A DNA stretch of 64,000 nucleotides, taken from the NCBI RefSeq assembly GCF_020905335.1, contig NZ_JAJJMN010000002.1, forward strand, positions 1 to 64,000, read 5' to 3'. Position 1 is the first letter of the stretch. Every line of letters begins with the position of its first letter. The notes beneath the pieces were generated by a model. That model made no database searches. It saw nothing but the letters and a program-made list of their open reading frames with translations, and was not told the DNA's origin. Positions 1 through 64,000 of the stretch are shown here, in pieces. Source of the stretch: Flavobacterium lipolyticum. GTDB taxonomy: Bacteria > Bacteroidota > Bacteroidia > Flavobacteriales > Flavobacteriaceae. The position numbers and the translations under genes were made by a program.

Positions 1-1745
1 GCACTTGTACCTGAGATTACCTTTAATTATTTGGGTGATTTTGGTGTAAATGTATCCAATGAGGAAGATTCCTTGTTTGAATATGCCTCAGAGCATATGG
101 GATCAGATACTTCTAAAGAGAATAAAATGCATGCAATTCTGGATGTATCGGGGATGCTGGTAAAGGGGGAACTGGGTATATCGATCCGTTATTCAGGTTT
201 GAGGTATGATGCGGCAACGATTAAAAACCTGGCGGGATCTTACAAGAAACATCTGGAGTTTTTAATCGCAGCATTGGCTAAAAGCAAAGAGCAGCATCTG
301 ACGCCATCGGATTTAACTTTCCAAGGATTGAGCGGGGCAGAGCTCTTAGAGCTTAACGCAGATAATACACTTGAAGATGTCTATGAGTTATCCCCTCTTC
401 AGGAAGGCATCTACTACCACTGGCTGGCAGAAGATTCCGGTTCGCTTTATTTTGAGCAGACCTCCTACAGGGTTCGTGCCAAAGTGTTGGATATAGAAAA
501 GTTAAAAGGAGCTTATGATGATTTAACAGCCAGACATGCTGTTTTACGCAGTAGTTTTAGTACTGAATATGCAGGGAGATCTTTGCAGATTGTAAGGAAA
601 GAGGTAGCGAGTAATTTTACTTATCAGAAACTTGACGGTTCGGCAGACCAAGATTTGCAAGTAGCACTGATCAAACAACAGGACAGGGAAAGAGGTTTTG
701 ATTTGGGCAGTGGTTCTCAGATGCGTTTGCAGGTTGTTGATCTGTCGCAAGGGGAGTATGAGTTTATCTGGAGTCATCATCATATCCTGATGGACGGTTG
801 GTGTGTAAGTGTGCTTATCAATGACTTTAATGAACTGTTGAGTGCCGCAATAAAAGGCAGTACAGCTGATCTGTCACCGGTAATACCTTATTCCAATTAT
901 ATCAATTGGTTGAAAACCATAGACAGAGAACATTCACTGGGTCACTGGAAGGAGTACCTTAAAGGTTATGCAGAACCGGCAGAGATTCCTTTTAAGACAA
1001 GAGCTGTAGACACTACTTATGTCGAATACAGTGAACGCCTTGAAATAGGGGGAGCTGTGTTTAAGCAAGTAGACACACTTTGCACCACTTTAGGCATTAC
1101 CCACAATACTTTTATGCAAGGTGTTTGGGGCTATTTATTGTCACGCTATAACAACACGAGTGATGTGGTGTTTGGGGCTGTGGTATCAGGTCGCCCGGCC
1201 GATTTAGCAGGAGTTGAAGATATGATCGGACTGTTTATCAATACTATTCCGGTCAGAGTAAAGTATGATGTTGATACTACGGCTGCTGACCTGTTAAAAA
1301 TGCTGCAAGAGCAATCGATACAAGGTACATCACATCATTATATGAACCTGTCGGAGGTTCAGTCTCAGAGTGAACCGGGCATGGATCTGATCAATCATAT
1401 TATGATATTTGAGAACTATGCAGTAAAGGAACTGGAAAACGAAGGCGTATTCAATAGCCGGGAAGAAGAAGCACTTTCGATAGAAGCAAAGGAAGTTTTT
1501 GAACGAACCAATTATGATTTTAATATTATAGTTGTTACATCCGCTTTTTCATTAGAATTAGATATCAGATACAATAGCAATCGTTATGATACAGCATCGC
1601 TGAGACAGTTGGTAAATCATATTGATACCGTAATCACGGCGTTTGCACAAAACGCGGATCAGTCTTTAACAGCATTGGATTATGTATCGGAAGAAGAGAA
1701 ACACAAACTGCTGTTCACCTTCAACGATACAGCGGTAGCGTATCC
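1..1745 (+). repeat. Scaffold repeat E-C, copy 1 (partial)
   Basis: The end of an E domain plus the following C domain is nearly identical at DNA level to 45180-46900 and to the matching parts of 51725-54710 and 56240-59220. It is cut by the window start. Differences are scattered single bases and a few short blocks. Confidence 0.85.
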
Positions 1746-4578
1746 GAAGGACAAGACGATTGTAGATTTAATTGAAGAACAGGTTGCAAAGACACCGGAT
1801 GATATAGCCATAGTCTTTGAAGATACAGAACTGACCTACAGGGAACTCAATGAGAGATCCAATCAACTGGCGCATTACCTGATAGCTAATTACAGCATTC
1901 AGCCGGATGATCTGATAGGGATACAATTGGAGCGAAGTGAGTGGATGATTGTGGCGATACTGGGCGTATTAAAATCAGGAGGAGCTTATGTTCCTATCGA
2001 TCTGGAATACCCTCAGGAAAGAGTTCAGGCAATTGTTGAAGATAGTAAATGTAAAATTCTACTGGATTTAGAAGAATTATTGAGGTTCCAAGAATTTCAG
2101 GAAAAGTATTCAGTAAACCAAATAATAACAGCTACCCAATCATACAATCTTGCTTATGTAATATACACATCTGGCTCTACAGGAAATCCTAAAGGAGTAA
2201 TGGTAGAGCATCATAATGTCACTAATTTTTTTACTGGAATAACAAATATTTTTGGAGAAGAGAAAGGGGTCTTTTTATCTATGACCAATTTTACATTTGA
2301 CATATCTGTATTGGAACTTTTATGGACACTGAGTAAGGGATACAAAGTTGTTATACAAGGAGACATCAGGCAGATTAATGATGAAACGAATAACAGTAAG
2401 CCACTAGATTTTAGCCTGTTTTATTTTGGCAATTACGAAAATGGAGAAGACAAGTATAAGTTGTTGATGAATGGAGCTAAATATGCAGACGAAAATGATT
2501 ATTTGGCAGTTTGGACCCCTGAGCGCCATTTTAATGAATTTGGAGGATTATATCCAAATCCTGGTTTAATGGCTGCAGCACTGTCTTCTGTTACTAAAAA
2601 AGTTTGTATTAGAGCTGGAAGTGTTGTACTCCCACTTCACCATCCAATTAAAGTTGCTGAAGATTGGTCTGTTATTGATAACCTGAGTAATGGACGTGTG
2701 GGAGTAGCATTTGCTTCAGGATGGCATACAGATGATTTTGTGTTAACACCCGATAATTATGAAAAACGCCATAAAGTAATGTATGAATCAATTGATACAT
2801 TGCGAAAATTGTGGAAAGGAGAAAGTGTAACATTTGAAAACGGAATTGGAAATTTAAAAGAGACAAAAATATTTCCCAAGCCTGTACAAGACGAATTACC
2901 TCTTTGGATTACTTCAGCCGGGAATAAGGAAACATTTATTTCAGCAGGAAAGATCGGTGCTAATATCTTAACACATTTATTAGGAAATTCCATGGAAGAT
3001 CTTGCAGAGAAGATTGCAGCATACCGAGAAGCTTATGCGGAAAATGGATATGATGTCAAGAAATCGAAAGTAACTATAATGCTGCACACCTATATTGATA
3101 CGGAAGCGAATATTGAGATAAATGCTCGTCAACCATTTATTGACTATATAAAAAGCTCTGCAGAACTGATTCGAAATTTAATTCCTGATCTCGATCAAAA
3201 TACAGAAATAAATCGATTCTCTGAAGATGATTTAGATGATTTATATGAATACGCATATAAAAGATTTATTTCTACCTCAAGTATGGTTGGAACAAAGGAA
3301 AAATGCTTTAAAATGCTACAAAAGTTAAGTGTTATTGGGGTAGATGAAATTGCTTCATTAATTGATTTTGGAGTTGATTATGATTCGACTATGCAAAGTT
3401 TGAAACGATTAACGGAACTTAAAGATAGCTATAATAATTCACAGAATAATTATTCGGTTTATTCGCAAATTAAGAAACACAAGGTAACGCATTTACAGAT
3501 TACCCCTTCTATGGGAACATTGTTGAATCAGCATTTTTCAGAAAATGAAGGTTGGAGTTCAATTACGAATATCCTTTTGGGAGGAGAACCAGCTACTGCT
3601 TCATTAGTAAATGATATTTATCAAAAATTACCCAATGCGAAACTATATAATATGTACGGTCCAACAGAAACAACAATATGGTCCACTGTAAAACCATTGG
3701 AGAAAAACACTCAAAAAATTGAGATTGGTGAGCCGATTGCAAATACCAGAATCTATATTTTGGATGATAATCGTAAGCTGGTTGCAGCAGGTGTTCAAGG
3801 AGAGATATATATTGGAGGCAAAGGAGTTTCACGTGGATATACAAGTAAAGCGCTAACCGATCTGAGTTTTATTGAAAACCCTTTTATAGGCGAAGATCGT
3901 TTATATCGAACCGGAGATTTTGGGTTCTGGTTAAACAATGGCGCTCTCTATTGTTCCGGTCGTAAGGATCAACAGGTCAAGATTCGGGGATATCGTATAG
4001 AGCTTGGAGAAATAGAGAATGCTCTGTTAAAAAATGAATTAATAAAGGAGGCCGTAGTTATATCCAAAGAGAATATATCAGGAGAAAAACAGTTGGTAGC
4101 CTACATTACTTCCAAAAAAGAACAGAACGTAGGTGAATTGAGGTTGCTTTTAAAAGAGTTTCTACCGAATTTTATGATTCCAAATCATTTTGTTCAATTG
4201 GAAGAATTACCTCTCAATGTTAATGGTAAAATTGACAAGAAATTATTGCCGGCTCCTGAAGGATTGGGATTAGCAAGTGGCGTAGAATATGTAGCTCCGC
4301 GTAATGAGACAGAAAGAAAGTTGGTAGAAATTTGGGAAGAAGTATTGCAAAGAGAAAATATTGCGATAAACGAGGACTTTTTTGCTTTAGGTGGTCACAG
4401 CTTAACAGCAATACAGCTAATCATCAGGATTGAGAAAAATTTTGGAGTTAAAATTAATATTAGAAATCTGCTCTCTAAACCTACAATTGATAGTCTGTCT
4501 GAAGAAATAAGTACTTTAAAATGGATAAAGGAAAGAAGCGGAGTAGTACTTGTTGAAGGAGACGAATTAATAATATAG
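1..4578 (+). CDS. NRPS, 5'-truncated: (E)-C-A[LLM]-T, glycine module with embedded monooxygenase
   Basis: The reading frame is open from base 1, so the gene starts upstream; the visible part is 1525 residues. Domains in order: the C-terminal end of an epimerase domain (about 1-60), a condensation domain of the type that follows epimerases (about 121-540, HHILMDG near 260-266), an adenylation domain (about 560-1420) and a carrier domain (LGGHS, Ser1467). The A domain has its A3 motif at about 722-732 and FDIS at 766-769. It is then interrupted by a luciferase-like monooxygenase (about 801-1140) and resumes before YGPTE near 1219. Pocket residues read D-I-L-Q-L-G-M-I-W plus Lys, which fits the known glycine code DILQLGLIWK. 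By inference the module loads Gly and hydroxylates its alpha carbon. No thioesterase follows; the protein ends in an acidic/hydrophobic tail (EGDELII). Two hydroxylase genes lie downstream on the same strand. Confidence 0.95.
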   Translation, partial: ALVPEITFNYLGDFGVNVSNEEDSLFEYASEHMGSDTSKENKMHAILDVSGMLVKGELGISIRYSGLRYDAATIKNLAGSYKKHLEFLIAALAKSKEQHLTPSDLTFQGLSGAELLELNADNTLEDVYELSPLQEGIYYHWLAEDSGSLYFEQTSYRVRAKVLDIEKLKGAYDDLTARHAVLRSSFSTEYAGRSLQIVRKEVASNFTYQKLDGSADQDLQVALIKQQDRERGFDLGSGSQMRLQVVDLSQGEYEFIWSHHHILMDGWCVSVLINDFNELLSAAIKGSTADLSPVIPYSNYINWLKTIDREHSLGHWKEYLKGYAEPAEIPFKTRAVDTTYVEYSERLEIGGAVFKQVDTLCTTLGITHNTFMQGVWGYLLSRYNNTSDVVFGAVVSGRPADLAGVEDMIGLFINTIPVRVKYDVDTTAADLLKMLQEQSIQGTSHHYMNLSEVQSQSEPGMDLINHIMIFENYAVKELENEGVFNSREEEALSIEAKEVFERTNYDFNIIVVTSAFSLELDIRYNSNRYDTASLRQLVNHIDTVITAFAQNADQSLTALDYVSEEEKHKLLFTFNDTAVAYPKDKTIVDLIEEQVAKTPDDIAIVFEDTELTYRELNERSNQLAHYLIANYSIQPDDLIGIQLERSEWMIVAILGVLKSGGAYVPIDLEYPQERVQAIVEDSKCKILLDLEELLRFQEFQEKYSVNQIITATQSYNLAYVIYTSGSTGNPKGVMVEHHNVTNFFTGITNIFGEEKGVFLSMTNFTFDISVLELLWTLSKGYKVVIQGDIRQINDETNNSKPLDFSLFYFGNYENGEDKYKLLMNGAKYADENDYLAVWTPERHFNEFGGLYPNPGLMAAALSSVTKKVCIRAGSVVLPLHHPIKVAEDWSVIDNLSNGRVGVAFASGWHTDDFVLTPDNYEKRHKVMYESIDTLRKLWKGESVTFENGIGNLKETKIFPKPVQDELPLWITSAGNKETFISAGKIGANILTHLLGNSMEDLAEKIAAYREAYAENGYDVKKSKVTIMLHTYIDTEANIEINARQPFIDYIKSSAELIRNLIPDLDQNTEINRFSEDDLDDLYEYAYKRFISTSSMVGTKEKCFKMLQKLSVIGVDEIASLIDFGVDYDSTMQSLKRLTELKDSYNNSQNNYSVYSQIKKHKVTHLQITPSMGTLLNQHFSENEGWSSITNILLGGEPATASLVNDIYQKLPNAKLYNMYGPTETTIWSTVKPLEKNTQKIEIGEPIANTRIYILDDNRKLVAAGVQGEIYIGGKGVSRGYTSKALTDLSFIENPFIGEDRLYRTGDFGFWLNNGALYCSGRKDQQVKIRGYRIELGEIENALLKNELIKEAVVISKENISGEKQLVAYITSKKEQNVGELRLLLKEFLPNFMIPNHFVQLEELPLNVNGKIDKKLLPAPEGLGLASGVEYVAPRNETERKLVEIWEEVLQRENIAINEDFFALGGHSLTAIQLIIRIEKNFGVKINIRNLLSKPTIDSLSEEISTLKWIKERSGVVLVEGDELII
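2401..3420 (+). other. Luciferase-like monooxygenase domain embedded in the Gly A domain
   Basis: This in-frame segment of about 340 residues lies between the A4 and A5 motifs of the A domain. It resembles the MupA/Atu3671-type natural-product luciferase-like monooxygenases. Visible traits are DFSLFYFGNY at the start, WTPERHFNEFGGLYPNP, RAGSVVLPLHHPIKVAEDW and FASGWHTDDF. These are FMN-dependent enzymes. The A domain resumes normally afterwards with a THLQITPS segment and YGPTE, so this is an insertion and not a fusion at the end. Myxothiazol MtaG and melithiazol MelG also carry a monooxygenase inside a glycine A domain, from memory; there it leads to a terminal amide. The substrate here is inferred from the Gly-type pocket. 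Confidence 0.88.
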
Positions 4579-4615
4579 AGTCAGTTGAAATTGTTCAGCC
4601 TTTTATCAATGACTC
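4578..4615 (+). other. Inverted repeat just after the NRPS stop codon
   Basis: GAGTCA (starting at the last base of the stop codon) pairs with TGACTC. After a one-base bulge, TTGA pairs with TCAA, giving a stem of about 10 bp with a loop near 17 nt. No clear U-tract follows, so it is not a classic intrinsic terminator. It could stabilise the 3' end or be chance. Confidence 0.3.
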
Positions 4616-4660
4616 AGTATAAAATTAAAGACATAAATATATATTAAATAAAATGATGCT

Positions 4661-5617
4661 ATGAATTTAGATGATATTAAAATTATTTCAGGAAAAAAGA
4701 TGTTGCTGGAGATAGATACCAGTTATAATAATCCCTTGATATGGGCAGAAGAAAATAAAAAGGATGTTGAAAATTTTTTATCAACCAGCGGAGCACTACT
4801 GATACGTGGCTTAAATATAAATGGCAGCATTGAATTCGGACAGGTACTAAAAAGTCTGTTTGGTGAGGAATTAGTTAATTATACTTATAGATCTACTCCA
4901 AGAACGGAAGTCAATAACAATGTTTATACTGCAACAGAATATCATGCTTCAGAAATAATCCCTCAGCATAATGAAAATGCCTATTCTAATGCATGGCCTA
5001 TGAGAATAGGTTTTGTTTGTATGGTTCCGGCTGCTAAGATGGGGAATACCCCTATTTCAGACAGTCGTGTTGCCTATAATGAGATCCCTAAAGAAATTCG
5101 GGAAGAATTTGAACGGAAAAAAATTATGTATGTTCGAAACTACTCAGATATGGATTTGCCTTGGCAAGAAGTATTTCAAACTGACACAAAAGCAGAGGTT
5201 GAAAAATTTTGTAAAGACAATCGTATTGATTATCAGTGGACTGCTAATGGTTTGAGAACAAAGCAAGTCAACCAGGCATCCATATTACACCCTGTTACAA
5301 ATGAAAAATTGTGGTTTAATCAGGCCCATTTGTTCCACTTGAGTAGTCTGGATATAGAACTGCAAGAAGGTTTGATTGAGCTATTGGGAGAAGAGAATAT
5401 CCCCAGGAACACATTTTTTGGAGATGGAACTCCTATAGATGTAGAGGCTCTCACTGTAATCCGTGATGTCTACGAAAGGACAAAGTTTACATTCGACTGG
5501 AAAAAGCAAGATCTACTCTTGCTTGATAATATGTTATATACCCATGGTCGTGAACCGTATGAAGGAACAAGACAGGTACTCGTTGGTATGGCTAAAAAGT
5601 ACAGTCCCATTATCTGA
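4661..5617 (+). CDS. SyrP/TauD-like Fe(II)/2-oxoglutarate dioxygenase (amino-acid hydroxylase)
   Basis: This 318-residue protein belongs to the TauD/TfdA superfamily. In NRPS clusters such enzymes (for example SyrP) hydroxylate the beta carbon of carrier-bound residues, often Asp, using Fe(II), O2 and 2-oxoglutarate. The facial triad is visible as H103-x-E105 in a PQHNEN segment, with the distal His295 in THGREPYEG and the 2-oxoglutarate-binding Arg304 nine residues later. HxE instead of HxD is usual for the SyrP-like branch. The gene starts 82 bp after the Gly/LLM NRPS gene and is followed by a second hydroxylase on the same strand. The Asp-type A domain in the gene at 14802 is a plausible target, by inference only. 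No signal peptide is seen, so it should act in the cytoplasm. Confidence 0.88.
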   Translation: MNLDDIKIISGKKMLLEIDTSYNNPLIWAEENKKDVENFLSTSGALLIRGLNINGSIEFGQVLKSLFGEELVNYTYRSTPRTEVNNNVYTATEYHASEIIPQHNENAYSNAWPMRIGFVCMVPAAKMGNTPISDSRVAYNEIPKEIREEFERKKIMYVRNYSDMDLPWQEVFQTDTKAEVEKFCKDNRIDYQWTANGLRTKQVNQASILHPVTNEKLWFNQAHLFHLSSLDIELQEGLIELLGEENIPRNTFFGDGTPIDVEALTVIRDVYERTKFTFDWKKQDLLLLDNMLYTHGREPYEGTRQVLVGMAKKYSPII

Positions 5618-5716
5618 TCTAATAAAGGTTAATTTAGAGCGGCACATGAATAGTCACGTTAAAGTTTCGTGCTATTTTTGTTGCTACTCTTACTTTCTCT
5701 TTACGGGGAAGAAAAA

Positions 5717-5741
5717 TTTTTGTTGCTAAAAACAACAAAAA
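5717..5741. other. AT-rich hairpin between the two hydroxylase genes
   Basis: A 9-bp perfect stem (TTTTTGTTG with CAACAAAAA) has a 7-nt loop and lies in the 187-bp gap between the dioxygenase and the CmlA-like gene. The sequence is simple and AT-rich, so chance is possible. It could be a weak terminator or an attenuator ahead of the next gene. Confidence 0.25.
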
Positions 5742-5804
5742 AATCTGACGAGTTGTCAAAAAATAGTATAAATTGAATTCAAATAAAATTAAACCAAAAT
5801 TGTA

Positions 5805-7436
5805 ATGGAGGCTACTCAAAACAAGTATTATTTAAAACCGAATGTGGCGCTTGAAGCGTTGTTTGACCGATGGTATGCATGGTCGCATTTAATTTCCCCA
5901 GCTACAGCGGCAATGAATGTAAAGGACAGGCATTTAAAAATCATGGATTCTTATGTTAAAAATCCAAAGATTCATGCAGCAGCTGTTAAGAAACCTGAAA
6001 TGTTGGGAGGACCTTTTATTGATTATGATGGTAAAAGGGTGGATGAAATAAAAGATTTAGCAGATCAAATAAGAGATAAAAGAGCGCATCTGTTGAATCT
6101 GGCAGATGCAGTGAATGAGTTGAATGAACTTTTGCAAGTACACGCAAAAGGATATTCTCTTACGCCTTTATACGAAAAGGTTCCTGAGATTTTAAAAGGT
6201 TATGTTGAATTATACTATGATTTAAATGACCAGCCAAATTTTAGATTTTTCGAAGCACTACTGTATAGGAGTGAATTCTATGATGATTCGGCCCAAACAA
6301 TTGCGCTGCAGTTGGTAGAATCTGATACGCAGAGAAGTTTTGTACTGAGTACTCCCAGACTCGATGATGAAATAACTATTCATGCAGAAATTCCTTTTAG
6401 TCATTCTGTTATAGATCAGTTGTTCAAAATGAAAAGAACTCCCGGGGATTATGCTGAAATCAAGAAAATTTTGCAAATAAAAGAGGGACAAGAAGAGTTA
6501 TTTGATAGCTTTTTTACTTTAGAAGCTCCTAAACAATATGAACAGTATACGGGGAACGGAATCAGAACAAGATATTTTGGCCATGCCTGTGTACTAGTGG
6601 AGACAAACGAGATTTCACTTTTGGTTGATCCTGTGGTTAGCTATGATGGTTATGAAAACGATGTACCCCGTTTTACGACGGAACATCTCCCGGACGAAAT
6701 CGATTATGTTTTAATCACTCATAATCATCAGGATCATGTTTTGTTTGAAACTTTACTTCAACTAAGACACAGGATAAAGAACATAGTAGTTCCCTCTTCA
6801 GGAAAAGGAAATTTACAGGATCCAAACTTGAAATTGATGTTCAAGAATATAGGATTTGATAATGTGATAGAATTGGATGACATGGAGTCCGTAGAGTTGG
6901 ATAAATGTGTAATTACCGGGCTTCCTTTTTTAGGAGAACACTGTGACCTAGATGTAAGATCTAAGTTGTGTGTTCATGTTAATTTGCATAATAAATACAA
7001 AGTATTATTTGCGGCAGATTCTCAAAATATAGAGCCAAAATTATATGAAAGAGTACATAACATAATGGGTGATGTCGATGTGTTGTTCTTAGGAATGGAA
7101 TGTGATGGCGCTCCATTGTCTTGGTTGTATGGACCACTTTTACCTAAAAAAGCAGATCGCGACAAAGATCAATCCAGAAGATTGGCCGGTAGCGATTGTA
7201 ATGAAGGAATGTTTATTGTAAATCAATTCAATCCAAAAGATGTCTTTGTTTATGCAATGGGGCTTGAACCTTGGTTAGAATTTATCAGTTCTATTAAATA
7301 TACTAACGAATCAAGACCAATAGTTGAATCCAATCTTTTAATTGAAAAGTGCAGGGCCATTGGGATAACTGCGGAGCGCTTGTTTGGTGAAAAAACTATT
7401 GAATATTTTGAACTGCCGGAGCTTGTCAATAATTAA
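5805..7436 (+). CDS. CmlA-like diiron NRPS beta-hydroxylase (metallo-beta-lactamase fold)
   Basis: The protein has 543 residues, close to the 532 of CmlA, which beta-hydroxylates carrier-bound p-aminophenylalanine in chloramphenicol biosynthesis. The N-terminal half carries the family's DRWYAWSHLISPATAAMN segment. The C-terminal half is a metallo-beta-lactamase fold starting near GHACVLVETN. Metal ligands are visible as H306-N-H308-Q-D310-H311, E378 in LGEHCDLD and D405 in AADSQN. These lie one or two positions from those I recall for CmlA (H305, H307, D309, H310, E377, D403). The enzyme therefore looks active as a diiron oxygenase rather than as a hydrolase. A carrier-bound aromatic residue, such as the one predicted for the second module of the gene at 48633, is a reasonable but unproven substrate. 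It ends shortly before a strong hairpin. Confidence 0.88.
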   Translation: MEATQNKYYLKPNVALEALFDRWYAWSHLISPATAAMNVKDRHLKIMDSYVKNPKIHAAAVKKPEMLGGPFIDYDGKRVDEIKDLADQIRDKRAHLLNLADAVNELNELLQVHAKGYSLTPLYEKVPEILKGYVELYYDLNDQPNFRFFEALLYRSEFYDDSAQTIALQLVESDTQRSFVLSTPRLDDEITIHAEIPFSHSVIDQLFKMKRTPGDYAEIKKILQIKEGQEELFDSFFTLEAPKQYEQYTGNGIRTRYFGHACVLVETNEISLLVDPVVSYDGYENDVPRFTTEHLPDEIDYVLITHNHQDHVLFETLLQLRHRIKNIVVPSSGKGNLQDPNLKLMFKNIGFDNVIELDDMESVELDKCVITGLPFLGEHCDLDVRSKLCVHVNLHNKYKVLFAADSQNIEPKLYERVHNIMGDVDVLFLGMECDGAPLSWLYGPLLPKKADRDKDQSRRLAGSDCNEGMFIVNQFNPKDVFVYAMGLEPWLEFISSIKYTNESRPIVESNLLIEKCRAIGITAERLFGEKTIEYFELPELVNN

Positions 7437-7462
7437 AAAAGCTAGTAAGTAAGTTCTACTTG

Positions 7463-7497
7463 TTCCTCCGATTTTTTATTTTAAAAGATCGGAGGGA
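7463..7497. terminator. Bidirectional terminator hairpin between convergent genes
   Basis: CCTCCGAT (7465-7472) pairs perfectly with ATCGGAGG (7488-7495). The stem continues inward with T:A pairs to about 13 bp around a short AT loop, and outward by two weak pairs. It lies 30 bp after the CmlA-like stop codon and about 130 bp after the stop of the convergent YceI gene, a typical place for a shared terminator. Confidence 0.7.
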
Positions 7498-7623
7498 GAA
7501 GTATTTATCGCCCATTTTAATAGCACTGAGCCACAAAATGCGGGATTAATTGTTAGCTTTTACATGGGAGTAAACAGAAGCATTTTTTGCAGCTGTTTAT
7601 CTTGTGTAAATTAGGAATGGGAT

Positions 7624-8277
7624 TTAATTTTTTGCGATAATATTTACAGTGAATTCAATAGAATCCGACATCGTTTGATCAGGTAAAAGATCAAAGAATT
7701 TCCCTGATTTATAGCGGACATTCCATTTTGTCCGGTCAATGACCAACTTGCCATTCATCTGGACAATTCCGTCTTTAATTTCAATTTTAGCCGGAAAAGA
7801 GACAGGATTTGTAATACCTTTTATCGTTAGGTTTCCTGTAACATTTTTATTCTTACCATTTATTGATGTAACCTTGATTGCTGTAATGGTAGAAGTGGGA
7901 AATTTTTGAACATCAAAAAAATCAGACGATTTTAAATGTTCAACAAGTTCATTATCACTTTTATGTCTTTTATCTGCAATTGTATTCATGTCTATTTCAG
8001 CGGTACCATCTATAAGCTGACCGTTTTTGATTATCAGTTCTCCTTCTGATATAGAGACGTATCCTGTATTGGTGTCAGAACCAATTAACATAGAGCCTTT
8101 CCATGTTACAACACTTTTTTTGGTATCAATACTATATTCTTCATTCGCACCATGCTCTGAGGAAAAAGTGCTTGCTCCCGCATTGTCTATGTTTTCTTCT
8201 TTTATAGGTCCACGGCAACCTAAGAACAAAGGAATAATAATTAAAATTAAGTAAGTGATTGATGCCTTAGGGTTCAT
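7624..8277 (-). CDS. YceI-family lipoprotein
   Basis: This 217-residue protein has an N-terminal hydrophobic segment ending in LFLGC (Cys21), a likely lipoprotein signal, although Phe rather than Leu stands at -3. The mature part is a YceI domain: YSIDTKKSVVTWKG at its start, EIDMNTIADKRHKSDNELVEHLKS and FFDVQKFPTS in the middle, and GNLTIKGITNPVSF later. YceI proteins are lipocalin-like barrels that bind isoprenoid-type lipids in the periplasm; their exact role is unclear. The gene is the last on the minus strand before the convergent hairpin and lies 97 bp from the LLM oxidoreductase gene. A link to the biosynthetic cluster is not evident, and it may be a chromosomal bystander. Confidence 0.85.
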   Translation of the reverse strand: MNPKASITYLILIIIPLFLGCRGPIKEENIDNAGASTFSSEHGANEEYSIDTKKSVVTWKGSMLIGSDTNTGYVSISEGELIIKNGQLIDGTAEIDMNTIADKRHKSDNELVEHLKSSDFFDVQKFPTSTITAIKVTSINGKNKNVTGNLTIKGITNPVSFPAKIEIKDGIVQMNGKLVIDRTKWNVRYKSGKFFDLLPDQTMSDSIEFTVNIIAKN

Positions 8278-8374
8278 AACTATAGAAATTATATTGATTA
8301 ATAATAATTGACAAAAAAATAAACTAACTATACCTTAATATTTGCTGGTCAATACTGCTAGGATAAAACCAGAC

Positions 8375-9400
8375 TTAATAGATTACAGGGGACTCCTGTT
8401 TTACTATCGGAATAACTTTGTTTCCAATTACCTCAATGCATTGTAATAGTTTTTCGTGGGGTAGCGAGGCATAATCCAATTGAAAACAAAATCTGGATAT
8501 CCCGCCAAGTGCTTCTGATAAATGGAGAATTTTTGCTGCAACCTCTTCTGGATTTCCTACCAATAAGGCACTTCCCGTTGATTTCAAATCGATTTCAAAT
8601 CGAGAAAGACTCTTTGGTAAACCATGCATTTTACTCATAGAATTAGACCAACCAGGATAGAAATCTTTAATTGCTTCCTCTGTGGTATTCGCGACATATC
8701 CCATAGAGTGTAATCCAACTTTTAATTGATCTTTACTAAAACCGGCATCCTCTCCGGCTTCGCGGTAGAGCTCCACTAAAGGAATTATCTGGTCTATTTG
8801 ACCATCAATGATAGCCACCATTAAGGGTAGGCCAAGCTCTCCTGCACGAATAAAAGAGGCTGGTGTTCGCAAAGCAGCATGCCATATTGGTAGAGAAGCT
8901 TGTAAGGGGCGCGGGTAGACACTTACATTGTCTAAAGAAGGTCGAAATTTACCCGACCAGGTAATGGTATCATTGTCTCGAATTTTAAGCAAAAGTTCAA
9001 GTTTTTCTGTAAACAATTCTGCAGAATCCTTGATATTTAGTCCAAATAATGGAAATGCATCAAGAGAAGCTCCTCGACCAGCGATAATTTCGGCACGTCC
9101 TTTTGATACTAGATCCAGTGTTGCAAACTCTTGAAACAATCGAACAGGATCAACCGTACTTAATCCGGTTACTGCACTTGTAATCCGTATTCTATTGGTA
9201 ATCGATGCCGCCGCCGCCATCAATACTACAGGTGCTGAATCCAGCTTGTCTTTACCATGGTGTTCACCAATTCCGTATAAATCAAAGCCTAGCTCGTCTG
9301 CAAACTTTATTCGCTCAAGTAAGTTTTCAATTGCTCGTTCATCTCTTTCCACAATTGTCCCTCCGCCAGACGAAACAAAAGTGTCAATTCCAATTTCCAT
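8375..9400 (-). CDS. LLM-class flavin-dependent oxidoreductase
   Basis: This 341-residue protein has a bacterial-luciferase-like (TIM-barrel) fold. Typical segments are FADELGFDLYGIGEHHG, AAAASITNRIRITSAVTGLSTVDPVRLFQEFATLDLVSKGRAEIIAGRGA and LPIWHAALRTPASFIRAGELGLPL. Such enzymes use reduced flavin supplied in trans to oxidise diverse substrates; the substrate cannot be read from sequence. It is a separate branch from the monooxygenase domain embedded in the first NRPS gene. It could be a tailoring enzyme of the cluster or an ordinary housekeeping oxidoreductase. About 176 bp separate it from the upstream membrane-protein gene, so it may have its own promoter. Confidence 0.85.
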   Translation of the reverse strand: MEIGIDTFVSSGGGTIVERDERAIENLLERIKFADELGFDLYGIGEHHGKDKLDSAPVVLMAAAASITNRIRITSAVTGLSTVDPVRLFQEFATLDLVSKGRAEIIAGRGASLDAFPLFGLNIKDSAELFTEKLELLLKIRDNDTITWSGKFRPSLDNVSVYPRPLQASLPIWHAALRTPASFIRAGELGLPLMVAIIDGQIDQIIPLVELYREAGEDAGFSKDQLKVGLHSMGYVANTTEEAIKDFYPGWSNSMSKMHGLPKSLSRFEIDLKSTGSALLVGNPEEVAAKILHLSEALGGISRFCFQLDYASLPHEKLLQCIEVIGNKVIPIVKQESPVIY

Positions 9401-9521
9401 AAATGTGATTTTAGATATTATTTTAAACCATTATCAATTAAAAAAGTAAATCTCCTGCATTTTCAATAGAAACGATCCATTGAAGGTGAAAGGGTACTTG
9501 GATTTTGGCGTGATGTGTTTT

Positions 9522-9543
9522 ATGGAAGAAAGCGTTTTTCCAT
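9522..9543. other. Compact hairpin downstream of the acylase operon
   Basis: ATGGAA pairs with TTCCAT, and the stem extends inward by three pairs (one wobble) around an AGCG tetraloop. It lies between the end of the minus-strand operon and the LLM oxidoreductase gene. No U-tract follows on the minus strand, so termination is only a guess. Confidence 0.3.
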
Positions 9544-9576
9544 CACAAAAGCAGCCAGTACGATAAACGTTATTCA

Positions 9577-9960
9577 TCATTCGGATTTTGTGAGTTGCAA
9601 TTCAAGAACCTCTCTTCCGTTTCTAAATAGATATCCGGAGTACACTCCCAATCCCGTTAAAACACCTCCAATAAGACCTATTATGAGATGCAATAAATAA
9701 ATATGTAATGACATGAGTTTAGCCACAGACGACATTATTTCACCTTCATAAATGATCTCGAAATAGATAGTTGATAAAAACCACGCCATAAAACCCGATA
9801 TAAAGCCCCATACAAAAGAGGAAATATTCCATTTTTTAAAGGGGAGTGTTGCCCCTAATACAAACATTGGCACCGAAAAACTCCACCAAGGAAAGAAATC
9901 TAACATCCCCATGAAGATTAAAACACTAAATAGTATTGCGAAGGTTATTAATTTTTTCAT
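9577..9960 (-). CDS. Small hydrophobic membrane protein of unknown function
   Basis: This 127-residue protein is not recognised. It has about four hydrophobic segments: residues near 4-24, 30-40, 45-70 and 85-112, the last with a glycine-rich LIIGLIGGVLTGLGVYSG stretch. The basic MKK start and polar C-terminal tail suggest an inner-membrane protein. Its start lies only 7 bp from the stop of the penicillin-acylase gene, so it is probably co-transcribed with it. It could assist export or immunity, but nothing in the sequence proves this. Confidence 0.7.
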   Translation of the reverse strand: MKKLITFAILFSVLIFMGMLDFFPWWSFSVPMFVLGATLPFKKWNISSFVWGFISGFMAWFLSTIYFEIIYEGEIMSSVAKLMSLHIYLLHLIIGLIGGVLTGLGVYSGYLFRNGREVLELQLTKSE

Positions 9961-9967
9961 TATTAAT

Positions 9968-12328
9968 TTATTTTAAAGACCATTTATACTTTGCTTCTGC
10001 ATTTCCTTCGATTAAATTACCGAAGAATTTGAGTTCATAATACTGACCATTTCTCCAGGTGTCAACGAAGTGATCGTATTCATCCGATGACGGATTTCCT
10101 GATTGTCCTCCGGCATAAACAGCATATCCTTTAGGTCTTTTTTTCATTTCCACAATCATTCTTAAAGAAGGCCCCCATCTTTTAGAAATGGCATTTAATG
10201 CTTGTGGATGTCCTCCTTGTGGTAAGCCCTTCTTGCTGAAATATTCAATATTGGACAAATGCATGATATCTATTTTATTTGTATTTCCCCAGTTCGAACG
10301 TTTGGTGGTATCATTCAGCATTTGATTAAATGAAAGAGCAATAATATCAGAAGCTGTTTCTGTTTTTTCGGTCGAAAGCAGATCGAAATATTTATTATTT
10401 GGATCGTTAGAAATCATATCTAGTAATACCAAATCATCAGGAACCAGTTTAGTCATCTTATATCGGAGTAATTCATCCCATGTATTATTTTTAATCTTAG
10501 TCCACCAAAGCTCAAATAATGGTGCCAGGTTAGAATCTTTATCATACTTGCAATTCCAAAGAGAAAATTCTTTTAAATATTTGTTTTTACCTGAAGGCAT
10601 TCTTTTTAATAAAACAGGAATCGCTAACTCTGCCAGACTGTTCGTATTATCCAGTTGCATTGATTTCATGTCTTCGACAGACAGTTTTTCTTTGGCTGAC
10701 AAATAGGAGTCAATTTTATTGGCTCTTAATTCCAGATAGTGGCCATAAATTAGGGGTGAGTTACTGATCTTATAAGGATTATTGTTTGCTGAAAACACAT
10801 AGCCCTGATCTGGATTGTAAGAATAAGGTAACTTGTCTAATACCGCTGTAGAAAACTGATCCGATCTGGTTCCGTCCATGACAAACTTACCTTGATTCTT
10901 CCATTTTTTTGCAAGAATTTTTCCTTGATGGTGAATCGAGATATTCCCTTCAACATCGGCATAAGTGAAATTTTGCGAAGGGCATTTGTAATATTGAATG
11001 GCGCTCTTAAATTGCGTATATTTTGTTGCTTTGTTCAGCTTGATAAGAGCTAAAATTTCATTAGAAGGATCTTGCAAGGTCCAATTTAAAGCATAGCCTT
11101 CTAGCTCCGGCTCTCCCTCGCGAAAATCAGAAGGTATAGGTCCATGTTTGGTGTAGTAAACGGTGTCTAAAAATGGTTTATCACCTCTAATTTTGATTTC
11201 TTCGACAACACTGTCCGTTTTTACCCATTTACCATCATACTTGTAATAAGAATAGTTGTCTTTAACCTCCAGTTTGTAATAATCACGTACATCATCAGAA
11301 CCATTTGTTAATCCCCAGGAAATTTTTTCATTAAATCCTATTACCACCCCCGGAACCCCCGGTATTGAATACCCGTAGACATTTTGTTCATTCGACTTTA
11401 ATTGTAGTTCATACCAAACTGCCGGAAACGAAAGGTTTAGGTGTGGGTCATTGCACAACATGGCGAATCCCGATTTGCTTTTTTTAGGCCCAACGGCCCA
11501 ACTATTACTCCCTAAATTGGGATTGTAAGCACTTGAGGATATTTGTGAAGCCGACGCAAGAAATGAATAATCAATATATTCATTCTCCGGCAGGGAGTCA
11601 AAAATTCGCTGAATAGCAAACTTTTCTTTAGTTTTCTTTAAATAGTAATCCGGAAACAGCTTATTGTATTCTTTTGATCCAAGAATCATCTGTAAGTAAG
11701 AAGCCGAAACATCTTCTTCGAAGCCCGATAAATTGGCTGACATATACTTCATGATTAAAACAGATTTTAAATTGGTCCATGGCTCCGGAGAATAATCCAT
11801 AAGTTTATATTCAATAGGTAGATCAGCATATGACAAACTGTTGATCCAAGCATTTACGCCGGCCGTATAACTGTCTAGTGCTCTTTTTGTTTCCTGGTCC
11901 TTTTCGATGTGTTTTAAGGTGTTTATAGCCGAAGTAAGGATTCCGTCTCTTCTTGTTTTTCGGTCGTGGACAAAGAATTCTTTCCCCAAAATTTCACACA
12001 TTCTTCCGGCAGACACATAGGACAAAAAATCCATTTGCCATAACCGATCAGATGCGCAAACATAACCTTGTGCAAAAAACATATCCTTTTGATTGGCTGC
12101 AAATATGTGAGGAACAGCTCTGTCATCGAAAATTATTTCAGTTTTCTGGCTGACTTTGATACTTATGTCTTTATTGCTGTTAGAAGTCTGTTCATTTTGA
12201 ACAGCACCTATAAACGGATTTAGAAAAGTACCCAGCGGAGGTACCATATAAACTTTTCGATCCAACACTACTACTAGCATTATCAAAGCAACTAACGGAA
12301 AAAGAAATTTTACGGATATTTTATTCAT
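9968..12328 (-). CDS. Penicillin acylase family N-terminal-nucleophile hydrolase
   Basis: The protein has 786 residues, the usual size for a penicillin acylase precursor. An N-terminal hydrophobic segment (about 8-22) should direct it to the periplasm. The family's self-cleavage site is visible as LGSNSWAVG; cleavage before Ser274 would expose the catalytic serine. Downstream family segments include NDPHLNLSFPAVWYE, GVPGVVIGFNEKISWGLTNGSDD and YADVEGNISIHHQGKI. Such enzymes cut amide bonds of acyl side chains; PvdQ, for example, removes the fatty acid from the pyoverdine precursor. The gene overlaps the PPTase gene by 8 bp, which ties it to the biosynthetic machinery. By inference it may remove an acyl or peptide leader after export, or act in self-protection. 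Confidence 0.92.
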   Translation of the reverse strand: MNKISVKFLFPLVALIMLVVVLDRKVYMVPPLGTFLNPFIGAVQNEQTSNSNKDISIKVSQKTEIIFDDRAVPHIFAANQKDMFFAQGYVCASDRLWQMDFLSYVSAGRMCEILGKEFFVHDRKTRRDGILTSAINTLKHIEKDQETKRALDSYTAGVNAWINSLSYADLPIEYKLMDYSPEPWTNLKSVLIMKYMSANLSGFEEDVSASYLQMILGSKEYNKLFPDYYLKKTKEKFAIQRIFDSLPENEYIDYSFLASASQISSSAYNPNLGSNSWAVGPKKSKSGFAMLCNDPHLNLSFPAVWYELQLKSNEQNVYGYSIPGVPGVVIGFNEKISWGLTNGSDDVRDYYKLEVKDNYSYYKYDGKWVKTDSVVEEIKIRGDKPFLDTVYYTKHGPIPSDFREGEPELEGYALNWTLQDPSNEILALIKLNKATKYTQFKSAIQYYKCPSQNFTYADVEGNISIHHQGKILAKKWKNQGKFVMDGTRSDQFSTAVLDKLPYSYNPDQGYVFSANNNPYKISNSPLIYGHYLELRANKIDSYLSAKEKLSVEDMKSMQLDNTNSLAELAIPVLLKRMPSGKNKYLKEFSLWNCKYDKDSNLAPLFELWWTKIKNNTWDELLRYKMTKLVPDDLVLLDMISNDPNNKYFDLLSTEKTETASDIIALSFNQMLNDTTKRSNWGNTNKIDIMHLSNIEYFSKKGLPQGGHPQALNAISKRWGPSLRMIVEMKKRPKGYAVYAGGQSGNPSSDEYDHFVDTWRNGQYYELKFFGNLIEGNAEAKYKWSLK

Positions 12329-12962
12329 TATAAAAGAGGGTTGGATCTAATTCTAGTTTATTAATTTGAATATTTGGTATTTGAGAACATAGTGCTAATT
12401 TATAATTTGCCGCAATCGATAGCGATGTTGTAAACCATTTGTTTTCAAAACCTATTGATGGTTCCAGACAGTTTTCATGATGTAAGCCTTCTACAATTCC
12501 AATTCCTTTTGCTTTTAAATAAGCTTCCTTGCGGGTCCACACAGTAAAGAAGGCGTCACTGGAATCATTAGCGTCAAGAATGAATTCTTTCTCCTGAACA
12601 TGAAGATAGTCTAATACAGTAGAGATATCAAAATCGGAGCATTTTTCAATGTCTATTCCAATTTCTTTATCTGAAAATGCTACAGTTACAAAGCTACCGG
12701 AATGAGAAATATTAAATTTTTTTCCTCCGGAATAAAAAGGCTTTCCTCCGGGAGATATTTGCCAATTTGACCAAGAAAATGTTCTGTTTGAAACTTCAAA
12801 ATATTTCTTCACCATTAATTTACTATACAATTTTAATCGCCTATCTTGATGATTTTGAAATCGCATAATTTCTTTGTGCATGTTATTTGGAAGTGACTTA
12901 AGCATACTCTCCATGTCAATTTGACTAACGTTTACAGTGTCAAGATACCAGAGATCAATCAT
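12321..12962 (-). CDS. 4'-phosphopantetheinyl transferase, Sfp type
   Basis: This 213-residue protein is in the normal size range of Sfp-type transferases. It has the family motifs FNISHS (83-88), GIDIEK (102-107, magnesium ligands Asp104 and Glu106) and WTRKEAYLKAKG (142-153). It transfers phosphopantetheine from coenzyme A to the conserved Ser of carrier domains. The roughly dozen T/ACP domains encoded in this window are its obvious substrates. It overlaps the type II thioesterase gene by 8 bp upstream and the acylase gene by 8 bp downstream, so the three are translationally linked. Confidence 0.95.
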   Translation of the reverse strand: MIDLWYLDTVNVSQIDMESMLKSLPNNMHKEIMRFQNHQDRRLKLYSKLMVKKYFEVSNRTFSWSNWQISPGGKPFYSGGKKFNISHSGSFVTVAFSDKEIGIDIEKCSDFDISTVLDYLHVQEKEFILDANDSSDAFFTVWTRKEAYLKAKGIGIVEGLHHENCLEPSIGFENKWFTTSLSIAANYKLALCSQIPNIQINKLELDPTLFYNE

Positions 12963-13656
12963 CTAGATTTGTTATGATTCGTACTAATTCTGCCGGGTGA
13001 TCGTGTATGAAAAAATGATTACCTTCAAGTAAATGGGACTTTAATGCAATAGAGGTGAAATGTCTCCAGTTTTCAATATCTTTTGCTGTTTCTTCTTCAT
13101 CTCCCATTACCGCAACAATAGGTGTATTTACTTTAAAATTGGAGTCTAAGCGAGGGCTTTTTTCTAATATTTCAAAGTCAGACCTCATGATGGGGGAGAA
13201 AAAATTGAATAGTTCCTCGTTCTCCAATACTTCGGTGGGAACACCGCCTAAACTGATTAGTTCTTCTTTTAATTCCTTGTCACTTATTGTAGAACGACAT
13301 CTGTCTTCATCGCCTGTTCCCGGACCGGCATTTCCTGCTACAATGAGTTTTTTTGGGGAATCACCCAGTTCTTCCATTTTTTTGGTTACCATAAGTCCCA
13401 ATTGTGCCCCCATGCTATGACCAAAAATGATATAAGGTTTATCATTTCTCAATGAATTAATTTGATGTAGTAAGTCGTCAACTGCTTCTGATTGAGTAGA
13501 TAATAAGTTTTCCTTAATTCTTTTTCCCCGGCCTGGTAATTCTAACAGATGGAAATCAAAATTTATGGGTAAAAAGGGTTTTAAAAAATTGAATGAATTG
13601 GAACTACCACCAGCAAAGTGCAATAAAAAAACTTGCATATTTTTTTTAAATATCAT
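12955..13656 (-). CDS. Type II thioesterase (NRPS/PKS editing hydrolase)
   Basis: This 233-residue alpha/beta hydrolase is of the kind that removes wrong or stalled acyl groups from carrier domains. Visible are HFAGGSSNSF near the start, ELPGRGKR, the nucleophile motif GHSMG (Ser81), a later acidic residue in VMGDEEE and the catalytic His in GNHFF. The start at residue 1 is uncertain: Met7, directly before VFLLHFAGG, is an equally good choice. It is the first gene of the minus-strand operon and faces the large NRPS gene across a 1.1 kb divergent region. No integrated thioesterase domain is seen in the window, so this free enzyme may matter for clearing or release. Confidence 0.93.
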   Translation of the reverse strand: MIFKKNMQVFLLHFAGGSSNSFNFLKPFLPINFDFHLLELPGRGKRIKENLLSTQSEAVDDLLHQINSLRNDKPYIIFGHSMGAQLGLMVTKKMEELGDSPKKLIVAGNAGPGTGDEDRCRSTISDKELKEELISLGGVPTEVLENEELFNFFSPIMRSDFEILEKSPRLDSNFKVNTPIVAVMGDEEETAKDIENWRHFTSIALKSHLLEGNHFFIHDHPAELVRIITNLDD

Positions 13657-14801
13657 TTTATATTTTTTAATAGAATAGAAAGAGCCGCCATGGTCAATCT
13701 GTTATCATCGATTTTATATAATTTCATTATTAATCGATAAAATCCAAAAAACAAATCAAATGTACCTGCTGGTGTCACCCAGTATCGGTGTTCTATTTTG
13801 TTTTTTCAGCAAACCAATAACGATAGGATCGAAGAGTATACAATTAAACCAGTCGGATGAACACTTGTTATATACTCTTACATTGTCATAAGACTTTATT
13901 TTTTTATAAAGTTTTACGCACTTATAAGGATATCATTAAGGTACAATGTTACAATTATTCAAATTAAAAACAAAATTTAAATCTAAGTATATAGGTAATT
14001 TGTGAAAGTTTTTTTTGTAAGGGTAAAATGTTTCAGGAGATGCTTCTCGGGGACAAAAGTCAATAGGCAGACCCTGCATCGTGACAAATAGTAATGTGGC
14101 TTAGTATTTCTTTTCGTTGTAAGGTTGAAGATTGGTATTGTCCAATTAAAAATGCTATTGTGCCGATAACTTTAGACCTTAAAAAAATCATTTTTGCCTG
14201 ATCACGCGACGAATTTCAGTGGGGTTAAATATTGTTGTTTTTTCTAATAGCAAGGCATAAGGTAGGTTGGAGATATTTTACATATGGATTGGGATAGTTA
14301 ATCAAATACTACCTATATATAGTTGCTGCATGTAAAAATATTATTATTAAAAAATTTGTTGTTTTTCACTTTGCTTTTATCTAACTTAGCCACAGTCTAT
14401 CAAATTTAATTTCTTGAAAAGAAAAAATAGATATACAATTGAATAGGGTTTTTGTAGTACTCCAGGTTTTAATAGAGCATAGTGTTAATGCAGTTGCACA
14501 GGAGTTTTTAGATAGTATTATCTAAGTGCAAGACCTTATTTATAGACAAAAGAACTTTTGCAAAAAGCAATAGAAGTCGAAATTTACGAATTGTAATTGA
14601 AATAATGGATTCCGACTTATTCTATGGTATTGTTTAATAAAATGATACCTATTTAAAGGCTCTTCATATTTGGTGAAAACAAAAAATAGGAAGAAAGTAA
14701 ATAAGAAGCCCTGTAGTAGAACTATTTGCGTTTCTATGAGTTTTAAAAACCTTAAGTAAAATAAAGTATAGGACCGGAATTGCACAAAATTAATAAGAAC
14801 T
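13657..14801. promoter_or_regulatory. 1.1 kb divergent non-coding region
   Basis: I see no convincing gene here; the open frames are short, AT-rich and lack family features. The region separates the minus-strand thioesterase operon from the plus-strand megasynthase operon, so it should hold both promoters. I found no clear match to the Bacteroidota -7 consensus (TAnnTTTG) at a suitable distance. An AT hairpin lies at 13891-13914. Confidence 0.5.
13891..13914. other. AT-rich hairpin with a T6 loop in the divergent region
   Basis: ACTTTAT and ATAAAGT pair perfectly over 7 bp, with two further weak outer pairs and a loop of six T. It could be part of a leader or operator, or arise by chance in AT-rich DNA. 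Confidence 0.3.
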
Positions 14802-17800
14802 ATGTTATATGATTCCGAAGTACTTTCATTATTGACTAAATTAAAGGCAAAGCAGATCGCAATAGCTCTGGATGATACTTTTGAAAATTTGAGAGTCAGA
14901 GGTGATTTGAAAAAATTAACGCCTGAAGAGAAACAAGCACTAGTTGATAATAAAGCTGAAATTATTCTTTTGTTAAAAGATAGTCTGTCGGGAATTCAAA
15001 CTATTGAAGCTGCAAAAGTACAATCTTCTTACCCAATTTCTGATGCCCAACGTAGAATCTGGATATTAAGTCAATTCAAAGATGGGTCTGTTGCGTACAA
15101 TATGCCTACGCATATTCATTTGAATAAGGACCTTAATATAAGTTACTTTAAGCAGGCTATAGAGGCTACCTTAGAGCGGCATGAAATGCTTCGAACGGTT
15201 TTTAGAGAAAATGAAGAAGGTGAAATTAGGCAGTGGATATTAAGCAGGGAGGATTTAGATTTTGAAATAGGTTATCGAGATTATCGGGAAGAGGAGTTTA
15301 AGCATGAGAAAGTCTTAAGTTTTATTGGTACGGATTCCTATAAGGCATTTGACCTGAAAAACGGACCTTTATTACGGGCTGCTCTGCTTCAGACAGCTGA
15401 TAATGAATACGTATTCTATTTCAACCTGCACCATATTATTAGTGATGGCTGGTCAATGAAAATTCTCTATAGCGATGTGTTTTTCTATTATGAAAAATAC
15501 ATGGAAGGAAACAATCAAAATTTGCCTTCTTTGAAGATTCAGTATAAGGATTATGCTTGTTGGCAGTTAGACCAGATTGAGAATGATTCATTTAAAGTTT
15601 ATAAAAAATATTGGTTAGATAAATTATCCGGTAAACTGGGAATCTTGGATTTACCAGGTGTCAACGTGCGGCCTAATGTGAAAACTCACAAAGGAAGAAC
15701 AGTTGCTACTTACTTAGATAAAGATTTAACAAACAGATTTAAGAATTATGCATTGCAAAGATCAGGAACTCTGTTTATGAGCCTTGTATCAGTGCTGAAA
15801 GCTTTTTTGCGCAGGGAAACGGCTCAGGATGATCTTATTGTAGGAACCCCTGTTGCGGGAAGAAATTTACTGGAATTGGAAAACCAAATCGGGTTTTATG
15901 TAAATACGCTAGTATTAAGAACCCGGATAGATGAAAAAGATAATTTAGAAGATATTTTTCGAAACGCAAAGCATACCATATTAGATGCTTATGCCCATCA
16001 AGCCTATCCTTTTGATCGCTTAGTGGAAGATATAGGACAAAGTAGACAAACTAGTAGAAGTGCTATATTTGATATTTTGGTGGTGCTACAGAATACGGAT
16101 GAAAAAATGAAGGAGATATCAATCTCTGAATCCAACATTGATGATATAGTTGAGATTAGAACAGGGACGAGTATCTACGATATTAAATTTGAGTTTCAGG
16201 AGAACGAGGATTATATCGCATTTTTAATTGAGTACAATCAGGATCTCTACAAGCCTGCAATAATAGAGAGGTTTATAAAACATTTTAAAACGTTTTCGAG
16301 CTTAGCCTTAACAAACCCTGCTCAGGAGATCGGATCTCTGGATTATCTGTCGGTTCAGGAAAAAGCAGAGTTGAAGTTGCTTGACAAACAAGTTTTTACA
16401 GCTGTTTCTAATACTACGATTGTAAGTCAGTTTCATGAACAGGTTAAAAGGAATAGTTTAAAAACAGCGTTGCGATGTGGTAATGAAAGTTATAGCTACG
16501 AGGAGTTAAATCGATGCGCAAATCAGGTTGCTCATTTTTTGCTGGAAGAAGCTGCTATCAAAAAGGAAGAAAAGATAGGATTAGTATTAAATAATGGATT
16601 CTACAGCATCGCTTCCAGGTTAGGAGTGTTAAAAGCTGGAGGATCCTACTTAGTTTTAATGCCGACAGCCCACGAAAACCATTTAGCATCGATGATTTCT
16701 GATTTTGAAATCCAAACATTAATCATTGAGAAGGAATTTATAGAACAGTCAAATAGGCTTCAATGGAGCTCAGCTACTCTGAAAAATTATTTATGTGTAG
16801 ACAGCAATGATGTAAAAGCGGAGAAGGAGTATCGTGATAATATAATGATGAGCCAAGAACTTTGGGACCATGTGGGGAGAAGGGCTGATGATCAAATAAC
16901 AAGTGGGGGATGGATAAGTAGTTATACAGGAGAAGCCATTTCGGATATAGAGATGGAGGAATATTCCATGAACGCCTATAATAAGCTCAGGAATAGTCTT
17001 CATTCTGACATGAGAGTACTGGAAATAGGATGTTCTTCCGGAATAACCTTAAGTAAGATTGCTCCTGAAGTTGCCCTGTATTACGGAACAGATTTATCTC
17101 CGATTATTCTCTCCGGAACTGAAAAAATGATTGCTGAGAACGGAATTAAAAATGTGAAATTAAAGCAACTGGTAGCGCATGAAATAGGAGAGCTGGAAGA
17201 GAAGGACTTTGATCTCATCATTATAAATAGTGTAATCCAAAATTTTCACGGGCATAATTATTTTCTTAAGGTGATAAAGGAAGGAGTTAAGTTGCTTAAA
17301 GAAGATGGAAAAATCTTTATTGGTGATATTATGGACATCAATAAGAAGTCTGAAATGCTAGAGGACTTGCATCAATTTAAACAAGATAACAAGGATAAAG
17401 GCTATACTACGAAGACTGATTTTTCGTCAGATTTTTTTGTGTCGAAAGGATATTTTGAGGACCTTATTATAACCGAAAAGAACATCGTAGAGGTGTCTGT
17501 TAGTGATAAGATAAGAACAATAGAGAATGAATTGACTAAATATCGTTATGATGTCATCTTGCAAATTGATAAGAGGCAGGTAAAAATAGTAACGGAAGAA
17601 GAAAATATTCAACAAAGAAAAATAAAAAGACAATATGACAGGACGGATCTGGTAGTAAGATCTGAAGTAAACCCGGAGATACAGGTTTCAGCAGACCAGG
17701 TAGCGACCATCATTAGTAATTTTGATACTGTCGACGAGCAAAAATCCTTGCTCATTCGTCATAGTGATGTAGTAGGGTTATTTAAAATGGATAGCACCTT

Positions 17801-20800
17801 ATTTGACTATGGAAGTAGTAACAAATGGGCAACTTTCCTTCAAAGAACCCCTTCGATATTGGAAATTTATGGGACGCTATTGTTTGGATCTGAGCTTGTC
17901 TTGGTTCCGGAATTGCTTCAGCATAATGAATCATTATTAGAGTTTCTGGAAAAAGAAAGCGTAACACATCTGAGTGTAGAAGCCTCTGCTGTTTCTAATT
18001 TATTATTGGCGAAAGAGTTGTATAATAAAGATTTAGAAATCTGCAGTTTGATTGTGGATGATGAAGTAGTAACAGACGATAAATTTCAGGAATCTATCAC
18101 GAATTCAGCATTTAGAATAATCAATAAGCGCGAAATAACAAATGATTCATTTCCGACTTTTGATTGGATTTTCACAAAAGAAGAAGAGCACGAACTATTG
18201 TTCACTTTCAACGATACAGCAGTAGCCTATCCGAAGGACAAGACAATTGTAGACTTGTTTGAAGAACAGGCTGCAAAGACACCGGATAACATCGCCATAG
18301 TCTTTGAAGATACAGAACTGACTTACAGGGAGCTTAATGAGCGATCCAATCAGTTGGCGCATTACCTAATAGAAAATTACAACATTCAGCCGGATGATCT
18401 GATAGGGATACAATTGGAGCGAAGTGAGTGGATGATTGTGTCGATACTGGGTGTGTTAAAATCGGGAGGAGCTTATGTTCCTATTGATCCGCAATACCCT
18501 CAGGAAAGAATAGACTATATTAAAGAAGATACTCAGTGTAAGGTTTGCCTGGATGAGCAAGAGTTAAGCAAGTTCAAAGAAAATCAGGAGCGTTATGCTA
18601 AAGATGCAGAGACTCGCAGGTCTCAACCGGAGAACCTGATTTATGTGATCTACACCTCAGGTTCGACAGGGAATCCAAAAGGAGTAATGCTCGAACATAG
18701 CGGTCTGGTAAACAGAATGCTTTGGATGAAACGTGACTTAGAAGTGAAAGAGGCAGATGTGTTTTTACAGAAAACACCTGTAACGTTTGACGTTTCGGTT
18801 TGGGAGTTATTCCTCCCATTGGTTTGTGGCAGTAAGCTTGTTTTTGCAAAACCGGAAGGGCATAAAGACCCGGTCTACTTAGAGGAGCTATTAGAATCAC
18901 AAAAAATAAGTATTATTCACTTTGTTCCTTCGATGTTGAGTGCAGCGTTGGACACTATAAAGTGGGATAAACTGGAATGTTTGCAGCATGTAATATGCAG
19001 TGGAGAAGCTTTATCAAAAAGAATCGAATCATCCTTTAAAGCAAAGGCTCCTTTTTCGAGCTTGCATAATTATTATGGACCAACGGAAGCTTCGATAGAT
19101 GTCACCGCAATAAACTTAAGCCAACACCCAACTGTGGGTCATGAAGTTTTGATAGGCAAGCCTGTTGACAATACACAGATTTACATCGTAAATGAAAAGA
19201 ATTCGCTTCAGCCGGTTGGGGTTTTAGGCGAGATTCTGATTGGAGGAGATCAGGTAGCACGAGGTTATTTAAATAAGGAAGCGTTAAGTCAGGAGAAGTT
19301 TATAACAAATCCTTTTAGAGCAGGAGAGCGTTTGTACAAAACAGGCGATTTGGGTCGTTGGCTACCCGATGGCAACATTGAGTTCATAGGGAGAAAAGAC
19401 GATCAGGTAAAAATAAGAGGACACAGGATAGAACTTGGAGAGATAGAACATGCTTTAGTAAAACATGAAGATGTAAACCAGGCAGTTGTTTTAGCCAGAG
19501 AGAACGAGTCAGCAGAGAAAGAACTTGTGGCGTATATCGTTTCTAATATTGAGCAGAACGCAAGTGATTTACGAACTTATTTAAAACAGTCGTTGCCGGA
19601 ATATATGCTTCCGACGTACTTTGTTCAACTCGAGGCCATCCCATTAACAGCCAGTGGTAAAATAGACAAAAAAGCATTACCGAATCCTGAGGGTGCGGGA
19701 CTATCAAGTGGTGTTGCCTATGTAGCGCCACGAAATGAGCTGGAAGAGAGACTGGTAAATATTTGGGAAGAAGTACTGGAAAGAGAAAATATTGGGATCA
19801 ATGATGACTTTTTTGCATTGGGAGGCCATAGCTTAAAAGCAGTTCGTCTGAGCAATGAGTATCAAAAGAAAATAGCAGTTAATTTATCGTTAGAAGAATT
19901 ATTTGCGCACACCAGCGTAGCTTCTCATGTGGCTCTGATAGCATCTTCAAAAAGAGAAGAATTCATTAAAATTAAAACAATAACTCCTCAGTCGGATTAT
20001 GCGCTCTCAGATGCTCAAAGAAGACTATGGATTGTGAGTCAATCTGAAAAAGGATCGATAGCCTATAATATGCCTGATAGTATTAATCTAACGGGAGACT
20101 TCAATATCGAAATTCTTACCAAAGCGATAAAGGCAACAATTGACCGTCATGAATCTTTAAGAACGATCTTTAGAAAAAATGAGTCGGGTGAGATAAGACA
20201 ATGGGTGCTTAACAGAGAAGAATTAGATTTTGAAGTAAAATATCAAGATTTCAGAAGTGATTTGGCTGGCCTGGAAAAAGCAGCAGCGTTTATAAATGAG
20301 GATTCATTTAAGCCCTTTGATTTGGAAAATGGCCCTTTATTTAGAGCTAATTTTATGAAAGTCACAGAGGATAGTTGTATTCTTTATTTCAATATGCATC
20401 ATATCATTAGTGATGGCTGGTCAATGGGGGTATTGACTAAAGATGTCCTGACTTACTACGATGCATTTATCGGAAACAAAAAGCCGGAATTAATTCCGCT
20501 GAAAATTCAGTACAAGGATTATTCAGCCTGGCAGTTAGCGCAATTGAACGAGGTGTCTTTTCAAGCACATAAGACATTCTGGCTGAACAGACTCTCAGGA
20601 GAATTACCATTACTGGATCTGCCAAGTACAAAGCAAAGACCAAAAGTTAAAACCAACAACGGTCATTGTCTCCAAGCCTATATTAATGCAAATCTTACTG
20701 ATAAATTAAGAAAATATTCGGAAAAGAATGGAGGAAGTTTATATATAGGGTTGTTGGCCTCTTGGAATATTCTAATGTACCATTACACCAACCAGAGAGA

Positions 20801-23192
20801 TATAATAATCGGATCTTCTGTTGCCAGTAGAAATCACCCTGATCTTGAAGGTCAAATAGGTTTCTATTCTAACACGCTGGCACTTAGAACGCAGATTGAA
20901 CCGGAAGAAAGTTTTCATGATTTTTTTAGGTCTGTAACAGATTCAACATTAAAGAGCCTTAACCATCAAATGTATCCTTTTATCAGGTTGGTAGAAGATT
21001 TAAATTTTCATGGTGATCCCGGTAGAAATGCCATTTTTGATGTTATGTTATTTCTTCAGAATAATGGTGAAAAAGTTAATAGAAATGAACTAAAAGAAAC
21101 GGAAGTAGAGGCCATTACAGACAAAGGGCATCGCGTATCTAAATTTGATATAAACGTTGCACTTCAGGAAGTAAATGATTGTGTATCCCTGGATGTGACA
21201 TTTAATCCCGATGTCTACGACAAAGACATGATAGAGGGGGTAATAAAACATTACAAACAATTATTAAATGCGCTATTAGAAACCCCTGAAGAAAAGATTT
21301 CACAAATAGAATATTTGTCTCACCAGGAAAAGTATGATCTTCTTCATTTTAATGCTGCAGAGGATTTACACTATCCCGAGAACAAAACAATTATAGCATT
21401 GTTTGAGGAACAGGTGTCAAAAACGCCGAATAATATAGCACTCGTATTTAGAAATAAAAAGTTCACTTATAACGAACTGGATAAATTATCAAACCAGTTG
21501 GCACATTATCTGGTTGAAAATTATAAGATCAAGCCTGATAATTTAATAGGGGTGATGCTCAACAGAAACGAATGGTCTATTGTTTCAATTCTGGGTATTT
21601 TAAAAGCAGGTGCAGCTTATGTTCCGATCGATGCTCAGGACCCTTCTGGCAGAAAAGATTTTATAATTAATGATGCCTCACTAGTATTATTAATCACAGA
21701 AGTTAATTTTATTCATGATATTGATTATTATGAAGGAGATATTTTTGCAATTGATGTAGAATTTGACCCGGAAAACTATGCTTCGGATAGGCTTTCTGTA
21801 GTGCCTGAAGCGGATAATCTGGCTTATGTGATCTATACTTCAGGTTCAACAGGGAAACCAAAAGGAGTAATGATTACTTCAAGAGCAGTTGTAGATTATG
21901 CTTTTGGGGTATTAGATAAAACTAACATTAGCACATGTAAGTCATTTGGGCTCGTTTCTACAATTTCAGCCGATTTGGGTAATACAGTTATTTTTACTTC
22001 ATTACTAATAGGTGCAGCACTTCACGTTATTGTCAAAGAGGATATCATCGATGCACATAAAATGCGGGAATTTGATTTGGATTGTATTAAGATGACTCCT
22101 TCACACTGGAAAGCATTGCAAACCAGTGAGGACGTTTTTATGCCTAATAAATGTTTGATTCTGGGTGGGGAACCATTTTCAGAAGAAATAATAAAATATA
22201 TAAAACGCAGTGTTAGTACTTGTGAGGTATACAATCACTATGGGCCAACCGAAACTACGATAGGTAAATTAATAAACAAAGTTGATAAGAGTCAAAATGT
22301 AGCTAGAGTCGCTTTAGGAAGACCCATTGGAAACAATAAGGTCTATATTTTAGATGCCAATCAACAACTTCGTCCTGTTGGTTTACCGGGTGAAATCTGT
22401 ATTAGCGGAGTAGGTTTGGCTAAGGGATACTTAAATCAAAAAGAATTAACCAAGGAAAAGTTTGTCAATAATCCTTTTGTTGTCGGAGAACTTTTATACA
22501 GAACTGGAGATTTAGGAAAATGGCTGCCAAATGGAGAGATAGAGTTTATCGGAAGGATAGATGAGCAAGTAAAAATACGAGGATATAGGATAGAATTGGA
22601 AGAGATTAAACTTGCACTACTAAAATTGGATGTTATAGAAGATGCCGTTTTGATAGTCAGGGAAAATCAAAACAATGAAAACGAACTTGTGGCCTATATG
22701 GTCACCAAATCAGAGCAAAATGGGAATGATCTGAGAGCCCGTTTAAGAAAAACTCTCCCCGAATATATGCTTCCGGCCTACTTTGTAGTACTTCAGAGTA
22801 TTCCGTTGACACTAAACGGTAAAGTAGACAAAGATTCCTTACCAGATCCACTAATAGCAGGTATTGATAATGGTGTAGAATATATTGCTCCCCGAAACGA
22901 AGTAGAAAGGAAAATTATTGAAATTATTGCAGACATTTTAGGAAAAAATAAAAGTCAGATAAGTGTTCATGATAACTTTTTTGATCTTGGAATCAGTTCA
23001 TTGGGATTAATGAAATTATATGTTTTTATTCATAAAGAATTGAATTCAAATCTTCAGGCGGTTTCTGTATTTGAATTTACCTCGGTTAGCACATTAGCGG
23101 CATATTTAATCAATGGAGTACAATCCAACGTTGCCGTGTTGGCAAAGAGTAGTATTGCTTCTGAAATGGATGATATGATTGATTTGATTTGA
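14802..23192 (+). CDS. NRPS: TubC-C-[degenerate A with MT]-A(Ser)-T-C-A(Asp)-T
   Basis: The protein has 2796 residues. A TubC-like docking domain (1-60) is followed by a C domain (about 78-500, HHIISDG near 210). Next comes an A-domain N-terminal part (A1 near 563, A2 near 605) interrupted by a SAM methyltransferase (motif I VLEIGCSSG near 739). The A-domain remainder (about 960-1115) has lost its core motifs. A complete A domain follows (about 1130-1640) with pocket D-V-W-H-I-S-Y-I-D, close to the serine code, then T (GGHS, near 1671). The second module has C (about 1732-2170), A with D-L-T-K-I-G-H-I-G, close to the Asp code, and T (LGISS, near 2726). By inference the first module makes Ser or O-methylserine and the second Asp, a possible target of the SyrP-like hydroxylase. 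The C-terminal tail is acidic (MDDMIDLI). A PKS gene follows after 141 bp. Confidence 0.95.
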   Translation: MLYDSEVLSLLTKLKAKQIAIALDDTFENLRVRGDLKKLTPEEKQALVDNKAEIILLLKDSLSGIQTIEAAKVQSSYPISDAQRRIWILSQFKDGSVAYNMPTHIHLNKDLNISYFKQAIEATLERHEMLRTVFRENEEGEIRQWILSREDLDFEIGYRDYREEEFKHEKVLSFIGTDSYKAFDLKNGPLLRAALLQTADNEYVFYFNLHHIISDGWSMKILYSDVFFYYEKYMEGNNQNLPSLKIQYKDYACWQLDQIENDSFKVYKKYWLDKLSGKLGILDLPGVNVRPNVKTHKGRTVATYLDKDLTNRFKNYALQRSGTLFMSLVSVLKAFLRRETAQDDLIVGTPVAGRNLLELENQIGFYVNTLVLRTRIDEKDNLEDIFRNAKHTILDAYAHQAYPFDRLVEDIGQSRQTSRSAIFDILVVLQNTDEKMKEISISESNIDDIVEIRTGTSIYDIKFEFQENEDYIAFLIEYNQDLYKPAIIERFIKHFKTFSSLALTNPAQEIGSLDYLSVQEKAELKLLDKQVFTAVSNTTIVSQFHEQVKRNSLKTALRCGNESYSYEELNRCANQVAHFLLEEAAIKKEEKIGLVLNNGFYSIASRLGVLKAGGSYLVLMPTAHENHLASMISDFEIQTLIIEKEFIEQSNRLQWSSATLKNYLCVDSNDVKAEKEYRDNIMMSQELWDHVGRRADDQITSGGWISSYTGEAISDIEMEEYSMNAYNKLRNSLHSDMRVLEIGCSSGITLSKIAPEVALYYGTDLSPIILSGTEKMIAENGIKNVKLKQLVAHEIGELEEKDFDLIIINSVIQNFHGHNYFLKVIKEGVKLLKEDGKIFIGDIMDINKKSEMLEDLHQFKQDNKDKGYTTKTDFSSDFFVSKGYFEDLIITEKNIVEVSVSDKIRTIENELTKYRYDVILQIDKRQVKIVTEEENIQQRKIKRQYDRTDLVVRSEVNPEIQVSADQVATIISNFDTVDEQKSLLIRHSDVVGLFKMDSTLFDYGSSNKWATFLQRTPSILEIYGTLLFGSELVLVPELLQHNESLLEFLEKESVTHLSVEASAVSNLLLAKELYNKDLEICSLIVDDEVVTDDKFQESITNSAFRIINKREITNDSFPTFDWIFTKEEEHELLFTFNDTAVAYPKDKTIVDLFEEQAAKTPDNIAIVFEDTELTYRELNERSNQLAHYLIENYNIQPDDLIGIQLERSEWMIVSILGVLKSGGAYVPIDPQYPQERIDYIKEDTQCKVCLDEQELSKFKENQERYAKDAETRRSQPENLIYVIYTSGSTGNPKGVMLEHSGLVNRMLWMKRDLEVKEADVFLQKTPVTFDVSVWELFLPLVCGSKLVFAKPEGHKDPVYLEELLESQKISIIHFVPSMLSAALDTIKWDKLECLQHVICSGEALSKRIESSFKAKAPFSSLHNYYGPTEASIDVTAINLSQHPTVGHEVLIGKPVDNTQIYIVNEKNSLQPVGVLGEILIGGDQVARGYLNKEALSQEKFITNPFRAGERLYKTGDLGRWLPDGNIEFIGRKDDQVKIRGHRIELGEIEHALVKHEDVNQAVVLARENESAEKELVAYIVSNIEQNASDLRTYLKQSLPEYMLPTYFVQLEAIPLTASGKIDKKALPNPEGAGLSSGVAYVAPRNELEERLVNIWEEVLERENIGINDDFFALGGHSLKAVRLSNEYQKKIAVNLSLEELFAHTSVASHVALIASSKREEFIKIKTITPQSDYALSDAQRRLWIVSQSEKGSIAYNMPDSINLTGDFNIEILTKAIKATIDRHESLRTIFRKNESGEIRQWVLNREELDFEVKYQDFRSDLAGLEKAAAFINEDSFKPFDLENGPLFRANFMKVTEDSCILYFNMHHIISDGWSMGVLTKDVLTYYDAFIGNKKPELIPLKIQYKDYSAWQLAQLNEVSFQAHKTFWLNRLSGELPLLDLPSTKQRPKVKTNNGHCLQAYINANLTDKLRKYSEKNGGSLYIGLLASWNILMYHYTNQRDIIIGSSVASRNHPDLEGQIGFYSNTLALRTQIEPEESFHDFFRSVTDSTLKSLNHQMYPFIRLVEDLNFHGDPGRNAIFDVMLFLQNNGEKVNRNELKETEVEAITDKGHRVSKFDINVALQEVNDCVSLDVTFNPDVYDKDMIEGVIKHYKQLLNALLETPEEKISQIEYLSHQEKYDLLHFNAAEDLHYPENKTIIALFEEQVSKTPNNIALVFRNKKFTYNELDKLSNQLAHYLVENYKIKPDNLIGVMLNRNEWSIVSILGILKAGAAYVPIDAQDPSGRKDFIINDASLVLLITEVNFIHDIDYYEGDIFAIDVEFDPENYASDRLSVVPEADNLAYVIYTSGSTGKPKGVMITSRAVVDYAFGVLDKTNISTCKSFGLVSTISADLGNTVIFTSLLIGAALHVIVKEDIIDAHKMREFDLDCIKMTPSHWKALQTSEDVFMPNKCLILGGEPFSEEIIKYIKRSVSTCEVYNHYGPTETTIGKLINKVDKSQNVARVALGRPIGNNKVYILDANQQLRPVGLPGEICISGVGLAKGYLNQKELTKEKFVNNPFVVGELLYRTGDLGKWLPNGEIEFIGRIDEQVKIRGYRIELEEIKLALLKLDVIEDAVLIVRENQNNENELVAYMVTKSEQNGNDLRARLRKTLPEYMLPAYFVVLQSIPLTLNGKVDKDSLPDPLIAGIDNGVEYIAPRNEVERKIIEIIADILGKNKSQISVHDNFFDLGISSLGLMKLYVFIHKELNSNLQAVSVFEFTSVSTLAAYLINGVQSNVAVLAKSSIASEMDDMIDLI
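16340..18180 (+). other. Degenerate adenylation domain carrying a methyltransferase
   Basis: The A1 and A2 regions (SYEELNRCANQVAHFLL; LGVLKAGGSYLVL) are still readable. They are followed by the GGWISSYTGE and YYGTDLS segments usual for methyltransferases inserted between A2 and A3. After the MT, the expected TSGSTGxPKG becomes ISNFDTVDEQKS, the FDFSVWE region becomes RTPSILE, and the YGxTET region becomes KREITNDS. ATP binding and substrate selection should be lost while the MT motifs remain. A complete Ser-type A domain starts directly afterwards. Confidence 0.8.
18183..19870 (+). repeat. Serine A-T repeat, copy 1
   Basis: This serine-type A domain with its carrier domain is almost identical in DNA to 27955-29660, and in the A part to 38918-40480. 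Upstream of it lies the degenerate A/MT segment, which the other copies lack. Confidence 0.88.
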
Positions 23193-23333
23193 TTTACAGT
23201 CATCAAGTCATTTCAAAGAAGGATTTAGACATCACCATACGAAGACTCTACTATGTCTCAGTTACGAAGTAAGTAGTTTGAAGTTTTTGTATTTTGAGAT
23301 GTAATTTTATTTCAATAAAGCCTGAATAATAAT

Positions 23334-26300
23334 ATGAATAATAGATCTATAAAAAAGGATATCGCGATAATCGGTATGTCGGGACTATTCCCGAAGTCAA
23401 AAAGTATAATGGACTTTTGGAAGAATCTGGTAGACGGTAAGGAGTTAATCCAATTTCATGAAGATGAAGACCTGGAAAAGGCAGGAGTAGACCGGGATCT
23501 TATCCGTAATCCGAAATATGTAAAGGGTAGTTGTTTAATAGAGGAGCCCGGAAGTTTCGATTTTTCTTTTTTTGGATACACAAAAGAAGAAGCGGCTTTG
23601 ATGGATCCACAAACCAGAATCCTACACGAACAGGCTTGGAAAAGTTTAGAAGATGCAGGATATAATCCTCATAATTATTCTCAGAAAATAGGGAGTTTTT
23701 TTAGTGCAAGTGATAATATAAATTGGAGGAATTATGTATCTCTTTCCACCACATTAAATGTAAACCCTTTTTTCATTAAGCATATATCAAATGTTAACTC
23801 TGTAAGCAGATTAATTTCTTACTCCCTAAATTTAAAAGGTCCAAGTTACTTTGTTGACACAGCGTGTTCAAGTTCATTAGTGGCAGTTCATATTGCTTGT
23901 CGAAGTTTGTTAATGAAAGAATGCACCATGGCAATAGCAGGCGGGGTAAGTATTGGATCAAATACAGCTGTTGGCTATTTGTATGAGGAAGGTTCTATTC
24001 TGTCTAAGGATGGTCATTGTAAAGCATTCGATCAGGATTCTTCGGGTACAGTACAAGGAGAGGGTGCAGGGGTTGTGGTTTTAAAAAGACTGGCAGATGC
24101 CTTAACTGACAGAGATCATATTTATGGCGTAATCCGATCCACTTCTGTCAACAATGACGGTAGCTTGAAGGTAGGTTATGTAGCTCCAAGTATTATCGGA
24201 CAATATGAATGTATTGATACCGCCTTAAAAATTGCTGAGGTTGATCACAAAGCTATTTCGTATATCGAAGCGCATGGAACTGGTACTAAATTAGGTGATG
24301 CGATAGAGATAGAAGCGTTGAATAGAGCTTTTAATTATGATACATCACATCAATGCAGCATAGGATCTCTAAAGACTAATTTTGGACATATGGATGCTGC
24401 TGCAGGAGTTAGCGGATTAATTAAAACAGCACTGTCTTTAGAAAAAAAAATGTTGCCGGCCTCTTTGCATTTCAAGACATCAAATCCGGATATTAAATTT
24501 AAATCAGGACCATTTTCCGTCAATGACAAGTTAACGGAATGGGAGAGCGATAAGCCTCGATTAGCGGGCGTAAGTAGCTTTGGTATTGGGGGTACGAATG
24601 CACATGCAATTCTGGAAGAACCGCCTTTATCACAATTGGCAAGCGTTCCTACAGTATATCAACTTTTCCCATTTTCTGCTAAAACAAGATCTTCTTTAGA
24701 AAGTTATGGTCATTCTTTGAAAGATTTTTTAAGGGAAAATCAAAAAGTGAATATGGCAGATTTAGCCTATACACTTAAAACGGGAAGATATAGCCATAAG
24801 TTTCGAAATTTCATTATTGGAAAGGACTCTAAGGAGGCCATTGCACAATTAGAGGAGTTAGATTTTCGCCAGACTTTCAACGATAGTAAGCAGAAAGAAA
24901 TCGTATTGATGTTTTCCGGTCAGGGAAGCCAGTATTACGGAATGGGGAAACAATTGTATTTGCAGTATCCTGATTTTAAATTAATTATAGACGAAGGTTT
25001 AAGGATTTTAAATGACGAAACAGGAGTCGACTATAAAGGTATCCTGGGGTACCATGAAGAAAGTGGTTCAGAAAGAGATAAGATAAATGACACCTGTTAT
25101 ACGCAACCGCTGCTATTTCTGTTGGAATACGGTTTTGCTAGTTTTTTGCTGAAGTTAGGGGTTAAGCCATCACAAATGATAGGCCATAGCCTTGGTGAAT
25201 ATGTAGCTGCCTGTATTAGTGAAGTTTTTACTTTTGAAGAGGGGATTAGACTAGTGGTTAGACGGGCGCAGTTAATGAGTGAAGTAGAACGCGGTGCTAT
25301 GTTGAGCGTTCCGCTTTCGGCTAAAGAAGCTATTGAGATGAGTCCGCCGGATATCGCTATCGCTGCAATTAATACAGAGAATTCCTGTGTTATTTCGGGG
25401 AGTTCTGCAAGTATTAAGACAGTTGAAGATTTACTTTCTGCTAAAGGAATAACATTTTCGAGACTTAGAACCTATTACGCCTTTCACAGTGCGATGATGG
25501 ATCCAATTTTAGAGGCCTACGAAAGGGAACTGAAAAAAGTAAACTTTTCATATCCTAAATATTCATTCATCTCCTGCACTACCGGGGAACCGATTAAAAA
25601 AGAAGAAGCAGTTTCTCCTAAGTACTGGGTAAAACATTTGCGGGAAACCGTCAATTTTTCTAAAGGGTTAGATTTTTTATTGAAAGAAGGCAATTCCATT
25701 TTTATTGAGATTGGATCTGAAAATACCTTATTGGACTTTTTACGACATAATACAAATTTTTATTCCGGTTTAGTTTTGGCTTCCGTACTCAAACATCCGA
25801 CAGCCACAAAAGATGATTCTTATTATTTATTAAAAGCATTAGGGACTTTGTGGAGAAGTGGAGTACCTGTTAATTGGGATGAATATTATTCCGGTCAATC
25901 AAGAAATAAAGTTTCAGCGCCGACTTATTCATTTGATAAAATAGTTTTTCCAGCCAGAGTGAATCCAATGCAAATACTGATCAACTTGTATACCTCTGGT
26001 TCGATAGATAAGCTGAATAATGGAGAGGTTATTTCGCAAGTTGGCCGGGCTTTAGAATCGGATAAGGAAGCGTCAGAGATGTTTTTAGAAAACTTAGAAA
26101 GACCGGATATAGAAACTTTGTATGCTGAAGCCAAAACAGAAATAGAAAAAGAATTAGCAGAACTATGGAAATCTTCCTTTGGATATGATAAGATAGGTGT
26201 AAATGATGACTTTTTTGAGCTGGGAGGAGATTCATTGAAGGCAATCACATTACTGAAAAGAGTTCACAAATCCTTTGATATTGAGATTACCGTGGGCGAT

Positions 26301-26417
26301 TTTTTTGAAAATAGTAGCATAAGAAAACTTGCGAGAGAGATTGATTTAGCATTAGAAGTTAAAGAATTAAATAAAGCTGAGAACAAATCGGCGACGTCCA
26401 ACCAAATACGATTGTAA
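23334..26417 (+). CDS. Type I PKS module KS-AT-ACP
   Basis: The protein has 1027 residues and no reductive domain. The ketosynthase (about 8-430) has Cys178 in DTACSSS and its two His in EAHGTGT and KTNFGH. The acyltransferase (about 525-850) has FSGQGSQ, Ser619 in GHSLGEY, and YAFHS at the selectivity site, which points to malonyl-CoA. The carrier domain has LGGDS (Ser967). It should add a two-carbon unit to the chain from the preceding NRPS, leaving a beta-keto group, because no KR is present. It begins directly with the KS and lacks the TubC-type docking domain of its neighbours. Its stop codon is 3 bp from the next start, so the genes are co-translated. Confidence 0.95.
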   Translation: MNNRSIKKDIAIIGMSGLFPKSKSIMDFWKNLVDGKELIQFHEDEDLEKAGVDRDLIRNPKYVKGSCLIEEPGSFDFSFFGYTKEEAALMDPQTRILHEQAWKSLEDAGYNPHNYSQKIGSFFSASDNINWRNYVSLSTTLNVNPFFIKHISNVNSVSRLISYSLNLKGPSYFVDTACSSSLVAVHIACRSLLMKECTMAIAGGVSIGSNTAVGYLYEEGSILSKDGHCKAFDQDSSGTVQGEGAGVVVLKRLADALTDRDHIYGVIRSTSVNNDGSLKVGYVAPSIIGQYECIDTALKIAEVDHKAISYIEAHGTGTKLGDAIEIEALNRAFNYDTSHQCSIGSLKTNFGHMDAAAGVSGLIKTALSLEKKMLPASLHFKTSNPDIKFKSGPFSVNDKLTEWESDKPRLAGVSSFGIGGTNAHAILEEPPLSQLASVPTVYQLFPFSAKTRSSLESYGHSLKDFLRENQKVNMADLAYTLKTGRYSHKFRNFIIGKDSKEAIAQLEELDFRQTFNDSKQKEIVLMFSGQGSQYYGMGKQLYLQYPDFKLIIDEGLRILNDETGVDYKGILGYHEESGSERDKINDTCYTQPLLFLLEYGFASFLLKLGVKPSQMIGHSLGEYVAACISEVFTFEEGIRLVVRRAQLMSEVERGAMLSVPLSAKEAIEMSPPDIAIAAINTENSCVISGSSASIKTVEDLLSAKGITFSRLRTYYAFHSAMMDPILEAYERELKKVNFSYPKYSFISCTTGEPIKKEEAVSPKYWVKHLRETVNFSKGLDFLLKEGNSIFIEIGSENTLLDFLRHNTNFYSGLVLASVLKHPTATKDDSYYLLKALGTLWRSGVPVNWDEYYSGQSRNKVSAPTYSFDKIVFPARVNPMQILINLYTSGSIDKLNNGEVISQVGRALESDKEASEMFLENLERPDIETLYAEAKTEIEKELAELWKSSFGYDKIGVNDDFFELGGDSLKAITLLKRVHKSFDIEITVGDFFENSSIRKLAREIDLALEVKELNKAENKSATSNQIRL

Positions 26418-26420
26418 TTT

Positions 26421-29400
26421 ATGAAAGAGTTGATTAGCGAACTTAAATCAAAAAATATTTTTTTATCCGTAGATAAAGAAGAGTTAGTTATTGATTTTGA
26501 TGGCGATAACTTATCTCATGATTTAATCTCTAAGATAAAAGATAATAAGTTAGCGCTTATTAATTACTTAGGAAAGTATCACAACGATCGTAAATACACT
26601 GAAATTCCTGTACTTTCTTTAAATAATCATTATTCAATCTCTGATGCCCAAAGAAGACTCTGGATTTTGAGCCAATATGAAGGAGCCTCAGCTGCTTATA
26701 ACATGATGGTAAGTATAACGTTAGAGGGAAAGTATAAATTGGCTTTATTTGAAAAATCATTTGATAATCTCATCGACCGCCATGAGATCTTACGAACCGT
26801 TTTCAAAGAAGATGAGTCAGGAGAGATCAGGCAATGGATACTTGAAAGGGAAGATTTAGGGTTTACGATCGATTATCAGGACTTTAGAGAAGAAGCTGAT
26901 AAGAAAGAAAAAGTAGAAGCCTATATAACAGCTGACTCCCATCAGGTATTTGATCTGGAAAAAGGACCTTTACTCAGAGCGGCCTTACTTCAGGTAGAGG
27001 AAGAGGAATATTGGTTCTACTTCAACATACACCATATTATTAGTGATGGCTGGTCAATGGAGGTATTAACCAAAGATATATTCAAGTACTATGTAGCCTG
27101 TAGGGAAGGGAAAGAACCTGATATGGAGGAATTGAGAATCCAGTACAAGGATTATTCAGCCTGGCAGCTGACTCAATTGAATCAGGAGTCATTTAAGGCG
27201 CATGGAGAATATTGGCTGGACAAACTCTCAGGAGAGCTGCCATTACTGGAGCTTCCAAGCAGCAAACAGCGACCAAAACTAAAAACCTATAGGGGGCATA
27301 GCTTAGGCGCTTATCTTGACAAAGCAACAACAGCTAAGCTAAAGGGATATGTGCAGGAGAATGGCGGCAGTCTTTTCATGGGCTTACTGGCCTCATGGAA
27401 GGTTTTAATGTACCGTTATACCGGTCAGCAGGATATCATCGTAGGAATTCCGGTAGCGGGTAGAGATCATGCTGATCTGGAAGACCAGATCGGTTTTTAT
27501 GTAAACACGCTGGCTTTAAGAAACAGGGTTAATCCTCAGGAAAGTTTTGACGGTTTTTACCAGTCTGTAAAAGAGCATACTTTAAAGAGCTATAACCACC
27601 AGATGTATCCTTTTGATCGATTGGTGGAAGATTTAAATCTTCAAAGAGATACAAGCAGAAGTGCGGTATTTGACGTCATGCTTACCGTTAAAACTAATAG
27701 CGAAAGAATTGCAGGAGCTGAAATATCAGAAGAAGCTTTAAATCAGGTAGTTGATCAGGGTTATAGCACAGCAAAATTTGATATAGAGATTACTTTTCAG
27801 GAGGTGGGCGATTGCCTGTCCTTGAATTTTATATTCAACTCGGATGTGTACGAGAAGGAGATGGTTGAAGGACTGATAGGGCATTACAAGCAGTTGTTAA
27901 ATGGGCTGTTGGAAACCCCTGAAGAGAAAATAGCACAAATAGATTATGTATCGGAAGAAGAGAAACACAAACTGCTGTTTACCTTCAATGATACAACAGC
28001 AGCTTATCCGAAGGACAAGACAATTGTAGATTTAATTGAAGAGCAAGTAGAAAAGACACCGGATAACATCGCCATAGTCTTTGAGAATACAGAACTGACT
28101 TACAGAGAGCTTAATGAGCGATCCAATCAGTTGGCGCATTACCTAATAGAAAATTACAACATTCAGCCGGATGATCTGATAGGGATACAATTGGAGCGAA
28201 GCGAGTGGATGATTGTGTCGATACTGGGTGTGTTAAAATCAGGAGGAGCTTATGTTCCTATTGATCCGCAATACCCTCAGGAAAGAATAGACTATATTAA
28301 AGAAGATACACAGTGTAAGGTTTGCCTGGATGAGCAAGAGTTAAGCAGGTTCAAAGAAAACCAGGAGCGTTATGCTAAAGACGCAGAGACTCGCAGGTCT
28401 CAACCGGAGAACCTGATTTATGTGATCTACACCTCAGGTTCAACAGGGAATCCAAAAGGAGTAATGCTCGAACATAGCGGTCTGGTAAACAGAATGCTTT
28501 GGATGAAACGTGACTTAGAAGTGAAAGAGGCAGATGTGTTTTTACAGAAAACACCTGTAACGTTTGACGTTTCGGTTTGGGAGTTATTCCTCCCATTGGT
28601 TTGTGGCAGTAAGCTTGTTTTTGCAAAACCGGAAGGGCATAAAGATCCGGTCTACTTAGAGGAGCTATTAGAATCACAAAAAATAAGTATTATTCACTTT
28701 GTTCCTTCAATGTTGAGTGCAGCGTTGGACACTATAAAGTGGGATAAACTGGAATGTTTGCAGCATGTAATATGCAGTGGAGAAGCTTTATCAAAAAGAA
28801 TCGAATCATCCTTTAAAGCAAAGGCTCCTTTTTCGAGCTTGCATAATTATTATGGACCAACGGAAGCTTCGATAGATGTCACCGCAATAAACTTAAGCCA
28901 ACACCCAACTGTGGGTCATGAAGTTTTGATAGGCAAGCCTGTTGACAATACACAGATTTACATTGTAAATGAAAAGAATTCGCTTCAGCCGGTTGGGGTT
29001 TTAGGCGAGATTCTGATCGGAGGAGATCAGGTAGCGCGAGGTTATTTAAATAAGGAAGCGTTAAGCCAGGAGAAGTTTATAACAAATCCTTTTAGAGCAG
29101 GAGAGCGTCTGTACAAAACAGGCGATTTGGGTCGTTGGCTACCCGATGGCAACATTGAGTTCATAGGGAGAAAAGACGATCAGGTAAAAATAAGAGGACA
29201 CAGGATAGAACTTGGAGAGATAGAACATGCTTTAGTAAAAAATGAAGATGTAAACCAGGCAGTTGTTTTAGCCAGAGAGAACGAGTCAGCAGAGAAAGAA
29301 CTTGTAGCGTATATCGTTTCTAATGTCGAGCAGAACGCAAGTGATTTACGAGCTTATTTAAAACAGTCGTTGCCGGAATATATGCTTCCGACGCATTTTG

Positions 29401-32400
29401 TTCAACTCGAGGTCATCCCATTAACGGCCAATGGTAAAATAGACAGAAAAGCATTACCGAATCCTGATGGTACGGGACTATCGAGTGGTGTTGAATATGT
29501 AGCGCCACGAAATGAGCTGGAAGAGAGACTGGTAAAAATTTGGGAAGAAGTACTGAAAAGAGAAAATATTGGGATCAATGATGACTTTTTTGCATTGGGA
29601 GGCCATAGCTTAAAAGCAGTTCGTCTGAGTAATGAGTATCAAAAGGAGTTAGCGGTAAAGCTGACTTTAAGAGAGGTATTTGTTCATACCAGTATAGCTT
29701 CGCAGGCAGAACTGATAGCTTCTTCAAAAAGAGAGGAGTTTGTTCCAATAGAAAAGTCAATTGATCAGGCAAATTATCCAATCTCTGATGCCCAAAGAAG
29801 GTTATGGGTTTTAAGTCAGTTTGAAGGAGGTTCGTCCGCGTATAACATACCGGGAAGCACTTATCTGAGAGGAATCATTGAAATTGAAAACATCAGGCGG
29901 GCTATTGAGGCTACAATTGATCGCCATGAGATCTTAAGAACCGTTTTCAGGGAAGAGGAATCGGGAGAGATCAGGCAATGGATACTTGAAAGGGAAGATT
30001 TAGGGTTTACGATCGATTATCAGGACTTTAGAGAAGAAGCTGATAAGCAAGAAAAAGCAGAAGCCTATATCGCAGCTGACTCCCATCAGGTATTTGACCT
30101 GGAAAAAGGGCCTTTACTCAGAGCGGCCTTACTTCAGGTAGAGGAAGAGGAATATTGGTTCTACTTCAACATACACCATATTATTAGTGATGGCTGGTCA
30201 ATGGAAGTATTAACCAAAGATATATTCAAATACTATGAAGCCTACAGAGCAGGAAAAGAACCTGATTTAAAGGGATTAAGAATCCAGTACAAGGATTATT
30301 CAGCCTGGCAGCTGGCTCAATTGAACCAGGAGTCATTTAAGGCACATGGAGAATATTGGCTGGACAAGCTCTCAGGAGAGCTGCCATTGCTGGAGCTTCC
30401 AAGCAGCAAACAGCGACCAAAACTAAAAACCTATAAGGGTCATAGCTTAGGCGCTTATCTTGACAAAGCAACAACAGCTAAGCTAAAGGGATATGTGCAG
30501 GAGAATGGCGGCAGTCTTTTCATGGGCTTACTGGCCTCATGGAAGGTTTTAATGTACCGTTATACCGCTCAGCAGGATATCATCGTAGGAATTCCGGTAG
30601 CAGGTAGAGATCATGCTGATCTGGAAGACCAGATCGGTTTTTATGTAAACACACTGGCTTTAAGAAACAGGGTTAATCCTCAGGAAAGTTTTGACGGTTT
30701 TTACCAGTCTGTAAAAGAGCATACTTTAAAGAGTTATAACCACCAGATGTATCCTTTTGATCGATTGGTGGAAGATTTAAATCTTCAAAGAGATACAAGC
30801 AGAAGTGCGGTATTTGATGTCATGCTTACTGTTGAGAATAATGACGAAAGAATTGCAGGATTTGAAATGTCAGAAGAGGTTTTAAATCAAGTAGTTGATC
30901 AGGGTTATAGCACAGCAAAATTTGATATAGAGATTACTTTTCAGGAGGTGGGCGATTGCCTGTCCTTGAACTTAATATTCAACTCGGATGTGTACGAGAA
31001 GGAGATGGTTGAAGGACTGATAGGGCATTACAAGCAGTTGTTAAATGGGCTGTTGGAAACCCCTGAAGAGAAAATAGCACAAATAGATTATGTATCGGAA
31101 GAAGAGAAACACAAACTGCTGTTTACCTTCAATGATACAACAGCAGCTTATCCGAAGGACAAGACAATTGTAGATTTAATTGAAGAGCAAGTAGAAAAGA
31201 CACCGGATAACATCGCCATAGTCTTTGAGAATACAGAACTGACTTACAGAGAGCTTAATGAGCGATCCAATCAGTTGGCGCATTACCTAATAGAAAATTA
31301 CAACATTCAGCCGGATGATCTGATAGGGATACAATTGGAGCGAAGCGAGTGGATGATTGTGTCGATACTGGGTGTGTTAAAATCAGGAGGAGCTTATGTT
31401 CCTATTGATCCGCAATACCCTCAGGAAAGAATAGACTATATTAAAGAAGATACACAGTGTAAGGTTTGTCTGGATGAGCAAGAGTTAAGCAGGTTCAAAG
31501 AAAACCAGGAACGTTATGCTAAAGACTTAGAGACTCGCACGGCTAAAAGCGATCATTTGGCTTATGTGATCTATACTTCAGGTTCGACAGGAAATCCGAA
31601 AGGAGTCATGATTGCTCACGGAAATTTATATTCATCTACGTGTACAAGAAATGCATATTATGATTTTGTAGAATCGTATTTATTGATACCTTCTTTTTCT
31701 TTTGATTCGTCTGTAGCGGCTTTATGGGGTTGTCTTACCGGCGGTAGCACATTATACATTGTAGTGGATAACCACCTGAAGGATATTTTTAGTATCAGTA
31801 GTTTTATAAGTGAGTATGCAATAGCATGTATATTGTGTGTACCCTCGTATTATCAGCTGCTGTTGTCACATTCAGCATCAGGCAAGTTACCTTTTAAGAG
31901 GGTGATTTTAGCGGGTGAGACATTAAGTGGCAGTTTAGTAGAAGAGCATTTTATCGGATTGCCGGAATGTGTTTTATTTAATGAATACGGTCCGACGGAA
32001 AACACGGTATGGTCAACAGTAGCCAGTATAGGAAAAGAAACCAGAAGAGTACATATTGGGAAACCCATAGGTAATACCCGCATATATCTATTGGATAACA
32101 GCAATAAGATGGTACCAACAGGGCTAACAGGAGAAATATGCATAGCTGGAACTGGTTTAGCCAGAGGTTATTTGAATCAAAAAGAGTTAACGAAAGAGAA
32201 ATTTATAGCGAATCCATTTGAATCAGGAGAGCGTTTGTACAAAACAGGTGATTTAGGTCGTTGGCTGCCGGATGGCAACATCGAGTTCATAGGCCGAAAA
32301 GACGACCAGGTCAAGCTCAGAGGGTACAGGATAGAGCTTGGAGAGATAGAGCATGTTTTAGTAAAACATGAAGCTGTAAGTCAGGCAGTAGTCTTAGCCA

Positions 32401-35400
32401 GAGAGAACGAGTCAGCAGAGAAAGAACTCGTGGCGTATATCGTTTCTGATATTGAGCAAAACACAAGTAATTTAAGAGTTTATTTAAAACAGTCGTTGCC
32501 TGAGTATATGATTCCGGCACATTTTGTTCAACTCGAGGCCATCCCATTAACGGCCAATGGTAAAATAGACAAAAAAGCATTACCGAATCCTGATGGCCTG
32601 GGACTAAAGAGTGGAGTAGAATATGTGGCCCCAGGTAATAACATAGAAGAGAAGCTGGTAAAGATATGGGAAGAAGTATTGAAAAAGGAAAATATTGGAA
32701 TAGATGAAGGCTTTTTTAATGCAGGAGGTAATTCAATTAAGTTGATTGCATTAAAATCAAAAATTGGTAAAGAGTTTCACAACGACTTTCCATTGGCATC
32801 ATTATTTGAATTTAGTACGATTCGTCAACAGGCAGCTGTGCTATCTGGGGATAGTTCGGAAGAAGACAGGGAAGAGTTGGCTCAACAGACTTCAGTATTC
32901 CAGAGAGAAGAATATGAGACGGAAATTGCTGTTATCGGGATGTCTATTAAAGTTCCGCAGGCCAAAAACATTTTTGAATTCTGGGAAAATTTAATAAGGG
33001 GTAAGGAGTTCATTACTCATTTCAGCAAGGAAGAATTACTTTCTTATGGTGTTTCCAGCGAGCAGCTTAATAACGAAGCTTATATCAGAGCCAGTTCCGT
33101 TTTAGAAAATAAAGAATGCTTTGATTCCGGTTTTTTTGGTTATCTGTCCGATGAAGCAAAGTTGATGGATCCACAGACGAGAGTTTTTCATGAAGTGGTA
33201 TGGTCTGCGCTAGAGGATTCAGGTTATGATCCTTTTAGCTATAAAGGTTTGATAGGGCTTTTTGCTGGAGCAGGAAGCAATTTGAGATGGGAGGCTTATA
33301 GCTTGCTGAAGAATGATGGAAAAATTGACCCGTTTCAGGCAAACAATTTGAGTGACAAAGATTTTTCGAATACACTGATTGCTCATAAACTAAATTTGCG
33401 TGGACCGGTACATAGCATAAATACTGCCTGTTCTACCTCTTTGGTAGCGATACATCAGGCCGTACTAAGTTTACTTTCCGGAGAAAGTCATATAGCCGTT
33501 GCCGGAGGTGTATCGATAAAAAATAACATAAAAGAAACGGGGTATTTGCATCAGGAAAACATGATCTTTTCAAAAGACGGACACAACCGGACATTTGACA
33601 GAGAGGCTAGTGGTACAGTTGTTTCAGAAGGAGCAGGAGCGGTGGTATTGAAACGATTAGCTGATGCCATTAAAGATGGCGATCAGATTTATGCTGTGAT
33701 TAAAGGCAGTGCGGTAAATAATGACGGAAACAGAAAAGTGGGGTATACAGCTCCAAGTGTGAATGGTCAGGCAGAAGTGATTCAAATGGCCCACAGATCG
33801 GCTAATGTTGTTCCGGAAAGTATATCTTATGTCGAGGCTCATGGCACAGCGACGAAACTGGGAGATCCGGTAGAGATTCGGGCTTTGGCGCAGGCCTTTA
33901 ACAATAATAAAGAGAAATATTGTGCCGTGGGTTCTGTAAAGAGCAACCTGGGGCATTTGGATACAGCAGCAGGGGTCGCTGGTTTTATAAAAACAGTTTT
34001 GTGTTTAAAGAATAAAAAATTGGTTCCTTCTTTACATTTTAAATCTCCCAACCCAGAGATCAATTTTGAAGAAAGTCCGTTTTATGTTAATTCAGAATTA
34101 AAAGAATGGAAGAACGAAAAATTTCCGCTTAGAGCCGGGGTCAGCTCATTTGGAATAGGGGGAACTAATGCCCATGTTATTTTGGAAGAGTCACCGCTTG
34201 AAGTAAGTCCGGTAAAAGAGCCTTCCTTCGAACTAATAACGCTGTCAGCCAATAGCCCGGAAGCACTGGCGAGACAACAAGAGCAGTTGAAAAAATACCT
34301 TATCGCAAATCGGGAACTCGATTTTGTTGATATAGCCTGGACGTTGCAGATGCGCCATACTTTTGACTATCGGTCAGCATTTGTTGCCGGGCACACAAAC
34401 GAGGTAATTGAGTTGCTGGAAAGTAAGTCCGTTGCATCAAACAAGAAACCGGTTAGTAAGAAGAAAATCGCCTTTATGTTTTCAGGCGGAGGATCTCAGT
34501 ATGAGAATATGGGACGGGGATTATACGAAGACAAGAACAGTGTATTTAGAAAAACACTCGACAACTGTTTCGGCCTTGCCAGGAAAGAAAGTACAACAGA
34601 TTTCAAGCAGATCATCTACCCCGATCAACCAGGTTCAAGTGATCTGATCAATGAGACTATAAACATGCAGCCTTTGTTGTTTATGTTTGAGTATGCATTG
34701 GCAAAGCAACTGGAATATTATGGCATCAAGCCGGATATTATGATTGGGCATAGCTTAGGGGAGTATGTAGCAGCCTGTTTTAGTGGAGTACTCACTTTAG
34801 AATCTGCGCTAAAGATGATTATTAGACGGGGAGCACTGGTGCAGAATCTTCCTGAAGGGGATATGTTGGCGGTAGGCCTGCCTGCTGCACAGGTTAAGGC
34901 ATATTTAGTACCAGGCGTAGACATAGCAGCAATCAACACTGCTGAGAGTTGTGTAGTGTCTGGAGAACCCTCAATGATAGCAGTACTTCGAGAGCGCTTT
35001 GAAAGGGAAGGGATTCTTTCAAGGATCTTATACATCTCTCACGCTTCACATTCTCTGATGATGGATCCTGTTCTGGAGGAATTCACTTCCATTGCATCTT
35101 CAATAAAATTGGGTAAACCTAAAATTCCATACCTCTCCAATGTAACAGGTAAAAGAATTGATATCAGTGATTTAAAAAAGAGTTACTGGTCAGATCACCT
35201 GCGAGGAACCGTAGAGTTTTCTGCTGGGATAGAGTGTATATTATCGGAAGGAGATACGATCTTGATAGAAGTTGGCCCGGGTAATACGCTTAGTACGCTG
35301 GCACGCTTGCACTTTAAAGCAACAGGATTATCAGAAGTTCATCAGCTGATCAGGCATCCTAATACAGAAACAGCTGATATGTTATTTATGCTGGAAAAAC

Positions 35401-37385
35401 TCTCAGGTCTATGGGAATCAGGCATAAACCTGAACTGGGATCGTTTGGAGGAAGAAAAAATCAGGAAAAAAATTTCCCTGCCAACCTATAGCTTCCAGCC
35501 AACAAAATACCCAATGGCAACAGCTCTTGAGGAAATGTTGTCCGGCTCGTTATTGAAGGGTGCAGGTCAAAAAAATGAAAATATTTCTGATTGGTTCTTT
35601 GAATCTTCATGGAAACGATCCAGATTATTACCAATAACCGGACAGACTGCAAATGTATCTACATACCTGATATTTTGTGATAATGAGGGAGTGGCAGAAC
35701 TGTTGATTAACCGGATAAAAGAAAATACAAACGTTAAGGTTGTCCGCGTAATTCAGGGGACTCATTTTGAAGAAAAAGAAGATTATACGTTTAAATTGAA
35801 TTTTAAAAAAGAAGAAAACTATCTGAAACTCATTCAAAGACTGGCAGAAAGTTCGCTTCTTCCTGAAAAGATTGTTCATCTATGGAATTTTTCTAAAGAA
35901 CAAGAAGAAACTACCTATCAATCTACAGTAGAGGATCTGGATCTTGGGTATTACAGCTTATTGAACATAGTCAGATCTATAGAACAGGTGAGTCCATTTC
36001 ATCAGGTAAGTATAGATATGATTACAAGTTTTGCTGCAAGAGTAAATGATGGAGATATCGAAATTCCTGCCCGTACAGCAATTTTAGGCTCTGTTCTATC
36101 TATTCCTAAAGAGTACAAGAAAATTTTATGCAGACTAATAGATTTTAAGCCAAGTGATAAACAAGAAGAAATATTGTGCCACTTGTTCAATGAAATAATT
36201 ACAGAATATGCTGAGCCATACATCGCATATCGTCAGGCAACGAGATGGTCACAATTTCATGATTCTGTCAAATTGGAATCAGATAAAAATCTGCCAGCAC
36301 TGATAAAGGATGGAGGAGTGTATTTAATTACCGGTGGAATGGGCGGAATGGGTTTTGTATTTAGCGAATATTTACTTAAGCAATATAACGCGAAGCTTAT
36401 TTTGACAGGAAGGAAACCTGAATCAGATGCTATCACTTCCAGGCTAAAAGAAATAGGCGGGAAAGTCATTTACCTTAACGCAGATGTCTCAGATGTTGGT
36501 CAAATGGAGTTGTTGGTGCGTGAAGCCGAGGGGCATTTTGGAAAGATTGATGGGATTTTTCACACGGCAGGAATAGGGGATTATGCCGGTATCATTCAAA
36601 ATCGAACAAGAGAACAAAGTGAAGAAGTTTTTGCCTCAAAAATCTACGGAACGATTGGTTTATATGAGATGGCCAGGAAAGCAGCTGCCGATTTTTTAGT
36701 GATTTGTTCTTCTGTATCTTCAGTAACTGCTCCTTTTGGTCAGGTAGCCTATACTACAGCAAATATTTTTCAAGATAGTTTTGCACGCTCTAATAGCAAC
36801 GGGCTGCCGGTATATAGTATCGGATGGGATGCCTGGTCGGAAACAGGAATGGCTATAGTCTCCTCCCTCGCTCATAAAGCGAAGTATGGGAATGAATTAA
36901 ATTTAAAGCATGGATTGACCAATGCTGAAGGGCTTGAAGTGTTGCGCCGCATACTGAAATATGGAATACCAAGTCTTTCTATTTTCACGCGGGACCTTAC
37001 CCAGGCTATTGGAAAGATGGACGTTGACCTGAATGTTGAAACGGAGGAAGTGCAGATAGTTCAGGAGCGGTTTGCTTTGTCTGATGAATATAAAGCACCT
37101 GAAACAGAAACGGAACAGCATATTTGTGCACTGTTTGAGAGCTACTTTGGAATTAAAGAGATAGGAATTAAAGATAATTTTTTTGATTTAGGTATGGACT
37201 CATTAAGGGCAATGAGAATGGTCAATTTAATTCATAAAAAATTAAATGTTGAATTAAGAATTAATGACATGCTTGAGAATACAAACATACATGATTTAGG
37301 GAGGATAATTGATGCAAAGCTGGAGTTTAGTCTAATGAAACGTAAGAGCGCAGAGACACAATTTGAACACGAACTTGAAATATAA
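26421..37385 (+). CDS. Hybrid NRPS-PKS: TubC-C-A(Ser)-T-C-A-T-KS-AT-KR-ACP
   Basis: The protein has 3654 residues. Order: TubC-like docking (1-55), C (about 71-500), A (about 514-1030, serine-type pocket D-V-W-H-I-S-Y-I-D), T (GGHS near 1058), C (about 1119-1545) and A (about 1557-2060, pocket D-S-A-L-I-A-E-V-W, not recognised). Then come T (AGGNS near 2100), KS (about 2167-2600, Cys2337 in NTACSTS), AT (about 2680-3000, Ser2778 in GHSLGEY), KR (about 3290-3500, TGGMGGMG with Ser and Tyr near 3430 and 3444) and ACP (LGMDS near 3590). No DH or ER is visible, so the PKS step should leave a beta-hydroxy group. The AT has FSGGGSQ where FSGQGSQ is usual, and HASH at the selectivity site, so its extender is uncertain. 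The tail ends in EHELEI. The stop overlaps the next start by one base (TAATG). Confidence 0.95.
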   Translation: MKELISELKSKNIFLSVDKEELVIDFDGDNLSHDLISKIKDNKLALINYLGKYHNDRKYTEIPVLSLNNHYSISDAQRRLWILSQYEGASAAYNMMVSITLEGKYKLALFEKSFDNLIDRHEILRTVFKEDESGEIRQWILEREDLGFTIDYQDFREEADKKEKVEAYITADSHQVFDLEKGPLLRAALLQVEEEEYWFYFNIHHIISDGWSMEVLTKDIFKYYVACREGKEPDMEELRIQYKDYSAWQLTQLNQESFKAHGEYWLDKLSGELPLLELPSSKQRPKLKTYRGHSLGAYLDKATTAKLKGYVQENGGSLFMGLLASWKVLMYRYTGQQDIIVGIPVAGRDHADLEDQIGFYVNTLALRNRVNPQESFDGFYQSVKEHTLKSYNHQMYPFDRLVEDLNLQRDTSRSAVFDVMLTVKTNSERIAGAEISEEALNQVVDQGYSTAKFDIEITFQEVGDCLSLNFIFNSDVYEKEMVEGLIGHYKQLLNGLLETPEEKIAQIDYVSEEEKHKLLFTFNDTTAAYPKDKTIVDLIEEQVEKTPDNIAIVFENTELTYRELNERSNQLAHYLIENYNIQPDDLIGIQLERSEWMIVSILGVLKSGGAYVPIDPQYPQERIDYIKEDTQCKVCLDEQELSRFKENQERYAKDAETRRSQPENLIYVIYTSGSTGNPKGVMLEHSGLVNRMLWMKRDLEVKEADVFLQKTPVTFDVSVWELFLPLVCGSKLVFAKPEGHKDPVYLEELLESQKISIIHFVPSMLSAALDTIKWDKLECLQHVICSGEALSKRIESSFKAKAPFSSLHNYYGPTEASIDVTAINLSQHPTVGHEVLIGKPVDNTQIYIVNEKNSLQPVGVLGEILIGGDQVARGYLNKEALSQEKFITNPFRAGERLYKTGDLGRWLPDGNIEFIGRKDDQVKIRGHRIELGEIEHALVKNEDVNQAVVLARENESAEKELVAYIVSNVEQNASDLRAYLKQSLPEYMLPTHFVQLEVIPLTANGKIDRKALPNPDGTGLSSGVEYVAPRNELEERLVKIWEEVLKRENIGINDDFFALGGHSLKAVRLSNEYQKELAVKLTLREVFVHTSIASQAELIASSKREEFVPIEKSIDQANYPISDAQRRLWVLSQFEGGSSAYNIPGSTYLRGIIEIENIRRAIEATIDRHEILRTVFREEESGEIRQWILEREDLGFTIDYQDFREEADKQEKAEAYIAADSHQVFDLEKGPLLRAALLQVEEEEYWFYFNIHHIISDGWSMEVLTKDIFKYYEAYRAGKEPDLKGLRIQYKDYSAWQLAQLNQESFKAHGEYWLDKLSGELPLLELPSSKQRPKLKTYKGHSLGAYLDKATTAKLKGYVQENGGSLFMGLLASWKVLMYRYTAQQDIIVGIPVAGRDHADLEDQIGFYVNTLALRNRVNPQESFDGFYQSVKEHTLKSYNHQMYPFDRLVEDLNLQRDTSRSAVFDVMLTVENNDERIAGFEMSEEVLNQVVDQGYSTAKFDIEITFQEVGDCLSLNLIFNSDVYEKEMVEGLIGHYKQLLNGLLETPEEKIAQIDYVSEEEKHKLLFTFNDTTAAYPKDKTIVDLIEEQVEKTPDNIAIVFENTELTYRELNERSNQLAHYLIENYNIQPDDLIGIQLERSEWMIVSILGVLKSGGAYVPIDPQYPQERIDYIKEDTQCKVCLDEQELSRFKENQERYAKDLETRTAKSDHLAYVIYTSGSTGNPKGVMIAHGNLYSSTCTRNAYYDFVESYLLIPSFSFDSSVAALWGCLTGGSTLYIVVDNHLKDIFSISSFISEYAIACILCVPSYYQLLLSHSASGKLPFKRVILAGETLSGSLVEEHFIGLPECVLFNEYGPTENTVWSTVASIGKETRRVHIGKPIGNTRIYLLDNSNKMVPTGLTGEICIAGTGLARGYLNQKELTKEKFIANPFESGERLYKTGDLGRWLPDGNIEFIGRKDDQVKLRGYRIELGEIEHVLVKHEAVSQAVVLARENESAEKELVAYIVSDIEQNTSNLRVYLKQSLPEYMIPAHFVQLEAIPLTANGKIDKKALPNPDGLGLKSGVEYVAPGNNIEEKLVKIWEEVLKKENIGIDEGFFNAGGNSIKLIALKSKIGKEFHNDFPLASLFEFSTIRQQAAVLSGDSSEEDREELAQQTSVFQREEYETEIAVIGMSIKVPQAKNIFEFWENLIRGKEFITHFSKEELLSYGVSSEQLNNEAYIRASSVLENKECFDSGFFGYLSDEAKLMDPQTRVFHEVVWSALEDSGYDPFSYKGLIGLFAGAGSNLRWEAYSLLKNDGKIDPFQANNLSDKDFSNTLIAHKLNLRGPVHSINTACSTSLVAIHQAVLSLLSGESHIAVAGGVSIKNNIKETGYLHQENMIFSKDGHNRTFDREASGTVVSEGAGAVVLKRLADAIKDGDQIYAVIKGSAVNNDGNRKVGYTAPSVNGQAEVIQMAHRSANVVPESISYVEAHGTATKLGDPVEIRALAQAFNNNKEKYCAVGSVKSNLGHLDTAAGVAGFIKTVLCLKNKKLVPSLHFKSPNPEINFEESPFYVNSELKEWKNEKFPLRAGVSSFGIGGTNAHVILEESPLEVSPVKEPSFELITLSANSPEALARQQEQLKKYLIANRELDFVDIAWTLQMRHTFDYRSAFVAGHTNEVIELLESKSVASNKKPVSKKKIAFMFSGGGSQYENMGRGLYEDKNSVFRKTLDNCFGLARKESTTDFKQIIYPDQPGSSDLINETINMQPLLFMFEYALAKQLEYYGIKPDIMIGHSLGEYVAACFSGVLTLESALKMIIRRGALVQNLPEGDMLAVGLPAAQVKAYLVPGVDIAAINTAESCVVSGEPSMIAVLRERFEREGILSRILYISHASHSLMMDPVLEEFTSIASSIKLGKPKIPYLSNVTGKRIDISDLKKSYWSDHLRGTVEFSAGIECILSEGDTILIEVGPGNTLSTLARLHFKATGLSEVHQLIRHPNTETADMLFMLEKLSGLWESGINLNWDRLEEEKIRKKISLPTYSFQPTKYPMATALEEMLSGSLLKGAGQKNENISDWFFESSWKRSRLLPITGQTANVSTYLIFCDNEGVAELLINRIKENTNVKVVRVIQGTHFEEKEDYTFKLNFKKEENYLKLIQRLAESSLLPEKIVHLWNFSKEQEETTYQSTVEDLDLGYYSLLNIVRSIEQVSPFHQVSIDMITSFAARVNDGDIEIPARTAILGSVLSIPKEYKKILCRLIDFKPSDKQEEILCHLFNEIITEYAEPYIAYRQATRWSQFHDSVKLESDKNLPALIKDGGVYLITGGMGGMGFVFSEYLLKQYNAKLILTGRKPESDAITSRLKEIGGKVIYLNADVSDVGQMELLVREAEGHFGKIDGIFHTAGIGDYAGIIQNRTREQSEEVFASKIYGTIGLYEMARKAAADFLVICSSVSSVTAPFGQVAYTTANIFQDSFARSNSNGLPVYSIGWDAWSETGMAIVSSLAHKAKYGNELNLKHGLTNAEGLEVLRRILKYGIPSLSIFTRDLTQAIGKMDVDLNVETEEVQIVQERFALSDEYKAPETETEQHICALFESYFGIKEIGIKDNFFDLGMDSLRAMRMVNLIHKKLNVELRINDMLENTNIHDLGRIIDAKLEFSLMKRKSAETQFEHELEI
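27955..29660 (+). repeat. Serine A-T repeat, copy 2
   Basis: Second copy of the serine A-T block. The region from the A3 motif to A8 matches copy 1 with only a few base changes, mostly silent. Confidence 0.88.
29780..31610 (+). repeat. C plus A N-terminal half repeat, copy 1
   Basis: The C domain and the A domain up to the TSGSTG motif match 48870-50680 almost base for base. A small 3-bp length difference lies near 30831 / 49909. The first C domain of the same gene (26640-27950) is a slightly more distant copy. Confidence 0.85.
31090..32420 (+). repeat. Duplicated A domain with the unassigned DSALIAEVW pocket, copy 1
   Basis: From the C/A linker to past the A8 motif this stretch is nearly identical in DNA to 62450-63770. 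Here the module feeds a PKS module. Confidence 0.88.
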
Positions 37386-40300
37386 TGGATAAATTAATCG
37401 CTAAATTACTGAAAGAAGGAATTTTTTTGTTAGTTGAACAAGGAAGCTTAAAGATCAAATACAATGGTGATTTGATATCTGATGCGTTATTGGAGCAAAT
37501 CAAAAAGAATAAAATAGAGTTGATCGCTTATCTTAGTGCAAATGGCACCGATACCGATTATCAGGACATTAAGCCTGTTGAGGGCAATAATCCATTTAAA
37601 TTATCATCAGGCCAACACAGGTTATGGGTATTGAGTCAATTTAAAGAAGGTTCGTTAGCTTATCATATATCAAAGCCTACTTACCTGAATCAAGAAATTG
37701 AAATTGAAAGCTTCAAAAGAGCTATAAATGCTACAATAGATCGTCATGAGATTTTAAGAACCGTCTTCAGGGAAGAGGAGTCAGGGGAAATTAGACAATG
37801 GATACTGAAAAGGGAAGAGTTGGGCTTTGAAATCGACTATCAGGACTTTAGAGAAGAAGCGGAAAGGAGAGAAAAAGCAGAAGCCTATATCGTAGCCGAT
37901 TCTTACCGTGCGTATAATTTAGAAAAAGGACCTTTATTGAGAATATCTTTACTTCAGTTAGCTGAAGATGATTATATATTTTATTACAATATTCACCATA
38001 TTATCGGCGATGGCTGGTCAACAGAGGTATTGACTAAAGATATATTCAGATATTATGAAGCCTACAAGGCAGGAAAAGAACCTGAAATGGAGGAATTAAG
38101 AATCCAGTACAAGGATTATTCAGCCTGGCAGTTATCTCAATTGAATCAGGAGTCGTTTAAGGCTCATCGAGAGTATTGGCTTGACAAACTCTCAGGACAA
38201 TTACCCCTACTGGATCTGCCGGCTAGCAAACAGCGGCCGAAGGTTAAGACCTATAACGGTCATGGCTTAGCCACTTATCTGGACAAAGCAACAACAGCTA
38301 AACTGAAGGGATATATCCAGGAGAATGGCGGCAGTCTTTTTATGGGCTTACTGGCCTCATGGAAGGTGTTACTATACCGCTATACATCTCAGCAGGACAT
38401 CATCATAGGAAGTCCGGTAGCGGGTAGAGATCATGCAGATCTGGAAAACCAGATTGGCTTTTATGTAAATACCTTAGCTTTAAGAAATAAAGTTAATCCT
38501 GAAGAAAGCTTCCATGAATTTTACCAAGCTTTAAAAGAGAATACCTTAAAGAGCTATAGTCATCTAATGTATCCTTTTGACCGATTGGTAGATGAATTAG
38601 AGCTTCAGAGAGATATAAGCAGAAGTGCAGTTTTTGATGTCATGCTTACTATTCAAAACAGTTGGGATAGAATCGAAGGGGTAGAATTATCAGATGAAGA
38701 ATTAAATGAGACCGTTGATAAAAGCCTTAGTACATCAAAATTAGATATAGAAATTACCATTCAACAGATAGGTGATTACCTGTCTTTAAAGTTTGTATAC
38801 AACCCGGATGTGTATGAGAAGGTGATGGTTGAAGGACTGATAAGACATTACAAACAGTTGTTAAATGCGCTGTTGGAAAAACCTGAAGAGAAAATAGCAC
38901 AAATAGATTTTATATCGGAAGAAGAGAAACACAAACTGCTTTTCACTTTTAATGATACAACAGTAGCTTATCCGAAGGACAAGACAATTGTAGATTTAAT
39001 TGAAGAACAGGTTGCAAAGACACCGGATAACATCGCCATAGTCTTTGAGGATACAGAACTGACCTACAGGGAGCTTAATGAGCGATCCAATCAGTTGGCG
39101 CATTACCTAATAGAAAATTACAACATTCAGCCGGATGATCTGATAGGGATACAATTGGAGCGAAGCGAGTGGATGATTGTGTCGATATTGGGGGTGTTAA
39201 AATCAGGAGGAGCTTATGTTCCTATTGATCCGCAATATCCTCAGGAAAGAATAGACTATATAAAAGAAGATACTCAGTGTAAGGTTTGCCTGGATGAGCA
39301 AGAGTTAAGCAAGTTCAAAGAAAACCAGGAACGTTATGCTAAAGATGTAGAGACTCGCAGGTCTCAACCGGAGAACCTGATTTATGTGATCTACACTTCA
39401 GGTTCGACAGGGAATCCAAAAGGAGTAATGCTCGAACATAGCGGTCTGGTAAACAGAATGCTCTGGATGAAACGTGACTTAGAAGTGAAAGAGGCAGATG
39501 TGTTTTTACAGAAAACACCTGTAACGTTTGACGTTTCGGTTTGGGAGTTATTCCTCCCATTGGTTTGTGGCAGTAAGCTTGTTTTTGCAAAACCGGAAGG
39601 GCATAAAGACCCGGTGTACTTAGAGGAGCTATTAGAATCACAAAAAATAAGTATTATTCACTTTGTTCCTTCGATGTTGAGTGCAGCGTTGGACACTATA
39701 AAGTGGGATAAACTGGAATGTTTGCAGCATGTAATATGCAGTGGAGAAGCTTTATCAAAAAGAATCGAATCATCCTTTAAAGCAAAGGCTCCTTTTTCGA
39801 GCTTGCATAATTATTATGGACCAACGGAAGCTTCGATAGATGTCACCGCAATAAACTTAAGCCAACACCCAACTGTGGGTCATGAAGTTTTGATAGGCAA
39901 GCCTGTTGACAATACACAGATTTACATTGTAAATGAAAAGAATTCGCTTCAGCCGGTTGGGGTTTTAGGCGAGATTCTGATTGGAGGAGATCAGGTAGCA
40001 CGAGGTTATTTAAATAAGGAAGCGCTAAGTCAGGAGAAGTTTATAACAAATCCTTTTAGAGCAGGAGAGCGTCTGTACAAAACAGGCGATTTGGGTCGTT
40101 GGCTACCCGATGGCAACATCGAGTTCATAGGGAGAAAAGATGATCAGGTAAAAATAAGAGGACACAGGATAGAGCTTGGAGAGATAGAACATGCTTTAGT
40201 AAAACATGAAGCTGTAAGTCAGGCAGTTGTTGTAGCCAGAGAGAACGAGTCAGCAGAGAAAGAACTTGTAGCGTATATCGTTTCTAATGTCGAGCAAAAC

Positions 40301-40756
40301 ACAAGCGATTTAAGAGTTTATTTAAAACAGTCGTTGCCGGAGTATATGCTTCCGGCGTACTTTGTTCAACTTGAGGCCATCCCATTAACGGCCAATGGTA
40401 AAATAGACAAAAAAGCATTACCAAATCCTGAGGGTGCGGGACTATCGAGTGGTGTTGCCTATGTAGCGCCAAGAAATGAGATGGAAGAGAGACTGGTAAA
40501 AATCTGTGAGGAAGTCCTGAGAAGGGAAAAGATTGGAGTATTGGATGACTTTTTTGGTTTAGGCATGAATTCATTAATGGTAATCAGGTTAGTAACTTTA
40601 GTTCATCGGGAAATGAATATAGAACTAAGAATTAATGATATATTTGAGAACACAAACATTGGTAATTTGAGCAATAAGATTGAATCGATTATGAAGGTTA
40701 TTCAAATGAATCGCGGGAGTAACGATATTGAATTTAAATACGAATTTGAAATATAA
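37385..40756 (+). CDS. Single-module NRPS: TubC-C-A(Ser)-T
   Basis: The protein has 1123 residues: TubC-like docking (1-52), C (about 72-500, HHIIGDG near 204), A (about 512-1030) and T (LGMNS near 1059). The A-domain pocket reads D-V-W-H-I-S-Y-I-D, as in the two other serine-type domains, and the A domain is nearly identical to them at DNA level. The carrier region differs from those copies (GLGMNSLMVIRL), so the shared block ends just before it. The C domain accepts the chain from the upstream PKS module. The C-terminal tail EFKYEFEI resembles that of the preceding protein. One-base overlaps (TAATG) join the gene to both neighbours. Confidence 0.95.
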   Translation: MDKLIAKLLKEGIFLLVEQGSLKIKYNGDLISDALLEQIKKNKIELIAYLSANGTDTDYQDIKPVEGNNPFKLSSGQHRLWVLSQFKEGSLAYHISKPTYLNQEIEIESFKRAINATIDRHEILRTVFREEESGEIRQWILKREELGFEIDYQDFREEAERREKAEAYIVADSYRAYNLEKGPLLRISLLQLAEDDYIFYYNIHHIIGDGWSTEVLTKDIFRYYEAYKAGKEPEMEELRIQYKDYSAWQLSQLNQESFKAHREYWLDKLSGQLPLLDLPASKQRPKVKTYNGHGLATYLDKATTAKLKGYIQENGGSLFMGLLASWKVLLYRYTSQQDIIIGSPVAGRDHADLENQIGFYVNTLALRNKVNPEESFHEFYQALKENTLKSYSHLMYPFDRLVDELELQRDISRSAVFDVMLTIQNSWDRIEGVELSDEELNETVDKSLSTSKLDIEITIQQIGDYLSLKFVYNPDVYEKVMVEGLIRHYKQLLNALLEKPEEKIAQIDFISEEEKHKLLFTFNDTTVAYPKDKTIVDLIEEQVAKTPDNIAIVFEDTELTYRELNERSNQLAHYLIENYNIQPDDLIGIQLERSEWMIVSILGVLKSGGAYVPIDPQYPQERIDYIKEDTQCKVCLDEQELSKFKENQERYAKDVETRRSQPENLIYVIYTSGSTGNPKGVMLEHSGLVNRMLWMKRDLEVKEADVFLQKTPVTFDVSVWELFLPLVCGSKLVFAKPEGHKDPVYLEELLESQKISIIHFVPSMLSAALDTIKWDKLECLQHVICSGEALSKRIESSFKAKAPFSSLHNYYGPTEASIDVTAINLSQHPTVGHEVLIGKPVDNTQIYIVNEKNSLQPVGVLGEILIGGDQVARGYLNKEALSQEKFITNPFRAGERLYKTGDLGRWLPDGNIEFIGRKDDQVKIRGHRIELGEIEHALVKHEAVSQAVVVARENESAEKELVAYIVSNVEQNTSDLRVYLKQSLPEYMLPAYFVQLEAIPLTANGKIDKKALPNPEGAGLSSGVAYVAPRNEMEERLVKICEEVLRREKIGVLDDFFGLGMNSLMVIRLVTLVHREMNIELRINDIFENTNIGNLSNKIESIMKVIQMNRGSNDIEFKYEFEI
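38918..40480 (+). repeat. Serine A repeat, copy 3
   Basis: Third copy. Similarity stops just before the carrier domain, which differs from those of copies 1 and 2. Confidence 0.88.
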
Positions 40757-43700
40757 TGGATAAATTAATCACCCAATTACTGGATAATGGAATTTTTCTG
40801 TCGGTTGAACAAGATCGATTAAAAGTCAAGCACAATAGTGATTTGATGTCTGATGAGTTATTGCAGCAAATCAAAGCGAATAAATTTGAGTTGATAGCCT
40901 ATCTTAGTGCAAAGGATGCCTACGCAGATTATCAGGACATCATGCCAATAAAGAGAAAGGGGCCGTTTAAATTGTCATCAGCCCAAAGAAGAATGTGGAT
41001 CTTGAGCCAATTCGAAGCAAGTTCGGTAGCGTATAATTTACCAGAGAGTACCTACCTGAATCAGGACATTGAAGTTGAAAACTTCAAGCGGGCGATTGAT
41101 GCCACAATCGATCGTCATGAGATTTTAAGAACCGTATTTAGAGAAGAGGAGTCAGGTGAGGTCAGGCAATGGGTACTGGAAAGGGAAGATCTGGGCTTTA
41201 GCATTCACTCCTTGGATTTTAGAGAAGAGGATAATAAGAAAGATAAGGTACAAGCTTATATCGCGGCCGATTCCCATCAGACATTTGATCTGGTCAAAGG
41301 GCCTTTATTCAGAGCAGCCTTACTTCAGGTAGAAGATGAGGAATATGTATTCTACTTCAATATGCACCATATTATCAGCGATGACTGGTCTATGGAGGTA
41401 TTGACTAAAGATGTATTGAAATACTATGAAGCATATCAGACAGGCAGAGAGCCCGATTTAAAGGAATTAAGAATCCATTACAAAGATTATTGCGACTGGC
41501 AGTTAGCTCGGTTGAATGAGGATTCATTTGACGTACATAAAATATATTGGCTGGATAAGTTCTCTGGAGAATTGCCATTAGTGGATCTACCGGGTGCTAA
41601 ACAACGTCCTCATGTTAAGACCTATAACGGTCATGGCTTAGTCACTTATGTGGATAAAGAAACAACGGACAAACTCAAAGAATATACCCGAGAGAAAGGG
41701 AGCAGCCTATTCATGAGCTTACTGGCCTCCTGGAATGTGTTGATTTACCGTTACACAGGGGAGAAGGATATCATCATAGGAACTGCTGTAGCTGGTAGAG
41801 TTCATGCCAATTTGGAAGACCAGATTGGGTTTTATGTAAATACACTGGCTTTAAGAAATGAGGTTAATCCTGAGGAAAGCTTTGACAGTTTTTACGAAAG
41901 CTTAAAAGAACAAACCTTAAAGAGTTATAGCCATCAAATGTATCCTTTCGATCGTTTGGTAGAAGGCTTAGGCCTTCAGAGAGATATGGGTAGAAATCCA
42001 GTCTTCGACATATCAATCACTTATCATAATACTACAGAAATTAAAGGGATAGAGGGACTGAATCATGACGTCATAAATCAAGTGTCGGATAATGGTTTTT
42101 CTAAAGTGAAGAATGATATAGAATTGCATTTCAAAGAGGTTGGGGATTATATTCATTTCAAATTAATATATAATGTAGATATCTATGAGCGGGAGATGAT
42201 AGAACGCTTAATGATACATTTCAAACGTATTCTAAATTCGCTATTATCTCATCCGGAACAAAAAATCTCGCATATTGATTACCTTTCTGAGAAAGAGAAA
42301 TGCGAACTGTTGGTAACTTTTAATGACACAGCAGTAGCTTATCCAAAAGATAAGACGATAGTAGACTTGTTTGAAGAACAGGTGGAAAGGACACCCGACA
42401 ACATAGCTGTAGTTTTTGGTGAAAAACAACAGACTTACCGTGAGCTCAATGAGAAGTCAAATCAGCTGGCTCATTATTTAAGGGATAATTACGACATTCA
42501 GCCAGATAATCTAATAGGAATACAATTAGACAGAAGTGAGTGGATGATTATTTCGATACTGGGGGTATTAAAAGCTGGAGGCGCTTATGTTCCGATCGAT
42601 CCGGAGTACCCATCTTCCAGGAAGGAATATATTGTAAATGACACCGGTTTAAAATTATTGATAACAGAGGCTAGTTTCATTTATGATATTGATTATTATG
42701 AGGGAGAAGTTTTTGCCATTGACGTTGAGTTTGATTCAGAGAACTATGGTTCAGAAGCATTATCAAAATTTTATACTCCAGGTAATCTGGCCTATGTAAT
42801 TTATACGTCTGGTTCAACAGGGAAACCTAAAGGTGTGATGGTGGAGCATAGAAGTGCAGTCAATCTGTACTGGTGGTATATAACAAGTCATGAGATTGAT
42901 ACTAACACAAGATCTCTAATCGTCATCCCTTTAGGATTTGATGCTGCCAGTAAAAATATCTTAGCCCCTTTATTCAGAGGTGGGATGTTGGTTATGGCGC
43001 CTACGGGAGTTTTTATTCCGGAAGTTATTCTTAGTGAGATTTTGCTGAAAAAAGTAACGCTTTTAAATTGCGTACCTAGCGTGTTTAATTCTTTACTTAA
43101 CTCCAATAATGATAGTGTCAATATGCTTCGGTCTCTAAAGAATCTGGCATTAGGTGGAGAGCCTCTTGACATAAAGCCAATTACAAGATTATTTACAGAA
43201 GGTAGCAAATGTATTGTTACCAATGTTTATGGACCTACGGAAGCTACTGACATTTCAATAAGTTATATAGTAAGTAAAGCAGATACACGCAATAGTAATA
43301 TACCAATAGGCAAGCCAATCAATAATGTCAGTGTGTATGTTCTTGACGTGAATATGCAGCCTGTTGCAATAGGGGTGACAGGAGAGTTGTACATAGGAGG
43401 AGTTGCATTAGCAAGAGGATATTTAAACAACACAAATTTAACACAGGAACGATTTATTGTAAATCCATTTGCTACTGAAACAGATAAGTCAAAAGGTTTT
43501 ACGCGGTTATATAAAACAGGCGATTTGGGTCGTTGGCTACCCGATGGAAACATCGAGTTCATAGGGAGAAAAGACGATCAGGTAAAAATAAGAGGGCACA
43601 GGATAGAGCTTGGAGAGATAGAATATGCTTTATCGAATCACGAAGAGATAAAGCAAGGAGTAGTTTTAGCAAGAGAGAACGAGTCGGGGGAAAAAGAACT

Positions 43701-46700
43701 CGTGGCGTATATCGTTTCTAATGTCGAGCAGAACGCAAGTGATTTAAGAACTTATTTAAAACAAACGTTGCCAGAGTATATGCTTCCGGCGCATTTTGTT
43801 CAACTCGAGGCCATCCCATTAACGGCCAATAGTAAGATAGATAAAAAAGCATTACCGGACCCTGGAATTGCGGGATTATCAAGTGGTGTTGAATATGCAG
43901 CACCGGGAACAGAACAGGAAGAGGTTTTAGTTTCGGTATGGTCAGAGGTATTAAAAAAAGAAGGTATCAGTATCAAGGATAGTTTTTACAATCTGGGTGG
44001 AGATTCCATCAAGTCAATTCAGGTGGTAGCCAGATTAAAACAGCTTGGCTACAGACTTAAAGTAGAGCATCTTCTTCGAACGCCTATACTGGAAGAGCTG
44101 GCGCGGTTAGTAGAACTGACCACCCAGGTTAGCGATCAAAGTGAAGTGAGTGGTGCTGTTGTGCTGACCCCAATTCAGGAATGGTTTTTCAAATCAGAGG
44201 AGATACAAGCACATGAGTACTTCAATCAATCTGTTTTACTGTATAGTAAGGAAGAGCTGGATAGCAGTATACTGGAGAAGAGCATAGAAGATTTGACGAG
44301 GCATCACGATGCCCTTCGTATGGTTTATAAACAGAATCAGGGAGTATGGGAGCAGTTTAATGGAGCTGTAAGCTCCAATCGCTGCATGATTCACTTCTAT
44401 GACTTAAGGGAATCAGAAGCTGCTCAGGCTGAGATGGCACAACTAGGCGAAGCCCTGCAATCAAGTATCAACTTGTCTGAAGGTCCATTGTTGAAGGTAG
44501 CACATTTCAGGTTGCAGGACGGAGACCGTTTGGGTCTGATTGTTCATCACCTGGTGGTGGATGGCGTTTCCTGGCGTATACTTTTAGAAGATTTATCGAG
44601 TCTGTATTCCGGTTATAAGGAAGGTGAAAAAACAGCCTTACCGGCAAAGACCGATTCTTTCCAGCGATGGGCTTTGCTTCAAAAGGAATATGCATCAGGC
44701 CGCAAACTTGAAAAGGAGCGTGTTTACTGGCAGCAGGTTTGTGATCATCAGATTACAGGCTTGGCGCAGGATAAAGCGGTAGAAGAAGGTCGTGCAGCTG
44801 TAATTGATTCTTCGGAATCTTTCGCTCTGGATCAGCATACCACCGGGCTTTTGCAAACCCGTGTTCACGGAGTTTATAACACAGAGATAAACGATGTGTT
44901 ACTGACAGGTCTTGGTTTAGCGCTGAAAGAAGTTTTGTCAGCAGCTAGAAGTGTCTTACAGATGGAGGGTCATGGAAGAGAGGAGATCATCGATGGAGTA
45001 GATATCAGCAGAACGGTTGGCTGGTTTACAACGGTTTATCCGTTTGTACTGGATGTATCGGGTTCTGGTAATGAAGCAGCGCATTTAGTGGCAGTAAAAG
45101 AAGCTTTACGCCGTTTGCCTAATAAAGGAATTGGTTATGGTATTCTGACCCACTTAAGTCAGGAAAGACTTGAGAGTGCACTTGTGCCGGAGATTACCTT
45201 TAATTATTTGGGTGATTTTGGTGTAAATGTATCCAATGAGGAAGATTCCTTGTTTGAATATGCCTCAGAGCATATGGGATCAGAGAGCTCTAAAGAGAAT
45301 AAAATGAATACAATCCTCGATGTATCGGGGATGCTGGTAAAGGGGAAACTGGGTATATCGATCCGTTATTCAGCTTTGAGGTATGATGCGGCAACGATTA
45401 AAAGCCTGGCAGGATCTTACAAGAAACATCTGGAGTTTTTAATAGAGGAATTGGCTAAAAGCAAAGAGCAGCATCTGACCCCATCGGATTTAACTTTCCA
45501 AGGATTGAGCGGGGCAGAGCTCTTAGAGCTTAACGCAGATAATACCCTTGAGGATGTCTATGAGTTATCTCCTCTTCAGGAAGGCATCTACTACCACTGG
45601 CTGGCAGAAGATTCCGGTTCGCTTTATTTTGAGCAGACCTCCTACAGGGTACGAGCCAAAGTATTGGATATAGAAAAGTTAAAAGGAGCTTATGATGATT
45701 TAACAGCCAGACATGCCGTTTTGCGCAGTAGTTTCCGTAGTGAATATGCAGGGAGATCTTTGCAAATTGTAAGGAAAGAAGTAGCAAGTAATTTTACTTA
45801 TCAGAAGCTTGATGACGAGGTACAGCTTGGACTGATCAAGCAACAGGACAGGGAAAGAGGTTTCGATTTGGGCAGTGGTTCTCAGATGCGTCTGCAGGTT
45901 GTTGATCTGTCGCAAGGGGAGTATGAGTTTATCTGGAGCCATCATCATATCCTGATGGACGGTTGGTGTGTAAGTGTGCTTATCAATGACTTTAATGAGC
46001 TGTTGAGTGCCGCAATAAAAGGCAGTACAGCTGATCTGCCACCGGTAATACCTTATTCCAATTATATCAATTGGTTGAAAACCATAGACAGAGAGCATTC
46101 ACTGGGTTACTGGGAGGGTAATCTTAAAGGTTATGCAGCACCGGCAGAGATTCCTTTCAAGACAAAAGCTCTAGACACTACTTATGTCGAATGTAGTGAA
46201 CGCCTTGACATAGGGGGAGCTGTGTTTAAACAAATAGACACACTTTGCACCGCTTTAGGCATTACCCACAATACTTTTATGCAAGGTGTTTGGGGGTATT
46301 TATTGTCACGTTACAACAACACGAGTGATGTGGTGTTTGGGGCAGTGGTATCAGGTCGTCCGGCCGATTTAGCGGGAGTTGAAGATATGATCGGACTGTT
46401 TAGCAATACTATTCCAATCAGAGTAAAGTATGATGTTGATACTACGGCTGCTGACCTGTTAAAAATGCTGCAAGAGCAATCGATACAAGGTACATCACAT
46501 CATTATATGAATCTGTCGGAGGTTCAGTCACAGAGTGAACCGGGCATGGATCTGATCAATCATATTATGATATTTGAGAACTATGCAGTAAAGGAACTGG
46601 AAAACGAAGGCGTATTCAATAGCCGGGAAGAAGAAGCACTTTCGATACAAGCAATGGAAGTTTTTGAACGAACCAATTATGATTTTAATATTATAGTTAG

Positions 46701-48636
46701 TTCATCGGATGTTTCATTACACCTAAATATCAGATACAATAGCAATCGTTATGATACAGCATCGCTGAGACAGCTGGTAAATCATATTGATACTGTAATC
46801 AAGGCGTTTGTACAAAACGCGGATCAGTCTTTAACAGCATTGGATTATGTATCGGAAGAAGAAAAACACAAACAGTTGTTCACCTTCAATGATACAGCAG
46901 CAGTATATCCGAAGGAAAAGACAATTGTAGACTTGTTTGAAGAGCAGGTTGCAAAGACACCGGATCATGTAGCCATAGTTTTTGAGAATACAGAACTGAC
47001 CTACGGGGAGCTTAATGAGCGATCCAATCAGTTGGCGCATTACTTAATGGATAATTACAGCATTCAGCCGGATGATCTGATAGGGATACAATTGGAGCGA
47101 AGCGAGTGGATGATTGTGTCGATACTGGGTGTGTTAAAATCGGGAGGAGCTTATGTTCCTATTGATCCGCAATACCCTCAGGAAAGAATAGACTATATAA
47201 AAGAAGATACTCAGTGCAAGGTTTGTCTGGATGAGCAAGAGTTAAACAAGTTCAAAGAAAACCAGGAACGTTATGCTAAAGACTTAGAGACTCGCACGGC
47301 TAAAAGCGATCATTTGGCTTATGTGATCTATACTTCAGGTTCGACAGGAAATCCGAAAGGAGTCATGATTGAGCATAAGAATGCATATTCTTTTATTCAA
47401 TGGAGTCATGATGAATTTAAAAACTCTGATTTTGACACCGTTTTATTCACCACCTCACTGAATTTCGATTTATCGGTTTTTGAGATCTTTCATCCGCTGA
47501 CAAGAGGTAAGGAGTTGAAGGTTCTTAAAGATGGCTTATCGATCCCTGGGAATTTAAATTCAGGGAAAAAACTTCTGATTAATACGGTTCCAAGTGTTGT
47601 GGGTGCATTGCTTCAGCAAGGGATGAGTTTTGAGTCTGTTTCGGTATTAAATATGGCCGGAGAGCCGATTCCTTCTAATTATAAGAAAGAGTTAAAAGGA
47701 AAAGTAAAAGAGATACGAAACTTGTACGGACCATCTGAAGACACAACTTACACGACAGTTTTCAGAGTAGATAAAGATGATCTTGATCTGATTGGTAAAC
47801 CAATTTCTAATACAGAGCTCTACATTTTAAACAGCAAAGAGGAATTACAGCCGATAGGAGTAGTCGGAGAGATTTGCATAAGTGGAAACGGTTTGGCCAG
47901 AGGTTATTTAAACCAGGAAGGGTTAACTAGAGAGAAGTTTATAGCAAATCCTTTTAAAGCAGGAGAACGTCTGTACAAAACAGGCGATTTGGGTCGTTGG
48001 CTACCCGATGGCAACATCGAGTTCATAGGGAGAAAAGACGATCAGGTAAAAATAAGAGGGTATAGGATAGAGCTTGGAGAGATAGAGCATGCTTTAGTAA
48101 AACATGAAGCTGTAAGTCAGGCAGTTGTTTTAGCCAAAGAGAACGAGTTGGGAGAGAAAGAACTCGTAGCGTATATCGTTTCTGATATTGAGCAAAACAC
48201 AAGCGATTTAAGAGTTTATTTAAAACAGTCGTTGCCGGAGTATATGCTTCCGACGCATTTTGTTCAACTCGAGGCTATCCCATTAACAGCCAATGGTAAA
48301 ATAGACAAAAAAGCATTACCGAATCCTGATGATGCGGGACTATCGAGTGGTGTTGAATATGTAGCGCCACGAAATGAGGTGGAAGCGAAACTGGTAAAGA
48401 TTTGGGAAGAAGTACTGGAAAGGGAAAACATTGGGGTCAATGATGACTTTTTTGCTCTTGGTGGCCACAGTTTAAAGGCTTTAAAAGTGATGTTTAGAAT
48501 TAGTAAGGAATTCAATATAGATGTTAAAGTTGCGGATTTGTTTCATACCTCTTCAATAGAAGGTTTTGCAATTCTTATTGCCTTTGCATTAAACAAGAAA
48601 AAAGATAAAATAAAAAGTAAAGAAGTCGATTTATGA
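40756..48636 (+). CDS. NRPS: TubC-C-A-T-E-C-A(Ala)-T
   Basis: The protein has 2626 residues: TubC-like docking (1-52), C (about 72-500), A (about 510-1025), T (GGDS near 1083), E (about 1132-1510, HHLVVDG near 1265), C of the post-epimerase type (about 1595-2030), A (about 2035-2525) and T (GGHS near 2570). The first A pocket reads D-A-K-N-A-G-V-D-I, which I cannot assign; its A10 motif reads NSKID rather than NGKID. The second reads D-L-F-N-N-A-L-T-Y, matching an alanine code. The first residue should be converted to the D form by the E domain. The first C domain has HHIISDD where HHxxxDG is expected. The end overlaps the next gene by ATGA. Confidence 0.95.
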   Translation: MDKLITQLLDNGIFLSVEQDRLKVKHNSDLMSDELLQQIKANKFELIAYLSAKDAYADYQDIMPIKRKGPFKLSSAQRRMWILSQFEASSVAYNLPESTYLNQDIEVENFKRAIDATIDRHEILRTVFREEESGEVRQWVLEREDLGFSIHSLDFREEDNKKDKVQAYIAADSHQTFDLVKGPLFRAALLQVEDEEYVFYFNMHHIISDDWSMEVLTKDVLKYYEAYQTGREPDLKELRIHYKDYCDWQLARLNEDSFDVHKIYWLDKFSGELPLVDLPGAKQRPHVKTYNGHGLVTYVDKETTDKLKEYTREKGSSLFMSLLASWNVLIYRYTGEKDIIIGTAVAGRVHANLEDQIGFYVNTLALRNEVNPEESFDSFYESLKEQTLKSYSHQMYPFDRLVEGLGLQRDMGRNPVFDISITYHNTTEIKGIEGLNHDVINQVSDNGFSKVKNDIELHFKEVGDYIHFKLIYNVDIYEREMIERLMIHFKRILNSLLSHPEQKISHIDYLSEKEKCELLVTFNDTAVAYPKDKTIVDLFEEQVERTPDNIAVVFGEKQQTYRELNEKSNQLAHYLRDNYDIQPDNLIGIQLDRSEWMIISILGVLKAGGAYVPIDPEYPSSRKEYIVNDTGLKLLITEASFIYDIDYYEGEVFAIDVEFDSENYGSEALSKFYTPGNLAYVIYTSGSTGKPKGVMVEHRSAVNLYWWYITSHEIDTNTRSLIVIPLGFDAASKNILAPLFRGGMLVMAPTGVFIPEVILSEILLKKVTLLNCVPSVFNSLLNSNNDSVNMLRSLKNLALGGEPLDIKPITRLFTEGSKCIVTNVYGPTEATDISISYIVSKADTRNSNIPIGKPINNVSVYVLDVNMQPVAIGVTGELYIGGVALARGYLNNTNLTQERFIVNPFATETDKSKGFTRLYKTGDLGRWLPDGNIEFIGRKDDQVKIRGHRIELGEIEYALSNHEEIKQGVVLARENESGEKELVAYIVSNVEQNASDLRTYLKQTLPEYMLPAHFVQLEAIPLTANSKIDKKALPDPGIAGLSSGVEYAAPGTEQEEVLVSVWSEVLKKEGISIKDSFYNLGGDSIKSIQVVARLKQLGYRLKVEHLLRTPILEELARLVELTTQVSDQSEVSGAVVLTPIQEWFFKSEEIQAHEYFNQSVLLYSKEELDSSILEKSIEDLTRHHDALRMVYKQNQGVWEQFNGAVSSNRCMIHFYDLRESEAAQAEMAQLGEALQSSINLSEGPLLKVAHFRLQDGDRLGLIVHHLVVDGVSWRILLEDLSSLYSGYKEGEKTALPAKTDSFQRWALLQKEYASGRKLEKERVYWQQVCDHQITGLAQDKAVEEGRAAVIDSSESFALDQHTTGLLQTRVHGVYNTEINDVLLTGLGLALKEVLSAARSVLQMEGHGREEIIDGVDISRTVGWFTTVYPFVLDVSGSGNEAAHLVAVKEALRRLPNKGIGYGILTHLSQERLESALVPEITFNYLGDFGVNVSNEEDSLFEYASEHMGSESSKENKMNTILDVSGMLVKGKLGISIRYSALRYDAATIKSLAGSYKKHLEFLIEELAKSKEQHLTPSDLTFQGLSGAELLELNADNTLEDVYELSPLQEGIYYHWLAEDSGSLYFEQTSYRVRAKVLDIEKLKGAYDDLTARHAVLRSSFRSEYAGRSLQIVRKEVASNFTYQKLDDEVQLGLIKQQDRERGFDLGSGSQMRLQVVDLSQGEYEFIWSHHHILMDGWCVSVLINDFNELLSAAIKGSTADLPPVIPYSNYINWLKTIDREHSLGYWEGNLKGYAAPAEIPFKTKALDTTYVECSERLDIGGAVFKQIDTLCTALGITHNTFMQGVWGYLLSRYNNTSDVVFGAVVSGRPADLAGVEDMIGLFSNTIPIRVKYDVDTTAADLLKMLQEQSIQGTSHHYMNLSEVQSQSEPGMDLINHIMIFENYAVKELENEGVFNSREEEALSIQAMEVFERTNYDFNIIVSSSDVSLHLNIRYNSNRYDTASLRQLVNHIDTVIKAFVQNADQSLTALDYVSEEEKHKQLFTFNDTAAVYPKEKTIVDLFEEQVAKTPDHVAIVFENTELTYGELNERSNQLAHYLMDNYSIQPDDLIGIQLERSEWMIVSILGVLKSGGAYVPIDPQYPQERIDYIKEDTQCKVCLDEQELNKFKENQERYAKDLETRTAKSDHLAYVIYTSGSTGNPKGVMIEHKNAYSFIQWSHDEFKNSDFDTVLFTTSLNFDLSVFEIFHPLTRGKELKVLKDGLSIPGNLNSGKKLLINTVPSVVGALLQQGMSFESVSVLNMAGEPIPSNYKKELKGKVKEIRNLYGPSEDTTYTTVFRVDKDDLDLIGKPISNTELYILNSKEELQPIGVVGEICISGNGLARGYLNQEGLTREKFIANPFKAGERLYKTGDLGRWLPDGNIEFIGRKDDQVKIRGYRIELGEIEHALVKHEAVSQAVVLAKENELGEKELVAYIVSDIEQNTSDLRVYLKQSLPEYMLPTHFVQLEAIPLTANGKIDKKALPNPDDAGLSSGVEYVAPRNEVEAKLVKIWEEVLERENIGVNDDFFALGGHSLKALKVMFRISKEFNIDVKVADLFHTSSIEGFAILIAFALNKKKDKIKSKEVDL
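43905..46900 (+). repeat. Scaffold repeat T-E-C, copy 2
   Basis: This T-E-C block runs from the start of the carrier domain (GGDS) to the linker before the next A domain. Long runs match the copies starting at 51725 and 56240 base for base. Confidence 0.88.
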
Positions 48637-51600
48637 TAAAGTTGATTCAAAAGATATTAGCAGCTGATATAGTATTAGATATTGTTGACGGGAAGCTTAA
48701 ATTATATTCAGAAAACGAAGTTGATTCAGAAATTTTAAATGAAATAAGAGCAAATAAAGAAGAGTTAACGCGCTATTTAATTCAAAGTAATATTGTTGAA
48801 GCATCGAGTACTCCGAGTGAGTCGATTTTTGCTGTTCCTTCTCAGCCGAGTTATTCCATTTCTAATGCCCAAAGAAGGTTATGGGTCTTAAGTCAGTTTG
48901 AAGGAGGTTCGTCCGCGTATAACATACCGGGAAGCACTTACCTGAGAGGAATCATTGAAATTGAAAACATCAGGCGGGCTATTGAGGCTACAATTGATCG
49001 CCATGAGATCTTACGAACCGTTTTCAGGGAAGAGGAATCGGGAGAGATCAGGCAATGGATACTTGAAAGGGAAGATTTAGGGTTTACGATCGATTATCAG
49101 GACTTTAGAGAAGAAGCTGATAAGCAAGAAAAAGCAGAAGCCTATATCGCAGCTGACTCCCATCAGGTATTTGATCTGGAAAAAGGACCTTTACTCAGAG
49201 CGGCCTTACTTCAGGTAGAGGAAGAGGAATATTGGTTCTACTTCAACATACACCATATTATTAGTGATGGCTGGTCAATGGAGGTATTAACCAAAGATAT
49301 ATTCAAATACTATGAAGCCTACAGGACAGGAAAAGAGCCTGATTTAAAAGAATTAGGAATCCAGTACAAGGATTATTCAGCCTGGCAGCTGGCTCAATTG
49401 GAACAGGAGTCATTTAAGGCGCATGGAGAATATTGGCTGGACAAACTCTCAGGAGAGCTGCCATTATTGGAGCTTCCAAGCAGCAAACAGCGACCAAAAC
49501 TAAAAACCTATAAAGGTCATAGCTTAGGCGCTTATCTTGACAAAGCAACAACAGCTAGGCTAAAGGGATATGTGCAGGAGAATGGCGGCAGTCTTTTCAT
49601 GGGCTTACTGGCCTCATGGAAGGTGTTACTATACCGTTATACCGCTCAGCAGGATATCATCGTAGGAATTCCGGTAGCAGGTAGAGATCATGCTGATCTG
49701 GAAGACCAGATCGGTTTTTATGTAAACACACTGGCTTTAAGAAACAGGGTTAATCCTCAGGAAAGTTTTGACGGTTTTTACCAGTCTGTAAAAGAGCATA
49801 CTTTAAAGAGCTATAACCACCAGATGTATCCTTTTGATCGATTGGTGGAAGATTTAAATCTTCAAAGAGATACAAGCAGAAGTGCGGTATTTGATGTCAT
49901 GCTTACTGTTAATAATGACGAAAGAATTGCAGGAGTTGAAATATCAGAAGAGGTTTTAAATCAAGTAGTTGATCAGGGTTATAGCACTGCAAAATTTGAT
50001 ATAGAGATTACTTTTCAGGAGGTGGGCGATTGCCTGTCCTTGAACTTAATATTCAACTCGGATGTGTACGAGAAGGAGATGGTTGAAGGACTGATAGGGC
50101 ATTACAAGCAGTTGTTAAATGGGCTGTTGGAAACCCCTGAAGAGAAAATAGCACAAATAGATTATGTATCGGAAGAAGAGAAACACAAACTGCTGTTTAC
50201 CTTCAATGATACAACAGCAGCTTATCCGAAGGACAAGACAATTGTAGATTTAATTGAAGAGCAAGTAGAAAAGACACCGGATAACATCGCCATAGTCTTT
50301 GAGAATACAGAACTGACTTACAGAGAGCTTAATGAGCGATCCAATCAGTTGGCGCATTACCTAATAGAAAATTACAACATTCAGCCTGATGATCTGATAG
50401 GGATACAATTGGAGCGAAGCGAGTGGATGATTGTGTCGATACTGGGTGTGTTAAAATCAGGAGGAGCTTATGTTCCTATTGATCCGCAATACCCTCAGGA
50501 AAGAATAGACTATATTAAAGAAGATACACAGTGTAAGGTTTGTCTGGATGAGCAAGAGTTAAGCAGGTTCAAAGAAAACCAGGAACGTTATGCTAAAGAT
50601 GTAGAGACTCGCATGGCTAAAAGCGATCATTTGGCTTATGTGATCTATACCTCAGGTTCGACAGGGAATCCAAAAGGAGTCATGGTGAGTCATCAAAACT
50701 TGACGAATAAATTAATTGAAGAGAAAACCCTATTATCAATAGATAATGAAAGCATTAGTTATTGTCTAACTAATTATGTTTTTGATGTTTCTCTATTAGA
50801 AATATTTCTGGTGTTAATCGCAGGAGGAACAACTGTTGCTTCGGCAGGGAATATTGTTAATAATGCACAGGCAGCAATTAGAACGATAATAGATCGCAAA
50901 GTCACGATTTTGCAAGGAACACCCACGTATTTTGCTCAATTCGTATCAGAGTTAACACAAGAGACAGCTAAGGAATTGAATAAGTTCTTAAGGACGATAG
51001 CTATGGGAGGAGAGTCACTTAATGCGAATTTAGTTAAAAGCATAAAAGAACTCCTGCCAGACGTTAAATTAAATAACCATTATGGGCCTACTGAAATTAC
51101 GATAGATGCAATCGTAAATAAAGATGTAAGCTCATTTGAAGCCAATATTATAGGCAGACCGCTTGGAAACACGATTGTCTATATTTTAGACGAGCATCAA
51201 AAATTGGTTGCGGTCAATGTTACGGGTGAAATTGTGATTTCAGGTCAATCGGTTGCTCAAGGTTATTTAAACCAGGAAGCGTTAAGTCAGGAGAAGTTTG
51301 TAGCAAATCCTTTTAAAGCGGGAGAGCGTCTGTACAAAACAGGCGATTTGGGTCGTTGGCTACCTGATGGGAGCATTGAGTTCATAGGGAGAAAAGACGA
51401 TCAGGTAAAGATTAGGGGGTACCGAATAGAACTTGGAGAGATAGAGCATGCTTTAGTAAAACATGAAGCTGTAAGTCAGGTAGTAGTTTTAGCCAGAGAG
51501 AACGAGTCAGCAGAGAAAGAACTTGTAGCGTATATTGTTTCTAATGTCGAGCAGAACGCAAGTGATTTACGAGCTTATTTAAAACAGTCGCTGCCGGAGT

Positions 51601-54600
51601 ATATGCTTCCGGCGTACTTTGTTCAACTCGAAGTCATCCCATTAACGGCTAATGGTAAAATAGACAAAAAAGCATTACCGAACCCTGAAGCTATGGGACT
51701 ATCGAGTGGTGTTGAATATGTAGCGCCGGTAACAGAACAGGAAAAGGTTTTAGTTTCGGTATGGTCAGCTGTATTGAAAAAAGAAGGCATCGGTATCAAG
51801 GATAGTTTTTACAATCTTGGTGGCGATTCCATCAAGTCAATTCAGGTGGTAGCCCGATTAAAACAACAGGGTTACAGACTTAAAGTTGAGCATTTGTTGA
51901 GCACACCGGTACTGGAAGAGCTGGCAGGGTTAATGGAGCTGACCACCCAGGTTAGCGATCAAAGTGAAGTGAGCGGTGCTGTTGTGCTGACCCCAATCCA
52001 GGAATGGTTTTTCAAATCAGAGGAGATAACAGCACATGAGTACTTCAATCAATCTGTTTTATTGTATAGTAAGGAGGAGCTGGATGGCAGTATACTGGAG
52101 AAGAGTATAGAAGATTTGACGAGGCATCACGATGCCCTTCGTATGGTTTATAAACAGAATCAGGGAGTATGGGAGCAGTTTAATGGAGCTGTAAGCTCCA
52201 ATCACTGTATGATTCACTTCTATGACTTAAGAGAATCAGAAAATGCTCAGGCTGAGATGGCACAACTAGGCGAAGCCCTGCAATCAAGTATCAACTTGTC
52301 TGAAGGTCCATTGTTGAGGGTAGCACATTTCAGGCTAAAAGACGGAGACCGTTTGGGTCTGATTGTTCATCACCTGGTGGTGGATGGCGTTTCCTGGCGT
52401 ATACTTTTAGAAGATTTGTCGAGTCTGTATTCCGGTTATAAGGAAGGTGAAAAAATAGCCTTACCGGCAAAGACCGATTCTTTTCAGCGATGGGCTTTGC
52501 TTCAAAAGGAATATGCATCAGGCAGCAAACTTGAAAAGGAGCGTGTTTACTGGCAGCAGGTTTGTGATCATCAGATTGCAGGCTTGGCGCAGGATAAAAT
52601 GGTAGAAGAAGGTCGTGCAGCTGTAATTGATTCTTCGGAATCTTTCGCTTTGGATCAGCATACCACCGGGCTTTTGCAAACCCGTGTTCACGGAGTTTAT
52701 AACACAGAGATAAACGATGTGTTACTGACAGGTCTTGGTTTAGCGCTGAAAGAAGTTTTGTCAGCGGCTAGAAGTGTCTTACAGATGGAGGGTCATGGAA
52801 GAGAGGAGATCATCGATGGAGTAGATATCAGCAGAACGGTTGGCTGGTTTACAACGGTTTATCCGTTTGTACTGGATGTATCGGGTTCTGGTAATGAAGC
52901 AGCACATTTAGTGGCAGTAAAAGAAGCTTTACGCCGTTTGCCTAATAAAGGAATTGGTTATGGAATTCTGACCCACTTAAGTCAGGAAAGACTTGAGAGT
53001 ACACTTATGCCGGAGATTACCTTTAATTATCTGGGCGATTTTGGTGTAAATGTATCCAATGAGGAAGATTCCTTGTTTGAATATGCCTCAGAGCATATGG
53101 GATCAGATACCTCTAAAGAGAATAAAATGAATACGATCCTTGATGTATCGGGGATGCTGGTAAAGGGGGAACTGGGTATATCGATCCGTTATTCAGCTTT
53201 GAGGTATGATGCGGCAACGATAAAAAGTCTGGCGGGATCTTACAAGAAACATTTGGAGTTTTTAATAGAGGAATTGGCTAAAAGCAAAGAGCAGTATCTG
53301 ACCCCATCGGATTTAACTTTCCAAGGATTGAGCGGGGCAGAGCTCTTAGAGCTTAACGCAGATAATACACTTGAGGATGTCTATGAGTTATCTCCTCTTC
53401 AGGAAGGCATCTACTACCACTGGCTGGCAGAAGATTCCGGCTCGCTTTATTTTGAGCAGACCTCCTATAGGGTACGGGTCAAAGTATTGGATATCGATAA
53501 ACTGGCTATTGCTTACCAGGGTTTAACAGCCAGACATGCTGTTTTGCGTACTAATTTTAGTACTGAATATGCAGGGAGATCTTTGCAAATTGTAAGGAAA
53601 GAGGTCCCGAATAATTTTACTTATCAGAAGCTTGATGACGAGGTACAGCTAGAGCTGATCAAGCAACAGGACAGGGAAAGAGGTTTCGATTTGGGCAGTG
53701 GTTCTCAGATGCGTCTGCATGTTGTCGATCTGTCGCAAGGGGAGTATGAGTTTATCTGGAGCTCTCATCATATCCTGATGGACGGTTGGTGTGTAAGTGT
53801 GCTTATCAATGACTTTAATGAGCTGTTGAGTGCCGCAATAAAAGGCAGTACAGCTGATCTGTCACCGGTAATGCCTTATTCCAATTATATCAATTGGTTG
53901 AAAACCATAGACAGAGAACATTCACTGGGTCACTGGAAGGAGTACCTTAAAGGTTATGCAGCACCGGCAGAGATTCCTTTCAAGACAAGAGCTGTAGACA
54001 CTACTTATGTCGAATACAGTGAACGCCTTGAAATAGGGGGAGCTGTGTTTAAGCAAGTAGACACGCTTTGCACCACTTTAGGCATTACCCACAACACTTT
54101 TATGCAAGGTGTATGGGGCTATTTATTATCACGTTACAACAACACGAGTGATGTGGTGTTTGGGGCTGTGGTATCAGGTCGTCCGGCCGATTTAGCGGGT
54201 GTTGAAGATATGATCGGACTGTTTAGTAATACTATTCCGGTCAGAATAAAGTACGATGTTGATACTACGGCTGCTGACCTGTTAAAAATGCTGCAAGAGC
54301 AATCGATACAAGGTACATCACATCATTATATGAACCTGTCAGAGGTTCAGTCACAGAGTGAACCGGGCATGGATCTGATGGATCATGTCATGATATTTGA
54401 GAACTATGCAGTAAAGGAACTGGAAAACGAAGGCGTATTCAATAGTCAGGAAGAAGAATTTATTTTAGAATCAATGGAAGTCATTGACCGAAGTAACTAT
54501 GATTTTAATATCTTAATTGCTCCCTCCCCCGTTTCATTAAACTTAAATATCAGATACAATAGCAATCGTTATGATACAAGATCATTAAAGCAGCTGGTAA

Positions 54601-57600
54601 ATGATATTGCTACCGTAATCAAGGCGTTTGCACAAAACGCGGATCAGTCTTTAACAGCATTGGATTATGTATCGGAAGAAGAGAAACACAAACAGTTGTT
54701 CACCTTCAATGATACAGTAGTAGCATATCCGAAGGACAAGACAATTGTAGACTTGTTTGAAGAGCAAGTAGAAAAGACACCGGATAACATCGCCATAGTC
54801 TTTGAGGATACAGAACTGACCTACAGGGAACTTAATGAGCGATCCAATCAGTTGGCGCATTACCTAATGGAAAATTACAACATTCAGCCGGATGATCTGA
54901 TAGGGATACAATTGGAGCGAAGTGAGTGGATGATTGTGGCGATACTGGGCGTATTAAAATCAGGAGGAGCTTATGTTCCGATCGATCCGGAGTACCCATC
55001 TTCCAGAAAGGAATATATTGTAAAAGACAGTGCTATAGCATTACTGATAACCGAGGCAGGCTTCATCTACGATATTGATTATTATGAAGGAGAAGTTTTT
55101 GCCATTGATGTAGAGTTTGATTCAGAGAATTATAGTTCAGAAACAGTATCGAAACGAGATGCATCGGATCATCTTGCCTATGTGATCTACACCTCAGGTT
55201 CTACGGGTAATCCCAAAGGAGTGATGGTAGAGCATCAGGCTATTGTTAATACTATTTTGTCACAAATAACTGATTTTAATGTAAATAGTGGAAGCAGGGC
55301 ACTTCAGTTTGCATCATTTTCATTTGATGCTTCTATTTCAGAAACATTTATCATTTTACTTTCGGGTGCTCGCTTATTTATTGCTACCGAATCACACCGT
55401 AAGGATCCGGATTTACTAGTATCCTTTATCAGGTCTAATGCAATTGATATTGCTACACTTTCTCCGTCAATTCTGAACAGAATAGAAATTAGTGAATTGA
55501 CAGGATTAAAGACACTTATCACAGCGGGAGAATCAGCTCAGTACGAAAAGGCTATTGATTACCTTAAATATGGCACGTATTACAATGCATACGGTCCAAC
55601 TGAAGCAAGTATTTGTGGAACGATATTTAAGCTGGACCACAGAGAAAAGATAGTAGCTGATAGTATTCCAATTGGTAAGCCTATTGGCAACACGCAGATT
55701 TATATTTTAAACGAAAAAGAAGAATTACAAGCTATAGGAGTAGTTGGAGAGATTTGTATAGGCGGTAATGGTTTAGCCCGAGGTTATTTAAATCAGGAAG
55801 GGTTAACTAGAGAGAAGTTCATAACAAATCCTTTTAAAGCGGGAGAGCGTCTGTACAAAACAGGCGATTTGGGTCGCTGGTTACCCGATGGCAACATCGA
55901 GTTCATAGGCCGAAAAGACGATCAGGTAAAAATAAGAGGACACAGGATAGAACTTGGAGAGATAGAACACGCTTTAGTCAAACATGAAGCTGTAAGTCAG
56001 GCAGTTGTTTTAGCCAGAGAGAACGAGTCAGCAGAGAAAGAACTTGTAGCGTATATTGTTTCTAATGTCGAGCAGAACACAAACGATTTACGAGCTTATT
56101 TAAAACAGTCGTTGCCGGAATATATGCTCCCAACGCATTTTGTTCAACTTGAGGCCATCCCATTAAACACTAGTGGCAAAATAGACAAAAAAGCATTACC
56201 GAACCCTGAGGCTATGGGACTATCGAGTGGTGTTGAATATGCAGCACCGGTAACAGAAAAGGAAAAGGTTTTAGTTTCGGTATGGTCAGCGGTATTAAAA
56301 AAAGAAGGCATCGGTATCAAGGATAGCTTTTACAATCTTGGTGGAGATTCCATCAAGTCAATTCAGGTGGTAGCCAGATTAAAACAACAGGGTTACAGAC
56401 TTAAAGTAGAGCATTTGTTAAGTACACCGGTACTGGGAGAGCTGGCAGGGTTAATGGAGTTGACCACCCAGGTTAGCGATCAAAGTGAAGTGAGCGGTGC
56501 TGTTGTGTTGACCCCAATCCAGGAATGGTTTTTCAAATCAGAGGAGATAAAAGCACATGAGTACTTCAATCAATCTGTTTTACTGTATAGTAAGGAGGAG
56601 TTGGATGGCAGTATACTGGAGAAGAGCATAGAAGATTTGACGAGGCATCACGATGCCCTTCGTATGGTTTATAAACAGAATCAGGGAGTATGGGAGCAGT
56701 TTAATGGAGCTGTAAGCTCCAATCGCTGCATGATTCACTTCTATGACTTAAGGGAATCAGAAGCTGCTCAGGCTGAGATGGCACAACTAGGGGAAGCCCT
56801 GCAATCAAGTATCAACTTGTCTGAAGGTCCATTGTTGAGGGTAGCACATTTCAGGCTAAAAGACGGAGACCGTTTGGGTCTGATTGTTCATCACCTGGTG
56901 GTGGATGGCGTTTCCTGGCGTATACTTTTAGAAGATTTATCGAGTCTGTATTCCGGTTATAAGGAAGGTGAAAAAACAGTCTTACCGGCAAAGACCGATT
57001 CTTTCCAGCGATGGGCTTTGCTTCAAAAGGAATATGCATCAGGCAGCAAGCTTGAAAAGGAGCGTGTTTACTGGCAGCAGGTTTGTGATCATCAGATTGC
57101 AGGCTTGGCGCAGGATAAAGCGGTAGAAGAAGGTCGTGCAGCTGTAATTGATTCTTCGGAATCTTTCGCTCTGGATCAGCATACCACAGGACTTTTGCAA
57201 ACCCGTGTTCACGGAGTTTATAACACAGAGATAAACGATGTGTTACTGACAGGTCTTGGTTTAGCGCTGAAAGAAGTTTTGTCAGCAGCTAGAAGTGTCT
57301 TACAGATGGAGGGTCATGGAAGAGAGGAGATCATCGATGGAGTAGATATCAGCAGAACGGTTGGCTGGTTTACAACGGTTTACCCGTTTGTACTGGATGT
57401 ATCGGGTTCTGGTAATGAAGCAGCGCATTTAGTGGCAGTAAAAGAAGCTTTACGCCGTTTGCCTAATAAAGGAATTGGTTATGGTATTCTGACCCACTTA
57501 AGTCAGGAAAGACTTGAGAGTACACTTGTGCCGGAGATTACCTTTAATTATTTGGGTGATTTTGGTGTAAATGTATCCAATGAGGAAGATTCCTTGTTTG

Positions 57601-60600
57601 AATATGCCTCAGAGCATATGGGATCAGAGACCTCTAAAGAGAATAAAATGAATACAATCCTTGATGTATCGGGGATGCTGGTAAAGGGGAAACTGGGTAT
57701 ATCGATCCGTTATTCAGGTTTGAGTTATGATGCGGCAACGATAAAAAGTCTGGCGGGATCTTACAAGAAACATCTGGAGTTTTTAATAGAGGAATTGGCT
57801 AAAAGCAAAGAGCAGTATCTGACCCCATCGGATTTAACTTTCCAAGGATTGAGCGGGGCAGAGCTCTTAGAGCTTAACGCAGATAATACCCTTGAGGATG
57901 TCTATGAGTTATCTCCTCTTCAGGAAGGCATCTACTACCACTGGCTGGCAGAAGATTCCGGCTCGCTTTATTTTGAGCAGACCTCCTACAGGGTACGAGC
58001 CAAAGTATTGGATATAGAAAAGTTAAAAGGAGCTTATGATGATTTGACAGCCAGACATGCTGTTTTGCGTACTAGTTTCAGTACTGAATATGCTGGGAGA
58101 TCTTTGCAAATTGTAAAGAAAGAGGTAGCGAGTAATTTTACTTATCAGAAGCTTGATGACGAGGTACAGCTTGGACTGATCAAGCAACAGGACAGGGAAA
58201 GAGGCTTTGATTTAAACAGTGGTTCTCAGATGCGTCTGCAGGTTGTTGATCTGTCGCAAGGGGAGTATGAGTTTATCTGGAGTCATCATCATATCCTGAT
58301 GGACGGTTGGTGTGTAAGTGTGCTTATCAATGACTTTAATGAGTTGTTGAGTGCCGCAATAAAAGGCAGTACAGCTGATCTGCCACCGGTAATGCCTTAT
58401 TCCAATTATATCAATTGGTTGAAAAACATAGACAGAGAGCATTCACTTGGTTACTGGGAGGGTAACCTTAAAGGTTATGCAGTACCGGCAGAGATTCCTT
58501 TCAAGACAAAAGCTGTAGATACTACTTATGTCGAATACAGTGAACACCTTGACATAGGGGGAGCTGTGTTTAAGCAAGTAGACACGCTTTGTACCGCTTT
58601 AGGCATTACCCACAGCACTTTTATGCAAGGTGTTTGGGGGTATTTATTGTCACGTTACAACAACACGAGTGATGTGGTGTTTGGTGCTGTGGTATCAGGT
58701 CGTCCGGCCGATTTAGCGGGAGTTGAAGATATGATCGGACTGTTTATCAATACCATTCCGGTCAGAGTAAAGTATGATGTTGATACTACGGCTGCTGACC
58801 TGTTAAAAATGCTGCAAGAGCAATCGATACAAGGTACATCACATCATTATATGAACCTGTCGGAGGTTCAGTCACAGAGTGAACCGGGCATGGATTTGAT
58901 CAATCATATTATGATATTTGAGAACTATGCAGTAAAGGAATTGGAAAACGAAGGTGTATTCAATAGCCAGAAAGAAGAAGGGCTTTCGATACAAGCAATG
59001 GAAGTTTTTGAACAGACTAATTATGATTTTAATATTACAGTTAGTTCATCGGATGTTTCATTACACCTAAATATCAGATACAATAGCAATCGTTATGATA
59101 CAGCATCATTAAAGCAGCTGGTAAACCATATTGATACCGTAATCAAGGCGTTTGTACAAAACGCGGATCAGTCTTTAACAGCATTAGATTATGTATCGGA
59201 AGAAGAGAAAGATAAACTGCTGTTCACTTTCAACGATACAACAGCAGCATACCCGAAGGACAAGACGATTGTAGACTTGTTTGAAGAACAGGTTGCAAAG
59301 ACACCGGATAACATCGCCATAGTCTTTGAAGATACAGAACTGACCTACAGGGAGCTTAATGAGCGATCCAATCAGTTGGCGCATTATCTAAGAGAACGAG
59401 GCGTACAAGAAGAGACTTTGGTGCCCATCTGTATGGATCGGGGAGTGGAGATGCTGATTGGTATTTTAGGGATCCTGAAAGCGGGTGGTGCTTATGTGCC
59501 TATTGATCCGGCTTATCCTCAGGAGCGTATAGGTTATATGCTTTCTGATACAGCTGCCCTACTGGTAGTGAGCACTTTTGAGAGCCAGGCCGTTTTACCT
59601 GAAGATTACACCGGACTTTTGGTAGTTGTAGATAGGGATTGGTCTTTGATCAATGAACATCCTACAACGCCTCTTGATGCAGCGCTAAGCTCAGCGAGTC
59701 TGGCCTATGTTATTTATACCTCTGGTTCAACAGGAAAACCAAAGGGAGTACTGATTCAGCACAACAATTTGGTTCGTCTGTTCTTTAACGATGCTTCCTT
59801 GTATGATTTTAGTGAAAAGGATACCTGGACGTTGTTTCATTCTTTTTGTTTTGACTTTTCAGTGTGGGAGATATTTGGAGCTCTTTTTTATGGAGGTCGT
59901 TTGGTGATTATACCCAAAATTATTGCCCAGGATGTGGCTGCCTTTTCAGAGTTATTGGCAGAACAGCAAGTTACGGTACTCAACCAGACTCCTTCTGCAT
60001 TTTATGCCCTTTTGGGATATGTTAGTGGTAAAGAAATGGCGTTATCATTACGTTACGTTATTTTTGGAGGAGAAGCCCTTAACCCGGCAAAGATCAAGTC
60101 ATGGAAAGAAGAGTTTCCGGCCTGCCGTTTAGTAAATATGTACGGTATAACCGAGACAACAGTTCACGTTACCTATCAGGAGATTGGTGATGAGCATCTG
60201 GAGAGCAGCAAAAGTGTAATTGGTAAAGCCATTCCTACCTTAACCATTTTTATTTTAGACAATGCACAGCATTTAGTACCCATTGGTATAGAGGGAGAAC
60301 TCTGTATTGGCGGAGCAGGTTTGGCGCGTGGCTATCTGAACCAGCCGGGATTGACAGCAGATAAATTTATTGCCCATCCGTTTGTGGAAGGAGAACGTCT
60401 TTATCGCAGTGGGGATTTAGGGCGTTGGCTTGCTGATGGGAACATCGAATATTTAGGCCGAAAAGACGATCAGGTAAAGATCAGAGGACACCGTATTGAG
60501 ATTGGCGAGATAGAGTACGCTTTAGAACAGCATGAGCAAATCAAGCAAGCTGTAGTTTTAGCGATAGAAAACCAATCAGGGGAGAAAGAGTTGGTGGCCT

Positions 60601-63600
60601 ATATTGTTTCTAATGTCGAGCAAAACACAAGCGGTTTAAGAGTTTATTTAAAACAGAGATTGGCTGAGTATATGCTTCCGGCTTATTACATCCAACTGGA
60701 AGAACTTCCCTTAACCTCTAATGGAAAAGTAGACAAGAAGTCCTTGCCGGATCCTGAAGGTTCTGGTTTGTCAAGTGGTGTAGAATATGTAGCTCCACGT
60801 AACGAGTCAGAAGAGAACATGGTCAGGATATGGAGTGAAATATTACGTGTAGATAAGGAGAAACTGGGTATTAAAGACCGTTTTTTTGAATTAGGAGGAG
60901 ATTCAATAAAAGTGATTCGTTTGCTGGCAGCAGTAAGAAAAGAAATGCTTTATCAATTGTCTGTAAATGAGATTTATAATAACGATACTGTAGAAGCACT
61001 TTTAGAGTATGCTAAAGGAAATAAAGATGAAATTGATTTAAAGAATCAATGGCGATTAGAAAAAGAAAAAAGCATTAGAAGTGAAATAGAAGATTTAAAG
61101 CAGCGCATTTTATCTTCCGATTCGTTTTTAGACCAAGAGAATATCGAGGATATATATCCGATGAGTGATATCGAGAAAGGAATGGTGTTTGGCTATTTAA
61201 TGAATAAAGGGACAGGTACCTATCATGACCAAATGGTACACCGATGGGTTGTTGATGAATTTGATAGTACCCGATTCACTCAGGCTTTGGATTTACTTAC
61301 CGAGAAACATTCTATATTAAGAACAAGTTTTAATTTGAGTGATTTTGAACGTGAAGTTCAAATAGTACACAAAGCAGTTAAAACCAGCCTTACTATCAAA
61401 GATCTTTCTGCTTTAAGCAAAGAGGAGCAAGAAGAAGAGATTAAAATATTTATGGAATCAGAACTGGATACCATAGATATTTCAAAAGCTCCATTGTGGA
61501 GCATGAGTGTGTTTTACATAGGTAAGGATAACTATATTTTTATATTTCAATTTCATCATGCAATCATTGATGGATGGAGTCAGGCTTCTTTTCTAACGGA
61601 ATTAAATAATTTATATCTGAAGTTAGGAGAAGATAAAAACTATAAGCCTTCTGTTTTAAAATCAAGTTATAAGGAGACTGTTGTTCAGAATGAAATAAAC
61701 AAAGTAGATGATTCAATCAAAAAATATTGGAAAAACGAGTTGGCTGACTATGAGAGATTGGATTTACTTACAGATCAGGAAGAATCAGCATTCTATTCCT
61801 ATACTTATGATAATACGTATTTAGAAAGAATAGAAAATCTGGCCAAGACTTTGAATACAAACGTCAAAGTTGTATCGCTGAGTGCGTATTTGTATATGCT
61901 CAAAATAGTAAATAACACTTCTGAAATAGTAACGGGAGTTGTTACCAATACGAGACCCAATACAGAAGATGGAGATAAAATACTAGGTTGTTTTTTAAAT
62001 TCAATCCCATTAAAATTTGAGATAGATGAAAACCTGCAATGCGCTGATTTTGTCATGGATGTTCATAAAAAGCTAATTGAGCTTAAAAACAATGAGACCC
62101 TAAGTCTTTTAGAAATTGCTTCAATTACGAAAGAATCGTATGGATCTAATCCATTTTTTGACATACTGTTTAACTATGTTGATTTTCATATATATAAAGA
62201 TTTTGAAGGGAACGAATCAGAAGAAAGTATTCCCGCTTCAACCGCATCAAATTTGGATGTTTCAGCGCATGAAAGAACCAATACATTTTTCGATTTTACA
62301 GTTTCTACAACAGGAGGAGTCTATAATATAGAAATCGACGCTACTAAGAAACTGAAATCTAATTTGTCATTAGAGTATGTGGGTAAGCTGTTCTTTAAAA
62401 TAATAGACTTTATTTTAAAAGATCAGAATAAACCATTAAAGGATCTGGATTATGTATCGGAAGAAGAGAAACACAAACAGTTGTTCACCTTCAATGATAC
62501 AGCAGCAGTATATCCGAAGGACAAGACGATTGTAGACTTGTTTGAAGAACAGGTTGCAAAGACACCGGATAACATCGCCATAGTCTTTGAGGATACAGAA
62601 CTGACCTACAGGGAGCTTAATGAGCGATCCAATCAACTGGCGCATTACCTAATGGATAATTACAGCATTCAGCCGGATGATCTGATAGGGATACAATTGG
62701 AGCGAAGCGAGTGGATGATTGTGTCGATACTGGGTGTGTTAAAATCAGGAGGAGCTTATGTTCCTATTGATTCGCAATACCCTCAGGAAAGAATAGACTA
62801 TATTAAAGAAGATACACAGTGCAAGGTTTGTCTGGATGAGCAAGAGTTAAACAAGTTCAAAGAAAACCAGGAGCGTTATGCTAAAGACTTAGAGACTCGC
62901 ACGGCTAAAAGCGATCATTTGGCTTATGTGATCTATACTTCAGGTTCGACAGGAAATCCGAAAGGAGTCATGATTGCTCACGGAAATTTATATTCATCTA
63001 CGTGTACAAGAAATGCATATTATGATTTTGTAGAATCGTATTTATTGATACCTTCTTTTTCTTTTGATTCGTCTGTAGCGGCTTTATGGGGTTGTCTTAC
63101 CGGCGGTAGCACATTATATATTGTAGTGGATAACCACCTGAAGGATGTTTTTAGTATCAGTAGTTTTATAAATAAGTATGCAATAGCATGTATATTGTGT
63201 GTACCCTCGTATTATCAGCTGCTGTTGTCACATTCAGCATCAGGAAAGTTACCTTTTAAGAGGGTGATTTTAGCGGGTGAGACATTAAGTGGCAGTTTAG
63301 TAGAAGAGCATTTTATCGGATTGCCGGAATGTGTTTTATTTAATGAATACGGTCCGACGGAAAACACGGTATGGTCAACAGTAGCCAGTATAGGAAAAGA
63401 AACCAGGAGAGTACATATTGGGAAACCCATAGGTAATACCCACATATATATATTGGATAACAGCAATAAGATGGTACCAACAGGGGTAACAGGAGAAATA
63501 TGCATAGCTGGAACTGGTTTAGGCAGAGGCTATTTGAATCAAAAAGAGTTAACGAAAGAGAAATTTATAGCGAATCCATTTGAATCAGGAGAGCGTTTGT

Positions 63601-64000
63601 ACAAAACAGGTGATTTAGGTCGTTGGCTGCCCGATGGAAACATCGAGTTCATAGGCCGAAAAGACGACCAGGTCAAGCTCAGAGGGTATAGGATAGAGCT
63701 TGGAGAGATAGAGCATGTTTTAGTAAAACATGAAGCTGTAAGTCAGGCAGTAGTTTTAGCCAGAGAGAACGAGTCTGGAGAAAAAGAGCTGGTTGCTTAT
63801 ATTACGTTAAATGTTGAGCAGAACGTAATAGCTTTAAAAACCTATTTAAAAGAAAGGTTACCTTCTTATATGATTCCGGCGCACTTTGTTCAAATGGAAA
63901 TAATGCCGTTGACAGCTAACGGCAAAATAGCAAAGAAGTCCCTACCTGATCCCGTAGGTGTAAGTCTGGTAAATGTTGTAGAATATGCGGCTCCAAAAAA
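48633..64000 (+). CDS. NRPS, 3'-truncated: TubC-C-A-T-E-C-A(Phe/Tyr)-T-E-C-A(Thr)-T-C-A-
   Basis: The frame starts in an ATGA overlap and stays open to the end of the window, giving at least 5122 residues. Order: TubC-like docking (1-58), C (about 74-500), A (about 510-1020, pocket D-V-L-Q-A-G-H-I-D, unassigned), T, E (about 1110-1480), C (about 1583-2005), A (about 2010-2525, D-A-S-T-I-A-A-I-C, an aromatic type near Phe/Tyr codes), T, E (about 2620-2990) and C (about 3086-3515). Then A (about 3520-4045, D-F-W-N-I-G-M-V-H, a threonine code), T (LGGDS), a divergent C (about 4170-4600, FHHAIIDG) and A (about 4606 on, D-S-A-L-I-A-E-V-W). The last pocket equals that of the second A domain in the gene at 26421. 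The first two residues should become D. The next carrier domain and any thioesterase lie beyond the window. Confidence 0.95.
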   Translation, partial: MIKLIQKILAADIVLDIVDGKLKLYSENEVDSEILNEIRANKEELTRYLIQSNIVEASSTPSESIFAVPSQPSYSISNAQRRLWVLSQFEGGSSAYNIPGSTYLRGIIEIENIRRAIEATIDRHEILRTVFREEESGEIRQWILEREDLGFTIDYQDFREEADKQEKAEAYIAADSHQVFDLEKGPLLRAALLQVEEEEYWFYFNIHHIISDGWSMEVLTKDIFKYYEAYRTGKEPDLKELGIQYKDYSAWQLAQLEQESFKAHGEYWLDKLSGELPLLELPSSKQRPKLKTYKGHSLGAYLDKATTARLKGYVQENGGSLFMGLLASWKVLLYRYTAQQDIIVGIPVAGRDHADLEDQIGFYVNTLALRNRVNPQESFDGFYQSVKEHTLKSYNHQMYPFDRLVEDLNLQRDTSRSAVFDVMLTVNNDERIAGVEISEEVLNQVVDQGYSTAKFDIEITFQEVGDCLSLNLIFNSDVYEKEMVEGLIGHYKQLLNGLLETPEEKIAQIDYVSEEEKHKLLFTFNDTTAAYPKDKTIVDLIEEQVEKTPDNIAIVFENTELTYRELNERSNQLAHYLIENYNIQPDDLIGIQLERSEWMIVSILGVLKSGGAYVPIDPQYPQERIDYIKEDTQCKVCLDEQELSRFKENQERYAKDVETRMAKSDHLAYVIYTSGSTGNPKGVMVSHQNLTNKLIEEKTLLSIDNESISYCLTNYVFDVSLLEIFLVLIAGGTTVASAGNIVNNAQAAIRTIIDRKVTILQGTPTYFAQFVSELTQETAKELNKFLRTIAMGGESLNANLVKSIKELLPDVKLNNHYGPTEITIDAIVNKDVSSFEANIIGRPLGNTIVYILDEHQKLVAVNVTGEIVISGQSVAQGYLNQEALSQEKFVANPFKAGERLYKTGDLGRWLPDGSIEFIGRKDDQVKIRGYRIELGEIEHALVKHEAVSQVVVLARENESAEKELVAYIVSNVEQNASDLRAYLKQSLPEYMLPAYFVQLEVIPLTANGKIDKKALPNPEAMGLSSGVEYVAPVTEQEKVLVSVWSAVLKKEGIGIKDSFYNLGGDSIKSIQVVARLKQQGYRLKVEHLLSTPVLEELAGLMELTTQVSDQSEVSGAVVLTPIQEWFFKSEEITAHEYFNQSVLLYSKEELDGSILEKSIEDLTRHHDALRMVYKQNQGVWEQFNGAVSSNHCMIHFYDLRESENAQAEMAQLGEALQSSINLSEGPLLRVAHFRLKDGDRLGLIVHHLVVDGVSWRILLEDLSSLYSGYKEGEKIALPAKTDSFQRWALLQKEYASGSKLEKERVYWQQVCDHQIAGLAQDKMVEEGRAAVIDSSESFALDQHTTGLLQTRVHGVYNTEINDVLLTGLGLALKEVLSAARSVLQMEGHGREEIIDGVDISRTVGWFTTVYPFVLDVSGSGNEAAHLVAVKEALRRLPNKGIGYGILTHLSQERLESTLMPEITFNYLGDFGVNVSNEEDSLFEYASEHMGSDTSKENKMNTILDVSGMLVKGELGISIRYSALRYDAATIKSLAGSYKKHLEFLIEELAKSKEQYLTPSDLTFQGLSGAELLELNADNTLEDVYELSPLQEGIYYHWLAEDSGSLYFEQTSYRVRVKVLDIDKLAIAYQGLTARHAVLRTNFSTEYAGRSLQIVRKEVPNNFTYQKLDDEVQLELIKQQDRERGFDLGSGSQMRLHVVDLSQGEYEFIWSSHHILMDGWCVSVLINDFNELLSAAIKGSTADLSPVMPYSNYINWLKTIDREHSLGHWKEYLKGYAAPAEIPFKTRAVDTTYVEYSERLEIGGAVFKQVDTLCTTLGITHNTFMQGVWGYLLSRYNNTSDVVFGAVVSGRPADLAGVEDMIGLFSNTIPVRIKYDVDTTAADLLKMLQEQSIQGTSHHYMNLSEVQSQSEPGMDLMDHVMIFENYAVKELENEGVFNSQEEEFILESMEVIDRSNYDFNILIAPSPVSLNLNIRYNSNRYDTRSLKQLVNDIATVIKAFAQNADQSLTALDYVSEEEKHKQLFTFNDTVVAYPKDKTIVDLFEEQVEKTPDNIAIVFEDTELTYRELNERSNQLAHYLMENYNIQPDDLIGIQLERSEWMIVAILGVLKSGGAYVPIDPEYPSSRKEYIVKDSAIALLITEAGFIYDIDYYEGEVFAIDVEFDSENYSSETVSKRDASDHLAYVIYTSGSTGNPKGVMVEHQAIVNTILSQITDFNVNSGSRALQFASFSFDASISETFIILLSGARLFIATESHRKDPDLLVSFIRSNAIDIATLSPSILNRIEISELTGLKTLITAGESAQYEKAIDYLKYGTYYNAYGPTEASICGTIFKLDHREKIVADSIPIGKPIGNTQIYILNEKEELQAIGVVGEICIGGNGLARGYLNQEGLTREKFITNPFKAGERLYKTGDLGRWLPDGNIEFIGRKDDQVKIRGHRIELGEIEHALVKHEAVSQAVVLARENESAEKELVAYIVSNVEQNTNDLRAYLKQSLPEYMLPTHFVQLEAIPLNTSGKIDKKALPNPEAMGLSSGVEYAAPVTEKEKVLVSVWSAVLKKEGIGIKDSFYNLGGDSIKSIQVVARLKQQGYRLKVEHLLSTPVLGELAGLMELTTQVSDQSEVSGAVVLTPIQEWFFKSEEIKAHEYFNQSVLLYSKEELDGSILEKSIEDLTRHHDALRMVYKQNQGVWEQFNGAVSSNRCMIHFYDLRESEAAQAEMAQLGEALQSSINLSEGPLLRVAHFRLKDGDRLGLIVHHLVVDGVSWRILLEDLSSLYSGYKEGEKTVLPAKTDSFQRWALLQKEYASGSKLEKERVYWQQVCDHQIAGLAQDKAVEEGRAAVIDSSESFALDQHTTGLLQTRVHGVYNTEINDVLLTGLGLALKEVLSAARSVLQMEGHGREEIIDGVDISRTVGWFTTVYPFVLDVSGSGNEAAHLVAVKEALRRLPNKGIGYGILTHLSQERLESTLVPEITFNYLGDFGVNVSNEEDSLFEYASEHMGSETSKENKMNTILDVSGMLVKGKLGISIRYSGLSYDAATIKSLAGSYKKHLEFLIEELAKSKEQYLTPSDLTFQGLSGAELLELNADNTLEDVYELSPLQEGIYYHWLAEDSGSLYFEQTSYRVRAKVLDIEKLKGAYDDLTARHAVLRTSFSTEYAGRSLQIVKKEVASNFTYQKLDDEVQLGLIKQQDRERGFDLNSGSQMRLQVVDLSQGEYEFIWSHHHILMDGWCVSVLINDFNELLSAAIKGSTADLPPVMPYSNYINWLKNIDREHSLGYWEGNLKGYAVPAEIPFKTKAVDTTYVEYSEHLDIGGAVFKQVDTLCTALGITHSTFMQGVWGYLLSRYNNTSDVVFGAVVSGRPADLAGVEDMIGLFINTIPVRVKYDVDTTAADLLKMLQEQSIQGTSHHYMNLSEVQSQSEPGMDLINHIMIFENYAVKELENEGVFNSQKEEGLSIQAMEVFEQTNYDFNITVSSSDVSLHLNIRYNSNRYDTASLKQLVNHIDTVIKAFVQNADQSLTALDYVSEEEKDKLLFTFNDTTAAYPKDKTIVDLFEEQVAKTPDNIAIVFEDTELTYRELNERSNQLAHYLRERGVQEETLVPICMDRGVEMLIGILGILKAGGAYVPIDPAYPQERIGYMLSDTAALLVVSTFESQAVLPEDYTGLLVVVDRDWSLINEHPTTPLDAALSSASLAYVIYTSGSTGKPKGVLIQHNNLVRLFFNDASLYDFSEKDTWTLFHSFCFDFSVWEIFGALFYGGRLVIIPKIIAQDVAAFSELLAEQQVTVLNQTPSAFYALLGYVSGKEMALSLRYVIFGGEALNPAKIKSWKEEFPACRLVNMYGITETTVHVTYQEIGDEHLESSKSVIGKAIPTLTIFILDNAQHLVPIGIEGELCIGGAGLARGYLNQPGLTADKFIAHPFVEGERLYRSGDLGRWLADGNIEYLGRKDDQVKIRGHRIEIGEIEYALEQHEQIKQAVVLAIENQSGEKELVAYIVSNVEQNTSGLRVYLKQRLAEYMLPAYYIQLEELPLTSNGKVDKKSLPDPEGSGLSSGVEYVAPRNESEENMVRIWSEILRVDKEKLGIKDRFFELGGDSIKVIRLLAAVRKEMLYQLSVNEIYNNDTVEALLEYAKGNKDEIDLKNQWRLEKEKSIRSEIEDLKQRILSSDSFLDQENIEDIYPMSDIEKGMVFGYLMNKGTGTYHDQMVHRWVVDEFDSTRFTQALDLLTEKHSILRTSFNLSDFEREVQIVHKAVKTSLTIKDLSALSKEEQEEEIKIFMESELDTIDISKAPLWSMSVFYIGKDNYIFIFQFHHAIIDGWSQASFLTELNNLYLKLGEDKNYKPSVLKSSYKETVVQNEINKVDDSIKKYWKNELADYERLDLLTDQEESAFYSYTYDNTYLERIENLAKTLNTNVKVVSLSAYLYMLKIVNNTSEIVTGVVTNTRPNTEDGDKILGCFLNSIPLKFEIDENLQCADFVMDVHKKLIELKNNETLSLLEIASITKESYGSNPFFDILFNYVDFHIYKDFEGNESEESIPASTASNLDVSAHERTNTFFDFTVSTTGGVYNIEIDATKKLKSNLSLEYVGKLFFKIIDFILKDQNKPLKDLDYVSEEEKHKQLFTFNDTAAVYPKDKTIVDLFEEQVAKTPDNIAIVFEDTELTYRELNERSNQLAHYLMDNYSIQPDDLIGIQLERSEWMIVSILGVLKSGGAYVPIDSQYPQERIDYIKEDTQCKVCLDEQELNKFKENQERYAKDLETRTAKSDHLAYVIYTSGSTGNPKGVMIAHGNLYSSTCTRNAYYDFVESYLLIPSFSFDSSVAALWGCLTGGSTLYIVVDNHLKDVFSISSFINKYAIACILCVPSYYQLLLSHSASGKLPFKRVILAGETLSGSLVEEHFIGLPECVLFNEYGPTENTVWSTVASIGKETRRVHIGKPIGNTHIYILDNSNKMVPTGVTGEICIAGTGLGRGYLNQKELTKEKFIANPFESGERLYKTGDLGRWLPDGNIEFIGRKDDQVKLRGYRIELGEIEHVLVKHEAVSQAVVLARENESGEKELVAYITLNVEQNVIALKTYLKERLPSYMIPAHFVQMEIMPLTANGKIAKKSLPDPVGVSLVNVVEYAAPK
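48870..50680 (+). repeat. C plus A N-terminal half repeat, copy 2
   Basis: Second copy of the block at 29780-31610. After the A3 motif the two genes diverge completely into different substrate-specifying subdomains. Confidence 0.85.
51725..54710 (+). repeat. Scaffold repeat T-E-C, copy 3
   Basis: Third copy of the T-E-C block. It has local differences in the C domain near 53485-53540 and 54450-54600, while the E domain is almost unchanged from the other copies. Confidence 0.88.
56240..59220 (+). repeat. Scaffold repeat T-E-C, copy 4
   Basis: Fourth copy of the T-E-C block, following the aromatic module and leading into the Thr module. Confidence 0.88.
62450..63770 (+). repeat. Duplicated A domain with the unassigned DSALIAEVW pocket, copy 2
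   Basis: Second copy of the A domain at 31090-32420, here behind a divergent C domain. Similarity fades after about 63780, in the C-terminal subdomain. Confidence 0.88.

Follow-up and report, generated by a model that had tools for sequence, protein, structure and literature searches.

A methyltransferase carried by a decayed adenylation domain in front of a complete serine-type adenylation domain: a probable N-methylation scaffold in Flavobacterium lipolyticum

Domain organization of the protein

The window, that is, the whole stretch of 64,000 nucleotides analyzed here, contains a gene (14802-23192) for a two-module protein with the domain order C-[A N-part - MT - decayed A3-A5 part]-A(Ser)-T-C-A(Asp)-T, where C, A, MT and T stand for condensation, adenylation, methyltransferase and carrier domains. 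This protein was designated P0001 in the comparison with its relatives, and its features were located as follows:

15018..16355, + strand: condensation domain of module 1 (residues 73-518; Pfam Condensation, 561 bits)
16407..16760, + strand: N-terminal part of the dead A domain, A1-A2 (residues 536-653; 115 bits)
16839..17561, + strand: SAM-dependent methyltransferase between A2 and A3 (residues 680-920; 371 bits; SAM motif VLEIGCSSG at 17016)
17739..18125, + strand: decayed A3-A5 part of the dead A domain (residues 980-1108; 35 bits; alignment)
18126..18209, + strand: junction from the end of the dead A domain to the in-frame C-A-type linker EEHELLFTFNDTAVAYPKD of the next A domain (alignment)
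18210..19703, + strand: complete live A domain with the Ser-type code DVWHISYID (residues 1137-1634)
19713..19910, + strand: carrier (T) domain of module 1, the presumed site of methylation (97 bits)
19989..21323, + strand: condensation domain of module 2 (domain profile match)
21366..22865, + strand: A domain of module 2 with the code DLTKIGHIG, which we take to be of the Asp type (domain profile match and specificity code)
22872..23075, + strand: carrier domain of module 2 (domain profile match)

The amino acid types given for the A domains paired with an MT (Ser, Ala, aromatic-like, Leu, Thr, Val, Ile, Phe and Asn) are assigned from their specificity codes and are to be taken as presumed throughout. 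Profile matches and the alignment placed the insertion point of the MT after the A2 motif LKAGGSY and before the A3-A5 remnant, and both a class I SAM-dependent methyltransferase family match and a SAM-binding motif were present in the insert. MT-interrupted A domains are described as bifunctional, one enzyme both activating a residue and methylating it, and they have reportedly been categorized in a review by Lundy in 2020. In the window protein, by contrast, the enclosing A domain is dead, which would leave the MT to act for the A domain that follows.

Distribution of the dead cassette

The dead order, C-[A-MT-decayed A]-A-T, was found in 7 of 294 relatives (the best 120 each of 789, 7931 and 584 matches); the last two of these protein searches (best 120 of 7931 and of 584) added 173 proteins and no further dead-type member. 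A census of the MTs above 40 bits among the relatives listed gave 218 domains, comprising 177 intact a2-a3 insertions, 25 a8-a9 insertions, the 7 of the dead type, 8 cut by the protein end and one in P0052, where the MT stands with half a C domain replacing the A core, an eighth and differing loss. The possibility of an assembly artefact or a pseudogene was rejected, given seven proteins with an identical order, no stops and dN/dS below 1.

The genome searches (genus, family and phylum samples) detected no further dead cassettes. In the genus sample, matches at E up to 1e-3 were obtained in 122 of 199 genomes; those listed were largely to parts of A domains, and among them (at most 6 candidates scored per genome) the query was spanned only by the window's own match. 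At E up to 1e-60, matches were obtained in 2 of 397 genomes of the family sample and in 9 of 395 of the phylum sample, the window's own being counted in each; these two samples overlap, and the UGB4466 match was set aside as not independent. Domain order was read at 43 loci containing 24 MTs, and among them the dead order was present only in the copies of the window locus (L005, L009, L012 and L027) and in L010. The remaining MT loci were intact, of the a8-a9 type (L040 and L041), doubly interrupted (L013) or cut (L033).

Decay, selection and fold within the cassette

Neither the ATP loop nor the substrate pocket of the original A domain survives, and the domain ends before A6. When P0001 was aligned to interrupted A domains, the A3 loop and A5 were found to be missing, together with the whole of A6-A10; the core motifs that are left are degenerate, as in inactive A domains complemented by another A domain. 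Compared with 22 intact Thr-type relatives, P0001 retained 22 of 26 invariant residues in the A1-A2 part, 23 of 65 in the decayed A3-A5 part and 75 of 80 in the MT, the last count being 75-76 across all seven dead-type members. A disrupted SAM site had been named as evidence that would speak against the sequence-only reading; the motif EIGCSSG was identical in all aligned rows (7 dead and 5 intact). The arrangement described in that reading, a dead A domain with an MT insert followed directly by a complete live Ser-type A domain, is real, and the MT is its conserved part.

Substitution rates were each a simple count from one species pair: dN/dS was 0.14 in the C domain, 0.13 in the MT, 0.20 in the A N-part (residues 519-660), 0.36 in the A3-A5 part (residues 965-1108; upper bound 0.57) and 0.58 in the 44-codon linker behind the MT. 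The cassette as a whole, together with its MT, might be a relic that is being lost, in which case the product would be unmethylated at this position. The death of the surrounding A domain and the dN/dS of the linker would fit such a relic, and exchange of the live core could have left the MT without a function before its own decay set in; however, an MT as constrained as the C domain, with nearly all its invariant residues and its SAM motif unchanged in every member, makes this very unlikely.

Modeling the structure to see whether the A fold collapses had been proposed as a check on the sequence-only reading. No collapse was seen: in the predicted model (19 rows in the alignments behind the models), the A-core fold was retained around the MT and the A core was joined. 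The first Foldseek match of the cassette was TioS AMA4 (5wmm), which was also the best PDB match by sequence; the rigid-body superposition was loose (TM 0.34, rmsd 21). We consider it unlikely that the dead A pieces are neutral filler and that a free MT placed between C and A would perform just as well. The A3-A5 piece does evolve faster than the MT (its dN/dS is higher by 0.06 to 0.45), but its upper bound stays below 1, the N-part is more constrained still, both pieces are kept with open frames in seven of seven members and form a joined core in the model, and none of the 218 MTs among the relatives listed, 210 of them uncut by a protein end, had lost both. Since the A fold has not collapsed in the model and the pieces are under selection, the claim that the cassette survives only for the MT, right in that the MT is the conserved part, may understate the role of the remainder. 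The earlier suggestion of a step toward a free MT domain holds only in part; the dead-type members do form a graded series of decay (22-89 bits), but both A pieces persist throughout.

The remnant A domain probably still contacts the C domain on one side, and its role would be to present the MT. More tentatively, and with somewhat less than even confidence, the dead A domain is proposed to be a selected adaptor that frees an N-methyltransferase from any A specificity, the neighboring A core being exchangeable while the N-methyl group is kept. If true, a pseudo-A scaffold between C and A would be a natural design for adding a methylation to any module.

Partner specificity, chemistry and proposed history

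Ser-type codes followed the dead cassette in three of the seven members (P0001, P0021 and P0025). At this place P0003 and P0026 had Ala-type codes and P0004 an aromatic-like one; the code of P0002 had no assigned amino acid type. Four near-orthologous lines carry much the same cassette, with MTs 82-85% identical, in front of Ser-type, Ala-type, aromatic-like and unassigned codes, and the main difference between these modules is the core of the next A domain. This identity pattern shows, at the level of sequence, that the live A core has been exchanged.

The MT most likely N-methylates the alpha-amine of the residue loaded by the adjacent complete A domain, judging indirectly from the partner codes near it (Ser-, Ala-, aromatic-like, Leu- and Thr-type). 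Not all of these partners have a side chain that can be methylated: P0003 and P0004 have, behind an MT 82% identical, an Ala-type and an aromatic-like code, P0026 is again Ala-type, and P0030, the nearest intact relative and a member of the same MT clade, has a Leu code. Side-chain O-methylation could not serve Ala or Leu and backbone N-methylation could; therefore, the O-methylserine product proposed from the sequence is unsupported. O-methylserine was accordingly rejected as a chemistry common to all dead-type members.

The alternative that the MT O-methylates the side chain of the Ser loaded by the next A domain was judged distinctly improbable. The Ser-type codes of three members agree with it, as does the side-chain activity of the a2-a3 MTs in TioN and MarQ (PMC11355689), and in the MT's own clade, on a tree of 142 MTs from the first 121 proteins, 22 of 24 intact partners were Thr-type (at most two differences from DFWNIGMVH; 21 of the 22 exact), a hydroxy residue also expected of a hydroxy-specific O-methyltransferase. 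Nevertheless, the Ala-, aromatic-like and Leu-type partners argue against it, as does the range of codes in 133 intact a2-a3 insertions, which includes Leu-, Val-, Ile-, Phe- and Asn-types. The Ser-type members themselves may still perform O-methylation, as may the intact Thr-type lines on Thr. On this tree, partner A domains were clustered by side-chain class (21 and 28 changes compared with 41 and 45 when shuffled), which indicates that the MTs are not freely mixed among partners.

Side chains are the targets of the a2-a3 MTs of TioN and MarQ, which S-methylate, and N-methylation is described for TtcC and TtmB, in the part of the source available (PMC11355689); a2-a3 location alone is no predictor of side-chain methylation. 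KtzH, cited earlier as an a2-a3 precedent, sits at a8-a9 according to the same part of that source (PMC11355689). N-methyl-Val is reported in the chitinopeptins in the section seen of PMC9248904.

Because most of the nearest intact relatives are Thr-type, the ancestor is taken to be of this type. We regard as probable a history in which a Thr-specific A-MT-A domain, once joined at its rear by an entire second A domain, lost adenylation and came to serve as scaffold for an N-methyltransferase no longer tied to A specificity. The starting point would be a Thr-activating A domain with the MT between A2 and A3, and a complete A domain with its C-A linker would have been acquired just behind its A5 region. 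Ser would then be activated by the live A domain, loaded on T, brought to the MT for methylation of its alpha-amine and condensed as N-methyl-Ser. Because the MT would be independent of the A domain around it, the live core could be exchanged (Ser, Ala and aromatic-like codes) with methylation presumably retained. The arrangement raises the questions of whether a structural A core is all that an N-MT requires for acting on a neighboring carrier, and whether the cassette could be transferred to a place ahead of any A-T pair.

TioN, MarQ, TtcC and TtmB (the last two from thalassospiramide) have in common with the window protein an A2-A3 insertion, a SAM-dependent MT and a T domain behind it; however, their own interrupted A domain activates the substrate, as far as the portion consulted describes (PMC11355689), whereas here the motifs are lost and a second complete A domain follows. 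Loss of adenylation with another A domain supplying the residue is, by the excerpts available, also found in the albicidin, cystobactamid, ramoplanin and enduracidin systems (PMC8949500), in the first module of the Tistrella thalassospiramide line (PMC5577590) and in module 2 of the fungal SidD, which is without an MT (PMC10192304). In those systems help comes from a stand-alone A-T protein or from a different module, while in the window protein the helping A domain is fused, within the same module, directly behind the MT-carrying dead A domain, which differs from complementation in trans. The exchange also resembles the A-core (subdomain) recombination described, in the part seen, for NRPSs (PMC8097286), the live A core being likewise the most variable part of near-orthologous modules; the difference is that it adjoins an MT no longer inside an active A domain.

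In TioS AMA4 the N-MT lies at a8-a9 and the A domain is active, unlike in the window protein. In a second tree of 49 hand-chosen rows, with the long branch P0022_1718 omitted, the a8-a9 N-MTs, among them that of McnC, were far from the MT of P0001, so the likeness to TioS is no proof of N-methylation.

Two plasmid matches, from Tistrella mobilis (L038) and Sandaracinus (L039), formed long branches that were uninformative in the 49-row tree, and neither could be linked to a known product. L038 encodes an A-MT-A-T protein without a C domain.

Domain order and decay of the first A domain

The NRPS protein P0001 was encoded by a single open frame (14802-23192, 2796 aa), the first gene of an NRPS/PKS run extending to about 68640 of the contig. 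A contig of Flavobacterium sp. UGB4466, from rainbow trout larvae, matched the stretch concerned at 100% identity, and the window most likely belongs to a Flavobacterium genome. Profiles made from the window's live A, C and T domains, and then refined on relatives, gave the following order.

Domains of P0001 in the profile search
Residues 73-518: C domain
Residues 536-653: N-part of the dead A domain (115 bits)
Residues 680-920: MT (371 bits)
Residues 980-1108: A3-A5 part of the dead A domain (35 bits)
After the dead cassette: complete A domain (three parts, 200, 174 and 292 bits)
After the complete A domain: T, C, A, T

No third part of the first A domain was found in this search. When P0001 was aligned with the intact relative P0036, the loop IYTSGTTGNPKGV of the latter was replaced by ISNFDTVDEQKSL, the A4 stretch FDFSVWEIYG by RTPSILEIYG and the A5 stretch INMYGITETT by INKREITNDS, and the degraded A5 stretch was directly followed by a linker of the C-A type (HELLFTFNDTAVAYPKDKTI) leading into the next A domain. 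The degradation of A3, A4 and A5 noticed in the sequence-only reading was thus borne out; beyond that observation, A6-A10 were absent rather than degraded.

The arrangement is conserved. In a first set of 121 proteins (the window's protein plus the 120 best of 789 matches), the order C-AN-MT-AM*-AN-AM-AC-T, where AM* is a decayed A3-A5 part, was found for seven of 142 MTs (P0001-P0004, P0021, P0025 and P0026). Two further protein searches, with the best 120 of each, brought the total to 294 proteins with 218 MTs above 40 bits: 177 intact a2-a3 insertions, 25 at a8-a9, seven of the dead type, one otherwise remodelled (P0052) and eight cut by the protein end. The dead order was also present in Niastella populi DNA (L010), where a contig end interrupts the live A domain.

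Decay of the A3-A5 remnant was graded across the seven members, from 89 bits (P0025) through 44, 35, 32, 32 and 30 to 22 (P0026), while the MT score was steady (364-378). Of the 133 other A3-A5 parts following an MT, 131 had the A3 loop, 130 had the A5 motif (two of the remaining three were cut by the protein end) and all had Asp as first A4 residue; of the seven dead ones, none had the loop, none the A5 motif and two (P0021 and P0025) the Asp. Of the residues invariant (at least 95%) in 22 intact Thr-type relatives, P0001 retained 22/26 in the A N-part, 75/80 in the MT and 23/65 in the A3-A5 part. In a single-pair comparison with Niastella populi codons (Nei-Gojobori type count), dN/dS was 0.14 (0.10-0.19) for the C domain, 0.20 (0.11-0.31) for the dead A N-part, 0.13 (0.08-0.21) for the MT and 0.36 (0.22-0.57) for the dead A3-A5 part, and 0.58 for the 44-codon linker after the MT. 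Selection on the dead A domain is relaxed, not absent. Its N-part probably still makes the native contact with the C domain; this would account for the tighter constraint there than on the A3-A5 remnant.

Live A domain and substrate of the MT

The MT of P0001 was 82% identical to those of P0002, P0003 and P0004. For the live A domain, identity to these three was 77, 81 and 64% in the N-part, 65, 72 and 72% in the A6-A10 part, and just 33, 34 and 42% in the A3-A5 core, which is how an A core that has been exchanged looks. The codes of the live domains were DVWHISYID (P0001), DLKNVGSDV (P0002), DLFNNALTY (P0003) and DASTIAAIC (P0004); by published code tables, we take the first, third and fourth to be Ser-type, Ala-type and aromatic-like, those of P0021 and P0025 to be Ser-type and that of P0026 Ala-type, with that of P0002 left without a class. 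The next module (module 2) had one type of code in six of the seven dead-cassette proteins (presumably Asp-type) and another in P0026 (presumably Thr-type). Exact codes were mixed among the 133 intact a2-a3 insertions too: under the same class names, Thr occurred 29 times, Asn and Leu 10 times each, Val 7 times, Ser 8 times (in two forms) and Tyr and Phe 5 times each, and many other codes were less frequent. The intact P0030 carried an MT near those of the dead clade, coupled to an A code that we take to be Leu-type.

Neither Ala nor Leu has a side chain open to O- or S-methylation. Since partners of these types occur, alpha-amine methylation is the sole chemistry fitting every class-assigned member, and the MT is predicted to act in this way. 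The earlier proposal, O-methylation of the Ser side chain, is possible in the Ser-type members. The 142-MT tree placed the dead MTs within a starred set of 32 rows. Of the 24 intact partners in this set, 22 were Thr-type, P0030 was Leu-type and P0038 was Gly-like or without class; this composition, like the clustering of partner class over the whole tree, would also be shown by a hydroxy-specific enzyme. Nevertheless, the Ala-type (P0003 and P0026) and Leu-type (P0030) partners offer no site for O-methylation. In the review PMC11355689, moreover, both S-methylation (TioN, MarQ) and N-methylation (TtcC, TtmB) are listed for a2-a3 MTs, and KtzH, which had been invoked as an a2-a3 precedent, is placed at a8-a9. 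Given these partner codes and precedents, O-methylserine is the weaker reading. With alpha-amine methylation, the live A domain would load Ser onto the T domain, the loaded carrier would visit the MT, which the pseudo-A core would keep in place, and N-methyl-Ser would be condensed and handed to the next module.

Origin of the dead cassette

In a 49-row tree, the eight dead rows (L010 included) and P0030 formed one clade (97/95), in which P0030 paired with P0025 (92/71). Hence there were either two losses of the A core in this clade, or the line of P0030 gained a whole new A part; starred branches forced at least two changes of the dead/intact label. P0052 fell outside the clade, at a position without firm support. 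In the region of residues 683-1300, its MT was followed by a brief A3-like remainder. Next came a C domain's second half, standing where the A core would be, and then a complete A domain. Being placed outside and built differently, P0052 probably lost its A core separately. The dead cassettes most likely descend from an A-MT-A domain that activated Thr.

The single parts are all known already: a2-a3 MTs, inactive A domains and A-core exchange. Inactive A domains are described in PMC8949500 (albicidin and others), PMC5577590 (Tistrella thalassospiramide line) and PMC10192304 (fungal SidD), and core exchange in PMC8097286. An inactive A domain as MT holder directly before a core-exchanged complete one was not met in the literature search, by which its absence in print is not shown.

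Neighbouring genes and other remodelled A domains

Window features around P0001
31-4578: NRPS module; a luciferase-like monooxygenase (TIGR04020, 482 bits; Pfam Bac_luciferase, residues 807-1105) splits its A domain between A4 and A5
4661-5617: TauD-type dioxygenase
5805-7436: CmlA-type diiron beta-hydroxylase
9968-13656, minus strand: penicillin-acylase-type hydrolase-, PPTase- and type II thioesterase-like genes (judged by eye)
23334-26417: PKS parts KS-AT-T, directly after P0001
26421-37385: C-A-T-C-A-T-KS-AT-KR-T, the following protein, again with PKS parts
40756-48636 and 48633-63998: consecutive C-type domain pairs, a weak one (143-146 bits) then one of 236-256 bits

The TauD- and CmlA-type enzymes behind the first NRPS gene (4661-7436) may be two amino-acid hydroxylases, and in each C-type pair an epimerisation domain may precede a C domain. 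In another genome of the genus (G114, locus L013), an A domain was doubly interrupted: besides an a2-a3 MT it had, immediately ahead of A7, an insert of about 220 residues that by eye resembles another SAM methyltransferase. On the Tistrella mobilis plasmid pTM1 (1-3501, L038), a single protein had the order A-MT(a2-a3)-A-T without a C domain, and its tail was hydrolase- or thioesterase-like.
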